From positions 2,108,001 to 2,172,000 of the forward strand of contig CAJVGD010000042.1 in assembly GCA_910890315.1 (NCBI GenBank): a stretch of 64,000 bases of DNA, written 5' to 3'. The notes under the pieces are model-generated. The model searched no databases. It saw nothing but the letters and a program-made list of their open reading frames with translations, and was not told where the DNA came from. Every line of letters starts with the position of its first letter. The stretch's first letter is position 1. The position numbers and the translations under genes are program-made. The stretch is from Serendipita indica DSM 11827. Its lineage: Eukaryota; Basidiomycota; Agaricomycetes; Sebacinales; Serendipitaceae. Below, in pieces: positions 1 through 64,000 of the stretch.

Positions 1-1018
1 TCTCCTACCGGCTCACCAGTCTTTGCGTCCCAAAGTCGAATTGTCTGGTCCTCGAGCCAGAGACGATTCGTGAGCCGTCTGGCGAGAATGCGACGGCGTG
101 ACCGAGTGGCTGTGGCCTCGGAGTGGGTCTCCTACCGGCTCACCAGTCTTTGCGTCCCAAAGTCGAATTGTCTGGTCCAAAGAGCCAGAGACGATTCGTG
201 AGCCGTCTGGCGAGAATGCGACGGCGGTGACCGAGCTGCTGTGGCCTCGGAGTGGGTCTCCTACCGGCTCACCAGTCTTTGCGTCCCAAAGTCGAATTGT
301 CTGGTCCCAGAGCCAGAGACGATTCGTGAGCCGTCTGGCGAGAATGCGACGGCGTTGACCGAGTGCTGTGGCCTCGGAGTGGGTCTCCTACCGGCTCACC
401 AGTCTTTGCGTCCCAAAGTCGAATTGTCTGGTCCCAAGAGCCAGAGACGATTCGTGAGCCGTCTGGCGAGAATGCGACGGCGTTGACCGAGTCGCTGTGG
501 CCTCGGAGTGGGTCTCCTACCGGCTCACCAGTCTTTGCGTCCCAAAGTCGAATTGTCTGGTCGTCGAGCCAGAGACGATTCGTGAGCCGTCTGGCGAGAA
601 TGCGACGGCGTTGACCAGCCGCTGTGGCCTCGGAGTGGGTCTCCTACCGGCTCACCAGTCTTTGCGTCCCAAAGTCGAATTGTCTGGTCCAAAGAGCCAG
701 AGACGATTCGTGAGCCGTCTGGCGAGAATGCGACGGCGGTGACCGAGTGCTGTGGCCTCGGAGTGGGTCTCCTACCGGCTCACCAGTCTTTGCGTCCCAA
801 AGTCGAATTGTCTGGTCCCTCGAGCCAGAGACGATTCGTGAGCCGTCTGGCGAGAATGCGACGGCGTTGACCCAGTGGCTGTGGCCTCGGAGTGGGTCTC
901 CTACCGGCTCACCAGTCTTTGCGTCCCAAAGTCGAATTGTCTGGTCGTCGAGCCAGAGACGATTCGTGAGCCGTCTGGCGAGAATGCGACGGCCAAGACC
1001 GAGTCACTGTGGCCTCGC
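1..1018 (-). repeat. Homogenised WD40 repeat array, eight visible units of 127-129 bp
   Basis: Eight copies of the unit containing the conserved block around CACCAGTCTTTGCGTCCC begin at about 7, 134, 263, 390, 519, 646, 774 and 903. Each encodes one 43-residue WD blade on the minus strand. Outside three short spots the units are essentially identical. The spots are the codons after SGS, those before the AFSPDG block and those after GH. Spacing is 127, 129, 127, 129, 127, 128 and 129 bp, so several units lack one or two bases. Every length change falls in those spots. The array continues off the left edge. Confidence 0.95.
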
Positions 1019-3553
1019 AAACTGTCAGGCAGCCCAGGATACACCTCCTCGAGGCCTTGAGTCACCCTCAACGTCTCACTATACTTTTTTAGACCTTCAA
1101 TCCGTAGAATAGACTTTTTGGGCATAAACGGAAGCGCTGAGATGTAAATATGTGGAGCGCTCTCCTGAATTGGCACCAAAAACGCTATCAAACACCTTAG
1201 GGTGTCATTGATCCGCCATCTTATCTCTTCTCCGAGCTACATTTCATCTCAGCGTCCGGTCCCCGTTGGATAGAATACTCACTGCCATGTTATCTGAGAG
1301 CGCGCGCAGACCGTCGATTGCTCGTGGCACGCTTCTCGTGAAGCTAAGAACCTCCATCCAATATAGCACTAGTGGACTTCGAAGAATGTACCCAACATCG
1401 TTCTCCAGCGGGCACGGCCTCTTGTTGTCCATTCCTGACACATGGAACAACCAATGCGAGCTGGCATATCGAAGTCTTCTCGGAATATATTTTGATATTC
1501 TGATATCAAGATCTGGGATCTGCTTATTGAGGTAGAAAGATGACTCCAGTCGACATATGTTGAACTTGAGACCATCAGTCCGCGACATGAGGTGTGCAAG
1601 ACACCACGATGAAGCTTGACTGTGCGCATTGGCGACATTGATAGAATTTTATTGCGGTTATCCGCGCCTGAGTGGATGGAGCAACGTTGAAGATATTCTA
1701 CGAGCGTAGGGTGGCGAAACTGAATAAGGTTTGTCGTTTTATCCGTGCTGAGCACACTCCCCAGGTTTCGTACCAACGCTTTGGCACTTCCGTGTAGTTT
1801 TGCCTGCTTCAGGATATCGTCCAGGTCGTCAACAGTGAGCGGTTCAAACGCAGCAAGGAGCAGTGCCAGCATTTCACACATGGCACCTTGGTACTCGGGT
1901 TCTATACGCTCGAAGACGAGGCTGTATACGTTGTCAATGGCACCAGCACTCTCCAGGGAGATGAGACGGTCGTATACCACCTCGGGAGAATGCAGGTTTG
2001 TTTCGCTCGTGAGCATTCGGCATGCGGTGCTCGCCCAGATGAACAACCCGTTAGCTTTTTGATCAGACCTTGTCTCTTCTCCTCTGGTAGAATCTCGTAC
2101 AGCGAATTATGTACGTAGACGCCAATGTCACCAATATTGTCAGAATGTTCGATATTATGCAGGCGATCCTCCAGCTTTTCCTTGATTGACAGTGGTCGCA
2201 AAACTGCTTCGATGGCCGAGTCCGGTCGACTCGTGATGAAAATTTTGAGATTTCTGCTCTCTCGAGTAGCCGTGGCGAGCGTTTCGAGGAGTTCCTTTCG
2301 TTGTGTTCCAGACTTGCACTCATCAATGGCGTCAATGACAAGAACCACGCGCCTCCGTCGATGGCGGAGTGGACGGGTGATGAGCGTGCGGAATTGTTCG
2401 CTCAATGGACTTCGCATGATAGCCGGGTTTTGCGTCACGGCTTCGGTGATATGAGGTGCAAGTTCTGGGATGTGGTGAACGAGTTCCCTGGCCATCGTCG
2501 AGCAGAATTTCTCGGTGGTGGATGCTTCACTGTTGCTCATAGAGAAGAAGAACTGGCCTCCTAGCGTTCCATCTGCTCTCCACATCTCCATGGCGGACAT
2601 TGCGACGGTGGATTTGCCAGAGCCTGCTATATCGCATACCCAGAATATGGGTTTCCCCGACATGTCATCCTCGGCCCAGCGCGAGATGGTCTCAAGAACA
2701 GCTCGACGTGTTCCTTGTAAGCATGGGTTGTGAACTGACGACGCGACAAATGGGACCAATGGAAGCTGTAGTATGGCAGATTTATCCACTTGGGACGGTG
2801 AGCAACCTGCCGAAGAACAAACTTATGCTCACCATTGGCCAAGATAGCTTTGTTGACTTGAACGCGGGATGCGATAAACACAATCATTGCTTCCTATCCT
2901 TTTGTGAGAAGAAGAATATAGCAGATCGTTATCGTACCATGAACTGCCTATGCGCATCCTCGATATCACGATTGAATTTAGAGATGGCTCCTGCGTCGAC
3001 TTTCACTTTCCCGATTCCAGTGAGCGCGCTGATACTCATGCGGCGTCGTTTGTAAGCTTGGTTTACTACCGTACCGAAATCCTCTAGAACACTGTATCGA
3101 TCAGCATAGACAATGGTGTCGAATGTCAAACGCACTTCTGATATCGAAGGAGACAGCTCAACACCTCGTCTGGAAGACTCTCCTCTGGGGGGTACTTCGG
3201 GAACGAGTCGATTTGATCCTTGATTGCTGACTTGTATTGTTCCATACGTTGAGTTAGATCGATCCAGTCTTCTTGATTATCATCGATAGCCTGATATATC
3301 GATGAGATAATGGAATTATACCGGTCAGCAAACTAACCTGCATGGCATCAATGATCGATTTCGTCGTTCGAGAGGCAGCTTTGAGAGGAGCAAGTATATC
3401 TGATGCCTCTGCTACATTTGCAACCACCTCGAGGCCGAAGCTAGCTGCACTGTTTAGTCGAGCTCTCTTGCGCGACGACCCTGCAGCTGAACTGGATGTT
3501 CCTTGAGAATATGGGACTGCATTATTGGACGTGTTTGGCCTTTGGGAAGACAT
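1..3553 (-). pseudogene. NACHT-WD40 STAND (NLR) gene, left copy, 3' end off the window
   Basis: Fungal NLR-like receptor of the HET-E/HET-D type. The start is the ATG at 3553, with the second exon after an intron near 3340. The N-terminal part is helical. A NACHT domain follows (about 2790-2060), with Walker A in AGSGKST and Walker B in VVLVIDAIDE, then a helical linker and WD40 repeats (about 1018 to the edge). A small intron lies before the MxxFIASRVQVNKAI segment and another before the NACHT exon. Compared with the right-hand copy the frame slips near 2045, in an A/T run, and near 1640. At least five one-base gaps occur inside the WD repeats, so no complete reading frame is visible. In related fungi such proteins mediate non-self recognition; that role is inferred here. 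The copy may be a pseudogene or may suffer from consensus errors in repeated sequence. Confidence 0.8.
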
Positions 3554-4091
3554 TCCCGGAGGTGGATGACTCCAAGTTGGTTCAGCGCCTGCCACTCTCC
3601 ATCGATCAAATAAATGCGGTGCAAGGCATAGCTCGGTTTGATACTAAACCGTCAGATATTCCGTCAATTACTCTCGTCCACGTGGAGAAAGGGAACAATA
3701 AGCCAGGTTTGAGGACTATAAAGGCGACACCGCCGGAAGTCTGGCCATGATGGGTTTGACGTAGTAGGAAATCAAGTCTAGTAGACGCTATAAATCTAAA
3801 ACCTCAAACCTAATAGCATTCGGAAAGAAGCAAGCGAGCAGTTGCTTCATTCAACGGTCGCAGAATCCCCCACACCGACCCATCGGTAATGTCCAAACTT
3901 TCTGTTGCAAACAAAGAGACTATACTTCAAATACTCCGCCTTATCACTTGGGTCGCTATTTAGGGGAGACCCCCCTTTGATCGCTGAGCGCACAAGCAGA
4001 TCATTTTATGCAAGCAAAAAGCTAGATACTATCTTGATGACGGATCCCTAGAACCTATGAGTTCGAGCAGTCCACAGAAGTAAGCAGGCTG
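1018..4091. repeat. Left arm of a large inverted duplication
   Basis: Read in reverse complement, this stretch matches about 7641-10907. It covers the NLR coding part upstream of the WD repeats and about 500 bp of flank beyond the start codon. The match in the flank includes a shared block ending near 4091 around GTCCACAGAAGTAAGCAGGC. Similarity is visibly high in coding parts and lower, with indels, in the flank. Beyond 4091 no further match was seen. From 3554 to 4365 no other gene was found; an open frame at 3496-3750 on the plus strand is antisense to the NLR start. Confidence 0.85.
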
Positions 4092-4365
4092 CACGGCGGT
4101 GGAGATTATTCATTGTCGAGTCATATTTCGTTAGGCGTGCGTGAGGACCAACCACGGATTGCATCCAGCTCTTACCTGCCAGCCACTCGAGTCCGTCGGG
4201 GTCGCTGTTCTGGACCTGCCAAGCTATTCATATCCAAAAAGAGTATAGGATCTCACTATTTCCCTCACGAGACCTAAACGTCTGACAGCTGGATGGTCCG
4301 AATCAGGGGAGAGTGTATGGACGGCACTTTGGTTCCCAAGAAAAAGTACAGAGATATTTACAATA

Positions 4366-4716
4366 CTATTCAATGAGTTTCGTGACAGCTCGCTTTGCGC
4401 CATAGTACGTGAGCCCCTTTGCGACGTCCCTCTTTCTCGTCCGGGGAATTTCGTAGCCACGTTCCTCGATCATATCCTCTAGTACCTTTTGTTGCTGTTC
4501 GGCGACAGAGACTTGCCGTGCATGGTACCCGGCGTGAGCAAGGCCAACGGGTCCCGTGATGGGAGCATGTGAGAGTCCTGCGACGGCTCCTGCTGCGTTT
4601 CCTGTGATAGAGGATGTACGTGACTGGTGCTGTTTGATGAGCTCATCCACAGGGAGGTGTTCGCGGTCGCGGCGGTATTTCTCTTTGTCAAAGTAGAAAG
4701 TGTCGAAGAAGCCCAT
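4366..4716 (-). CDS. Hypothetical small protein, 116 aa
   Basis: Single open frame starting MGFFDTFYFDKEKYRRDREH. A charged N-terminal third is followed by a glycine/alanine-rich segment (about residues 40-67, with GNAAGAVAGL and GPVGLAHAGYHARQ). A basic C-terminal part follows, containing EERGYEIPRTRKRD. No signal peptide or clear membrane helix was seen. I do not recognise the family. It lies in the unduplicated spacer between the two NLR arms and is transcribed away from the membrane-protein gene to its right. The length, ATG start and biased composition suggest a real gene; no function is assigned. Confidence 0.5.
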   Translation of the reverse strand: MGFFDTFYFDKEKYRRDREHLPVDELIKQHQSRTSSITGNAAGAVAGLSHAPITGPVGLAHAGYHARQVSVAEQQQKVLEDMIEERGYEIPRTRKRDVAKGLTYYGAKRAVTKLIE

Positions 4717-5815
4717 TTTGTGAGGAAGAGGCGCACTCTGTGAGCTGTAGAGTCTGTAATGGTCAGCCTTGGATCAAGCAGGAATGAGAGGCGTTGCTCA
4801 CAGCCAAGCGATTGAGAGATGAGCCTGTTCGCTCAGACAAGGCGAAGGAGCGGTCATTTATGCTATTGGAGTCATCCAGCGTTGAATGAGAATTTATATC
4901 CATTTGTACACTGATTATGCCAGGATAGGGGTACTCTGACATGTCCGCTGGCACCCGCGAGCGCCGAATATACTCGACCGGTACACTAGCCTGGATCAAT
5001 CCTTTTACATTCTACACGTATGGCACTCCTGCGGTTGGGCTCGCCAGCTCTCGGGGTCAAACGTTGAACGGCGTATAATGAGGATGTAGGCAGACAAACT
5101 CTAAAAAGGACAAGTATTTCTTTGGTGTGTTAGCGAGTTGTCATTGGTCGCCATGGACCAGCGGAGGGGAGACTGCGCCTCGTAGGGCGGCGGTAGACTC
5201 GGGCGTGACCACAACTTGTTGATAATTGAAGGATCTGCATAATTTAGACATTTCCGAGTGCCTGAATCCGGTCACAGCCATGGATGTTGACGAGCGAGGT
5301 CGAGGCCATGGGCCATGGCCAGAGGGGGGCGGTCGACAGAGGATCTGGGCACTCGCAGAGGGACTAGCCATTACGAACAAAGAACAGCGCCCTTAGCGAC
5401 ATCGGTATCAAGGCAACGCCAATTAAAGACGGCGACGGTGCTACCCATCCATATCGAGGCACAAAGCAAAGCCGCGGCAAACAACAAGGCGGCGAGGGCC
5501 CATCACTCACCGCGTTTCTCTCAACTTGGACCCGTCCATCGCCGCTCTCGAACCGTAGAACGGTCAATTCCCCACTCCTTTTCCCTTTTCTTCTCTTCCC
5601 TCTTTCTTCCTCTTTTCTCTTCCTTCTCTCGTTTCTCAGACTCGCCGGTCGAGAACCAAACCCAAGTCACATACATCATCTCGTAGGAGGCCACGGAGCT
5701 TCAACCACTTTAAACATCAATCTCTATCAGTTTCTTCCAGCATAATACGCCTCGCGGCAGCTATCTTCTCTCCTCTCCGTCGTCGCTAGTCATCGAAACC
5801 GCCGCCTGATCGACA
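4717..5815. other. Intergenic region with a pyrimidine-rich promoter-like tract
   Basis: No gene was recognised. The last 250 bases before the membrane-protein start are strongly pyrimidine-rich (about 5571-5645 and 5700-5800), as is common around fungal transcription starts. The open frame at 5315-5686 runs into this tract, ends in a serine/phenylalanine-rich string and is probably not coding. Confidence 0.5.
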
Positions 5816-6798
5816 ATGGGTGTTTTTATCTGGCACCAGTGGGCTCAAATCGTCGGAATCTTTGCCTCTGTCTGTGCGTATACCCCCTATACTTGCTTTC
5901 AGATGGGGCTCTGGCTAACGAAAGAGGGGGGTCCCGATTATAGGCACCATTTGGGGTGGACTCTGGGGCATCTTCTTCCGCAAATTCTTCTGGGACTTTG
6001 TCAACGGAACTCTTATGCCGGGACCAAATCACGCTATCAACGGACGAAAATGCTTTGACGACAACCCGTGCGGCATAGTGTCAGTGCTTTTTCTTACAAA
6101 CCTCTCTCCTCTTCATGTCTTTTACTGTTTACTGACGATTTCTCCTCCTCTACGTTGACGCTGACCCATGCGATACACCCGGTATCGGTCACACTGCTTC
6201 GCCCCCACGCCTCGTCGCGGACGCCCCATCAATATATCGGTATACGCGCGCCAACAAATGAAATTCAATCTTCAAATTATTTTCACTGGTTGACTCTTAC
6301 GCGCCCTCATCACTCGCCCATGGTTGTAACCTCCGCTCGGCTATGTCGGTCCACTTTGTCTCCCCTTGCGGCACCGACCTATTCAACCCCTAACGACCAT
6401 CATCCGTTACTGTCCGACATCAATAGACCCGCCAAGCAAGATGCCATCTTCATCTCCCTCATTGTAAAGGCCCCCGTGATTCAGCTCTTTGTGATCCTGT
6501 TCGGCATCACGCACCTGGCTATCGAGCTCCTTCCGGTCATTCGAAGAATGTCCATCTATAGGAGTTTTGCCTTGAGAATCGTGACGTACAGTCTCCAGAC
6601 ATTCCTCTCTGTCCTGCTCTACCAGGCAAGTTTCACTCTTTATTACTCGCCATGTCGTGCGTTGCTGACCAAATGTCGTAGGGCACAAGCGGGGCCATGT
6701 ACTCGTTTGTTGCCGTCATTGGATTCACGGTCGCACAGATGAAGGGCGAGATTGTAGAGGAAGCAAAGGAGCAACGTGGACGTGGCGACAAGGCGTGA
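5816..6798 (+). CDS. Small integral membrane protein, DUF7727-like, four exons
   Basis: Exons 5816-5873, 5944-6079, 6427-6625 and 6682-6798 join into a protein of about 170 aa. It starts MGVFIWHQWAQIVGIFASV and continues with the aromatic block TIWGGLWGIFFRKFFWDFV. Hydrophobic segments follow (IKAPVIQLFVILFGITHLA-type, then LQTFLSVLLYQ and SFVAVIGFTVAQ), with a charged tail ending RGRGDKA. This matches my recollection of a conserved uncharacterised fungal membrane family (DUF7727). Intron 3 begins GCAAGT right after a CAG and ends at TAG: a GC-AG intron. The other introns are GT-AG. It is intact, unlike the NLR copies on either side. Function is unknown. Confidence 0.8.
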
Positions 6799-7640
6799 TG
6801 ACAGCGCACAACCCCGTTGCGTCGTCGTCATTGTTGTTGTGAATCCCGTTTTGTCGTAGAGTCTGCATCTGTCAGACCGTCCGCTCCTTTGGCTCGACCT
6901 GTACATCAACTAGAAGCAGCGCTTTCTCGTATCTTCTCGTCTGGTATCCAAAATGACCCGGTTTCCCCCCCTCTCTCTCTCTCCCTTTTCCTTTCTCGTC
7001 ACCCCTTTTACTCCGCGCGTGTTATTCTTTCTTCTTCACAAACTGATATGATGTGTGGTGCGCATCATTCTTCGTTTCAAACTTCTTCTCCTACGAAAAT
7101 GTCTTTGTGCTACTTTTTTTTTTCTACTCTTTTTTCTTTTTTCTTTCCATATTGTGTTTTTACTGCACTGCAATGAGAGCGATCAACAACACTGGAATAG
7201 AGAATCGTAAGCTGGGTGGAGCGATCGACTTGGAGTCTATTCCTAGCAATGAGTAGCGTGCTATTTTTTCATTGCACACAATATAGGAGACACCACTCTC
7301 AAACAGGTTTGTAACGCCAAACTCTCAGGACGACATCGCACGCTTGTAGGCATCTGTTACCTGCCACTGAAAATCAAAGCCTGGAATCGGGAGGTCATCT
7401 CCAGGACACTCTACTATCCACATCTGCACTGTTGGTGTTTGGGACTTCGCACTTAGCGTCGAAAGCGGCACCCTCGAGTCCCGAGTTGTCGCTGCACATG
7501 AAGTTGAGCACGACGGATGTTATTCTCAAATATTTTCGATTTAATTCAACAGAGCTCAAGAATTAGCATCTAGATGGACTGGTAAACCGCCAGACTTCCT
7601 CCATAGAGGGTCGATTCGAAAGGCCTACGGTTCGGTTCTC
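6799..7640. other. 3' flank and intergenic spacer
   Basis: Downstream of the membrane-protein gene there is a T-rich stretch (about 7110-7150), probably 3' UTR or terminator sequence. No coding region or RNA gene was recognised between there and the start of the right inverted arm. Confidence 0.5.
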
Positions 7641-10600
7641 AGGCTGCTTAGTTCTGTGGACTGCTTGAATCCATAGGTTTCTGGAGGTCCGTCATCGAGA
7701 TAGTATCTAGCTTTTTGCTTACATAAAATGATATACCTGTGTGATCAGCGATCGAAGGGGCGTTTCCCCTGATTAACGACCCAGGCGATAAGGCGGGAGT
7801 ACTGGAAGTATACAGCTCAGTCTCTTTGTTGCAATGAAAAAGGTTGGAGATTATGTGGGGATTCTGACTTTATGCGACCGTTGAGTGAAGCAACTGCTCT
7901 CTTGCCTCTCTCCGAATACTATTAGGTTTGAGCTTTCTGTTGGAAATATTAGCCTCGGGTAATCGAGGACTAGTAGGTTAATGGTTTAGGCTAAAGATTC
8001 CGACGGTGTTAGTCACTATATTAGTAATCAAATACGTAGTAATAGCTATATAATCTCGTGTACATAGTACTAGATTCCCACGAGCTTGCCAACGTCTAGA
8101 GGGCCTAACAGCCAGACTGAGTACTTAGTAATCGTATTTTCCAGCACTTTCGACTTATTGCGTCTACTAGACTTGGTTTCCTACTATAGCAAACCCATCA
8201 TAGCCAGACTTCGGGCGCGTGTCGCCTTTATAGTCCTCAAACCTGGCTTATTGTTCCCTTTCTCCACGTGGACGAGAGTAATTGACGGAATATCTGACGG
8301 TTTAGTATTAAACCGAGCTATGCCTTGCACCGCATTTATTTGATCGATGGAGAGTGGCAGGCGCCGAACCAACTTGGAGTCATCCACCTCCGGGAATGTC
8401 TTCCCAAAGGCCAAACACGTCCAATAATGCAGTCCCATATTCTCAAGGAACATCCAGTTCAGCTGCAGGGTCGTCGCGCAAGAGCTCGACTAAACAGTTG
8501 CTAGCTTCGGCCTCGAGGTGGTTGCAAATGTCGCAGAGGCATCAGATATACTTGCTCCTCTCAGCTGCCTCTCGAACGACAAAATCGATCATTGATGCCA
8601 TGCGGTTAGTTTGCTGACCGGTATAATTCCATTATCTCATCGATATATCAGGCTATCGATGATAATCAAGAAGACTGGATCGATCTAACTCAACGTATGG
8701 AACAATACAAGTCAGCAATCAAGGATCAAATTGACTCGTTCCCGAAGTACCCCCCAGAGGAGAGTCTTCCAGACGAGGTGTTGAGCTGTCTCCTTCGATA
8801 TCAGAAGTGCGTTTGACATTCGACACCGTTGTCTATGCTGATCGATACAGTGTTCTAGAGGATTTCAGTACGGTAGTAAACCAAGCTTACAAACGACGCC
8901 GCATGAGTATCAGTGCGCTCACTGGAATCGGGAAAGTGAAAGTCGACGCAGGAGCCATCTCTAAATTCAATCGTGATATCGAGGATGCGCATAGGCAGTT
9001 CATGGTACGATAACGATCTGCTATATTCTTCTTCTCACAAAAGGATAGGAAGCAATGATTATGTTCATCGCATCCCGCGTTCAAGTCAACAAAGCTATCT
9101 TGGCCAATGGTGAGCATAAGTTTGTTCTTCGGCATGTTGCTCACTGTCCCAAGTGGATAAATCTGCCATACTACAGCTTCCATTGGTCCCATTTGTCGCG
9201 TCGTCAGTTCACAACCCATGCTTACAAGGAACGCGTCGAGCTGTTCTTGAGACCATCTCGCGCTGGGCCGAGGATGACATGTCGGGGAAACCCATATTCT
9301 GGGTATGCGATATAGCAGGCTCTGGCAAATCCACCGTCGCAATGTCCGCCATGGAGATGTGGAGAGCAGATGGAACGCTAGGAGGCCAGTTCTTCTTCTC
9401 TATGAGCAACAGTGAAGCATCCACCACCGAGAAATTCTGCTCGACGATGGCCAGGGAACTCGTTCACCACATCCCAGAACTTGCGCCTCATATCACCGAA
9501 GCCGTGACGCAAAACCCGGCTATCATGCGAAGCCCATTGAGCGAACAATTCCGCACGCTCATCACGCGTCCACTCCGCCATCGACGGAGGCGCGTGGTTC
9601 TTGTCATTGACGCCATTGATGAGTGCAAGTCTGGAACACAACGAAAGGATCTCCTCGAAACGCTCGCCACGGCTACTCGAGAGAGCAGAAATCTCAAAAT
9701 TTTTATCACGAGTCGACCGGACTCGGCCATCGAAGCAGTTTTGCGACCACTGTCAATCAAGGAAAAGCTGGAAGATCATGCATAATATCGAACATTCTGA
9801 CAATATTGGTGACATTGGCGTCTACGTATAATTCGCTGTGCGAGATTTACCAGAGAAAGAGACAAGGCCTGATCAAAAGCTAACGGGTTGTTCATCTGGG
9901 CGGCACCGCATGCCCGAATGCTCACGAGCAAACAAACCTGCATTCTCGAGGTGGTATACAACCGTCATCTCCCTGGAGAGCGCTGGTGCCATTGACAACG
10001 TATGCAGCCTCGTCTTCGGACGTATAGAGGCCAGTACCAAAGGTGCCATATGTGAAATGCTGGCACTGCTCCTTACTGCGTTTGAACCTCACTGTTGACG
10101 ACATGGAGGACCTGATAAAGCATCTGCGAGTCCCTGGAACCGTCAAGGGCTTGCTCAACAACTTGGGAAGCGTACTCAGTACAGAGCCAAGTACAAATTT
10201 GATCCAATTTCGTCATCTTACCCTCGTCGAGTATCTTCAACGGTGCTCTGGTTCCCCAGCCGGCGGAAGCCATAGGAGAATCTATCTTGACGTCATCAAT
10301 GCGCATGGTCAAGTTGCTTCGTGGTGTCTTCAACACCTCAAGTCGCGGACCGATGGTCTCAAGTTCAACATATGTCAACTCGAGTCATCTTTCTACCTCA
10401 ACAAGCAGATCCCGGATCTTGATGAGAAACTATCCAAATTTATTCCAAGAAGACTTCGATATGCCAGCTCGCATTGGTTGTTCCATGTGTCTGGAATGGA
10501 CGACAAGAAGCCGTGCCCACTCGAGAACGATGTTGGGTACATTCTTCGAAGTCCACAAGTGCTATATTGGATGGAGGTTCTCAGCTTCATGAGAAGCGTG

Positions 10601-10907
10601 CCACGAGCCATCGACGGTCTGCGCGTGCTCTCAGATAACATGGCAGTGAGTATTCTAGCCTACGGGTACCAGCCGCTGAGATGACATTTAGCTCGGAGAA
10701 GAGATAAGATGGCGGATCAATGATACCCTGAGGTGTTTGATAGCGTTTTTGGTGCCAATTCAGGAGAGCGCTCCACATATTTACATCTCAGCGCTTCCGT
10801 TTACGCCCAAAAAGTCTATTCTACGGATTGAAGGCCTAAGGGAGTATAGTGAGACGTTGAGGGTGACTGAAGGCCTCGAGGAGGTGTATCCTGGGTTCCC
10901 TGACAGT
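7641..10907. repeat. Right arm of the large inverted duplication
   Basis: Reverse complement of about 1018-4091. The outer boundary is near AGGCTGCTTAGTTCTGTGGA. It includes about 750 bp upstream of the NLR start, longer than in the left arm because of a 209-bp insertion at 7938-8146. Relative to the left arm the coding part shows many 1-2 base deletions, concentrated at 8475-8580 and 9775-10130. Confidence 0.85.
7938..8146. mobile_element. Solo-LTR-like insertion, 209 bp, with 5-bp target duplication
   Basis: The insert begins TGTTGG and ends CCAGCA, an inverted terminal pair of the TG..CA type. It is flanked on both sides by the pentamer CTTTC (7933-7937 and 8147-8151). The left arm lacks the insert and has only one version of the site. 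Size, termini and a 5-bp duplication fit a solo long terminal repeat of an LTR retrotransposon; no internal region remains, so the superfamily cannot be told. The element is a relic, younger than the arm duplication. Confidence 0.7.
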
Positions 10908-13153
10908 TTGCGAGGCCATAGCGACACTGTCAGGACCGTCGGATTCTCACCAGACGGCTCACGAATCGTCTCTGGCTCTCACGACAACACAATTCGACTT
11001 TGGGACGCAAAGACTGGTGGGCCAGTAGGAGAGCCGCTCCGCGGCCACAGCGACTCGGTCCGGGCCGTCGCATTCTCGCCAGACGGCTCACGAATTGTCT
11101 CTGGCTCGAGGGACCAGACAATTCGACTTTGGGACGCAAAGACTGGTGAGCCGATAGGAGAGCCACTCCAAGGCCACACCAACTCGGTCTTGGCAGTCGC
11201 ATTCTCGCCAGACGGCTCACGAATCCTCTCTGGCTCGACCGACCAGACAATTCGACTTTGGGACGCAAAGACTGGTGAACCGGTAGGAGAGCCATTCCGA
11301 GGCCACAGTAACTGGGTCAACGCCGTCGCATTCTCGCCAGACGGCTCACAAATCGTCTCTGGCTCGAGGGATCAGACAATTCGATTTTGGGACACGAAGA
11401 CTGGTGAGCCAGTAGGAGGGCCACTCCAAGGCCACACCAACTCGGTTACCGCCGTCGCATTCTCGCCAGACAGCTCACGAATTGTCTCTAGCTCTGAAGG
11501 CCAGGCAATTCGACTTTGGGACGCCAAGACTGGAGAGCCGTTAGGAGAGCCACTCCGAGGCCACAGCCGCTCGGTATACGCCATCGGATTCTCGCCAGAC
11601 GGCTCACAAATCATCTCTGGCTCTCACGACCAGACAATCCGACTTTGGGACGCAACGACTGGTGAGCCAGTAGAAGAGCCACTCCGAGGCCACAGCGACT
11701 CGGTTTTGGCCGTCGCATTCTCGCCCGACGGCTCACGAATCGTCTCCGGCTCTTCGGACCGGACAATCCGACTTTGGGACGCAAAGACTGGTGAGCCGGT
11801 AGGACAGCCACTTCGAGGCCATAGCGACACGGTCAGGGCCGTCGCATTCTCTCCAGACGGCTCACGAATCGTTTCTGGCTCTTACGACCAGACAATTCGA
11901 CTTTGGGACGCAAAGAGTGGTGAACCGGTAGGAGAGCCACTCCGAGGCCACAGCCGCCCGGTCTTGGCTGTCACATTCTCGCCAGACGGCTCACAAATTG
12001 TCTCTGGCTCGAGGGATCAGACAATTCGATTTTGGGACGCGAAGACTGGTGAGCCAATAGGAGGGCCACTCCAAGGCCACAGCGACTCGGTCTTGGCCGT
12101 CGCATTCTTGCCAGACGGCTCACACATCGTCTCTGGCTCGAGGGACGAGTCGATTCGACTTTGGGACGCAAGGACTGGTGAGCCGGTGGGAGAGCCACTC
12201 CGGGGCCACACCAACTCGGTCACCGCCGTCGGACTCTCGCCATGCGGCTCACGAATCGCCTCTGGCTCGAGCGACAAGACAATCCGACTTTGGGACGCAA
12301 AGACTGGTGAGCCAGTAGGAGAACCACTCCGAGGCCACACTAACTCGGTCACCGCCGTCGCATTCTCGCTAGACGGCTCACGAATTGTCTCTGGCTCGAG
12401 GGACCGGACAGTTCGACTTTGGGACGCAAGAATTGGTGAACCGGTAGGGGAGCCACTCCGAGGCCACAGCCTCTCGGTCTCGGCCGTCGCATTCTCGCCA
12501 GACGGCTCACAAATCGTCTCTGGCTCTTGGGACGACACGATTCGACTTTGGGACGCAAAGACTGGCGAGTCGATAGGAGAGCCACTCCGGGGCCACGGCC
12601 GCTCGGTAACCGCCGTCACAATCTCTCAAGACGGCTCACAATTACTCTCTGGTTCTGAAGACAACACCATTCGTCTTTGGGGTACAGATAATATTCTACC
12701 GTCAAAACGTTCTTTGCTGGAGAATTTAGCAATCATATCTGGCTCCACGAGTGACATGGGTCCAGTCTCTCGAGACGCATTTGGTCGGTATAGTCTGTGC
12801 ATGCTGACAATTTCAATGTCAACTCACGCGTATCACTAGGTGGTGAAGACAGCCGCTCTCAAGAGACAGAGGGAGCCCCCCAACCCTCTGATATCCCCCA
12901 GGAAATGGACGGGATCCCTTTAGACACTCATATTTCCCGCTTCAAACAGTGCTCACTTATGCACGATGGCTGGGTGCAATCGTCTGGTAGATTTCTCTTC
13001 TGGGTGCCACCAAACAATCGACATGGACTACAATATCCACAATCCCTTCTGGCCATGCCGAAGGCGAGTTCTCTTCGTGTCACCAAACTCGATTTCAGTC
13101 ATTTTCAATGTGGTCGCTCTTGGACCAAAGTTCGAACAAGTACCACCTGGTGA
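8396..13153 (+). pseudogene. NACHT-WD40 STAND (NLR) gene, right copy; N-terminal half broken, WD half intact
   Basis: The start is the ATG at 8396. The N-terminal helical part is disrupted by short deletions at about 8475-8580. The NACHT exon (9153-9775) is open, with Walker A AGSGKST and Walker B VVLVIDAIDE. From about 9775 to 10130 several 1-2 base losses break the frame. It is open again at 10130-10640, and after an intron (about 10648-10689, GT..TAG) a 700-codon open frame encodes the linker and 14 WD repeats. A last intron (12784-12839) joins a tail (12840-13153) with FWVPPNNRHGL and LDFSHFQCGRSW, a C-terminal tail I recall from Rhizoctonia NLRs. Non-self recognition is the inferred family role. 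Whether the breaks are real or consensus errors is unresolved. Confidence 0.8.
10908..12713 (+). repeat. Fourteen in-frame WD40 repeats of 129 bp
   Basis: Fourteen consecutive 43-residue units of the form [18 protein letters not shown], IVSGSxDxTIRLWD and [10 protein letters not shown]. Fourteen equals two seven-bladed propellers. Units are similar but not identical. Differences cluster after GH (SDS, TNS, SRS, SLS, GRS), before AVAF (R, L, N, T, Y, S) and after SGS (HDN, RDQ, TDQ, SSD, YDQ, EDN). The last unit is the most diverged. Confidence 0.95.
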
Positions 13154-13154
13154 A

Positions 13155-16100
13155 TTTTTTTTGGGTAGGTATTATTGTGCAGTGGCGCTGCCAATATAGC
13201 ACATCGGTCTATCGTTGTCCGCTTACTGGGTTATCCTTGAATAGCCTCAGTGGGCCGACCTCTCGCAGGCAGAAAAATCTCGACCTCGCTAAGTTCCCCT
13301 CTGGGCGTGACCTTTGTCTATCGCAAATCGTCTCTCGCGTTTTGCTCCATTAGTTTCTATTGTTTCGTCGCGCGTTGTGTCGTCTTCCGATGTTTGCCAT
13401 CTATTCTCCTTCGACTGCCCTTCCTGTCCTCCATCTCCTCGTTTTGCGTATAAGCTGGCGTTTCTTCGATCCCATCCTCTGTTCCTGGGACCTCTTTGAG
13501 GTCTTCGGTTCTTCCTCGTAGGCTTCTCTCCCATTCCGCTCTGGCTTCTCGTATTTGGGGCAGATGTATAGCACGTGCATTAGGTTCTCGTAGTTCCTTT
13601 CTCCGCAGTGTAGTTCATGGTGAGTCTGCCTATTGATACGATTTAGATGCCCGTTCAGACCGGTGTGTCCTGTACGTAGCTGGATCAATAACGCTGCATC
13701 TCCTCTCGACAGTTTGTCCGTGAGCCTAAGGTATCGACTCGATGGCATCGTCTCGTCGATTTTGGACATCGGTCAAACGTTTGGAGTTGTTCCATCGTTC
13801 CTTGCCCCTTCTTTTCGCCAGTCTTTTGCACTCCTGCTTCACTGCCGAGAGATTTGATGGAGGGTTCTCGCAGCCACCTTGGTGTTCGCTGGTCTCTTGC
13901 GCCTTCCGTGATCGCCTTCTTCGCCTCTTCGTCCGCCGCTTCGTTTTCCTTGTATACCTTCGTGTCCTGGTACCCGTGAATTCCATTCGTAGCCTTCTAA
14001 TCCTTAGCTCGTCTTCTATCTCCGATAAATATTTTCCACGACATGTTGGCCTGCGTTGGGTCTGGCGCGAGTGATGCTCTGGATTGCCGCTTGATTATCT
14101 GGGCTGATGTTGACTTTGCGCGGTTTCCTTGCATTGTCCTTGTAGATGGATACCTGGCTGTGCCCACCAGTTCTCCTTCGTGTACTGTTATGTTTCAGCT
14201 CCCAGTAGGTAACGTACCGCTCTGGCCCTTCGACCGTTCCGGTATAAGACCGCTGCCGCTCCGATCTTTCCCTCCATTCCAGATCCGTTCGTGTATATTG
14301 CTACGCTTTGGGTACTTATCTCTTTGTCCCTCTCTATAGCCTGTTCCCTTGAGTTGTCAATGGTCGATTTGAACATATGGGCGGCGTTTGGATTCCTGAG
14401 TGCTGGCGTGATCTTCTCCATGCTTGTTAAGTCTATACCTGCCGTGTGGAATAGGTGGTGCATTGGCGTGTTGTGTTTTTTCACCTTCCCCCACATTGCT
14501 CGCTTGATGTACTTCGCTAGCGGGTGAGTTTTTGGCAGGCTTGCTAACCTCGCTGCTGCTTTCCGGCATGCCAGTCCGAGAGTTACATCGATTGGCAGCA
14601 GGTTAGTGTGTGCGTCGAGTACATCACCTGCAGTCGTTCTCATTGCTCCGGTGATCCCGATTGCTGCTCTCCGTTGGACGGCTTGCAGCTTGTTGGTTAT
14701 CGCAACTGCTCCTTGCCTCCTTGTCTCGCTGGCGTTGATGTGTGGTGGTACATACCAAAGGTCGGCTGCGTACTGGATGCGCGGGATGGCGACTGCTTTG
14801 TAGAGCTGGCGTCCCATCCGAATGGGTAGACCATGTAGGACCCTGTGGATGCGTGAGAACAACGCTGTCCATTTCACCACTCTTGCGTGCACCAGTTCTT
14901 GGTGCTTGTTCCAATAAAGCTGATGGTCGAGGATGACTCCCAGCAGCTTGTAGCTTTCGCTACTGGTGATATTGACTGACTGCGGGTTCCCTTGGCTATT
15001 TGTGGTACTCAGGATGAGCGGCGTCGACTCTTTTCGCTTGTCGAGGGATCTTGTGAAGTCGATTAATGCGACTTTGCTGATTTCGAGTGGTGAGTTGTGT
15101 CGATATGACCAGTCGAGCACTCCTCCTGGTTTCTCCATCATGCTTTTGAGGATGTCGTGCGTTTCTGTAAAGGATTTGCCTATCGCAAGGAGTGTGGTGT
15201 CGTCAACAAAGCCGATGGTGAGCTGGTTTGTCTTGTTAGAGATCTCGAGAAGGGGGGCAATGTAGAATAGGTAGAGAATCATTGAGAGAGGGCATCCTTG
15301 GCTGTTACCGTTTGTGATAGGTCGTGGCTCCGAGTGGTTCCCGTCAAACTTGAGGCGGGTTGTCCTGCCTGTCAGCATATCCTCTATAGTTTGGACGTAC
15401 GCTTCAGGTATGCCTTTTCTTCGCATGTTTTCCACCAGTGTTGGTTTGACGACGTTAGGAAATGCTGCTTGGATGTCAAGAAATAAGGCGCTTGCTACCT
15501 TTGATTGTCTCCATGCTTTCTTGATCTCGCATGTGAGTAGGTGCAGTGCGTCTGTGGTAGTTCGGCCAGGTCTACCTCCGAACTGGGAGTTGGGTAGAAG
15601 GTTGTACTGTTCGCAGAGGTGTGAGATGTCCTCTGCCATGAGGGCTGACAGGAGCTTTCCTAGCGTGTTCAGTAGAGCTATTGGTCTGTACGCCTTGGCC
15701 ACGTTGTAGGCTGGTTTACCTGGTTTCCTTAGTACCACTGTTGTCGATACCTTCCATTGCTTTGGGATACGTCGTAGGCGCATGGCTGCATTGTAGATGT
15801 TTACTAGTACGGGTTCAATCATCGGAAGGGCTTCTTGGATTGCTGCGTTAGGTATCCCATCCGGTCCTGGGGCTTTGTCATGTTTGAGGTTGCCCGCCGC
15901 CCGTCTGATCCTCTCCACTGTGTAGGGGCTCCATTCGGGTAGCTGTCCTGTGATTAGGATGGGCTCGGCCGGTGCTAGGGATGGCGGTGGGGGAAAGAAC
16001 GCTTCAGCCAATATGGCTGCTTTCTCCTCCTCCGACTGTGCAAGTGTGCCGTTGCTTGATTTGAGGGGTGGGACTTGTTCTCTGCTACCGTCACTGTTGC

Positions 16101-16989
16101 TTTGCTTCTGGAATCTGTTGATGTTCCATAAGTCACTGTCGTTAGCATTGTCAATCCAGTTCCACCAGTGTTCTTCCTTGCTCGCTCTCACTGTCCTTTT
16201 CATCTTGTCCTGAGCAACTCTGTATGCCTGGTGCGATGGGTGGTCTGGGGTTGCCCGCCATCTCCTGGATTCGGCGTATGCTGTGCACTTGCGCCGGTGA
16301 GCCTCTTTGCACTTGTCGGACCACCATGGCTTTTGAAATTCGCTGGTTTTGCTGGTTGGAGTCGTTGCTTTCAGGTGGGTCTGCAGGTGGCTTGTGAGTG
16401 CGTCAACGGTAGCTTCCATTTCCTCTACGCTTCTTGGTTCTGAACTTAGCGTCTCATCCGCTCTGATGGCTCCTTCTATCCCTTTGCGAAACTTCTCCCA
16501 GTTTGTCCGTTTGTAGTTTGGCCGTGCTTCCTCTTGGCTTCTTGGTATGTCGGTGTCTATGATAGTGACAATGGGTACGTGATCTGTTGTGTTAGGTCTC
16601 CATTCCGGCCACGTGTTGCACTCCACCATCCTTTGTACGATACCTTCAGATGCCCATACATTGTCTGGGCGGGTCTCGCTTCCGTTCTCTATTCGAGTTG
16701 GGATTCCTGCCGGGAGGAGTTGTTGCATGCCATGTTCGATGACCAACTCTAGGAGCAGGGTGATTTTGTCGGGTGGGCTGCGTAGATGGCCGTTGGCCTC
16801 GCCTTCCCACATGTGATGGTGTCTGTTGAAGTCGCCTAGCCATATGGATGGGGCTTGTCTCTCGCTTAGCCGTTGGCCTTCGAGGTGGGCTGCAAGGTGC
16901 TCGAGCGTGTCGTTGTTAGTGCCGTCGTCTGGTGAATTATTATGATCACCTCTGTATATTCTATTTGATCTGGGCGATAATATAGTCAT
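13155..16989 (-). mobile_element. LINE (non-LTR retrotransposon, Tad1/I-like), 5'-truncated and decayed at its 3' end
   Basis: A long open frame (16989-14188, 933 aa) holds the C-terminal part of an AP-like endonuclease (WLGDFNRHHHMWEG, then TTDHVPIV). A reverse transcriptase follows (KAPGPDGIPN, YRPIALLNTLGKLL, NGNSQGCPLS, catalytic box GFVDDTT instead of YADD). The start of an RNase H domain comes next (IYTNGSGMEGK). Further downstream the RNase H and C-terminal zinc-knuckle parts (for example WVPGHEG-like at about 13950 and LLIQLRTGHTGLNGHLNRI at about 13700) are spread over shifted frames. The N-terminal part of the endonuclease is missing, as in a typical 5' truncation. An eight-T run at 13155-13162 may be the A-tail. 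The element is not autonomous. Confidence 0.9.
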
Positions 16990-17181
16990 CTGAAGTGGTA
17001 ACGAGTAGCGGAGGACTGAGCTTTGTGTAGATGTAGAGATGTATGGCCCTTATGGGTATTCTAAATCCTCGCCATGATATCTGCATAGTGGACCAATCGA
17101 CCTGGAGTCAGCTACCTGTATTATAATCCCTAGGAATCTCCTCAGAGCTCACACTATTCATCTACATTGTCAGATAACAGA

Positions 17182-17740
17182 ATGCCTGCAACGAGCCAGA
17201 CCCAAGTCGGCGACACAGGCGTCAATGACCTGCCGACGTCAGGAGTATCCGTCTTGAACCCGTCCCAGGTGATTGATTCGCAGGAGAATGCGGTGGAAAA
17301 CGCAAGGATCAGAGGAGATCTCAAGTCGTATAAGAGTTTTGTTGAAGACGTCGTCGATGCGGGTATAAAGGTAAGACTTATTACTTCTCCTAGAAGCTTG
17401 TATTGACCTCTTTGTCTCTACTCGTTCGGCTGTTGGGTCTTTTGTTCTGAACTGCGATGACGTAAACGGCTACTACCCGTAGTATTAAGTCCGTCTATGC
17501 CTCGCTCTTGCCCAAAAGCACAAAGAACTCGCACCAGCTCCCAATATCGCATCAGATGCGTCAAATATTACAGCCGTTGTTCAAACGATCACGCGGAGTG
17601 ACCCGTTCTTGCCGTCCTTTAACTCGCTACATATTGGAGAAATGCGAGATGTACTCAAAGAGGAGAGCGGCGAGGGATACAATGTTCTGCTGAGCAAGTT
17701 TCCGCTCGTCAAAAGTCACTTTTTGCTCGTCACCAGAGGT
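17182..17740 (+). pseudogene. Fragment resembling N-terminal part of Ap4A phosphorylase (APA1/APA2 type)
   Basis: Two probable exons (about 17182-17362 and 17490-17740) translate to MPATSQTQVGDTG, then VRLCLALAQKHKELAP, DPFLPSF, LHIGEMRD and NVLLSKFPLVKSHFLLVTR. The run 'VLLSKFPLVKSHFLLVTR' closely follows the N-terminal domain of diadenosine tetraphosphate phosphorylases, where an NKFxVVPxHFLLVTKE motif is usual. Those enzymes cleave Ap4A to ATP and ADP with a later HxHxQ histidine motif. No such motif or following exon was found downstream, so this looks like a truncated copy. Donor and acceptor were chosen to keep the frame; the assignment rests on motif memory. Confidence 0.45.
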
Positions 17741-20665
17741 GCGTCTATTGCGGTTTACGTATATCGGCTATTATGACTGATGAATGGGATGGGGATTCAA
17801 AGCTATTTCTAACTTTAATTTGAATATGTTCGATGCATTCACGTTCCAATTATTCTCTTCCATGCAAGGTTTGGTAGGCATGTTGGGCTCGTTGGGTTAG
17901 GCTCCTGTTACCGCCACGAAGGGGCTGTCGCCTTTTATGCTCCATTATGTACATCTTCGTTAGTTGCCTGGAATTATGTTCATTTACTCTATCAAGCTAC
18001 AGAAACGACAATGTCATCGAAAAGCAGCGGCGCCAATATGGACAAGATATCGCGCTCCAGGTGCCAGCCACAGCCTTGAATTATTTCGTGAACGCGTCAA
18101 GCTTGGATCCTAGTGTTGGATAATATGCGTGTACAGATTATGTAGAGCGAATATATACGCAGAGACTCTTCAGGTGTTGAGTCCTGGTAAGCGAATGAGA
18201 GTGGGGAAATATCTCCCATGATTAATCGAGACGCGGCTCATAGCTTCTTATATACATGCTCGAGTTGATGATGACTAACTATGATTAACTATCAGGCTAT
18301 AGTGATTAGCCTGCGGAGAGTCTGGCTCCACTGACTCTGTGTCAGCCGTGCTTGCGCTTACAACATTTAGGACTGCGAGTCCCAATGGAGGGACGCATTC
18401 GGAAATCGCCACAATTACTATGTTTGTAAAAGCAATCCCGCCGGCCCTGGCCCATAATTTACCTCCGGTAGTCATACTCTCGGCTGATAACCAGTCAGTA
18501 TTGATCCTAGGACTGCCACGGCCTCGGTGAGTGAGCCACATCTACCACGGTATGCGTCGATTACTAATAACCTACTGGCGAAAAGACAATGAGAGGGTTC
18601 AGCCAGCACCAGATATGTATCATTCGGGAGTGTTATGGCCGTGTGTATCGTACCAACAAGAGAGAGCCGCCGACGGATGAACAGTATGACGGGTTTAGTA
18701 GAACCGAGTGACTGTGCGTTTTTTCTTGCAAAGGTGCTATTTTCTTATCCACGTAATCTTTCTAGTTCTAAATACAAGATCATCACGATGTGTCGGCGAT
18801 CTGGGAACGGGTCACTCTGTCAATCAGAGTACGACCCGGACCGCATAATGGACTCGAAGCAGCGCTCTCAAACCATGGAGATGCTATCGAGTAGTCCCGA
18901 GAGGATGAAGGCTAGGACAGGATCCTCTGCCAGATCGTCGACGGTGGTCGAAGGTAAGCAGAGGAATAAACAAACCACCTCTCGATCAGCACCTTATTCT
19001 ACAGACCCCTCAGTACACAACCGAGAAAATAATAAAATATCTCGGAGAAACTCTGCAAATCTTGGAGCTGATGCTGTACGATGCAGGGATCATGGAGGAA
19101 TGCACTCGTCACGCTGGAGAAGAGGGTGGCGGTGTTTGTTCGTATTTGCCTCACTCGGTTGACCTTCGCACCGACTGAGGTAAAGTGGAGGATCTTTGTC
19201 TATTCTGTTATCTTACACCTAGACAGCCTTGTGTTCCCTTGTCTAGGCATGATATGCTGGTACCTGCCGTGCGCCGGAGAGAGCTACTCGCGTGGTTCCT
19301 CACCACATAGGTATTGAAAACATACCTATCCCTACCTTCTTCTCTCTTATATGTCACATGCCGCAGCCGTAGCTAACTCGTCCGTCGCCTTCCTGGCTCC
19401 TGGTCGACCGCAAGGTCCGATAGATTCTCTTCCCTTGATCCCTCAAATCTCTCTGGACGAGAATTCCGACTTCAATTCCAGTAAGATGGAACTTGTAGCC
19501 ATTCAAAGCTGCTTCGTGTCTCCTCTCGAGCGCCCTCCCAACCATTGTCAATAACTGGCGGCTCTATCCCGGCAGGGTGGATACCAAACGCGAACAGTGA
19601 TGAAAATCAACCACCCTTCCACTATGTGGGTAGTTCGGCGCGTCGCATGACCGCCTCCCACAATGCGATGGAAATCGGCGCGGCCCATGTCTTGCTTTCC
19701 CTGAACTGAAAGAGATACCAAAATCATTCCCACACTCACGTTTATCCGCGTGTCGATGAAAAAGCCTGAGCTTCATCAGATGCAAGACTCTTACCTCGTC
19801 GTCCATCACTCGCGTTTTGACGCCGCGATGGACTTGACTAATAAGAGATCTCCTTGCTGTCGGGACGCTCGGCTTGTCCCATGCATACTATTGATGGGTG
19901 GACCAGGAGCTGTCACGGAGGAGGGTGCAGAGATAAAGAACGAGGCATATACCGTCTCTGCATAAGGTGTGGAGCTTCAACCTGGTCCTCGACTTGTCAA
20001 GTTCTGGCGGTTGTCCTCGAGGGCCCTGACAATACACAACTAGTCAAGAACAAGCACTAGACACTCGTATAATCATGGTTTGGATTTAGTCTTACTTTCT
20101 TTATTTGCGACTCTATACGACAACGTCGCTCTTTCTATGCTTGCTCGACATGCTTGTACACCAGGTTTCGATTCCGTCTACATGATTGTAATGCTCGAAG
20201 TCCCTATCTTATAGTCGTTAATAGATCTCTGCTCGCATTATATATTACATCGACCGCCAGTACCCCAAGAGGTCGAGTTTGGCCTTGACCAAGTAAAATA
20301 TATAATGAGCCATTCGAAGACCGGCTACAAATTGTACGGCCGAAGTTCTCTAAAGGGGATCAATGAAACAATGAAACGACGCTCCTTTCCCGAACTCTGT
20401 GCTGGTTGACAGGACTTGCACAAGTCGGGATGTCGCAGGCGCCAGGCCTTCGTCACGTCTGGACCCGACCATTTCTGGCCACAGCTTTGTATCTATCATG
20501 CCGTTCAAACTCTCTCGCGCTCTTCTGCGGTCCACAGACAAATGGAGAACCAGATTACTGCCGGATATCGTTTCAAAGGTCAGCAACAGCCCTACCAGAG
20601 ACAGAGCAAGGATTTTATCAGCTTTGTAGGACAAATCTTCCGAGAAATATTCCAACGCGTCAGCC
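17741..20665. other. Gene-poor region with only short open frames
   Basis: About 2.9 kb without a recognisable gene. Short open stretches exist (18339-18530; 18635-18960; a frame around 19000-19140 reading TTEKIIKYLGETLQILELML; 19351-19554; 20399-20774) but none gave a domain, signal peptide or convincing exon chain. They could be remnants of a multi-exon gene or decayed sequence. Confidence 0.4.
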
Positions 20666-21974
20666 ATGGCGGCAAATCTACCGCCAGAAATCCTCCTGCT
20701 GGTCTTCGGCGTGCTCCCAACTGAGCCTATATACGACAGTTGGCCCAGATGGCCGGTTTCTCCGAAGGATCTGACTTCAGCTGCACTTGTATGCCGCTCT
20801 TGGCGTCTCCCGGCGACTGCAGTACTCTATCGGGTGATTGAAGTCAAGACTATACGCGAGTTGAAGCTGCTTACAGCGGCAGTTCTTAAATATCCGCACC
20901 TCAAGCCACTCATCAAGTCACTCTTTCTCCCGCTCCGCTTTCAGGCGGTTTGTCCGCCGATAGTGGTTGTCCAATATCAGCTTTTATTGACACTACTCAC
21001 AGATTTGGACGAGGTCTCATATCAAATAAACGAAAATTGCGTTACGGAGCGACCAGTCATCGGGGAATCTTCCCAGGGCAATCGAAACTCGGAACTTCGC
21101 TTCCTCGGCCTCGCAGGATGCACAACCCAGCCGCTCAATCTCCCTCCAGTCTATGCGTTCTTCCCCAACCTACGCTGCCTTCATCTCACCGGTTTTAAAC
21201 TCTGCGAGCGATTGGACCCAGATACGACGCCGCCTTTACTTCGGCTCGAGGAGATTACGGTCCAAGTCGACAACTGCTTTGGCCTCCTGGACGACTGGCT
21301 CTGTACTCTTCCAAACCTCCGTACCATCTGCGTTGCAGCTATGCCCTCGCAGCCCATTGCGCCCACCAAGGTTCTCCAGATGAACCGCATCACCCACCTC
21401 GAACTCGTCGTTTGTCGTACCGAGACTACGTACGCAGGAACGTGGCTAGGCGTATCGAATAGTCTCCGTATACTAAGTATAACTGCGGATGTGTTCAACT
21501 CGAGCTTTCCAGAGTTCCCAATGGAACTCGATCACCTCAAAATTTGGACAGTGCGCTATATCGAGCTCAAGATGGACCATTTTATCGAATATATCAAGTC
21601 AGGCCCAATGATCCGAACTCTAACGATCATCAAGGACACGCATGCGGATTACTTCGTGACAGTAGAGTCAGTAGTACAGAAATATTGCAAGCAGGGCGGA
21701 ATCAATCTTGTCATTCTCTCAGAGAATTGCGGGTGCAAAGACTGTTGGTATTCTCATGGAACCTCATCGACTTGGCTAACGCTCCATAGGTTTGCAAGCA
21801 AAGGAGGGGGCTATTGTCGAGAAGAAGAAGGCTAGCACCTCTGGGTTTCTGCACACTGCTGCTTCCGTTGCAGGAAGAAGTATGGGACGCAGAAAACCAC
21901 GTCGGATCATGAGTCCAGAAGAGAGCGAGATCGCTCGATGGGAGGCGGCAGAGACATGGGCTGTGGAATACTAA
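20666..21974 (+). CDS. F-box/LRR-like protein, family A, intact
   Basis: Starts MAANLPPEILLLVFGVLP, an F-box in the first 50 residues with VCRSWRLPATAVLYRVI. Irregular leucine-rich segments follow (LRFLGLAGC, LRCLHLTGF, LRLEEITVQ, WLCTLPNLRTIC). Such proteins are usually SCF ubiquitin-ligase substrate adaptors; the target is unknown. The main exon ends at 21743 after CKDC. A short intron (21744-21789, donor GTTGGT, phase 1) leads to a final exon giving a basic tail with MSPEESEIARWEAAETW. The same phase-1 intron and a similar PEE..W tail occur in the paralogues ending at 23839 and 63618, which supports the splice. About 420 aa. Confidence 0.75.
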
Positions 21975-22408
21975 TGTACTATTCAATTCTACTTGTATTG
22001 TTCGACCCCTGGGGCAGCCCCAGGAACGGTGGCTTTTGTAACTTGGTCACCCCCGCGACTATAACACCAGTCACGTGCTGCAAGAGCGAAGCTCGCATGA
22101 CTGCAAGACTTATATGAACTGAATCCCGAGCAATCCATTGTCAAGTTGAAGATTGGTTCCGAAACCGAGGGGTTGCGCTTTGTACGTCATCCTTAGAAAC
22201 AGATTACGTGGTATTTGAGTTGCCAGGAATCCTTGTACAACCAATAAAACGCGCCTGGCGCACAGTTGAACAGCGGAGGCTTTGCTTTTGCGAGCGAATT
22301 CCGAAGCTGTTTGACAGCACGGACGAACAGGCGCCGAGAGCCCACTATCCACAATATAACCTGCTCGGTCAACCCTTCTGGACACCGACCATCCTCCCGA
22401 ACAAGACC
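21975..22408. other. Short intergenic region
   Basis: Space between two tandem F-box genes. No gene, repeat or clear TATA element recognised. Confidence 0.4.
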
Positions 22409-23839
22409 ATGCCATGGCGCAGCAGCAGTTGGTTGAGCTGGCAAAAGCCCAACCCCAAGGTAGAGGCTTCTCCTTTCGTGATTACAACGCACTTACGTTT
22501 ACCTATAGCAAAAACATCGTCTTAACCCAAACTCGTCCATCATCGCTGCGACGCTGCCGACAGAGATTTTGCTCCTCATCTTTGCCGAACTTCCACGCGA
22601 AATCATGTACGATAATTGGCCCCGCTGGCCTCTCGTGTATAAAGAGGCCAGGTCAATACCGCTCGTTTGCTCCACGTGGCGGGGACCAGCGACGGCGATG
22701 CTCTTTGAAGCTGTCCACCTTCGGACAGTACTACAAACAAGGACCCTTCACGACACGCTCTGTAATCACCCGCATCTCATGCCACTCGTCAAAACCGTGT
22801 TCCTCCCACTTCACGTCAGCCGCCCAACACCGCGCATCGTAATCGAGCATATCGAAGCTCTCATTCACTTACTTCCTTCCCTCGACGAGATATCATATCA
22901 AATGTCTCCCACTGTTTCATCTTTACCTCGAATTGGTGTTGATAAGACAAAGATCGGCAACCCAGATGTCCGGTATCTCGGTCTGTCAGGCTGCCTTCGA
23001 GACAAGCATGCTCTTCCACCCATTTCGACCGCGTTTCGCAACCTCCGGTGTCTCAATCTACTTGGATTTGCTATCACCGAACGTATCGACCCCAGCGTCG
23101 TCCCGCCTCTACTTCGTCTAGAAGAATTCAGCGTTCACAGTGACAACTGCTACGCCTTTCTCGACGACTGGCTCTGCTGTTGTCCACGATTACACACCAT
23201 CTGTGCCGTCGCATTTTCTTGCCAGCCTACCCCGCCTAGGAAATTGCTAGCGACTGGTCGTATCAAAGTGCTCGAACTCGTCTCCTGTCGGAGCACAGAG
23301 TCATATGCTGGGACATGGATCAACGATTCCGACAAGTTGCGTATACTCAGTATCACACCGGATGTCCTACACCATACATCTCCCAACCTTCCGATGGAAT
23401 TACACGAGCTAAGAGTATGGGAAGAGGGAATCATGCCACTCAAACTTGACGAAGTGATTCACTACCTTGACTCTGGGCCCAAGATTGTTAATCTTGTCGT
23501 CTCATTCGTCAAGCACTCTCCGGCCGACGAAGAAGCGAAAGGACGCCTCCATGACGTATGCAATCGCCATAGAATTGCGCTCACAATTCAGTTTACAAAC
23601 TGTGGATGTGATAGATGTGAGTCCATGCCCTCCTGTTTACTTCAACTCATGGAATATAATCAGGCGACCCTGAGGAGAACTCTACTCCAGTAGTTGAGAC
23701 AGAGGTTGAAGCCTCGAGCAGATGGCGACGCACACTAGCAGTGACCAGATCCCTAGTCAAGAGGAAGCGTACAGCACATGTTCCAACCCCAGAGGAGCAG
23801 GAGGTGGCTACATGGGAAGGAGGGAAGTTGAATAGTTGA
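22409..23839 (+). CDS. F-box/LRR-like protein, family A, intact, three exons
   Basis: Exons 22409-22459, 22509-23616 and 23664-23839. The first gives MPWRSSSWLSWQKPNPK. The second carries the F-box (IAATLPTEILLLIFAELP, then WPRWPL and LVCSTWRGPATAMLFEAV) and LRR-like segments (VRYLGLSGC, LRCLNLLGF, LRLEEFSVH, WLCCCPRLHTIC). The third gives a basic tail with PTPEEQEVATWEGGK. It is a tandem, same-strand paralogue of the gene just upstream, sharing the WPRWP block and the phase-1 last intron. Probable SCF adaptor with unknown target. Frame and splice phases agree throughout. Confidence 0.75.
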
Positions 23840-23914
23840 CCAAGAACATTCATGATGGACACTGCTCAACATAGTTCTCGTTGATATCATCATATTATGA
23901 CATGTATTCTGGTA

Positions 23915-25847
23915 CTAAAGAGTAGAAAACATCCCCTCGAGCCTCTTTACGGCGTCGGCATCGAGGTTGGTACAATTGACTAGGGAAACGGAGAGGGATC
24001 TCTGTCGTAAGGCGTGGTATCCAGATAGAAAAGTTGACAGGGTTGACTCCTGAACATCGCTGTTTGATATAGTAAGGCTGTGAAGGTTTGGTAGCGAAGC
24101 TTTGTCCGTGGAGAGCGTAGCAAGGACGCTTAGGAGAACTCTTCCATCAAACTGCAAGCATGACACGGCTTGGAAGTGTCTCAAGATAGACGTGTAATGC
24201 GGCTCTTCCTCTCCGTCCTCTCCTTCTTCGCTCGTTAACGGATCCCTCACAAACCAGTTGGCATCAATATCCTCCTCTGCATCTAGCGGTATAGAGAGGG
24301 TAAGATATGAGATCGATTCATTTGTCGAATCTGTATATTGGGCCAGGATATCGTCATCGAAGCGGAATAGATCAGGGTCAGGTTCATCCTGGAGTAGTAG
24401 CGTTAGCCTCGCTAGATGTGGCGCAATAATCCATTTAGAGATTGCTGTATATTGACTGATACTGCAGGTCAAACACTCAAGAGAGGTTGTAGCCTCTTCT
24501 GTGGTCGATTCCAGGTTCATACCGATTGCTACACCTGGAAGTTTCATACATGTAAGCCCTGGCATCATTGAAATCCAATCGACGAGTTCCTCTGAGTATA
24601 AGACAATATTGGAGACGATCAGGGTTTGGAGGTTTGGTAGCTCCTCTGGTCCATCGAATGAAGACATCAATTCGACAATCGTGCTCCTAAGCTCCAGTCG
24701 ATCTATATATGCCAAGGAAGAGAGAAATATCATATACTCCTCGTCATCTGGGTGTGGACCCATTTTGGTCTGGTATCTTGGTGTAATACAAAGTGTTCCC
24801 GCTCGTGGCGCAAAGTCAAGCTCCTCGTCCAACGAAAAGAAGTCACCGAAAGTATAAATGGCTTCATAACATGAGATCCTTTGAGAAAGGTACGAAAATA
24901 GCGTGACGGACCCCTCTAGAGAGCCCGGCTCAGTGCTATATGTGTACATAATTGGCATATATGGTCGGCAGAGAGTGATACAGTGCGCCAAACGAGCACA
25001 TTGTAGCGGAGAGAGTTGATGCCGGTGCGGAATAGCGAGGTAGCGCCAGAGGTTTGATCGAGAAGTGACAATGTTCCGCCAACTCTTGCACACAGTCGAG
25101 AGTTTGAGCGCTTTAAATGGTGGTAATTTGTGCCTTGAACCCTCTATGAACGTCATCTCCTCATCCGCCACTGAAATTTCGAAGATTTTAGCCCATATCT
25201 CCTCGGGAATGATGAGTCGGACGCTAATAATGCGTCTTTTGAGAGAGATGGCATGCGCTCGCTGTTCAATAGATGAGTGAACCATCGTTTTAGATGCTTC
25301 CAAGGTCGCCAGGATTGATATCTCCCCGTCTATATCATCATTGATTATACGGATGCGTTCATCCATTGCCTTCAAATTGCGCGCACCTTTTTCTAGTGCT
25401 GGAGCTACACGTTCATGAGAAGACTTTGCCTCTTCGAGCAAATTGCAATATCTGGTACGCGAGGAATCATCTCCGCCAACGTGAATAGAAGTATCCGGAG
25501 GAACATTGGCAGTCATCGTCTGAATCTCCTCCATGGTCTGTTGGGATTTCTGAATTGCCAGGCGGAGCACCCCGGCAACCCTCAGCGCCTCGCGGCAGTT
25601 GTGAAGCACGCTACGGTGGTACGTTGTCTTCTCCTCCAGCATAGCAAGCTCACGACAAAGACGCGACTGTTCTTCCTTGTCATATTGGATAAGCGATTGG
25701 ATTGCTTTGCGCTCTTGAGGTGTTGGCACCCGATTGGCCACTTGAGTTGGGTGTTCAACACTGGAGGAGTTCGTTTCCGTTTAGAATGTCGAGTTCATCG
25801 GGCGAGAAAATCTCTCACAATGTGTTTTGTGATGCAGTCACTGACAT
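23915..25847 (-). CDS. F-box protein with N-terminal coiled coil, family B, intact
   Basis: A mini-exon (25847-25819) encodes MSVTASQNT and is spliced across a 58-nt intron to a large exon (25760-23915) starting VEHPTQVANRVPTPQERKAI. About 170 residues of heptad-like helix follow (QSLIQYDKEEQSRLCRELAM, later IDGEISILATLEASK). Then comes the F-box core IPEEIWAKIFEISVADEE, with LSTVCKSWRNIVTSRSNLW and LRR-like leucine patterning to the end. About 620 aa. The mini-exon plus NRVPTP block is shared by four other genes in this window. It converges on the preceding F-box gene with only 75 bp between stops. Likely SCF adaptor; substrate unknown. Confidence 0.75.
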
Positions 25848-26065
25848 CTTCCCAGATTGGTCGAGGTGGAAGAATCCAAGGTGGGCAACCACTGACGACC
25901 ATGGCTTAGGCGGTACTTACGTGTCGTGCTCGACAATAGATTCGACTCGGGTGATATTGTTTCCCTCTCCAGCTCGCTCGTCTAATTGAAATTACTCTAT
26001 CGAACGTGAACGTGAAATTTCTGCAAATCTTAATACAGCTAAGAATCGTTGATACAGTCAGACTT

Positions 26066-27937
26066 CTAGTTATCCGACCGGGATGCCTTCTCGTAGAGTC
26101 TCTGAACTGCCTCTTCGTCGAGATTCGTGCAGTGCTCGAATGACAGGGAGATGGTCTTCTGTCTGATGGCATAATATGTGGACAAGAAGCAGGTGAGTAC
26201 TCCCTCCTCAACGTCCCTGTTCGAGATTACAAGATGTTCAAGCTTGATCAGAGAGGTGTGGTCTGTTGAAAGTATCTGAAGGAAGCGAGGAAGAGTTCTG
26301 CCCTCTAGCTCAAGCCGAGAAACAGCACGAAAATGTTGAAAACCTTCGATAAACTTGTGTTCCTCTTGCGCCTCTGAATCCGGGGATATGCCAATATCGT
26401 CTGGAGTACCTAGAGGTACGACAATGATGAGGGTGGAGATGAGTTCGTTAATCGGCAGGTCTTCGAAATCTCCAGGTGAGAAAGTTGAGATATCTTCGCT
26501 TCTTTCTTCTTGAAGAATCAACTTGAGTGCCGCAAGTTGAGGGGCTTGAATGAGAGGACACAGTCGTGGATATTGGCCGAGACTGCAGGTGAGAGACGTT
26601 ATGGAAGTCAAGACTTGCAATGAAGGGGATCGTCTCTCTCAATCTTGACGCTTGGCAGCTGCAAGGACTCGAGCCTGGTCATTCTCTCGAGCGAATACGT
26701 AATCTCAATCTCCGGCATGAAGTTGTTGGAAACAGTGAAATCATGTATGTTGGGAACGCCATTTTCCTCTTCCTCGGTGAACTCGATGTTGAGATCTCGC
26801 ACTTCGAGCCTTCGGATTTATGACAATGCCAAAAGAGAAATAAGATATCTGGGCTCCAGTCGTGATGGCTCGGAGTCGACCGTGTGACGCAAAAACTGTT
26901 TACCACAGGAAAAAACAGCAGTACGGCGCGAATATTGAAATAATCAGCAAAGGTATGGAAACTCCCGAATCGCTTGAATGTCTGAGGGACAAACGTGGCA
27001 AGAGCAGTTTTGCTAAGAACACTGCTTACTCGGCTCCCAGACGTATGCATATGCATTCGGAAGATGTGCCTTGCAGCGCTTGGCATAGTAGGCGATGCGT
27101 TTGCAATGCGAGACTAGTATTTTGGAGGATTGTGGAATCGCGATATTGCACCAGAAGGATGGTTGGGATGCGATAATAGTTCGCCAATTCCTACACACTC
27201 CAGAAAGAACGAGTGCGGTGAATGGAGGTTTTGCCTCGCGTAATCCAGCACAGTAGCACGCTTCGTCCTCCAAGATCCTGATCCGCAGTATTTCGCTCTA
27301 TATCTCCAGGGGGACGAGACGTATCGCGCTGATGATGCTTCGCTTGGTGGCTAATTCCAGTATCTTGGAACGCAATGCGTGTCTTGCGTTCTTCTTGGAC
27401 AGATCGAGCATTGCCAAAACGGAGACGTGGCCGTCGATATCTTCTTGGATGCCTCGGATGCGGTCATTGAGATGCCGAAGCGTCTTCACTCCTTCTTGGA
27501 GCTTCGAAGACGCATGATCACGCATTAATTCCAGCTCGTGGCGAAAGTCACGATAAACTGTCTGTGAGCGATCACCTCCCCGACCTTGATGGACTTCTCC
27601 GGAATCGATATTCAAACCACCTCGTACATCGTTCATCGCCAGAATCATACGCTGTGTAGCCTCAGGGGGGGTGGCAATGTCGATGGTCTGTCGGTAATTA
27701 TGAACAACGTTCTGATGATGTAGTATCTGTTGTTCTATATTTTCAAGATCTCGACGTAGTTGAGATGTTACTTCTTCGTCTCTTTTTATCAGAGTCTGGA
27801 TTGTCTGTCGTTTTTGGGCAGTCGGGGCGCGATTGGTGAGCGGAAGGCCAATGCCAGAGCTAACAGCAGCAAAATAAGAGCACTCTAATACTCCAAGGAA
27901 TTACAGCTCACGAGTTACTGGGCGCGTTCGCCGACAT
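26066..27937 (-). pseudogene. F-box coiled-coil gene, family B, pseudogene
   Basis: The mini-exon (27937-27912, MSANAPSNS) and its intron are still recognisable. They join an exon from 27859 starting SGIGLPLTNRAPTAQ, followed by a coiled coil (LRHLNDRIRGIQEDIDGHVS). In the F-box core the conserved tryptophan of the EIW motif is a TAG stop at 27298-27300; the frame continues unchanged after it (SEILRIRILEDEA, LSGVCRNWRTIIASQPSFW). Downstream the match to family B is broken by frame changes between about 27010 and 26640. The C-terminal third (26620-26066) is open again and reads like the intact neighbours (LEHLVISNRDVEEGVLTCFL). Clearly a decayed tandem copy. Confidence 0.8.
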
Positions 27938-28147
27938 GCTGCGTTTAACAGCTCCGATACGGTCATGTTCATGTTTGTGCAGCGTTGAACGACGCCGCGT
28001 GCGCACAAAGGAGAGATGCCGTTGGAATTAATGCAACTACAACTGTTCAGAAGCTCTCTCACGTCGAAGAACGATTTACATTTCATCAGGGGTGACTAGT
28101 AACACGATATAGTGATCAAGAAAATGAACAAGCGACAAGTGCAAGAA

Positions 28148-30028
28148 TTACATAATTTCTGAATTCAGAGCTAGTTCCTGCAATCTCTGTATTGCATCCA
28201 GCTCGAGATTGGAGCAGCCCTCGGTGACTAGAGTGAGCCCTTTGTCGTTGATATCCACGAATCCTTCAAGGAAAGATGACAACGTAGACTCCTTGATGTC
28301 ACTATTGGTGATCACCAAGTCCTGGAGGTTTGCGAGCGGAACCTCGGTGGTTGGAAGGTGTTCGAGGAATGCGCCGACTTTCTTGCCGTCGAGCTTCAAA
28401 CACGTGATATGTTCGAAATGCTTGAAGATGAATTGGCATCTTTCTTTGTTCGTCGCTGACAACTCTTCCGCGTCTGAATGTGCTCGAATAGTCAACGACC
28501 GAATCGATTCTGGAGTTTGAATCTCATCGTACTCCTCGTCCTCGTCCTCGTCTTCATCGTCATCGCGTACCCAATAGCTATACCCCGAGAACGATTCATA
28601 TTCCAGAACCAAGTGGTTCACATTGGGGGTGGAGATTGCACGGGAAAGCCGCGGATACTGATCGAGGTCGCACTCCAGCGACTCCACCAGTGCGAGAGTC
28701 GCTTTATCAGACGAGCTACAATCGACCAGTGAAGAACTGAGGAACTTAAGATACTTGAGGCCGGGCATCACTTTGAGCCACTGCCTGAGACAGGAGTGGC
28801 TCATCTCAGCATTTCTAATGTAGAATGAGGTGATGCTTGAGGATACACTGGAATCGTCCAGAGATTTTACTTCTGCTTTATCAATTTCGAGTTGTTTGAT
28901 CTTTTGCAGGATCGACGCTGAGAGATATGTAGCGATCCCATGATCTGAGTATGCAATAATTCGCAGTACGTCTATATTGGGAGATAAATTCTCCAATAGG
29001 CGCCGAAGTGCCGTGCCTCGCCACATCCCAACGTTAGGTGATAGAAGCTCGAGGGTTCCATAGTCTGTGAATGTTCCACGGATAAACTCGATGAAATCCA
29101 CAGGGAAAGATCCTTCCGCAAAGTCGTGGCGGTACGTATAGGCAAGTGGAGAGAGTTTGGACAACCGTTGGGCATAGTAGTTGATTCGATCCTTTTGAGA
29201 AGAGCTAATCTTCATATAGTGTGGAATAGCTACGTATCTCCATAACTTTGGACGGTGCATGATGATCGTTCGCCAATACCTGCAAACGGCCGCAAGTTTC
29301 AGCGTCGGAAGCGGTGGTTTCCCGTTGCGAGCCACTTCTTTGAATCCGAATTCTTCTTCGACTATGACGAGGTGAAATATTTCTTCCCAGATCTCCGCTG
29401 GTATGGCGCGCCTGAAGCTGACGGCGGATTTCTTGACGGAAAGCTGAGTTTTTCTACGCTCAATCGACTCGCGTATACCTCCCTTGGATACCTCGAGCAT
29501 CGAGAGGATGGTCTCCTCCCCTTCTATAGCGAGTTGAATGTCTCGAATGCGAACATCCAGCACTCCAATCTTGTCAGCGATATCTTTCATCTCTGTTGTG
29601 TTCTTTTCCTCTTCGAGTATAGCTTGTTCAACCAAGTGGCGACGTTGAACGCGCGAGACATTCTCGTCGTCAACAGAAAGGACCGCGTCGAGGTCGAGTT
29701 TGCTGAGGGCGGACGAACTTTCCACGGCGGACTGATGCTTCCTTTTGAATGAGGCGTGAAGTGCTTCGGCGACGGCGAGGACGTTGCGATAGTCTCGAAC
29801 CCTGCGTTGCGGCTCATCTACCCTCTTCTCAAGATCCTTCAGCTGACTATGAAGACGAGAGAGTTCGACTTCGTCTTGCTGAATGAGGCGCAAGATCTCT
29901 TTCTGCTCTCGTGCCGTGACAACGCGGTTCGGGGCGCCGCCTAGGCTGTTGACCAGAGTCAATTAGCGAGTAATAGGAGAATATATGAGCCATAATTACA
30001 GCAAAGGTGGTCTCTGAGCCGTTGACAT
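28148..30028 (-). CDS. F-box protein with N-terminal coiled coil, family B, intact
   Basis: A mini-exon (30028-30000) encodes MSTAQRPPL. A 54-nt intron leads to the main exon (29945-28148) starting LGGAPNRVVTAREQKEILRL. A long coiled coil (residues about 20-180) precedes the F-box core IPAEIWEEIFHLVIVEEE, with LAAVCRYWRTIIMHRPKLW. LRR-like leucine patterns follow, with an acidic insert (DDDEDEDEDEEYDE, near residue 470). It ends ELALNSEIM, about 608 aa. Transcribed divergently from the F-box gene starting at 30212, with 183 bp between start codons. Probable SCF adaptor of unknown target. Confidence 0.75.
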
Positions 30029-30211
30029 TCTCCCTGGCTACGCACGCGCGGCAGGTGCTGGTCGAGTTTAAGAGTGCCCAACTCAGTTTGGACACGACCC
30101 TTCTGGCCGTTTGCCGACCGAAAGCAATACCAACTCGTCACAGAATATCGAGGACCTTTACTGTTTACAAGGCACTTCTCGCTCAGCTTCTTGATTCGAA
30201 CTCACACCAAA

Positions 30212-31754
30212 ATGGCGGCAAAGCAAACGACTCCCAAAGGTATAGTACTGACTTCTTCAATGGGCGCTTCTTCATCCAACTTGATCGATCTAGTTTCTAC
30301 ATCCTTCATGCAACCTTGCAAGGATCACGCCGACAAGCTACCTCCAGCGTTGCTCCTCCATGTATTTGCAAGTCTTCCGCGGAGATCATGTTCGCTGAAT
30401 GACCTCGTCAACCCGTTCTTCGAAACTTTTACTCGGTTCTCCCACTGGTGCGTAAGAATTGGCATGGACTGGTGATGGAAAACTTCTACGAGGCGGTTTA
30501 TCTTCGGTCCGTGAAGCAGATGGTGCTGTTTGGGCAGGCCATAAAGGGAAGCCCACACCTCGCTCGGCTCGTCAAGATAGTACTCTTCCCAACCAGCGAG
30601 GCAATATGGCCTGGGCCGCCGGGAGTTTTGCGCCTCGTTGAAGATATCACCAAGCTACCACCCAATTTAGAGGAAATCTCGTACCAGTGTAGCGCTTGTC
30701 GACACTATTTCGAAACGGAATCCAGTGATCATAGAGAATTTCCAACCCTGGGCCCCAACCTCAGCTATTTATTCATTACTTCCAGCATACGAGTGCGCCG
30801 CCTCTTGCCATGGATTCACCAAAGATTCGAGAAGATTATATGCCTGAATCTTAACCTGGCGGAACTCCCAAGTGAGGGGCCTTCTGTCCAACTGGCAACA
30901 CTCCCGCCATTATCCATCTGAAACAAATCACCATCGAATGCGGCAATGTATTCCCGATGCTGGACGAGTGGCTCTGTGCATGTCCCGAGCTATATTCGGT
31001 CGCGGCAATGCGCTTGCGTCCCGATATAGGGGTTCCATTGAAATTGCTCAAGTCAAACCAAATTCGCGAGCTAGCTGTCGTGAGCTGTAACGTCTGCGAA
31101 AGGGATGCCAAACTCTGCCTCATCTCAGCGTCGATGATCCGCCGTCTATACGTTTCCGTAAAGTTCTTCCACCAAACGCACTCACTACTACCAATGGATA
31201 TCGAAGAACTGAAGGTCTATTACGAGCACCGGACCGACGCATATAATTCGTCCTTTGCCGATTATTTTGCCAGAGGCCCAAGAATCGGGCGCCTCGTTCT
31301 TCAGCCCAAGTGGTGTATTTGGTATAGTCGCAGAGCTCAGGCATACTGGCTTGAACTTCAGAAGATGTGCGAGGGTCACGGTGTACCAGTAGTTGCTCAC
31401 GAGGTCTGGACATACTACAGAGGTACGTATCCTGCTTTGTACACACCCCATGCTTATATAGAAAAGATATCACTGAACTGCCGGAATGGAGAGGTCAATT
31501 CCCGTCAAGCACGAAGTTGTAAGGCATCAAGGAGTACGAAATGCCATCAAGAGCACAATAAACCTCGCCAACGACTTCTCAGTCTCGGTCTATTATCGAA
31601 ATATGACAATGAACTATCCGAAGATTGGTTACAGTGGAGGGAACGATACGCGATAGGCTTCGCCAACAACTCTCGAGGTATTGCTGCCGGCAGCAAAGCC
31701 GTCAGAACCCGTAGCGTCACGAAAGCCGACCTTACAACTGATGGGAACACATGA
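30212..31754 (+). pseudogene. F-box/LRR-like gene, family A, with at least two frameshifts
   Basis: Starts MAAKQTTPK. A possible intron (about 30239-30291) precedes STSFMQPCKDHADKLPPALL, the F-box start. Near 30430 the frame changes, after which VLPLVRKNWHGLVMENFYEA and LRR-like parts continue. A second change lies near 30915, before IHLKQITIECGNVFPMLDEW. The rest is open to a probable last intron (about 31421-31462) and a tail with LSEDWLQWRERY, equivalent to the PEE..W tail of its paralogues. Either a recent pseudogene or a gene with consensus indels. Confidence 0.65.
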
Positions 31755-31815
31755 AGGCATCTTCGCGTGCAACGCGTAACCATCTGGTTACTCAGGGGTG
31801 GCCATCACCACAACC

Positions 31816-31821
31816 TATAAA
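31816..31821 (+). promoter_or_regulatory. TATA box of the secreted-protein gene
   Basis: TATAAA lies about 150 bp upstream of the ATG at 31968, followed by a pyrimidine-rich leader. Good match and position for a fungal core promoter. Confidence 0.5.
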
Positions 31822-31967
31822 GAGACACGAGTCTAACGACGTCCTCTTCAACATTCCTTTCAGTACTTACACTCGCCTTCTTTAGGAACTGCGTTCTACA
31901 CGTTACTCGTTCTTTTCCACGTCACTCGTTTTACAACGTCTAATCACCCTTTGCATCTGTTCTCATC

Positions 31968-32855
31968 ATGCTTGCTTCTCTCTACCCTCTCTATCTCATC
32001 CTTGTAACGCTCTTTGCTACCGGAGTGGCCTCAGGTAAGCCATTCTCCCAAACTGGACGAGGTTGCAAGGCACGTCGTCGTTGGCGACCGGTTCCCTCCT
32101 CACGAAGCGAAGACGCCTACTAACGACAACCGTCATACAGTACCTCTTGCAGAAAAGAGAGCCGCATCTGCTTGTTTCCTAACCGGCTCGACGGCGCTAC
32201 CCGCCGAAGTAGAGTCTGGAATTGCTGCCCTGTCCAAGGTGGTCACCTGTAACACCTCGGTAAGAGCACCCGGGCCGCACTCCACACGAGATTCACAGCT
32301 CTATAGAAACAATCCGTTTCCGGTGTTCCTCTCGTCAGCTCTGGTGGCATCAGTTTCGACACCATCAACTTTCAGAAGAGCACTAAGTCGCCCCTCGGAT
32401 TCGCACTGTGCGTACCTCGACATTATTCTTCAATCATTAACGCATTGTAGTCAAACTTTCACGACTCCGAGCGATCCAGCAACTGCCGACCTCAATAAGC
32501 TCCAGAGTCAACTGAACGACTACCTCGCGGTCGAGGCCGGTGTGCGGGTGAGGGAATAGTCCCTTCCGGGGATCATTCTGTACTAACAATTCACAGAGCA
32601 ACGGTGGCGGCGGAAGTCTCCTCACGCAGGTCAAGTCGGTCAAATTCTTCCTGCAATTCCAGATTGCTCGCGTAAAAACGGCCAAAGGACAGACACTTTC
32701 TGTCGCAGATACTGTTTCGCACCAGCAAGGAAAGGTCGTCAAGGTGCGAATACAGTTGCCCCCCTCAGTATACTATGCTGATACCTATTTAGAACGCGAT
32801 AGGCGCAACAGCAGCCGAGATTGCTCAAGTGAACGCATTGGCCACTCAGGTTTAA
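31968..32855 (+). CDS. Small secreted protein, multi-exon, unknown function
   Basis: The first exon (31968-32034) encodes MLASLYPLYLILVTLFATG, a clear signal peptide, with cleavage likely after VAS. Four further introns were inferred: before PLAEKRAASACFLTG, after VVTCNTS, after SPLGFAL, after EAGVR and after KGKVVK-like sequence. The last exon ends EIAQVNALATQV. The mature part has two cysteines (ASACFLTG and VVTCNTS), a serine/threonine-rich centre and the block LNKLQSQLNDYLAVEAG, which resembles small secreted proteins of Agaricomycetes as I recall them. About 190 aa; possible effector or cell-surface role, unproven. Exon ends are by eye. Confidence 0.6.
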
Positions 32856-32955
32856 GCGTATATGGCGTTTTGTGGATGGAATATGATTTATTCGAAGTAA
32901 AGCACGACCAATGAGTCAACAAGATCTCTGGAAGCTATGCGTCGAAACGAGAATG

Positions 32956-35900
32956 CTAGTATACTCTATCATACACCTCCAGATCTTCTACGTCGGCTCG
33001 AGCACCGTCTTCTTCGCTCCCACTGGCACCAATGACTGAATCTCTGAACCTTGCGTCCCCGCTTCGTTGGCGTCGCAGACTCCGAGGCGACTTTGAGCCT
33101 GTGCTTCCCTGTCTTCCCTTACGAATCGGCGTCCGAGAGCGCGTGAGCTTGGCACCAACAGGCGTTCGAACTTCCTCGTCGCCGACGTGAATGACGTCTG
33201 GTTGATCTGGTGGTTCCATAGGAGAGTAAGGTCGTGGCGGAGAGGAGGCAACTTCTCCCTTGTCCATCTTGTCTCCACTACGAGGCGTGATGACCTGCAG
33301 TTCCGGAACCGAGGCAGGTAAAATGCCAGTAGAGATTGGTGCGGGCTTATGGCCCTCCCTTTTTATACGTGATGACAGGCTTGCACTCGAAAACCGTCGT
33401 GGTACGTCCTCATTTCCAGAGTAAGACGCGCTCGAATCAAAGTCCCCCATGGAGGTCACCCTTACAGGCGACTCGGCCACTTCTCCGCGAACAATAACAA
33501 AACCAGACTTGTGGTCAATGGAACCGTGTTTCTCTATCCTCTGCAAGTCGTCCTCCGAGTTGAGATCGATCGAGTATCTATGGCCTTGGTGCGATGGGCT
33601 GTGTATGCTAGATGTTGATGCTCGGGACGAGCGACTTCCATCACGCGTGGTTGCGGTTGCGCCGGTCGATGAGCGGTATCCGGCTGTCCGTGGATTGGTA
33701 ATGGGCCCGCGCCGAAGTTGAACGACGTGCGATGCACCAGGCGTCACACTATCATCACCACTCTCCATCGACATGGAGAATTGGTCACCAGGTCGTGGTG
33801 TGGGTATGGGAGACGGCGAGGCCCTCCTACTCGTCGATCTCGAGCTCATTCCTGAGCGAGAACCAGAAGGTGTAATGAGCGAGCTAGAATTGAGTAGAAG
33901 AGGCTTTGGGCCTTGCTTTGGTGTGGCCTCTGTTTTTGGTGAGCCAGTCAATGCAGCCAACGCAGCCTGCAATGGACTCTTTGACGCGCTATCGCCCGTG
34001 GATGGAGTTTCGGGACTGATAAGACCGGCGCTGTTGAGGACTGAACCGATCATACTCTCCCTGAATCGCGCAGGCCTCGCTGGAGGGGAGAAAGATTCAC
34101 GCTTGTTGGGCGAGTCGACAGTGGGTCCAGGCCCGCTTTCGGACCCGCTACGTGCAGGTTCCCCAGTGCCAGACATGAGCGATCCCACCAGGGGAAGAGA
34201 ACCGCGTTTTGAAAACATTTCGCTCCAAGAACCAATCGAACTATTCGAAGCCGAGTAGCCTTCTCGAGTGGATTCTCCTCGACCATTTGCCGCCGGCGTC
34301 CCGTCCAAGCTAGCAGAGGGCGAATGTGATCGTGCCATCGACACGGTGTCCTCCTTATCATCCGTCGCCGTCGACTTGCGGCTCCATGCATCCAAAGCCT
34401 TGACGCGCAGATTTTCACTCGTTCTGGAAAGCGCACCTCGCGCCCACGAAGCAGCTCCTTCACCTGTCCACGAGTTCGAAGCACCGCTGTCGCTCATCCA
34501 ATCCAGCGAGCGTTGGTGCTTATGCTGAGGCGACTCGTGCACAATCTCAATCTCTGGATGCTGCTGCTGCATTGTCGGCACGGTGGGTGAAGGTACGGGT
34601 GAAGCGTCAGGCGAGGGTTCAGGCGAATCAAGTTGATTCGTCATGCCCTTCCACACACTTTCTGTGAGTTTCGAGTTCATGAGCGACGAGAGGAAACCAG
34701 CTCCTTGTCCTTCGGTCGACGTTGGGGACGTTACTTTGACCGACGGCGGAGGGAAGGATGGCTTCTTGACAGGCGACGTCCCAGGTGAAGGCGAATTAGA
34801 GCCATCGTCGTCGTCCATGTCGTTGGTGAGTCCCTTCCACGCCATATCTCGTATTCGTCCCAGGCTCGCCACCATTCCACCACTGGGACTTGCCCTAGCA
34901 GAAGTGGAGACTGGCTCCCGTAGCGTCGTCGGACCCAACCGAGGAGGAGCACCGGCCACCTCCAGACCTTGAGGAGCGCCCTCTCGATTCCATCTTCGCC
35001 ACAAACTCCATGCAGTGTCCAACAATCTTTCCGTTCCGCCAAACGAAGCGACGTCATACTCGACAAGCAGTCTCACCACTACGAGGAAGACATTTCCCAT
35101 CCCGCCAGGTGTAAGCGGCTGCGTCCCGTCCGATCGTAGATTCCACTCTGCAACGTGCGGAGAGACAACAGATGCAGTCACTGCACGCTGACTATGACCA
35201 TGTGTAGAGGTGGCAGAAGCCGCCATAGTGGGTGACGCTGGTGTCTTTGGAGATGCAATAGGCGAGTACGTAGAAGGAGAATGGGGAATCTGGATTTCCT
35301 GGGCGGCACGCGTCTGTCGTTTCCAGAACGCGGATAAAGCATGAGTCGTAGTGGCACCTCTGGATGCGAGCGCCGCAGAGTCACTCTGAAAGATGGCGGC
35401 ACGCGCTCGAATGAGCATCGCTGTCCCAAGGATGTAAACAAAGGTCGAGGGTGCCGAGGTAACGCTTTGAGCTGGTGAACGATGCCGCGATGAGCCATGG
35501 AGAGATATCATGGCGTCCCACGTTGTCAAGAGAGCATCGAGCGACAAAGCGTGCGTGAAGAGGGTGGGCACCCATCGGTAGGAATAATACGGCATCTGAG
35601 GATCGAGCCCTTTGCGATTCTATAAAATGAGTCAGATATTGCATACATACTCGAGAGGCCCCACTCACCAAATCCGTCCACAACTCTGCGTCGGCCCATC
35701 TCACCATTCCTGAGAAGCGAATAGGCCACGCCTCGCCTTCATCAACCGTCTCTTCAACAAGCTCACGAACAGATGCCACAAGAGCCTCGGTAAGCCAAAA
35801 CGTCTCCGCCTCGACCTCTTCAAACACCTCGCTGGGGCTCTCACCAGACAAAATGGCAGTCTTTTGTCGTGCACGCCACGCGACAAGGAGCGTGACGGCA

Positions 35901-36908
35901 AAGATGGAAGCGAGGGCGGGCGGTGGTCCCATAGGGAGTGCATGCAATGCATGCAGCGACGAATGCACGTAGAGCATTCGGAGGAGGAACCCTTCGTACA
36001 GTTTGCCATTCCCCAGTTCGCCATTGTGCGAAGAGAGGAGAACCTTTGCGTCTCGTTGTTCTCCGGAATGAGGTGGATCGTCTAGTGTGATGGAAGGAAT
36101 AGGCAACTCGTCGACATCTGTGGGGGGTGATGACGATGAAAGGTCACCTTTGCTCGCCTTGAGCAATACCAACCGCTTGACAACGGCATTCTTCTCCTCA
36201 AACTCGACGTCGTACTTTCCATCGCTTTCCACACTAAGCTCCCGTAGAGCCGTTTTGAGTTCTGGTGGCATGGCGTCGATGTCTCGTGCAAACTGAAGAA
36301 GCACTCGATCCTGTGGAGCAAGTCGTTTCTCCCATGCACCCTCTCCACTCTGGAGATTGCTTCCTACAGGAGGTGGCGAGGCAAGGAGAGCTGCCTGGAT
36401 TTGCCCAACGAGCGCACCGTAGTCGTTGCGTGATTTGGCTCTCGCCGCATGCCACTCTGTCTTGTCCGCCGGCAAGACACTGAGCAGAATACTCCATACG
36501 CTTAGTCGAACCCACTCGGGGGTATTGGCTGGTATGCCATGAGAGCAAAGGAACCGTAGTCGTGGAATATCGATGACGGGAACGGAAGGGTCTATGACTC
36601 CGAGAAACGCATAAGTTCTATTGGATATAAGTATTGGCGAAAGTGAACAACTTAGAGACCGACCGGTCATGAGGCAAAAGATTCGGGGGTGTCCACTCTG
36701 GGAGGTCATGCTTGCCGGAAATCTCGACGAGTGCCGTGTCTACTCGTGTCTGTGTTGGTCGTGCAGGATTCAAATGCGGCACTAGCTTATTTCGTGGATT
36801 GAATGCGCTGCCATCGCTTGCAGAAGAGTACGGACCATTGGTGATATATGCTTGCGAAGTGTCGTTTCCATCGTCAGGTCTGGATATTTCTCCGCCAACG
36901 CTTGATTG
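32956..36908 (-). CDS. Rab-GAP TBC-domain-like protein (TBC1D13/Gyp6-like), divergent
   Basis: Exons about 36908-36664 (5' end uncertain), 36617-35669 and 35619-32956. The TBC start is recognisable (LRFLCSHGIPANTPEWVRLS, VWSILLSVLP). So is the TBC end (EVEAETFWLTEALV, FSGMVRWADAELWTDL, then NRKGLDPQMPYYSYRWVPTL). A serine/proline-rich tail of about 700 residues follows. TBC proteins activate GTP hydrolysis by Rab GTPases through an IxxDxxR arginine finger and a YxQ glutamine finger. Here the corresponding stretch reads QFARDIDAMPPEL without the arginine, and no YxQ was found, so catalysis is doubtful. No in-frame ATG was found in the first inferred exon, so the true start may lie in an upstream exon. 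Confidence 0.7.
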
Positions 36909-37838
36909 AGGGTTAATAGTTCTACGCCATGATTAGCCGACATCCAGACTTTGCGACGGATGAGCATACCGGGGGAATCTATTCGAGACGACGTCGCGAG
37001 GATACCACATATAGCCTCTAATTGCTCCTCATCTAATCGATCTGTACTGAATAGAGTTGGCTGTCAGACTTTCGTATAAATAGACTGCAAGACGCACCTG
37101 TCCGGCAGAGAGCGTCCCTCGATGAGCACATCACAACAGCGTTCAAGCAAACTCATGAGATCGCTCGACTCGTCATCAACAAGCAACTTTTCTGCCTTGA
37201 GCCTCGCAACACTAAGCGCCTTTTCCGCATCCACTTGCAACTTTGCGAGCACCGGATCCGCATCGTGTGTATATCCATCATACACACCCCCAACCACCGA
37301 AGCGCCATATGATGTACGCTGAGATTCATTGCTTCTGGAGTGTGGGTGGGATTGCGGTGGGGGAGGCCCGTACTGGATGAGCTTTGAGCGGATCGAGAGC
37401 TCCAGGCGGAGCGAGGCCGCGACGTCTTTGCGTCCCTTTTCCGAGAGACCATCGAATTTGGCTTGTGCGCGTTGGAGACGCGAGGCGGCTGACCTGTGTA
37501 TCACAAGGGATGGAAATAAACCACGTTCCGATGGATGGAAGACGCGTAATAAGCGAATGTTTCGTTGTAATTTGGGGAAGAATCCGTAAAGCCGCGTTCC
37601 CACATGAATAGCACCCCAAATCCCGATGGATGGATCCCATAAATCATGACGCATAAATGCACAGAAGAATCAAAACCATCAGCAAAATGCTCGCTATTAT
37701 GAAATAAAACCATAGAGGAGAGCGTGGTGTAACGGATGGAACGGCGACGCACAGGAGTAAAGTCTAGGGAGGGTCACGAGTCAGCCATCTGAATGTTTCA
37801 CCTCTTAGATGAACGGTACAAACCTTTATATCAGCCAT
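36782..37838 (-). CDS. Hypothetical protein, about 245 aa, four exons
   Basis: Start MADIK at 37838. Introns were inferred after AAG (37824), after the exon coding TLLLCVAVPSVTPRSPLW, and after SLPD (about 37095). The body contains SAASRLQRAQAKFDGLSEKG, LRLELSIRSKLIQYGPPPPQ and LSVARLKAEKLLVDDESSDL. The last exon gives LDEEQLEAICGILATSSR and ends TLLQAMAAHSIHEIS. Mostly helical and charged, with no signal peptide or membrane segment. I do not recognise the family. Its last 130 bases overlap, in another frame on the same strand, the presumed first exon of the TBC gene. Confidence 0.5.
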
Positions 37839-38088
37839 ACTACTCGCTTGTGTCGTCTGTAAACCAAATCCTACTTGCGCCTGGCGGTAAGTGCACTTGG
37901 AAAAGTAGAGAAGAAGCCGAGATCTGAATATTAAATGGCGTAAAGTCGTAGCGCACCACGGCGCGTTCAAAGGGATCCAAGTCTAGACGTGGTCGAGGTC
38001 GAAGAGTCAAGAAGCAAATGGCACTGCCAAAATCCAATGCGAACCTTGGAGATGCGGCTAACGCGGACCACGCTAGCCATGAAACACG

Positions 38089-39870
38089 AAAGTGTAATGG
38101 ATGGTAGTACAACATGTATTCTCATCATTCGTAATAGCAAATAGCCAAGGCCAGACAACACAAATAGTAAAGGCAGAGAGGAAGGAATAAAACAAGGAGA
38201 GAAACCCCAGTCCATCAAATAGAATAGTCTAGACGCAGTCCATCCTACACAGGTGGAGACAGAACTAGATCTGCGGTCGGAACGACATGATCTCCTCGTA
38301 CAACAGCTCCTTGAGCTGTTCCTTCGAAATAGCATCCTTGTGCAAATCAAACTCGAAAAACTCGGGATCGAGCGGCGGCGCCACGGGTTCGTCGTCGGGG
38401 TCGTGGTACGCCTCGAGATAAGGGTGTGCAAGCGCATCCTCCACGCTAATCCGCTTCTTCGGATCAAACGTAAGTGTCTTCGTCAAGAAATCGACCGCCA
38501 TCGGGCTCGCATTGGGAAACAAGGTGGCAAATGGTCGCTTTTTCCGGAACGGCAAAGCGCGGATATAATCTCGACTTCGTCGGGTGGTAATGGCATAAAA
38601 CTCGTCGAGCGTCGGCGTACCGAGCACATCCAAAATGAGCGTGAGCTGGTGGTGATAGTCTCGTCCAGGGAAGAGTGGCTTGCCGGACAACATTTCGGCG
38701 AGGATGCACCCGACCGACCAGACATCGATGGCTTTGGTGTATTGCTTAAACGTAAGCATAATCTCCGGTGCACGGTACCATCGCGTAGCGACGTATTCGG
38801 TCATGAAGCCCGTCTCAGTACCGCTGGGTTCCGCCGTCTTGACACTACGTGCGAGACCGAAGTCGGCTACTTTCAAGTCGCAGTTGGCGTTGAGGAGCAA
38901 GTTGGACGGCTTCAAATCACGGTGAATGACATCGGCGCTGTGCAGCGCCTTGAGGGCGCGCAGTGTCTGATATATGAAATACTGTGCGTGGTCGTCGGAA
39001 AGATCTTGGGTGCGAATCACACGGTGCATATCCGTCTCCATCAATTCTTGGACGAGGTAAACCTCTTTAAAGGTCTCGATCGACGCAGGCTTGATAATAT
39101 CCAAAACGGAAATGATCTGGAAACAGTCAGCGTTACTCTTTCGATATTATAGAAGAACAACTCACGTTTTCGCTCACACCGGCCTCTGAGAGGAATTTGA
39201 GGAGCTTGAGCTCACGGAGCGTCCGGAGGCAGAACATTGAATGTTCAAATGGTGCAATCTTCTTGATCGCGACCTTGCGACCGGTCGGACGATGAATAGC
39301 AGAGCATACGATACCATATGCACCCTCGCCGACAACATCGAGTACCTGGTACTGCGTGCCTAATAGCCACCCATCCAGCACATCCACAGCAAACAAACGG
39401 GTCCAAATCATCATATAGAAGAAGAAGCAGAGCGAACAAGAGACAATCAGCATCCAGGTTGAAATCCAAGAGGAGAAGAGCTACACACCGACGTTGAAGC
39501 GGACTTTGCGTGGCGCCGATTGGGCCTGGGAAGTAGAATGTCCGTGTTTGCTCTGCTTTGCGGCCGCGGCGTCCTTTGCAGGGGCAGCAGCGGCGGCGGG
39601 TTGTTGTTGTTCAGAAGACATTGAAGGGGATCGATCGTTTCGTCTCGTCAAGAGGAGGATGTGAAAAAGTAGATGAAGAAAGAGGAATAGCTAGATATCA
39701 AGCCAACGGCGCCGTTGGAGGAAAGCCTGGTAGTGGTCGGGTCCAAAGGATGGGCCTCTAGAAAGGGCGAGTAGAAAAGATGGCTATCTAAGGAAGATGC
39801 GTACTGGATACGCTCTGCTTATATGTAGGGCGCGGTGAGAATGCTTATATATCAGGTCACCGCCCCGCCA
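38089..39870. repeat. Direct segmental duplication, copy 1 (MAP kinase unit)
   Basis: Matches about 44212-45990 in the same orientation, offset about 6.12 kb. The match covers the kinase gene, about 180 bp downstream of its stop and about 250 bp upstream of its start. Outside these limits the two places show no visible similarity. Confidence 0.85.
38265..39621 (-). CDS. Fus3/Kss1-type MAP kinase, copy 1
   Basis: Exons 39621-39489, 39359-39166 and 39116-38265 give 392 aa. The N-terminus MSSEQQQPAAAAAPAKD is low-complexity. The kinase domain has the glycine loop GEGAYGIV, VAIKKI, catalytic HRDLKPSN, DFG (here KVADFG), and the activation loop GFMTEYVATRWYRAPE with the TEY dual-phosphorylation site. 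TEY and the overall sequence point to the yeast Fus3/Kss1 class (Pmk1, Cpk1, Ubc3 in other fungi). This class acts in pheromone response, filamentation and infection, downstream of a Ste7-type kinase. The frame is complete. A second copy lies at 44390-45742. Confidence 0.92.
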
Positions 39871-42821
39871 ATACAGCGATCAATGGCTGTTTGAAACACA
39901 ATCTATTGTAGAGGAAGGAAGCATATTCATGGCTAATGCTCTGTTAAATTATGAATAATCTTAGAATCTATGTTGATACCAGGTTTTACTGCTCCGAACC
40001 TGCTCGCTGCCTCAGGAGGTAGTCACCAAAATTGAGGCTATACGGCCAGTTGAGAGGAGGTATCTGTAACGACCTAAACGAATAGTACGCATGATGTCTA
40101 GGTATAAGAAAATGAATAATCAAGGGAATCCAACTTTACCTCAGACGGGGCAGTAAGCAACCGAATGAGGTAAACATCTTCCAACTCCGCCCGACCTCCG
40201 ACACCGTCCAACTTCTCCGTGACGAAGGCACAAGACACACTTGATCAACGTATCACGATATCTCCTCAGATGGCTTCATTGGCAGATTTGTCGCTGCTGC
40301 CTTCTCCTCAAGCTCCAATTCATGAAAAGCTCAATAATGACTCGAATAGGAGACGGACGTGTAATGTAAGAGGTTTCAAGCTCGTCAAAAACCTTGCTTG
40401 GTGCAGGCATAGCATCTATGATCACACTATGGTCAACAGCACGGAATCCTATCCTCCTGAAGGATATCTTGATATTTGATTCGGTAAATTACATCTTTAC
40501 GCTGTATAATACTTTCAGAAAGTCCAGTTTCTCCTCCTCCTGATGGGTGAGCACATAGTGCTCTTAGCACACTCTGCGCAGACACTTTTGAAGGGACTGA
40601 ATAATACGAAAACCAAACCTCGAATTATGTATGTCGAATAAGAGGGATAACCGATGGTTATGATGTTGTTTTGACTGCATACACGAGCAGACCACTCGTG
40701 AGGCGAGAGCCGGGTCCGTCGACGTGCAGGAGGCGTGGACCATCTTTTGCAACATCCTTCGTCGATTCATCAACAATTTTGATGAATTCAAGCCCCAGAG
40801 CAGTGTTCATGTACTCTTTCTCTCAAGAAGGCGAAACCGGATTCGAGCCGACTTACGATTGCGGCGCTACTGAAAGGAGCTCGGATGATGAGACTGCCAG
40901 AGTTCGATGCTTGGGTGAACCATATGTGCATCTTCCCGCCGTCAATAGATTTCCGTGTTGGTAAGTCTTTACGACGGCGGTTTTAGACAACAATCCGACG
41001 AGTATTCGGTTCAATTTAACGCGATACAAAGATAATTTCACCTTCAAAGTTCTTGTCATTAACGCGATATGCAGGTTGTTTCGACGAGAAGCAGAGTTGC
41101 TTCGGCATCTCGTCCTTATCACGTACGTCAATCGCTGTGGGATATTTTCTTGCCCGTTTGTGCCCTCATTCTAGGCTTACTCTTGTTGATAGGTGAGGTA
41201 GGCGATGGGCGGGAGTGGCCTTGGGTGGGATGGTCGGCCCACAACTCCTGCCCTCACCTACCGAGCATTTCATGGGGCGCGATGGGCAGGTAGAAGAATT
41301 TTTCAGCCTCTTCTTTGACGCGCCGGCTCTACTAGCGCGCAAGGTTCATGGGTCATCGCTGTCGCGGAGCATTTCGTTTGGCTTGCCACCTGCTCTTTAC
41401 TCGTCTCCTATACGTAGCCCCGTTGGCTCAATAGGCGGTTATATTGTCTATCATACGTAACGCTATCTCTCCTTAGCCTGCCTCTCGCACCACGGAGAGA
41501 CCTTCGGCCTCCAACCATGATCCGCTTGCGACGGACAACGACTGACAGGAGACGTGAATCCTGTGAACGAACTAATTCTAAGGGACGGTATACTAGTGCA
41601 TCTATCCCTCAATGTGAACGCTGCCTTGAGAACGCCGAGAAAATCGGAGATCACGGACAGCGGGCATGATGAAGGCGGAAGAGGGCTTCAAGGCGTCTGC
41701 AATCCCATCCTTCTATGCCTTAGTTGGACTGGTGTAGAGGTGCGTACGAAATTGCCACTCACCGCCTGTTTCCATAAGTCAGGGAAGCGTAAAGCTCTGT
41801 GTGCATATGTTAATGTCGTTTAGAAGGAGATGATGAAAAGTAGTGAATGAGCGTCTAAATGGACTGCGGATGAAATAGCAGCCTTGGTAATGCCTCGATG
41901 CACTGAAATGTTGACGAGGGTGTCCAATGCACCCTGGAACAATGACTGAAGCTCATTGGACTGCGCGCAGCCTACAATAATGGCGCTCAAAGCTCTATTC
42001 CGTCAGTGCAAGCCCATAGTGGTGGAGAACATAACAGGAGATATGTAAGGTTTCGACAATTTCTCCTCTCTACGTACGTCGAAACCGCAGCCGTGAGACT
42101 CTTTGTCCATTCTATATCACTCTTACCATCCTTCTCCTTACGGCCTCCGTTGTATCTACCCTCGTAGCGACAGCATTACCACATGCCTAGATTTCCCATC
42201 ACTCTTTCCGCGTTGCAACGTTTAACGATGCTATGTAAGACGATATGCGCATGAATTAACTAGCAGAGCCTCCTCTACCCCTCCCACGTCGATAACCTCC
42301 GTCAATAAACGAGTTTAGACTAGTGAATGTTAGTTTACACTAGTGTACATTACATCCGTCACGCCCACGTACAAGTGATTTTCCGCCGTGAATCTACCAG
42401 ATAACTTGAGACACACTACTGAAGAGGTTCAACGAGTTTGTTGCTGTGGTTAACAAAATCTGGATTCCGCGATCCCTAACTTGGATTTTCATCTATTATC
42501 GGGGGATTATTTCCATACTCTTCATTGATTCGTTTCATCCAGATTCTAGGCGAGTGCCCAGAAATGAGTCAACTCTAGACGTAAAGTCAAACGAGCTGAG
42601 CGAAACCGAATTTCTGCCCATTTAGTGCATTTAGTCATTTACTGCATCAAAATACAAGACGCTACATGGGAAAGTTGCTCGATCTTGCTAAGGAGTTGTA
42701 CCTGAGGCCGATGCATGCAGTCACAGCATGGCACATCGCAGAGGATTACAATTGGATTATACTGCCTTGGATCTCGCATGGTTCCTTGTCCCACGTTTGA
42801 AGGGGGTACATCACCATTGCC
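39871..42821. other. Region between MAP kinase copy 1 and the pheromone-like gene
   Basis: About 2.9 kb without a confident gene. Short open frames occur at 40219-40479, 40671-40964, 41069-41293 and 41554-41823. The frame at 41215-41460 reads LPSPTEHFMGRDGQVEEF, which resembles the segment just before the P-loop of some STAND/NB-ARC proteins, but no P-loop follows. Probably decayed sequence. Confidence 0.4.
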
Positions 42822-42828
42822 TATAAAA
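42822..42828 (+). promoter_or_regulatory. TATA box of the pheromone-precursor-like gene
   Basis: TATAAAA lies about 116 bp before the ATG at 42938, followed by a pyrimidine-rich leader with several CAAC/CATC start-like sites. Position and strength fit a highly expressed small gene. Confidence 0.55.
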
Positions 42829-42937
42829 TGCCTGTATACTTTCCTCTCAACATTGTTACCTCATCTCGAGCCCCGCATCCAATCGCAAGCTATCCAACGT
42901 TACAAAGTCTCCATTATCAATCGTATCTTTTGCAACT

Positions 42938-43051
42938 ATGAACTTCTTCACCACTCTTGATCTTTTCTCTGTGCCCGCCACCGAGGAAACCAAAGACCTT
43001 GAGGACGCTGAGGCCGGTGGAGGATGGAATAGTAGCTGTGTCGTCGCATAG
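42938..43051 (+). CDS. Lipopeptide mating-pheromone precursor-like gene, 37 aa, CaaX box CVVA
   Basis: A single-exon frame of 37 codons starting MNFFTTLDLFSVPATEE and ending GGGWNSSCVVA followed by TAG. Basidiomycete pheromone precursors are 35-60 aa and often begin M-x-x-F-x-T/S-L. They carry an acidic or charged processing site and end in a CaaX box, typically CVVA or CVIA, which is farnesylated. All are present: the acidic run KDLEDAEAG, a glycine-rich short mature region with a tryptophan near the cysteine, and CVVA at the extreme C-terminus. A good TATA box lies upstream. The gene is too short for most gene finders and sits between two copies of a pheromone-pathway-type MAP kinase. The pheromone role is an inference from motif and length. 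Confidence 0.75.
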   Translation: MNFFTTLDLFSVPATEETKDLEDAEAGGGWNSSCVVA

Positions 43052-44211
43052 GGAAGCACATCAGCCATTTAGTCTCAATGATCTTCCATGCAGGCAAGCT
43101 TTATACAGTCACTCTTGACCATGTGCTGACAGGTAATTTGCTTTAGTCTCACATGGCCCAGCAAGCCTTTTATCTTCAGAATTTCTACAACTAATGTGGG
43201 ATCTGGTCGACTCTGTGGATATGGCTGGTGGACAGTTAAATAAGGTCATATACGAGACCTGCCTCACACTAGACTCCATTCTCTATTTATAATCCTTGTC
43301 CAAGTTGGAAATGTTCTACATCCATAATTTTATGCCTTCTTGACGGCAATCTATTGGACTCTGTCTGCTTTATTCTCAGTATTGCAATCGACAAAGCGAT
43401 ATTCGCCATGTGAACTTCAGTTTCTCAAATACGAATGAGACTCAAAGAAGAGGGATCGGTCTTGGCATGCCAGCAGTTCTGAGAGAACACTAGGGACTTC
43501 TCATATGAACACTGGCAAAGTGAGTGAGCAAGTTTTGCGCACGTTCGAGGTGATAAGAACGCTGCAGACTGGAGTAGTGGCCTATAATGTACCTATTCTG
43601 TGCCGCTATTTTGATACTGTATTTTAACGAAGTATCGAGCCACCACGCAATCTAGTGCTCTAAATATCTCTCAGTGCTGAGGCAGCTTACATATTTGATT
43701 TTGAAAAACTTCCTAGACCAAGACCGCCATCTTGTTCGACTTTAGGCGTGGTGGTAGGTAAAGATGCAGCTCCTAATGAATTGCAAATAAGAGTTTTTAT
43801 GACGTATTTAGAGTTTCTAGTGCTCTCATTCGTCTTGAACCCTAACACGTGCAAGTCATTGGGTGCAAAAGTTTGCTCTGCCACACCACTGACCAGAAAA
43901 CTGATTGCGCATTCTACCATGAGCACCAAGGCAGGATCACCAGATGAACTCGACATATCCTAGGAATCCTCGACGATACCATACAAAGGTGGGCAGCAGC
44001 GCAGAGAAAACTGCTTGGGAGATATGCAACGAACGCGCCGACGTTATGCACAGAGAACCCATCAGAGACTGGAATGAGACCTTGAATACAGCCATAGTCT
44101 TCGCATGTCTTCATTCATATCTTGCTCAAGCGAGACTCGACAGCGAACAGGCGGCGATTATCCTTGAAGTTAGCATATGGTAGGACACTCAATGATTTGG
44201 GTATACTCATG
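43052..44211. other. Downstream flank with a possible DUF6535-like fragment
   Basis: Mostly non-coding. The frame at 43944-44183 reads AWEICNERADVMHREPIRDW and NETLNTAIVFACLHSYLAQA. That resembles the start of the large Agaricomycete transmembrane family with WNKSLDVxLVFAxLFS (DUF6535), but it ends after 79 codons, about 30 bp before the MAP kinase duplication begins. The match is weak. Confidence 0.3.
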
Positions 44212-45990
44212 TAAAGTGTAATGGATAGTAGTACAGCATGTATTTTCGTCATTCGTAATAGCAAACAGCCAAAATCAAAAAGCACAAAATAGTAAAGGCA
44301 GGGGGCGAAAGAAAAATAAAGAAAGAAAAACCCAGCCTATCAAATAGAACAATCTAAATGCACTCCATCCTGCACAAGTGTAGAAAGAACTAGATCTGCG
44401 GTCGGAACGACATGATCTCCTCGTACAACAGCTCCTTGAGCTGCTCCCTAGAAATATCGTCCTTGTGCAAATCAAACTCGAAAAACTCGGGATCGAGCGG
44501 CGGTGCCACGGGTTCGTCGTCGGGATCATGGTACGCCTCGAGATATGGGTGCGCAAGCGCATCCTCCACGCTGATCCGCTTCTTCGGATCAAACGTAAGT
44601 GTCTTCGTCAAGAAATCGACCGCCATCGGGCTCGCGTTAGGGAACAAGGTGGCAAATGGTCGCTTTTTCCGGAACGGCAAAGCGCGGATATAATCTCGAC
44701 TTCGTCGGGTGGTAATGGCATAAAATTCGTCGAGTGTCGGCGTACCGAGCACGTCCAAAATGAGCGTGAGCTGGTGGTGATAGTCTCGTCCAGGGAAGAG
44801 TGGCTTGCCGGACAACATTTCGGCGAGGATGCACCCTACCGACCAGACGTCGATAGCCTTGGTGTATTGCTTGAAAGTAAGCATAATCTCCGGCGCACGG
44901 TACCATCGAGTGGCGACGTATTCGGTCATGAAGCCCGTCTCGGTACCGCTGGGTTCCGCCGTCTTGACGCTGCGCGCGAGACCGAAATCGCACACTTTCA
45001 AGTCACAATTGGCGTTGAGGAGCAAGTTGGACGGCTTCAAATCACGGTGAATGACATCGGCGCTGTGCAACGCTTTGAGGGCGCGCAGAGTCTGGTAGAT
45101 GAAATACTGTGCGTGGTCGTCGGAGAGATCTTGAGTGCGAATGACACGGTGCATGTCCGTCTCCATCAGTTCTTGGATGAGGTAAACCTCTTTAAAGGCC
45201 TCGATCGACGCGGGCTTGATAATGTCCAAGATGGAAATGATCTAGAAACAATCAGCATGGCGGGTTTGACAGTATAATGAGCCACTCACATTTTCGCTCA
45301 CACCGGCCTCTGAGAGGAATTTGAGGAGCTTGAGCTCACGGAGCGTCCGGAGGCAGAACATTGAATGTTCAAACGGCGCAATCTTCTTGATCGCGACCTT
45401 GCGACCGGTCGGACGATGAACAGCAGAGCATACGATACCATATGCGCCTTCGCCGACAACATCGAGTACCTGGTACTGCGTGCCTAATAGCCACCCATCC
45501 AGCACATCCGCAGCAAACAAGCGGGTCCAAATCATCATATAGAAGGAGAAGCAGAGTGAACAAGAGACGATCAGCCTCCGGATCGAAATCTGAGAGGGGA
45601 AGAGCTACACACCGACGTTGAAGCGGACCTTGCGTGGTGCCGATTGGGCCTGGGAAGTAGAATGTCCGTGTTTGCTCTGCTTTGCGGCCGCGGCGTCCTT
45701 TGCAGGGGCAGCAGCGGCGGCGGGTTGTTGTTCAGAAGACATTGAAGGGGATCGATCGTTTCGTCTCGTCAAGAGGAGGATGTGAAAAAGTAGATGAAGA
45801 AAGAGGAATAGCTAGATATCAAGCCAACGGCGTCGTTGGAGGAAAGCCTGGTAGTGGTCGGGTCCAAAGGATGGGCCTTTAGAAAGGGCGAGTAAAAAGA
45901 TGGCTATCTAAGGAAGATGCGTACTGGATACACTCTGCTTATATGCTAGGGCGCGGTGAGAATGCTTGTCTACCCGCTCACCGCCCCGCT
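44212..45990. repeat. Direct segmental duplication, copy 2 (MAP kinase unit)
   Basis: Second copy of the unit at 38089-39870, same orientation. Both ends stop at similar points: downstream near GTGTAATGGATAGTAGTACA, upstream just past GCGCGGTGAGAATGCTTG. Confidence 0.85.
44390..45742 (-). CDS. Fus3/Kss1-type MAP kinase, copy 2
   Basis: Exons 45742-45613, 45483-45290 and 45241-44390 give 391 aa, one glutamine codon shorter than copy 1. All catalytic motifs are kept (GEGAYGIV, HRDLKPSN, DFG as KVCDFG, TEY in GFMTEYVATRWY). In the large exon amino-acid differences from copy 1 are few and mostly conservative (T/A, V/I, A/C, A/D, K/R), while many third-codon positions differ. That implies purifying selection on both copies. 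Intron positions and lengths agree with copy 1. Confidence 0.92.
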
Positions 45991-46495
45991 ATATCCCACC
46001 TACGCCGCCCCGTCCCACGCCTAGCCGCATGGCTCTGCTGGAAATATTGGGCATGCACATGAAACACACAACTATCAGGTTTCATGTCGAGCATAGCGAC
46101 CATCCACGAGCACACCAATCACAAGAGATAATGCACGAACAATGGTGTATAATCAACTCTGACAACCGTGTAACTAACGTGTACAAAATGGGTAATACTG
46201 TTGGTAACCACCTAGCGACCAGGGGGATCGCCCGTTACCCGCGCAACAGCCATGGGCAATGATGAGCAACACCGCACACATCTCACACCTCAACGGCAAA
46301 GGGTTTCACTTCCGCATCTATTACCAAGTACGTCCAACAGGTGCACAGTGCACGACTATTACAAATCCATATGAGACACCAAGCAGTGTCGGCAAACGAG
46401 CCATAAAACAGATACAACAAAAACTGTATGCATGAGTAGAAGTCGAAGAAAAAAACGATGCGGCTATCCATAGATAGCAAACATATGCACAAGCC
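45991..46495. other. Intergenic region
   Basis: No gene recognised between MAP kinase copy 2 and the 3' end of the GATA factor gene. Short open frames here have no recognisable content. Confidence 0.4.
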
Positions 46496-49400
46496 TTAGC
46501 TCGGAACGGCCTCGCCACTCGCCGACGGTGGGGTCGCCGAGGAAGACGCTCGAGTGCTTTCCGTCGTCGAAGAACCAACAACAAGGCCACTCGACGTCTT
46601 GCGTACTCTCTTCTGACTCGTCAGTACAGCAGACGTATTGCCTAGGCCAGGCGGTGAAGGCCGAAGCTCTGGCAAGTGGGAGTGTGTAGAGCTTGCATTG
46701 GGCGCAAGAGGTCTTGTTCCAGGGAGCTGCGAGGAGCCTCCACTCGCCGCGCCACCAGCCAGCGCCGCAGCGGCCGCTGCCGCCGCCGCGGATGTACTGG
46801 TCAGAGACGTCCGACGTGGATTTGACAATGTACTGGCGCGTGAAAGTGTAGAAGTGGTCGACTTTCGAGACGGATTCGTCAGCGTCGCGCCATTTCGGTT
46901 TCTACAATCCATGTCAACTAAGCGATCCCAGGTCACCCAAAGTAGCGCACCTCTTTTTGATCACGTCCGTTTTCAGCGACAGCGGTCTCGTCACACCATG
47001 GAGTTTCTACACAGCATCAGCCACAATAACTCCCAACAAAAGGAACAAAACTCACAAAGAACAACCCACAGGCATTGCAAAGCGGTTGCCCTTCTGGATT
47101 TCGTCTCCAGAGTGGCGTCGTCGTCGTACTGCAATTCGTGCACATCGTCTGCCCATCATCACCCTCGGGATTCGCTCCCGTCGAGCCACTCTTTTCCGTA
47201 AAGGAAACCTCGGCCTTTTTGTCGCTGGATACAGGCGCAAGGGTCCCACTCGAGCTCTTCTTGCGTGAATGCGAGTTGCCCGCCGCGGCCACCGTACCCG
47301 TCGACGTCCGTCGAGCCGTGTTCCCGCTCACACTCGATCGTCGCGCACCCGAATTTCTATTCCCAGGTGGACCCTCGAGCGTCGAGTTGTTGAGCGAACC
47401 AGGTTCAGAAGACACATTCGACGTCGACGCGCTCTTGCCCGTATTGGCCCGGTTCATCGACGCAGCCGCCGCAGCAGCAGCCATACTCCACTCGGCTGGA
47501 TCACGCATACCAGAAGAACCCAAGAGTGTAGGGTCGACCGTAAACGCAGACGCCGGGGCGCTTCCAGGACCGAGAGGCTGTTGTCCACCGAGATGCGCCA
47601 TCGAGTGCGAGATCGAGTCGCCAGTATAGCTCCCCGTTGGGAAAAAGATGCCACCCGACATGCGCATCCCCATCCCAACCGGGTCAAACGCCTCGTCAAA
47701 CGATCCAGGAGGCACATAGGCACCTCCAGACGCTGCCGTCGCAAATCGTTCTACACTCTCATCAATCGCGGCCGCTGCTGCTGCAGTTGCAATCTCCACC
47801 GTCGGGTCGACGTCTTCTCCACCAAGCCCATACGACTGGAAATCAAACTCGTCGCCCGTCCGTGGTGGAGCTTCGGTGCGAGGATAGGGGAAATCGACAG
47901 GTCCAGTGACAGATGACGTCCTTCCCAGAGAGTGGCCAAATGGAAAGTCGACGCCAGGAATCCCAACGCGAGAAAAGGGTATCGTAGAGGCAATGTCCGT
48001 GTTCATAAACAGGCGATCCGCGTCAGGGAGCGAAAAGGCATAATTGGTATTTGGATATGGACTTGCTGAATCCGTAGTCGACGTCGGCTCGCCACCAAGA
48101 CCAGGAGGATGCGAGAAGAATGCTTGATGGCTATGTAAACCTTCTTCATTGAGTTCACGTCGTTTCTATAAACGGTTAGAAGAGCTCTCTTTTCATATAG
48201 GAATAGAAGTACCGGTGGCTCTGATGGAGGAGGCATTGGCCGTCCATCAATCTGATGTCGCCCCGTGAGATTCTGCGACTCCTCTCCAGCATTCTTCGCA
48301 ACCGTATGATCAAAGCTCGTCTTTCTCACACGCCGGGGGAAACCCTCGGGGAGCGCGCCACGCATCTCGCCCTGCCACTGTCCATCACCCGCCGTCGGAC
48401 TCGCAAGTTGTTGGAACTGATAGAGCGGATGATGATATGCCGGTAAAGACGAAGAGATGAAATCATCAAGCGCAGCCGATACAGCTGGATCAACCGATTG
48501 CGGTGGTTGATGGTCTTGCTGTCCGTTTTCCTCTGCAAACGCAAGTGGCTGGTGAATCGCTGGCTGCGACGCTCTTCGTGCCATAACAGACGGCGGCACT
48601 GGAGCTCCTCCATCGACATCGATCCCTCTCTCCCGCAACGACTCGGTGAGCGTGACGTGCGGAACGACAACACCAGGGGGCGGCGCAAAATGGCCACGGA
48701 AAAAGTCGACACCCGAGCTCGGTGGACTCTCGGAGAACATTTGCAGACTCTTGGTCAAGAGCGACACGCTTGATGGTCCAGGCGGTACAGACCCAACAGC
48801 CTTGCCGACCCCACCTTGTTCCTCTTCTCCGTCCTCTTGTGGCTGAGCAGGTGAAGACGAACTTTTCGGAATCGCAATAGCAGCAGACGGAGCGGCCTGT
48901 TCCTTGTCTGCACCCGTCGTCGACGTCGTCGGTTGTTCAAACGTTTGTGGCTCCCACGTCGCGGGTTCACGAATCCCTCGTCCCATCGACGCAGACTGCA
49001 CGCCCATCGTGAATCCACCCATAAGAGGTTGTTGAGGTGTAAAGCCGGCATTGATCTGGTACGACATATTTCCCATGTTCAACGCCAACGGAGGTCGTGA
49101 TCGCGATCGACTATGCGAGGTAGCACGCCATTCCATTGGCGCACGCGACCGCGACCGCGACGCAGCACGCCAATCCATGCCATCTCTATTTTCCCCCATT
49201 AACACACTTTCCCCACATATGAGAATAGAAAAACACATACGCAATGTCATCCGCCTCTTCTTGCCCAGGACTTCCGTCCGCGGTATGAAACCCTTCAACG
49301 CGCATCTTTGCCTTTCGTCCTTTATCCACCGCCCTTCCACGCTCATCCTCTGACCCAGGCGAAAGCATCGTCTTCTTCTCCACACGCATCTTTGTCTGCT

Positions 49401-52083
49401 TGTCTACCGTAAGTGGCTTGAGTGTATCTGCTTCTTCGACTTGGAGCGCCTGCGCAGCCGCCATCTGAGCCGCACTCTGAGGGTCCAGAGCCTGTTGTCC
49501 AGCGCCACTCGTCCGCTGTTGTGAGTTGACATCGGCCTTCATCAACGGAGCCATCCCCGACGCAGACGCCGACGCCTCTCGATGTTTACGAAGCGCCATG
49601 GCCATCATACGCCACGTCAAATTTTCCATCCGTTGCGCGTGGGGTAAACTAGCCCTGGTACGCGCATACATCTTCCACACCTGTGTCGCCAACGGATCCT
49701 CGCGCGAAAGCCTCGACGACTCGTCATCTTCCCCTCCCACACCCATACCAGGACTGAAGGATGCATCATTCGAAGCGTGTCCAAATGCGCTCATAGGCAC
49801 ATGCGTATCGAGCGCCAACCCACGCTGATTCGGACTCATCATCGTGCGCATATCCAGTTTTGGCGTCATTTGATTATCCATCCCAGGAGACTTGACGCTC
49901 ATCGCAGGCGTATTCATCACAGACGACGTCGTCGGTGCCAAACTCCCCCGTCGTCGGCTGAGCGCCGCCGCATAAAAGTCGTCCGCCAAAATATCGGCCA
50001 ATCCCACTTGCTGCTTTGTCTGCTTCAAGTTGGCTCCACCACCACTACTAGCACCACCACGCCGCTGAGGTGTCTCGGCTTGGGAGAGTGGTGACCTAGC
50101 CGCGGTAAATCGTTCCATAGACGCATCGGATCCGGCTACTGCGCCGGCAGAGGGAGTAGGCGCATTCCTCGGAGTGTTCGCTTGCGTTCGGTTCGAGTCC
50201 GAACCGGGAGTATCGGCATTGGAGCTCGATGTTGGACCGGGTGTGCTCGCCATGTCGTCTTGTCCCTGCGCCAATCCTGTCGGGTAGTGGGCTAGCCCTT
50301 GTTGTTCCGCCATTTGTCTCCTCTGCTGTTCATATTGCTGCTGCGCATACAGTCGATATTGTTGCTCTTGAGTACTTGCACTGCCTGGATAACCAAGTTG
50401 TTCCGGTGTATAGGGTACATGCTGTTGAATTGAACCCGTGGTAGCTCCAAAATACGAACCCGAGCCTGGATGAGCGCTAACGCTGGTCATACTCGTGGCC
50501 GTAAGCGCGGGACTGGCACCAGTAAACCAGCTCTGCGTGGTATTCGTCGTGGCAGAGGTCATGCCAGGCGACGTGGATGTCGAGGGTAGACCCATGTTGG
50601 GAGAGGTGGATGTAAGCGGAAGCATGTTATTCGGTGATGTCGAGGATGAGAATACGGCGCTAGGGGTCATCCCACCAGCACTAGGAGATGTAACAAACGC
50701 GGACCCAGGCGTCATTGCCGGCGAGGCAACGCTTGCACTGGTATACGATGGAGACATGGGAGGTGGCTGCATTGTCGTGAAAGAATGTCCAGAGTACATG
50801 TTCTATAGCGCATTCAATCAATTTTTCGCCCTTCCATCAATAGAAGCAAAAAAAAAAAGAAAGAAAAAGCACCGCACCTGTGGGAACGCATATTCCTGAG
50901 TTGCATATTGAGTATCACTCCCCGTACTACCGTCGTCGTGACGAAGCTTTGTGGGCGAAAAATGACCACCTGTAATCGCAGGCTCGGCTACACTAGGCGG
51001 ATTCGGATTCGAAGGCGACATCCACAACGTCGGCGGGACATTCTTCATAGCACCCAAGCGCTGTACAGGTGGAGGCGCGGCCATGGGAGATGCAGTCCCA
51101 GCTCCTCGAGCACTACGAGCCGGATTGGGATGTTGGTACGGCGAATATCCATGCGCATGTTCGCGACCGTGATAATGAGGAGCTGGATATGGCCTCGTGG
51201 CGGTAGGACTCGGGTGAACCCACGAGAATGCGGCGCAGAGGGGATAGAAAGCTTTGGTGCTGGCCGTTCGCCACTACCTGGAGTATTGGGAGGTAATCGA
51301 GGACTCTTCATGCTCCCACTCCCCACGCTACGCTCAGAGACGGTAGGACTCCTCGCGCCGTCTCGTTGGTCTCTGAGGTAGTCGGCAATCCCGGTGGACG
51401 AAACAGAGAGCTGCCGTCTTGGTTTCCCATCCGACCGCTTCCCATCTTGTTGTGTCTTCCTCCCTTCCGACTCATTGAGTGGTTTTGTACTCAATGGTCT
51501 TGGAATCTCGAGTCTAGATCCTCCACCATTCAGACTAGCGTTGCTGCTCGCAGCACGCACAGGTAGCGGCGGCCGAACAGGGTTCGTGGACAATGTGGCT
51601 GCTCTTGGTTTCATCCCTTCTGGTGGAGGAGGAGCAACGAGTGGAGAGGCCTGAGCGACTTGGGCGAGTGAAGGCGGCGGTGGAGGAGGTAGAATCGAAA
51701 TTCCAGAGGGGGTTGGTGTTGCAGCCGGCGGTAAGGCAATATACGCTCCCCAATCAATAGGATCTGCACCGACAGCCGCAAAGCCCGCGGTGCTGATTGC
51801 ATTGAGAGGCAAATCCGAATAGGCGTCGATTGGGTGTCGTGCGGGAGATCCTGTGATACTGTTCGGACCGGTTGAAGGGACGGCAGGTGTCCAGGCGTAG
51901 AGATGGCTTGTATTAGAAGTAGATGGAGCAGCTGCTACTAAAAGAAAACAGAGTTGGCGTCAGTACATGCTGTGGCCTGGCACACCGTCGACTGGCTCAG
52001 CTCGGCGTCGGGCCGTAATGGCCAACGAGGACAAGCAGAGCCTAAAGGCAAAGAGACGCACCTGTTGGGTGTGTACTCTCCAT
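46496..52083 (-). CDS. areA: AreA/NIT2-type GATA nitrogen regulator, eight exons, one frameshift
   Basis: Exons: 52083-52062 (MESTHPT), 51937 to a main stretch ending at 50878, 50802-49241, 49185-48213, 48165-47056, 47006-46951 and 46901-46496. The N-terminal AreA-type conserved block is present ([34 protein letters not shown]). The single GATA zinc finger reads [24 protein letters not shown], then [20 protein letters not shown], split by an intron after CGLFF. Long serine/proline/alanine-rich linkers surround these blocks. Such factors bind GATA sites and activate nitrogen-catabolite genes in the nucleus. Near 51205-51225 the frame shifts by one base between [11 protein letters not shown] and [12 protein letters not shown] with no intron possible, so either a sequence error or a real break exists. 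Confidence 0.85.
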
Positions 52084-53698
52084 GTTTCTGTAGAGCTATT
52101 TCGAGGGGAAAATCACGTCGTCTTGTTCAATGTCGGTGGGGGCCGAGCAGCGAGGCGGGAGGAGCGTCTGTGATGGACGCTGATGCTGGTAAAGCTGACT
52201 AAAAGCGTAATTAGCGTACAGAAACGAATAAAGACCCTGCAGGGCTCGTCGACGGTGACGCAAAAGCGCGAGTTGTCCGAGGAGCTCGAGCGAAAACACA
52301 CGGCTCAGTCTCGGTGCGTCCTAGGCGTTGAGAGGACAGACGGGCAGAAACAAGAGAGTCGACGAGGAGCAGGAAAAGAACAAGAACAAGATGGTCTACC
52401 TGGCTGGATCGATGGCGAGTTCTGGTTGAGACGTGATCGATGGGATGGGCACGCTGCTCGTCGCCGTCGTCGTCGCCGTCGTTGGAGATAATGTCCGTGT
52501 CGAGTGCCGTCTTGGAGGTCGCGGTCGAGGTGGATGGCAAAGCTCTGCCGTGGCCGCGCGCGTAATGGACCAAGTCTTGGATCGTGTATGCTGGAGAAAA
52601 AAAAGGAGCTCTGTTCGATGTATCCAGCAGCACAGTAATCACCGACGACGCCGTCTGTCGTGGTTCTTACTGGCACGGAAGGGGGGGGATCCAAGTTTGT
52701 GTGCACTTTGGTCCACTTCGACGACGAGCCCAGACCCTCGAATTGTGTCCCAGACGGAGAATCAAAGGCGGAAATTGGGACGTATATTGTAGAAACAACA
52801 AGGGCCGACGTCAGGGAGGACGACGGGACCTGGGATTCTGCACGGGTGTAATAATGCAGGTGGTGTACATTTTAGCAACAGCTACAGAAGAGAACTACAA
52901 ATTACCAAGTAATCCTCACTTATTCTCACCAAACGGAGCTCTTGCAGCGGCCGCGGAGCACGTGGCTTGCGCCATTCGAGGCCGCCGATTGGCTGAGCCT
53001 TTTTACGCGCAAAAGATTGCATCCGTCTTTGTAAATTGCAGGCGATTCGAATCTAGGCCAAAGCACCGCACACCGTCCAGACGACGAGACCTGGAAACTG
53101 TGCAAAACCTAGTAAATACTTGAGACATCGACGGATCAACACGTACATTACTCGCGTGCATTCCACATCCGCCCTTGGGTGTTCCCTCGCTTCGTTGCTC
53201 GCGTGGCCCGATTTCACTGATCTCTCTCTCTTTTGCTCTAAATACATGTCCGGTGGCCGCTATACAATTGGCGTACATTCATTCAGGCTGGCAGCCCTCA
53301 CGTGCAGCCCCATAGCCGAACGAGCTCTCTACTATTTTCCCCCGTTTCGAAAATACAAAAAAAGAAGACTACTCCAGGGAAACGGATCCACAAGCGCGAC
53401 AGGTGGAGGTTTGCCTTCGACCACGGACCCATCTCACTTAGTGCCTTGTGCGACCTGTCCAATTTATATTGCCCCGCGTTCCGCATTACAACGCCACGCA
53501 CGCATTCATTTCATCCACCATACTGGTCATTCGTCCCATCTTCTGACCTTTGCCGAACTCGAGACGGTTCGCGCTCCGACGGAGGCGCAGTTCGGGGTCC
53601 CGCTCGCTTACCAGTTCCCGTCCATTGTCAGGCTCCGCAGTAGACCGAAACACCACTACATTTCCAACGATTTCGTTCAAAGCTAGCGCATTCGACAA
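52084..53698. other. 5' region of the GATA gene and intergenic spacer
   Basis: About 1.6 kb between divergent starts of the GATA and F-box genes. The plus-strand frame 53120-53686 (188 codons) contains CATCPIYIAPRSALQRHARI followed by H, which has C-x2-C-x12-H-x3-H zinc-finger spacing. It lacks the usual aromatic and leucine pattern and has no other support. No other gene was recognised. Confidence 0.4.
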
Positions 53699-55514
53699 AT
53701 GAGTAGCCCAAAGTGCGTACATACTCTAGATCGCTCATCATCTGACACATCGAACCAGGATCAAACTCACAAACCGTGTTCCCGCTCCGAGAGAACGCGC
53801 CGAAATTCAAAGGGTCATCAAACGAGATGAAGAGGAGCTTGCTCGTCTTATAAAGGATCTCGAACTCGTAGAAAAACAGATTACTACCCAAGGAGAGATT
53901 ATACACAACTACAAGGAGGCACTCACAATGGCCGACTCCATGCGTCGTGTTACTGAGAGAGCACGCAAAACCATGGCTGGGAACGGGAACATACTCGCCG
54001 TCCACAGTGCCAATACGTCGGTTAGAGTTTCCTGCGACGAGACCTCATACCAGAAATATGAAGATATCTATAAAGAAATCAATGCGATAAGGAAAATCGC
54101 TATCGAAGAGGCACAGAAGGCCACCAACAAGATTGCTCAGCTAGATGCCTCCATAAGAGGCACAAAGCGAGACTTGGAGAGTGAAGAATCCCTTCTGGAA
54201 GTATACGAGTTTTCCAAACAGGACATCTCTGTCATGATAGCTCGACTACAAGAAGGTATCGCCATCAAGAAGAACTTGGCCAGCGCAAGGCGCATCGTTC
54301 CAGTAGAAGTTTGGGAATATATCTTTCTCCTCTGCGTCTCAGAGGAAGAGGCCTTGTTTGGTGATAATCAACGTAATGGACGTCCGCCGTTTACAGCTCT
54401 TAAACTCTCAGGAGTCTGTCGACAGTGGCGAGACATAGTGACCGGGCAACCCAAGCTCTGGCAATGTATAGCAATTCCACACCATGATAAGATTAGCACC
54501 GGTCAAAGGGGACGAATCTCATACTACAGAGCGCAGTGCTCTCCTCTCCTTCCCAAAGTCTATACATATACACATAATGTGCTCGTTGGAAGCTTCACTG
54601 TTGACCTTGTTGACTTTATGCTGGACACCTTCAGCAAATATAGCGAACTGGATCTACTTGCTCGGCCATTTAGTGTTATGCGAGGACCGAATCACATGCA
54701 AGTTTTGGAAAGATTAGTACCGAGAACAGATGTCCTAAAGCTTACAGGATATTGCGAATGGAGGCGTCCGTGCCCAGCAGCAAACCTTGATTTTCTCCAA
54801 AATACCAAGCATCTCATAGTCATAGGCCAAAATATGGACCTAAGGGGCATTTCTAACAGTGCCGAAAACCTCACCCTCACTTCCCTCAATCTCACGGAGG
54901 TCGCTATGCAAACAGAAATATTCCCTGGCTGGCTACAACCACTGAAGAAGCTCAGATATGTGGAAATGTTCAAAGTCACTTTTACCCCAGCTGCCGTTGT
55001 CGATACTATCGAAATGCCAGCTATGGAGCATCTTCTCTGTGATTTTAGTATATATTCTTTTATTTCCCGTTCCATGAACGCACCGAGGTTGAAGCAGCTC
55101 GATTTGATCACTGCCAATATCGAAGAGTTACATGCACACGACTGGGACACAAAATTGGGCACAAATTTTCACAAAAATGTTCGGACCCTCACCATAGCCC
55201 ACATGTCAACACAAATACTCGAGTTTGATGAACTTGAGCGCATACTTGACTGCTTTCCCAATGTTATGCACCTGGGGCTCGGTGGCACCTCGATCACCTC
55301 TGGCCTCCTCTCCCTCACAAACCTTAGTCGAATCGCAAATATGAAGAGATTGACGCTCATGAATAGCGAGATCAAAGAGGAGGAGCTTTCATCGTTTATG
55401 CGGAGGGTCGCCACCTCGCATCAGAGAACGCCAGAGCTAGTCATCTTGGGTTGCGCCAACGTTGACCCGTACGCAATCGAGAGGCTCCAGAATAAGGACT
55501 CTATGACAGATTGA
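53699..55514 (+). CDS. F-box protein with N-terminal coiled coil, family B, intact
   Basis: A mini-exon (53699-53712) encodes MSSP. A 46-nt intron leads to the main exon (53759-55514) beginning KIKLTNRVPAPRERAEIQRV. The coiled coil (about residues 20-190, for example ATNKIAQLDASIRGTKRDLE) precedes the F-box core VPVEVWEYIFLLCVSEEEAL, with LSGVCRQWRDIVTGQPKLW. Leucine-rich irregular repeats follow to LQNKDSMTD. About 589 aa, uninterrupted. Tandem with a same-strand paralogue starting 350 bp downstream. Probable SCF ubiquitin-ligase adaptor; substrate unknown. Confidence 0.8.
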
Positions 55515-55863
55515 TGGAGAATAAACTGGTTCCCGAGCTGTATAGTTTAGATGTTTCGTTGAATTAGCACGTTTCCTAGTAGCCAACTTTATTCGACAAA
55601 CCTATCAGTTTATGGCCAGATGGCGTCTCACCGTGAGGTGCATTGCGTTGTCCCGCATCCTTGCTCGTTAGACGCCGTGCGTATTCAGTCCTCCGTCGGC
55701 CATGGTACTGGCGCGCGTCATCAGAAAATCTTGTGACCTTGTCGAATAGCGACACGTCACAAGGTCTGCCAACGACCAGTCTCCTTCGTCCTGGGGCATC
55801 CTGGCTTGCCGGCATTTGCAGTCTCTATCTTGAACTCAACTTCGCACTTTACTTCTCATGGGA

Positions 55864-57671
55864 ATGAGTTCCTCGACGTGAGTAGGCTTCTGTGCTGAAC
55901 ACCATGACCCAACTTCTCCTAGTATCCAACCAACGAATCGCGTTCCTACTCTCAGAGAGCGCGCAGAGATTCGACATCTTATCAATCAAGATCAAGAAGA
56001 CGTCGTGCGCCTTACAAACACCTTGGAGACGCTAGAAAAAAAGTCTATTGCGCAAAAAGGATTCATACACAACTATGAAGAGGCGCTCGCGATTGCCGAA
56101 GCCATGCGCCGGGTTGCGGAGAAAACGCGCGATGTCATGGCCGAAAGCGAGAATATGCTCCAGCCACACGATGCGGACACTTCTGTCAAAAGTGAGGGAC
56201 AATCTTATCACAAACACCAACGCCTGTTCCGTGACGCTCAGGCCACGAGGCGAAGCGCCGTCGAAGAGGCGCAAAAGGCCACTAGAAAGATTGCTGAGAT
56301 GGATGCATCGATCAGAGATATCCAGCAAGAGATCAAGGGCGAGCAATCGGTTCTGGCCGTGCTCGAGATGTCAATGCAAAGCACCATTACTTCGATTGAG
56401 CGGGTAAAAGCTGATATCGCCCTTAAAGAGGCGGTGATCAGTGCACGGCATTTTGTCCCGGTCGAGATTTGGAGAGATATATTCTCCTTCAGAGTGTCCG
56501 AGGATGAAGCCTTGTTTTATGATAACAAACGCAAAGGTATTCCTCCATTTACGGCTTTGAAACTCTCAGCTGTGTGCCGGTATTGGCGAGATATCGTCAC
56601 GAGCTCTGCAGAGCTATGGAAATACATAGCGGTTCCTCATCATGATCGCATCACCGTCGGTCAACGGGATCGCATTACGTACTATCATAATCAATGCACG
56701 CCCCTACTCCCAGAGGTTTATACCTACTATCACGCATGCGACGGCATCCCGTAAAGGTCAATCTCGTCACCTTTATGCGGGAAACATTTGCGGAGTACCA
56801 AACTCTCGACATGTTTATTCACGCATTCAGTCTTATGCGTGGCCCAAGCCTTCGCAGCTTTCTGGAATTATTGTCACCGAAAGCAAACATCTTACAGTTG
56901 TCCGGCATCCACAATCCCGGATACACTTTCGACATTGCTGTAGACAGTATTCGCTACGTTAAGCATCTGAAGATAACCAACAAACCAGTTTCTATAGCCG
57001 AGCCATCTCATGGTGCGCCCACTATACCCCTTATATCTTTTACTCTCGACAGCATTACGCTGAATGAGAGTCTGTTCACTGGCTCTTTATCATCAATGAG
57101 TCATCTTGAACGCCTATACTTGGTCAATGTCACGCTCAATATTGAAGGTCCAATCATCAGTGTCACAATGCCCGCACTGAAGCATCTAACATGCGATTTA
57201 CATATCTATCCGACTATATCTAGGTTCATAACATCTCCAAGACTGGATGATCTTACTCTGGTCATCAAGCCTATGGAAGATTCGACCATGCGCGACTTTG
57301 ATGAATGGCTAGGTCGCGGGGGCGAGAGGCATCCGCATATCCACAATCTCACTCTCCAGGCATTACATTCGGAAGAGTTTGAGATCAGAAATCTTGACGA
57401 TACGGTCCTCGATCACTTCCCTGACGTAAAACATTTACGCCTCTCCGGTACCACTCCAAGCTCTAACCTCCTTTCATCACCCACGAGCGTCAATTCACTC
57501 GCACATATAATGGTACTGACCGTCATCGGTAGTGCGATCAGTGAAGAGGAACTCGCTTCCTTTATGCGGGGATTCGCTGCGTTGCATGGAAGAACGCCCA
57601 AATTGGCCGTTCTAAACTGTAGCAATCTCAATATTCAGGCCATTGCGAGGCTCCAGAATCAGCATTACTAA
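55864..57671 (+). pseudogene. F-box coiled-coil gene, family B, with one frameshift
   Basis: A mini-exon (55864-55877, MSSS) and a 45-nt intron precede the main exon from 55923 starting TIQPTNRVPTLRERAEIRHL. Coiled coil, F-box core (VPVEIWRDIFSFRVSEDEAL, LSAVCRYWRDIVTSSAELW) and LRR-like parts match the upstream tandem paralogue. Between about 56735 and 56760 the frame shifts once, from LLPEVYTYYHACDGIP to VKVNLVTFMRETFAEYQTL. The rest is open to LQNQHY. With a single 1-2 base difference this could be a young pseudogene, a truncated protein of about 280 aa or a consensus error. Confidence 0.7.
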
Positions 57672-57829
57672 GCCGAAGTCGAGCCAAGCGTTGCGTAGCC
57701 CAGAAGGATCTTTCCGGAAAAGCTAGTGTATTCATTGGTATGCATGTCAACTCTATAAACCCACGTCTCTTTATGCAGAACAGAACGCATCTCCGCACAA
57801 GTCTTTCCCGAAATGATGTCGGAGATTGT

Positions 57830-58631
57830 TCAAGTGAGTAGGACAAGTGGAAGCTGAAAGTACGAGTTCTCTTTGTTGAGGAGAAGGCTGAGTGCACAAT
57901 ACCACGCAGAAAAGGCGGCCAGCAGACCACAAACACCCCCAGCTTTGATCCATGGCGTGCTAATGAGATACTCTCCGACTGCGAGGGTGAGGAACGTGAG
58001 ATCCAAGACAGTGAAAACGAAGATGAAAGCGACGGAGTGACGAAGGACGACGATGAGCATGAGCGTAGTGAGGATAAACCACCCGAAGAGGAAAAATGAA
58101 ATCGCAGTGTGAAGCTCCGCTACGTTGTCGCCATAGGCTGTGGCGATCCCAAAATTGGGGATGAGGATGGCAGAATACGAGAGCCAGAATGTACCGTATG
58201 ACGCTGAGAACGGTCAGGTAACCCCTACCACGAGTTTTTACACACCGAATACCGTCCCAGCAAACGTATTGCCGACGGCGAATCCCCAGAGGCCAGAGGA
58301 GAACTGCGCAACCCCGCCATAGAAGAGAGTGAGGCCAACGACAACGTTTGGCTAGAGGGTGGTCAGGGCGGTGTCGGTAACGATGCCTCGAGACGTACCA
58401 CGGTGACACCGTGTACTTGGAGGTTAATCTGGATCGAGCTCAGTGATGATCGATGGTGAGGGGCACTCCTCTACTCACAAGGGAGAGCACGAACGTTGTT
58501 AGCGCGAATGAACATAGCCCAAGAGGTACTGGGTCACCGAGAGCTCGGGGCTGCTGGACCGGTGTCACGCATTCGACAACGGCTCGCTCGCCGTGCACGC
58601 CCTTCTCGATGTCGACACTGAGGACAGACAT
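57830..58631 (-). CDS. GPR1/FUN34/YaaH (ATO) family membrane transporter, four exons
   Basis: Exons 58631-58479, 58428-58399 (a 30-nt micro-exon), 58351-58246 and 58203-57830 join in phase to 220 aa. The family signature appears as GDPVPLGLCSFALTTF (usually NPAPLGL). Then come GVTV/PNVVVGLTLFYGGVAQ, FAVGNTFAGT, and SYGTFWLSYSAILIPNFGI, with about six hydrophobic segments. Members are acetate/ammonium-linked plasma-membrane transporters in yeasts and moulds. The D in GDP replaces the usual N of the motif. The C-terminus (LPLVLLT) is shorter than common versions. The frame is complete once introns are removed. Confidence 0.85.
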
Positions 58632-59025
58632 TGCTCAACTTGATGCAAAGGGCTGGATGAGGAGGGTAAGGGTCTACATATGTGCACCCTGCAACTGCGG
58701 GGGTATAAATCTAAGCACCTCTAATCCAGGTGACTGAATCCCATGCAGTAATGCGGGGTAGCTTGTGATATTGGGCTGAATGCGCGCTAAAAGCGGCATT
58801 TGAATATGTCGAGAGTAGGTTTCAATACGTGGGGGGAGGCTGACTTGCTTGCCGCGGCAACGTGATTTATGTTCAATGTAACAGAAGTTCCCTATAATTG
58901 GATGCGATCGCATGTGATAACCACAAATCCAGACTGAACAGTGTATTGCTTGAACCAAGAGGCTCTGAATCTCGAGACACGTCCTTTTGTAGTTTGGTGG
59001 AGGCCCGAGACCTTGGACGAGAAAA

Positions 59026-60277
59026 TCACTCTTGGACGGCAGAATCCCATCTTCGAATGCTATCATCTTCCTCCAATGTGGGCCTACGAAACACTTCCAT
59101 AACCCTTCTCGATATTTTTGGAGAGCGAGACACCGACTCTGCCACATGACTTCCTAGAGTAGACGTCAGGCAAAAGTCACGCCTTCATGACATCTACTCA
59201 CCTCTTTCGTGCAACTCTATGGAGGCCTGTATATCATTCTGCTTGCATATCGAAACGAGCTCCTTTATTCGCTCCGGCTTTGTGTTGTTCGATCCACTGA
59301 GCCTTAGAAAAATTTCTCGGATTTTAGGTTGCCTCTGTACAAACTGCTCCAACGCCGAGGGCTGTAACTCCTCCCAATGCCCTGTTCTGATCCAGAGCTC
59401 GTCGAGAGCACTCGGGATCGTGTTTCTGTGTTTATTGAATATACTGGCCGCCAGCTCCAGACTCTTCAGGCCCGAGTAGCTGGAAAGAATTCATAAAATC
59501 CACTCCCTGAGGCCCAAAAGGCACCCAGGTGTTTAATCTTGCCACACGAGAGAATTCTGGGTATTGGATAGGGAGCACTGATGAGGAATAGCTCGATCTC
59601 TTGCAGGCGCGGGCAAGCAATGAGCCACTCATCCATCTTTGCAAGGTTCTCATCGTCATATGACAAGGTGATGGCTTCAAGTAGTGGAAGTGGTGGGTGA
59701 ATACGAGGGTCCAAGGGAGTAGTGAGTGGGAACCCTCCCAACTCTAAAGATCGCACGTTCTGAAACCGGAGGATTTGTGAATGAAACCCGTTTCTGTAAT
59801 TCATATCTCCTATGACACTGAGAGATGTCAGAGAGAGGTGATTTCCTGGAGCTATCGGGAGAATTTGATGGGTTCCATTCCAGTCGGCCCAAGTGTCGTA
59901 GTTCAGAAAGGCGATCGGGCAATAAAGTGTATCCAAAGCCTCAAGGGTGTTGATTATTTGGATAAAGACTTTGATAACTGGGGGAGGACATCGAACCGTG
60001 CCATGACTCGGCAGGCCAAGGGCCTTGACCAGCCTGCGTAGTTGTGGTTGTACCTTTAGAGTCCTCAGGAGCAACTGCGCACTCCCAATTTTTTGATTGA
60101 TAACGAACGGTATAGGAACTCGGTAGCCGGACCGCACCATGCACGACAGACGATAGCGATACTCCACGTGATGGGATAAGGAGAGTATACTCCGCACCAG
60201 AATGGGGGAGGACGCAGTGGAAGGTGGGAAAAAACCTGTGATAATAGTTCTGGAGGCAGATGGGCAAAATTATGCAT
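59026..60277 (-). pseudogene. F-box/LRR-like gene, family A, with at least two frameshifts
   Basis: The start is taken at MHNFAHLPPELLSQVFSHLP; a further in-frame ATG lies at 60328. The F-box region has IVCRAWCGPATEFLYRSL. At a run of six A bases near 60090 the frame shifts before SAQLLLRTLKVQPQL. The long central frame (60100-59490) has LRR-like parts (VRSLELGGFPLTTPLDPRIH, MDEWLIACPRLQEIEL). A second shift near 59490 leads to LKSLELAASIFNKHRN. After a last intron the tail ends LEEDDSIRRWDSAVQE, the family tail motif. Some shifts may be sequencing errors, the first being in a homopolymer. Confidence 0.65.
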
Positions 60278-60623
60278 GCGAAGCTCTTCAGAAATCGGCT
60301 TTAAATGTGTAAGAGCACGTAAAATCATCCAATAAAAGCGAGGTGGCCCTGAATCGCACTTACTGGAGGCTTTGGTATTTGGCGCCGCCGTTTTCCGTTG
60401 TGCGCGAACGTCCTTCTGCTCTCCTGACAGCTCATTATAGTCTCCGAGAATGTGACTGACGGTGAATACAAACGCAGGCCCAAAGACTGGGCAATCGTGA
60501 CAAGATGGGTCGGGTCTAAATTAGTACGATATGGGCTTCACACTAAATAGTTGGTTGTCGATTGGCTAATAGAGCAAAATTAACGAGTTTTGTCGTTTCC
60601 TTGACCACATATGGGGTACAGTG
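60278..60623. other. Short intergenic region between tandem F-box genes
   Basis: No gene, RNA or repeat recognised. It contains the upstream flank of the preceding minus-strand gene and the 3' flank of the next. Confidence 0.4.
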
Positions 60624-61808
60624 TCATATTCCACGGCGTTCAACTTGGTTGTCCTCACGCCTAGATGTGCTTAGAGATATTTTATAAAGCACGAGGCTCT
60701 GGATACAACATTGTAAGCGGTTTACACTCGTAGAAGAAAGCACAGTCTCGAATGAGATATATATCCCGTTCTCCTTGCAAACAGCCTCTATTCTGTGTAC
60801 GTTGTCCACGGCAAACCTATTGTCATTGCCGAATTTGAGTACGAGATGGAGCATCGACGGCATTCGCTGTATATACTGCAAGATGTGGGACGGTTCTAGC
60901 GTCATCGCAACAGCGCACCAGATCTGCAAAACGATGGGGGATGTAGGAAGATGCTCGTTATGACAGATAAATGTATCAGAGCTGACTTCGAGCGTCTGAA
61001 GCGATATAGAGGAAAGCCACCCAATCGGTTGGGCGAAAGAGCAATAAATGAGACCAAGTTCCTGGATCTTCCCGCTGGCCAGCAACTTGGTAGGCAGAGC
61101 TGATATGTAGATGCCTCTCATCTCCAGCGCTCTTAATCGTTTGCATGCGACTAGCCAGTCGTCCAAAAAAGTCAAGTTACTCTGGTGCGAAATGGAGATC
61201 TTCTCGAGAAATGGTAGTGTCGGGGTAGCCCTCGGTTTGATTTTAGTCCTCAGAAGAATTCCATCAATGTCTAAAACTCGGAGATTTTGGAAAGAGAGGA
61301 GTTGCGCATGAGATTCTCCTTTGTAAGCCTCCCCATGGAGCGCCAGGTGTGACAGACGGAGATGTCTCCCGGGCTCAATGAGCAGAAATGGGTGAGGGCC
61401 GGTCCAGTAAGTCCACTTTTCACAGAATACGTGACCAAAGGGGCAATGAAGAGTTTCCAGAGACTCGATTAGATTGATAATTCGGGCATAAAGATGAGTG
61501 ATGGGCGCCGACTGCCGCATCGACTGCCATTGGAGTCTAAGGACCCTGACGAGCGACCTAACGAGGGGTTGGTTGAGTAATGCGTTGCAAAAAATCTCCG
61601 CCTCTTTCCTGTTGTCAATGTAAACACTGCGACAAAGGTATTCCATCGCTGGACCATGCCATGCGCGACAAATTCGCGCCAAACCCCAGTCTCTACTGGG
61701 TGGAGTCTCCATCTTGGGCCAGATGGAGTGATTATACCGAGGAAGATGGCCGAAGATCTCCAGCAAAATTTCTGCGGGGAGTTGAGGAGCCGTGAGTGCT
61801 GGGTGCAT
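60624..61808 (-). CDS. F-box/LRR-like protein, family A, intact
   Basis: A single open frame of 394 codons. The F-box start is APQLPAEILLEIFGHLPRYN, with ARICRAWHGPAMEYLCRSVY. LRR-like segments follow (LRVLDIDGILL, FLDDWLVACKRLRALEMRGI, LQTLEVSSDTF). The C-terminal 30 residues differ from the PEE..W tail of its paralogues, so an unrecognised intron near 60735 (GTAAAC) is possible. Closest in this window to the broken minus-strand gene just below it (shared WLxACxRLxxxE block). Probable SCF adaptor with unknown target. Confidence 0.7.
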   Translation of the reverse strand: MHPALTAPQLPAEILLEIFGHLPRYNHSIWPKMETPPSRDWGLARICRAWHGPAMEYLCRSVYIDNRKEAEIFCNALLNQPLVRSLVRVLRLQWQSMRQSAPITHLYARIINLIESLETLHCPFGHVFCEKWTYWTGPHPFLLIEPGRHLRLSHLALHGEAYKGESHAQLLSFQNLRVLDIDGILLRTKIKPRATPTLPFLEKISISHQSNLTFLDDWLVACKRLRALEMRGIYISALPTKLLASGKIQELGLIYCSFAQPIGWLSSISLQTLEVSSDTFICHNEHLPTSPIVLQIWCAVAMTLEPSHILQYIQRMPSMLHLVLKFGNDNRFAVDNVHRIEAVCKENGIYISFETVLSSTSVNRLQCCIQSLVLYKISLSTSRREDNQVERRGI

Positions 61809-62319
61809 TTGAGTCGACTTCTTCCGAAAGTTATCAGATTTTTTATGAGAATTTGTGGGAAAGTAAGAACCTTGATGGCGACGGAGAACGACCTATGCGC
61901 TGGGCTGAGCTGCGTTTCAAGCGCTTTGGGAATCGCCGCGTCCTTATGTTTGCTGAAGATCATCGAGCCTTGTATTATCCAGTTGAATTATTTAATGAAA
62001 TTCAGACCAGACGAGGCGAAGTTCAAGGTGCGTGCGTCGTTTCTGTTTCGAACACACTCGAGTAAAGTATGGATAGTTGAGTGGCAATGGAATGGCATAG
62101 GCAATAGAAACGGGCGGTTCCGAGGCGCGCGTCTCTTGAACCCCTACCACTTTCCCGACTATGTTTAAGAAGGCGACCAAGGTCTTGCTATATTTTATTT
62201 GCCACGAAACGGAACCAGAATCCACTTTGGTACGCTTATTCTAATCTTCAATTCCTCACCTGACGCTTGGCATCGCCGAATAGCAACCCAAATTAACAGT
62301 AAATGAGAATAACGCGTAG
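61809..62319. other. Intergenic region between divergent F-box genes
   Basis: About 500 bp with short overlapping open frames but no recognisable domain. It probably holds the two promoters and perhaps an unidentified first exon of the downstream gene. Confidence 0.4.
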
Positions 62320-63618
62320 CTGCCACTCTGCCAAACGAGCTATTGTATCTCATATTCTCGCATCTTCCATATGATCCGCTCTATGACGACTGGCCGCGCT
62401 GGCCATTATCCTCTCCCGCTCATGCCTTGCCGTTAGTATGTCGGCATTGGAGATACCAGCGACATCATCACTATATGCCGCCGTCGAACTGCGGACCATT
62501 GCCCAGGTCCGCTCATTCTATCGAACGATTCTTCAATTCCGCATCTTGCGCCACTCGTCAAGACTCTGTTCTTACCTATCCACCCGCGGAAGCCCTGTCC
62601 AGCCTCGGTGGTAGACGAATGTGATAGACTGATGCGCCTTTTGCCATGCTTGGACGAAACGTCGTATCAGCTGGACTCTCACCGTATCAACTTTCCAAAC
62701 ACGGCTGGTGCAGATAATCAAAACAAAAACGCACTTGTTCGCTATCTAGGTCTCGCCGCATGCACAGCGCAAGTCGGGCCCGGATTTCCCGACATATCGC
62801 GTGAGTTTGGAGGCCTACGGTGCTTACTTCTCAGCGGATTCCGAATTCGCCAGCGTGTCGACCCTGCGGTAACGCCACCTCTTCTACAACTCGAAGAGAT
62901 TACCATTGTGGGCGACGATAGCTTCCCTTACCTCGACGACTGGCTCTGCGGCTCGCCCCGTCTGCGTACACTTTGCGTGGCATCCATCTGGGATCAACAG
63001 CCATCTCCTCCGGTGAGAGTCTTGAGGACAAAGCGCATTCATTACATCGCCATCGCTGGGTGCTACACGGATCATAGCTACCACCTATCGTGGCTCGGCA
63101 TTTCCGACGCTCTCCGGATTTTAAACGTCTCTGCGGACGTCTTCCATAGTACCTATCCGCAGTTCCCAACCGAATTGGCGGAGATGAAGATTTGGGTTGT
63201 TAAAGGGATACCCCTCAACACAGACATGTTTATCCAATACCTTGAGGGTGGTCCAAGGATTGGAAGACTGATTCTCGAGGTGGATGTCCACCTGGAGAGC
63301 TTTTCAAACGCAAAGGAAAAGATCATCGAGGTCTGTAAGCGGAAAGAGATTCCGCTATGCATTGACGTTGGACAATGTGACTGCGAAGCGGGTGTGTTAT
63401 ATTCATATATATCGGTTTTCCGAATGTTCTGACGGTTTTCAGAGATAAAGCCAGAAGAACCTCCAGAAATCCCGAAAGGAAAGGTTTCTCAGTTATGGTT
63501 GCAGACACTGGCGGCTGCGAAACATATCGTCGGAAAGCAAAAGGATCCAGTCGTTAGTGACGAAGAGAGGGCAATCCTTGAGTGGGAGACTGATCAGCAG
63601 CTGCCAGCCAGTCTCTGA
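62320..63618 (+). pseudogene. F-box/LRR-like gene, family A, with two frameshifts near its start
   Basis: The coding part begins at or before 62320 with AATLPNELLYLIFSHLPYDP and WPRWPLSSPAHALPLVCRHW. The frame shifts near 62455 (to PATSSLYAAVELRTIAQVRS) and again near 62533 (to PHLAPLVKTLFLPIHPRKP). From there it is open, with LRR-like parts (VRYLGLAACTAQ, LRCLLLSGF, WLCGSPRLRTLC). A phase-1 intron (63392-63442) leads to the tail VVSDEERAILEWETDQ. No initiator ATG in the required frame was found, so a short first exon upstream is likely. Pseudogene or consensus indels. Confidence 0.65.
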
Positions 63619-63935
63619 TCCATCCATTGGCCGGGTTTGTGGACCTCAAACGGTGTTTTCTACGTATGCATCTCATACTTGAGTAGCGACTTAGTATCGT
63701 TGTTTATCCCAACAGAGAGACGTTTGCCCCAGACATTTCTTAAGCCCTTCCCTGAATACTACCCTTCTGGGTGCCCGCAGTACGAACACTGAGCGGCGCT
63801 AATCAGATATTATGAAGCAGACGGCAATTGTATAACACCGCCGTTCTCTACAAGTCACAACCTTGATTAGAAGCACATATATTTTCCCTGAATCAGACCC
63901 TTCTCTTTCTCAGGCTTTGAAACTTGGACCCGCCC
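63619..63935. other. Short intergenic region
   Basis: No feature recognised apart from the probable promoter of the gene starting at 63936. Confidence 0.4.
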
Positions 63936-64000
63936 ATGGCAGAACCGACCAAAGTGGTGATTGTTGGCGCGGGTAAGGCTATCATAAACGCTGAGTACTT
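63936..64000 (+). CDS. First exon of a probable FAD- or NAD(P)-binding enzyme, cut by the window edge
   Basis: ATG in a good context gives MAEPTKVVIVGAG, followed by a GTAAGG donor at 63973. A KVVIVGAG start is the first strand and glycine loop of a Rossmann fold, as in flavin monooxygenases and related oxidoreductases. Only the first exon is visible, so the enzyme class cannot be set. Confidence 0.5.
   Translation, partial: MAEPTKVVIVGAGKAIINAEY

Follow-up and report, generated by a model that had tools for sequence, protein, structure and literature searches.

A pheromone-precursor gene between two copies of a Fus3/Kss1-class MAP kinase gene in Serendipita indica, likely a chance neighbourhood made by duplication

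Introduction

Paired Fus3/Kss1 kinases, paralogs of one pathway kinase, are present in yeast (FUS3 and KSS1) and in Ustilago (Kpp2 and Kpp6). Pheromone genes have been described both close to other parts of the mating cascade and apart from it. The pheromone/receptor locus of the tremellomycete Cryptococcus heveanensis, as described in PMC2873909, links a pheromone gene to STE11, STE20 and STE12. The account given for Agaricus bisporus is one of scattered precursor genes, three of four of which flank a transposon-rich island, and its authors doubt a role in mating (PMC8305134). The same source names ER, DR, EH, NH, EE and DE as charged processing dipeptides of pheromone precursors.

For Serendipita indica, the genome paper (PMC3192844, 2011) reports 24.98 Mb and 2.6 SNPs per kb, with haploid nuclei in what is likely a heterokaryon, and gives sexual reproduction as not detected; the word 'pheromone' does not occur in its main text. 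A resequenced assembly is described in PMC8385953. Our literature search, which covered titles and the starts of abstracts, returned nothing pointing to S. indica pheromone genes, and a search for pheromone, Fus3 MAP kinase and tandem duplication in basidiomycetes found no report.

Here we describe a stretch of 64,000 nucleotides from S. indica DSM 11827 (the window; C40:2108001-2172000, contigs being numbered with a C), together with searches of the genome to which it belongs (24.7 Mb, 55 contigs). A pheromone-precursor gene lies in it between two copies of a Fus3/Kss1-class MAP kinase gene. The first-pass annotation of this DNA had suggested that such linkage could define a mating-type-like or self-signalling locus. 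We consider it likely that duplication brought these genes together by chance, leaving the pheromone gene and the kinases as incidental neighbours.

Results and Discussion

A duplicated kinase gene

Two intact Fus3/Kss1-class kinases with TEY loops had been reported in direct repeat about 6.1 kb apart, and our gene models and alignments agree, with a distance of 6,124 bp (Table 1). Both genes have three exons with GT-AG introns and encode 392 (copy 1) and 391 (copy 2) residues. The kinase-bearing units of 1.78 kb are 92.5% identical over 1784 columns, with a start-to-start spacing of 6121-6125 bp. Seven substitutions and one indel separate the two proteins, and the gene pair has a dN of 0.0089 and a dS of 0.224 (ratio 0.04). 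No third close copy appeared in a whole-genome protein search, in which the next match, on C10, reached 67% identity over its largest piece. Divergence along the unit is uneven (5' flank 3.3%, intron 1 9.3%, intron 2 29%, 3' UTR 21%), a pattern that gene conversion or a kept promoter could produce.

Among solved relatives, yeast FUS3 is the best match to copy 2 (E 1.3e-136), and a protein-database search with copy 2 returned 3473 proteins at E up to 1e-100. Among the 120 matches listed are basidiomycete Pmk1/Kpp2-type kinases, a kinase of Serendipita sp. 399 at 95% identity over the whole query, further homologs at 96-97% identity that cover 90-95% of it, and many basidiomycete proteins at 93-97%. 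Judged by kinase domain, TEY activation loop and best match, this is a gene of the Fus3/Kss1 class. Anyone deleting 'the' Fus3/Kss1 homolog in S. indica faces two genes.

Table 1 Features of the locus, in window positions, with the way in which each was identified.
Feature	Position	Strand	Basis
MAPK copy 1 (Fus3/Kss1/Kpp2 class)	38265..39621	minus	spliced gene model, family search
MAPK copy 1 exons	39489-39621, 39166-39359, 38265-39116	minus	
MAPK copy 2	44390..45742	minus	spliced gene model, family search
MAPK copy 2 exons	45613-45742, 45290-45483, 44390-45241	minus	
Duplicated unit, copy 1 (gene with 5' and 3' flank)	38089..39868	none	self-alignment
Duplicated unit, copy 2	44213..45989	none	self-alignment
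Dispersed repeat fragment; copies on C16 and C14	40072..40255	none	genome search
Segment shared with the C5 pheromone array (C5:11444-15161)	40821..43739	none	genome alignment
Dispersed repeat; copies on C10, C12, C27, C29, C16 and others	41098..41520	none	genome search
Dispersed repeat of ~284 bp; at least 20 further copies	42044..42327	none	genome search
TATAAA, 116 bp upstream of the precursor ATG	42822..42827	plus	read by eye
Pheromone precursor gene, 37 codons, CaaX box CVVA	42938..43051	plus	frame scan and paralog matches
DUF6535-family gene fragment, 89% identical to C5:1652598-1653012	43744..44156	plus	genome and Pfam search

The two kinase copies are not equally typical of their class. 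At every one of the seven substituted sites, copy 2 carries the residue that is commonest among the 120 listed homologs (of 3473), and copy 1 carries one that is rare among them (I66 in 6 homologs, V113 in 2, T124 in 0, V131 in 2, A193 in 7, A371 in 0 and K374 in 2), and each of the 120 differs at more sites from copy 1 than from copy 2. By these counts, copy 1 is the derived copy and copy 2 the conserved type. The DFG-1 residue is Ala193 in copy 1, encoded in its largest exon (38265-39116), and Cys in copy 2; 113 of the 120 listed homologs have Cys and seven have Ala. The alanine need not harm copy 1, because seven other homologs carry it as well. Covalent resorcylic-lactone kinase inhibitors attack the DFG-1 Cys, and copy 1, with Ala in its place, might be less sensitive to them.

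The pheromone-precursor gene and its relatives

Between the kinases, on the opposite strand, stands the 37-codon frame ending in CVVA that had been annotated as pheromone-precursor-like, a description that our searches bear out. Its translation is MNFFTTLDLFSVPATEETKDLEDAEAGGGWNSSCVVA. The frame combines the short length of a precursor with a C-terminal CaaX box. A six-frame genome search with it gave eight sites with E up to 10, one of them the frame itself. The best paralog, C5:14353 in a pheromone array near the start of that contig, matches the whole frame at 95% identity (E 1.3e-17) and is followed by C7, C5:10891 and C16:475219, these three at E 1e-4 or better; there is also a partial match at C5:354. 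Apart from these, C40:686972 gave a weak match (E 0.24). Conservation of start, frame and CaaX box, proposed earlier as a check in related strains, is seen among these paralogs of the same genome.

Our CaaX scan of 254 kb (the window and 20 fetched stretches) recovered 20 short frames, two of them in the window, and 12 of the 20, the window's precursor included, look like precursors. A CaaX ending alone is weak evidence, because the other eight scanned frames are not precursor-like and the second short CaaX frame within the 64-kb window is unrelated to the precursor. The scanned DNA thus holds 12 intact precursor-type frames, the window's and 11 relatives, with five full frames at C5:10.9-42.7 kb. 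All 12 share the first Met and a terminal C-x-V-A, and pN is lower than pS in 45 of the 45 pairs among the ten precursors outside C13. A profile built from the 12 frames matched five proteins at E at most 1, from 12 candidates, all of S. indica DSM 11827. Four of these are identical in every letter to frames of the genome (C7:11874, C16:471107, C16:472736 and C13:901321), while the fifth corresponds to the C16:475213 frame's final 25 residues. These matches point to S. indica or a closely related strain and away from Rhizoctonia, the genus that the first-pass mention of anastomosis groups had suggested; the kinase does not settle the matter, since 93-97% matches to it occur in many basidiomycetes. 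The one that UniRef names Pheromone (E 6.4e-10) is the C13 frame, itself a row of the profile, and its match is therefore partly built in. On these matches, the small frame is homologous to recognised precursors, and it is very probably a real lipopeptide-pheromone precursor.

The C13 frames are the most divergent of the 12. The query with the small frame reached precursors on C5, C7 and C16 only, and the C13:901 frame, used as a genome query, found nothing but itself. Pfam gave no family for the small frame at E up to 1 and, for eight of its 11 paralogs, one weak Mfa1 match (E 0.01, below cut-off). The ER processing dipeptide is absent from the 37 residues; EE occupies residues 16-17, 17 residues before the CaaX Cys, the distance stated for ER being 10-15 (PMC5473757). 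At an upstream distance similar to that of the TATAAA element, an ATAAAA core was read by eye in eight of the ten precursors outside C13. As a separate observation, the start of C5 (C5:1-6321) aligns inversely with C7 (6000-12341) for 6.4 kb at 83% identity, and a pheromone frame of C7 lies within the match. The two would be either paralogous arrays or very old haplotypes, with a divergence far above the 2.6 SNPs per kb of PMC3192844.

Receptors and a candidate mating locus

A STE3 family search of the genome gave 17 matches at seven places: C36, C43, two on C1, two on C13, and C40:232 kb. The C36 and C43 regions are near-identical (99.4% over 9.8 kb) and are perhaps two haplotypes; counted once, they bring the distinct receptor loci to about six. 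None was found on C5, C7 or C16, which are home to most of the precursors. A STE3-type receptor just outside the window had been suggested as something to look for, and the family search found none beside the pheromone gene: C40 has matches only at 232-233 kb and the gene lies at 2,150.9 kb, about 1.9 Mb from this nearest receptor on the contig. Precursors at 901.3 and 903.6 kb on C13 lie beside STE3 genes that begin at 904.0 and 910.1 kb, and this region (901-911 kb) is the natural candidate for a pheromone/receptor mating locus. With 12 precursor-type frames, about six receptor loci and a candidate locus, cryptic sex or pheromone signalling in S. indica becomes directly testable. Just before the STE3 gene of C40, we also observed a tandem array of four related genes (C40:226.4-230.5 kb) with CaaX-like ends, small-GTPase-like as judged by eye.

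The spacer and the rest of the window

The segment that the spacer shares with the C5 array is about 2.9 kb long and about 88% identical. It is continuous from 41146 to 43739 (C5:12580-15161, 87.6% identity) and gapped at its left end, where short pieces extend the match to 40821 (C5:11444). Since both copies of the segment carry the 41098-41520 repeat (matched from 41146) and the 42044-42327 repeat, the latter MITE-like by its size and copy number, the copying probably came after the repeat insertions. The C5 array would be the likelier source, because it holds more precursors (five full frames). Five bases beyond the right end of the segment begins the DUF6535 fragment (413 bp), whose PF20153 match (E 1.7e-4) scores 21.9 bits, just under the Pfam cut-off of 23.9.

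Noncoding sites differ at 71 of 599 positions in the kinase pair and at 261 of 2443 in the shared pheromone segment (Fisher P 0.42), and the four-fold sites of the kinases (25 of 184) compared with the same segment give P 0.22. The two duplications look about equally old, and one joint event is possible. A kinase duplication clearly older than that of the pheromone segment was considered and rejected, as the site counts do not separate the ages.

The window has 37 long open frames, of which 20 and then three more were scanned for families; two others are antisense to the kinases. The families found are a reverse transcriptase with endonuclease, F-box-like, WD40, DUF7727, GATA zinc finger and an AreA-type GATA domain, along with a sub-cut-off Ist1 match, and no further mating-pathway gene is among these 23 of the 37 frames. 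F-box-like frames occur at 20630-21832, 23918-25780, 28151-29962 and 55882-56751, three above the Pfam cut-off and one just below, which suggests a local family. At 14191-17049 stands a non-LTR retroelement-like frame that carries domains for an endonuclease and a reverse transcriptase. An inverted repeat of 1,174 bp, 99% complementary (2165-3338 and 8604-9777), is bracketed by tandem-repeat arrays at 1-995 and 10911-12760, the second of which codes WD40 repeats.

Origin of the locus

In the account that we favour, a Kpp2/Fus3/Kss1-type MAP kinase gene was duplicated locally with its flanks, and a piece of the C5 pheromone array (11.4-15.2 kb) would have been copied into the kinase spacer, where it abuts the DUF6535 gene fragment and has dispersed repeats within and beside it. 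The small gene would yield a precursor of 37 aa, which after farnesylation at its CVVA box and trimming would leave the cell as a lipopeptide and may act on a STE3-type receptor encoded elsewhere. From what is known of the pathway, both kinases would work in the common cascade below such receptors, irrespective of where the receptor genes lie. The linkage adds nothing needed, because kinases act downstream of receptors at any gene position, and we found no tie between ligand and kinases other than position.

It is also conceivable, if unlikely, that the small gene is a decaying passenger, brought in by the segment and now either silent or no longer functional. Its location in a copied, repeat-rich spacer would fit this, as would its absence from the protein database, where five S. 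indica relatives but not this frame were found, although annotation pipelines often miss such genes (in the account of PMC5473757, a CaaX script was needed to find about half of them). Compared with its C5 sister, the frame has eight substitutions, five of them silent, and no indel; the protein changes at two positions of the tail (W30V and S33G). We judged selection by codon position and simulation, the flank comparison being weak: identity to C5 is not significantly higher in the frame (106 of 114 sites) than in its flanks (Fisher P 0.27), and 64 of 496 windows of the same length match C5 as well. Eight random, neutral substitutions leave start, frame and CaaX box intact in 47% of simulations, as a passenger would allow, but they change two residues or fewer in only 0.7% of 20,000, and the TATA element is kept. 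The pheromone gene is intact and, on this evidence, probably functional.

We regard as very unlikely a selected ligand-kinase unit, whose linkage is kept because pheromone signalling, autocrine or between nuclei, is useful to a heterokaryon in which sex is not known. Such a unit would be consistent with the small frame and both kinases being intact and apparently constrained, with duplication ages that are indistinguishable, and with the last ten residues of the frame, GGWNSSCVVA, which equal those of the C16:475213 precursor and differ from those of the C5 sister; two genetically distinct haploid nuclei have moreover been inferred for S. indica in PMC3192844. The receptor search, which found none nearby, and the make-up of the spacer as a copied array fragment with dispersed repeats argue against it, and our simple scan for HMG-core/PRE-like motifs upstream of precursors and kinases gave no consistent pattern and no shared promoter motif. 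The mating-type-like or self-signalling locus that had first been proposed is not supported, given the same receptor and spacer evidence and the separate C13 locus. Remoter still is an elaboration in which the captured ligand gene between duplicated output kinases would make up a self-signalling module that this heterokaryotic root endophyte inherits, and the derived copy 1 (DFG-1 Ala, rare residues at seven of seven differing sites) would be specialised for that branch.

Least probable of all is an assembly artefact, a concern raised at first pass, in which two haplotypes of one kinase locus were joined end to end. In its favour, PMC3192844 describes S. indica as heterokaryotic and some of its highly polymorphic regions as having been assembled separately, and the assembly retains the near-identical C36/C43 pair. 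After a haplotype join, however, the two left flanks should resemble one another, as should the two right flanks, whereas both pairs are unalike save for one 20-base chance hit. Each outer flank (34000-38088 and 45990-49000) is present in the assembly a single time, and a divergence of 7.5% is more than the reported average of 2.6 SNPs per kb.

Comparison with known systems

Read as a chance neighbourhood made by duplication, the locus can be set beside several described systems. Like FUS3/KSS1 of yeast and Kpp2/Kpp6 of Ustilago, the kinases of the window are paralogous versions of a single pathway kinase within the same genome; unlike those pairs, they are 98% identical in protein and nearly tandem. 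The precursor resembles the Rhizopogon B-locus precursors described in PMC5473757 in being a short frame with a terminal CaaX box, of a kind that often goes unannotated, and differs from them in having no ER dipeptide and in not lying beside a receptor.

As in A. bisporus, the precursor gene is unlinked to any receptor (PMC8305134); that account, in the part on which we draw, mentions no MAP kinase neighbour, whereas the window gene lies between two kinase copies. The likeness to C. heveanensis is the physical linkage of a pheromone gene to components of the pheromone cascade (PMC2873909). The C. heveanensis locus, however, has a STE3 receptor and allelic divergence and the S. indica window has no receptor, and the linked parts named there do not include a Fus3/Kss1-type MAPK, 'MAP kinase' and 'CPK1' occurring zero times in the main text of that source. 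Each half of the S. indica arrangement thus has a known precedent, scattered precursors in A. bisporus and cascade-linked pheromone genes, with a receptor, in C. heveanensis.
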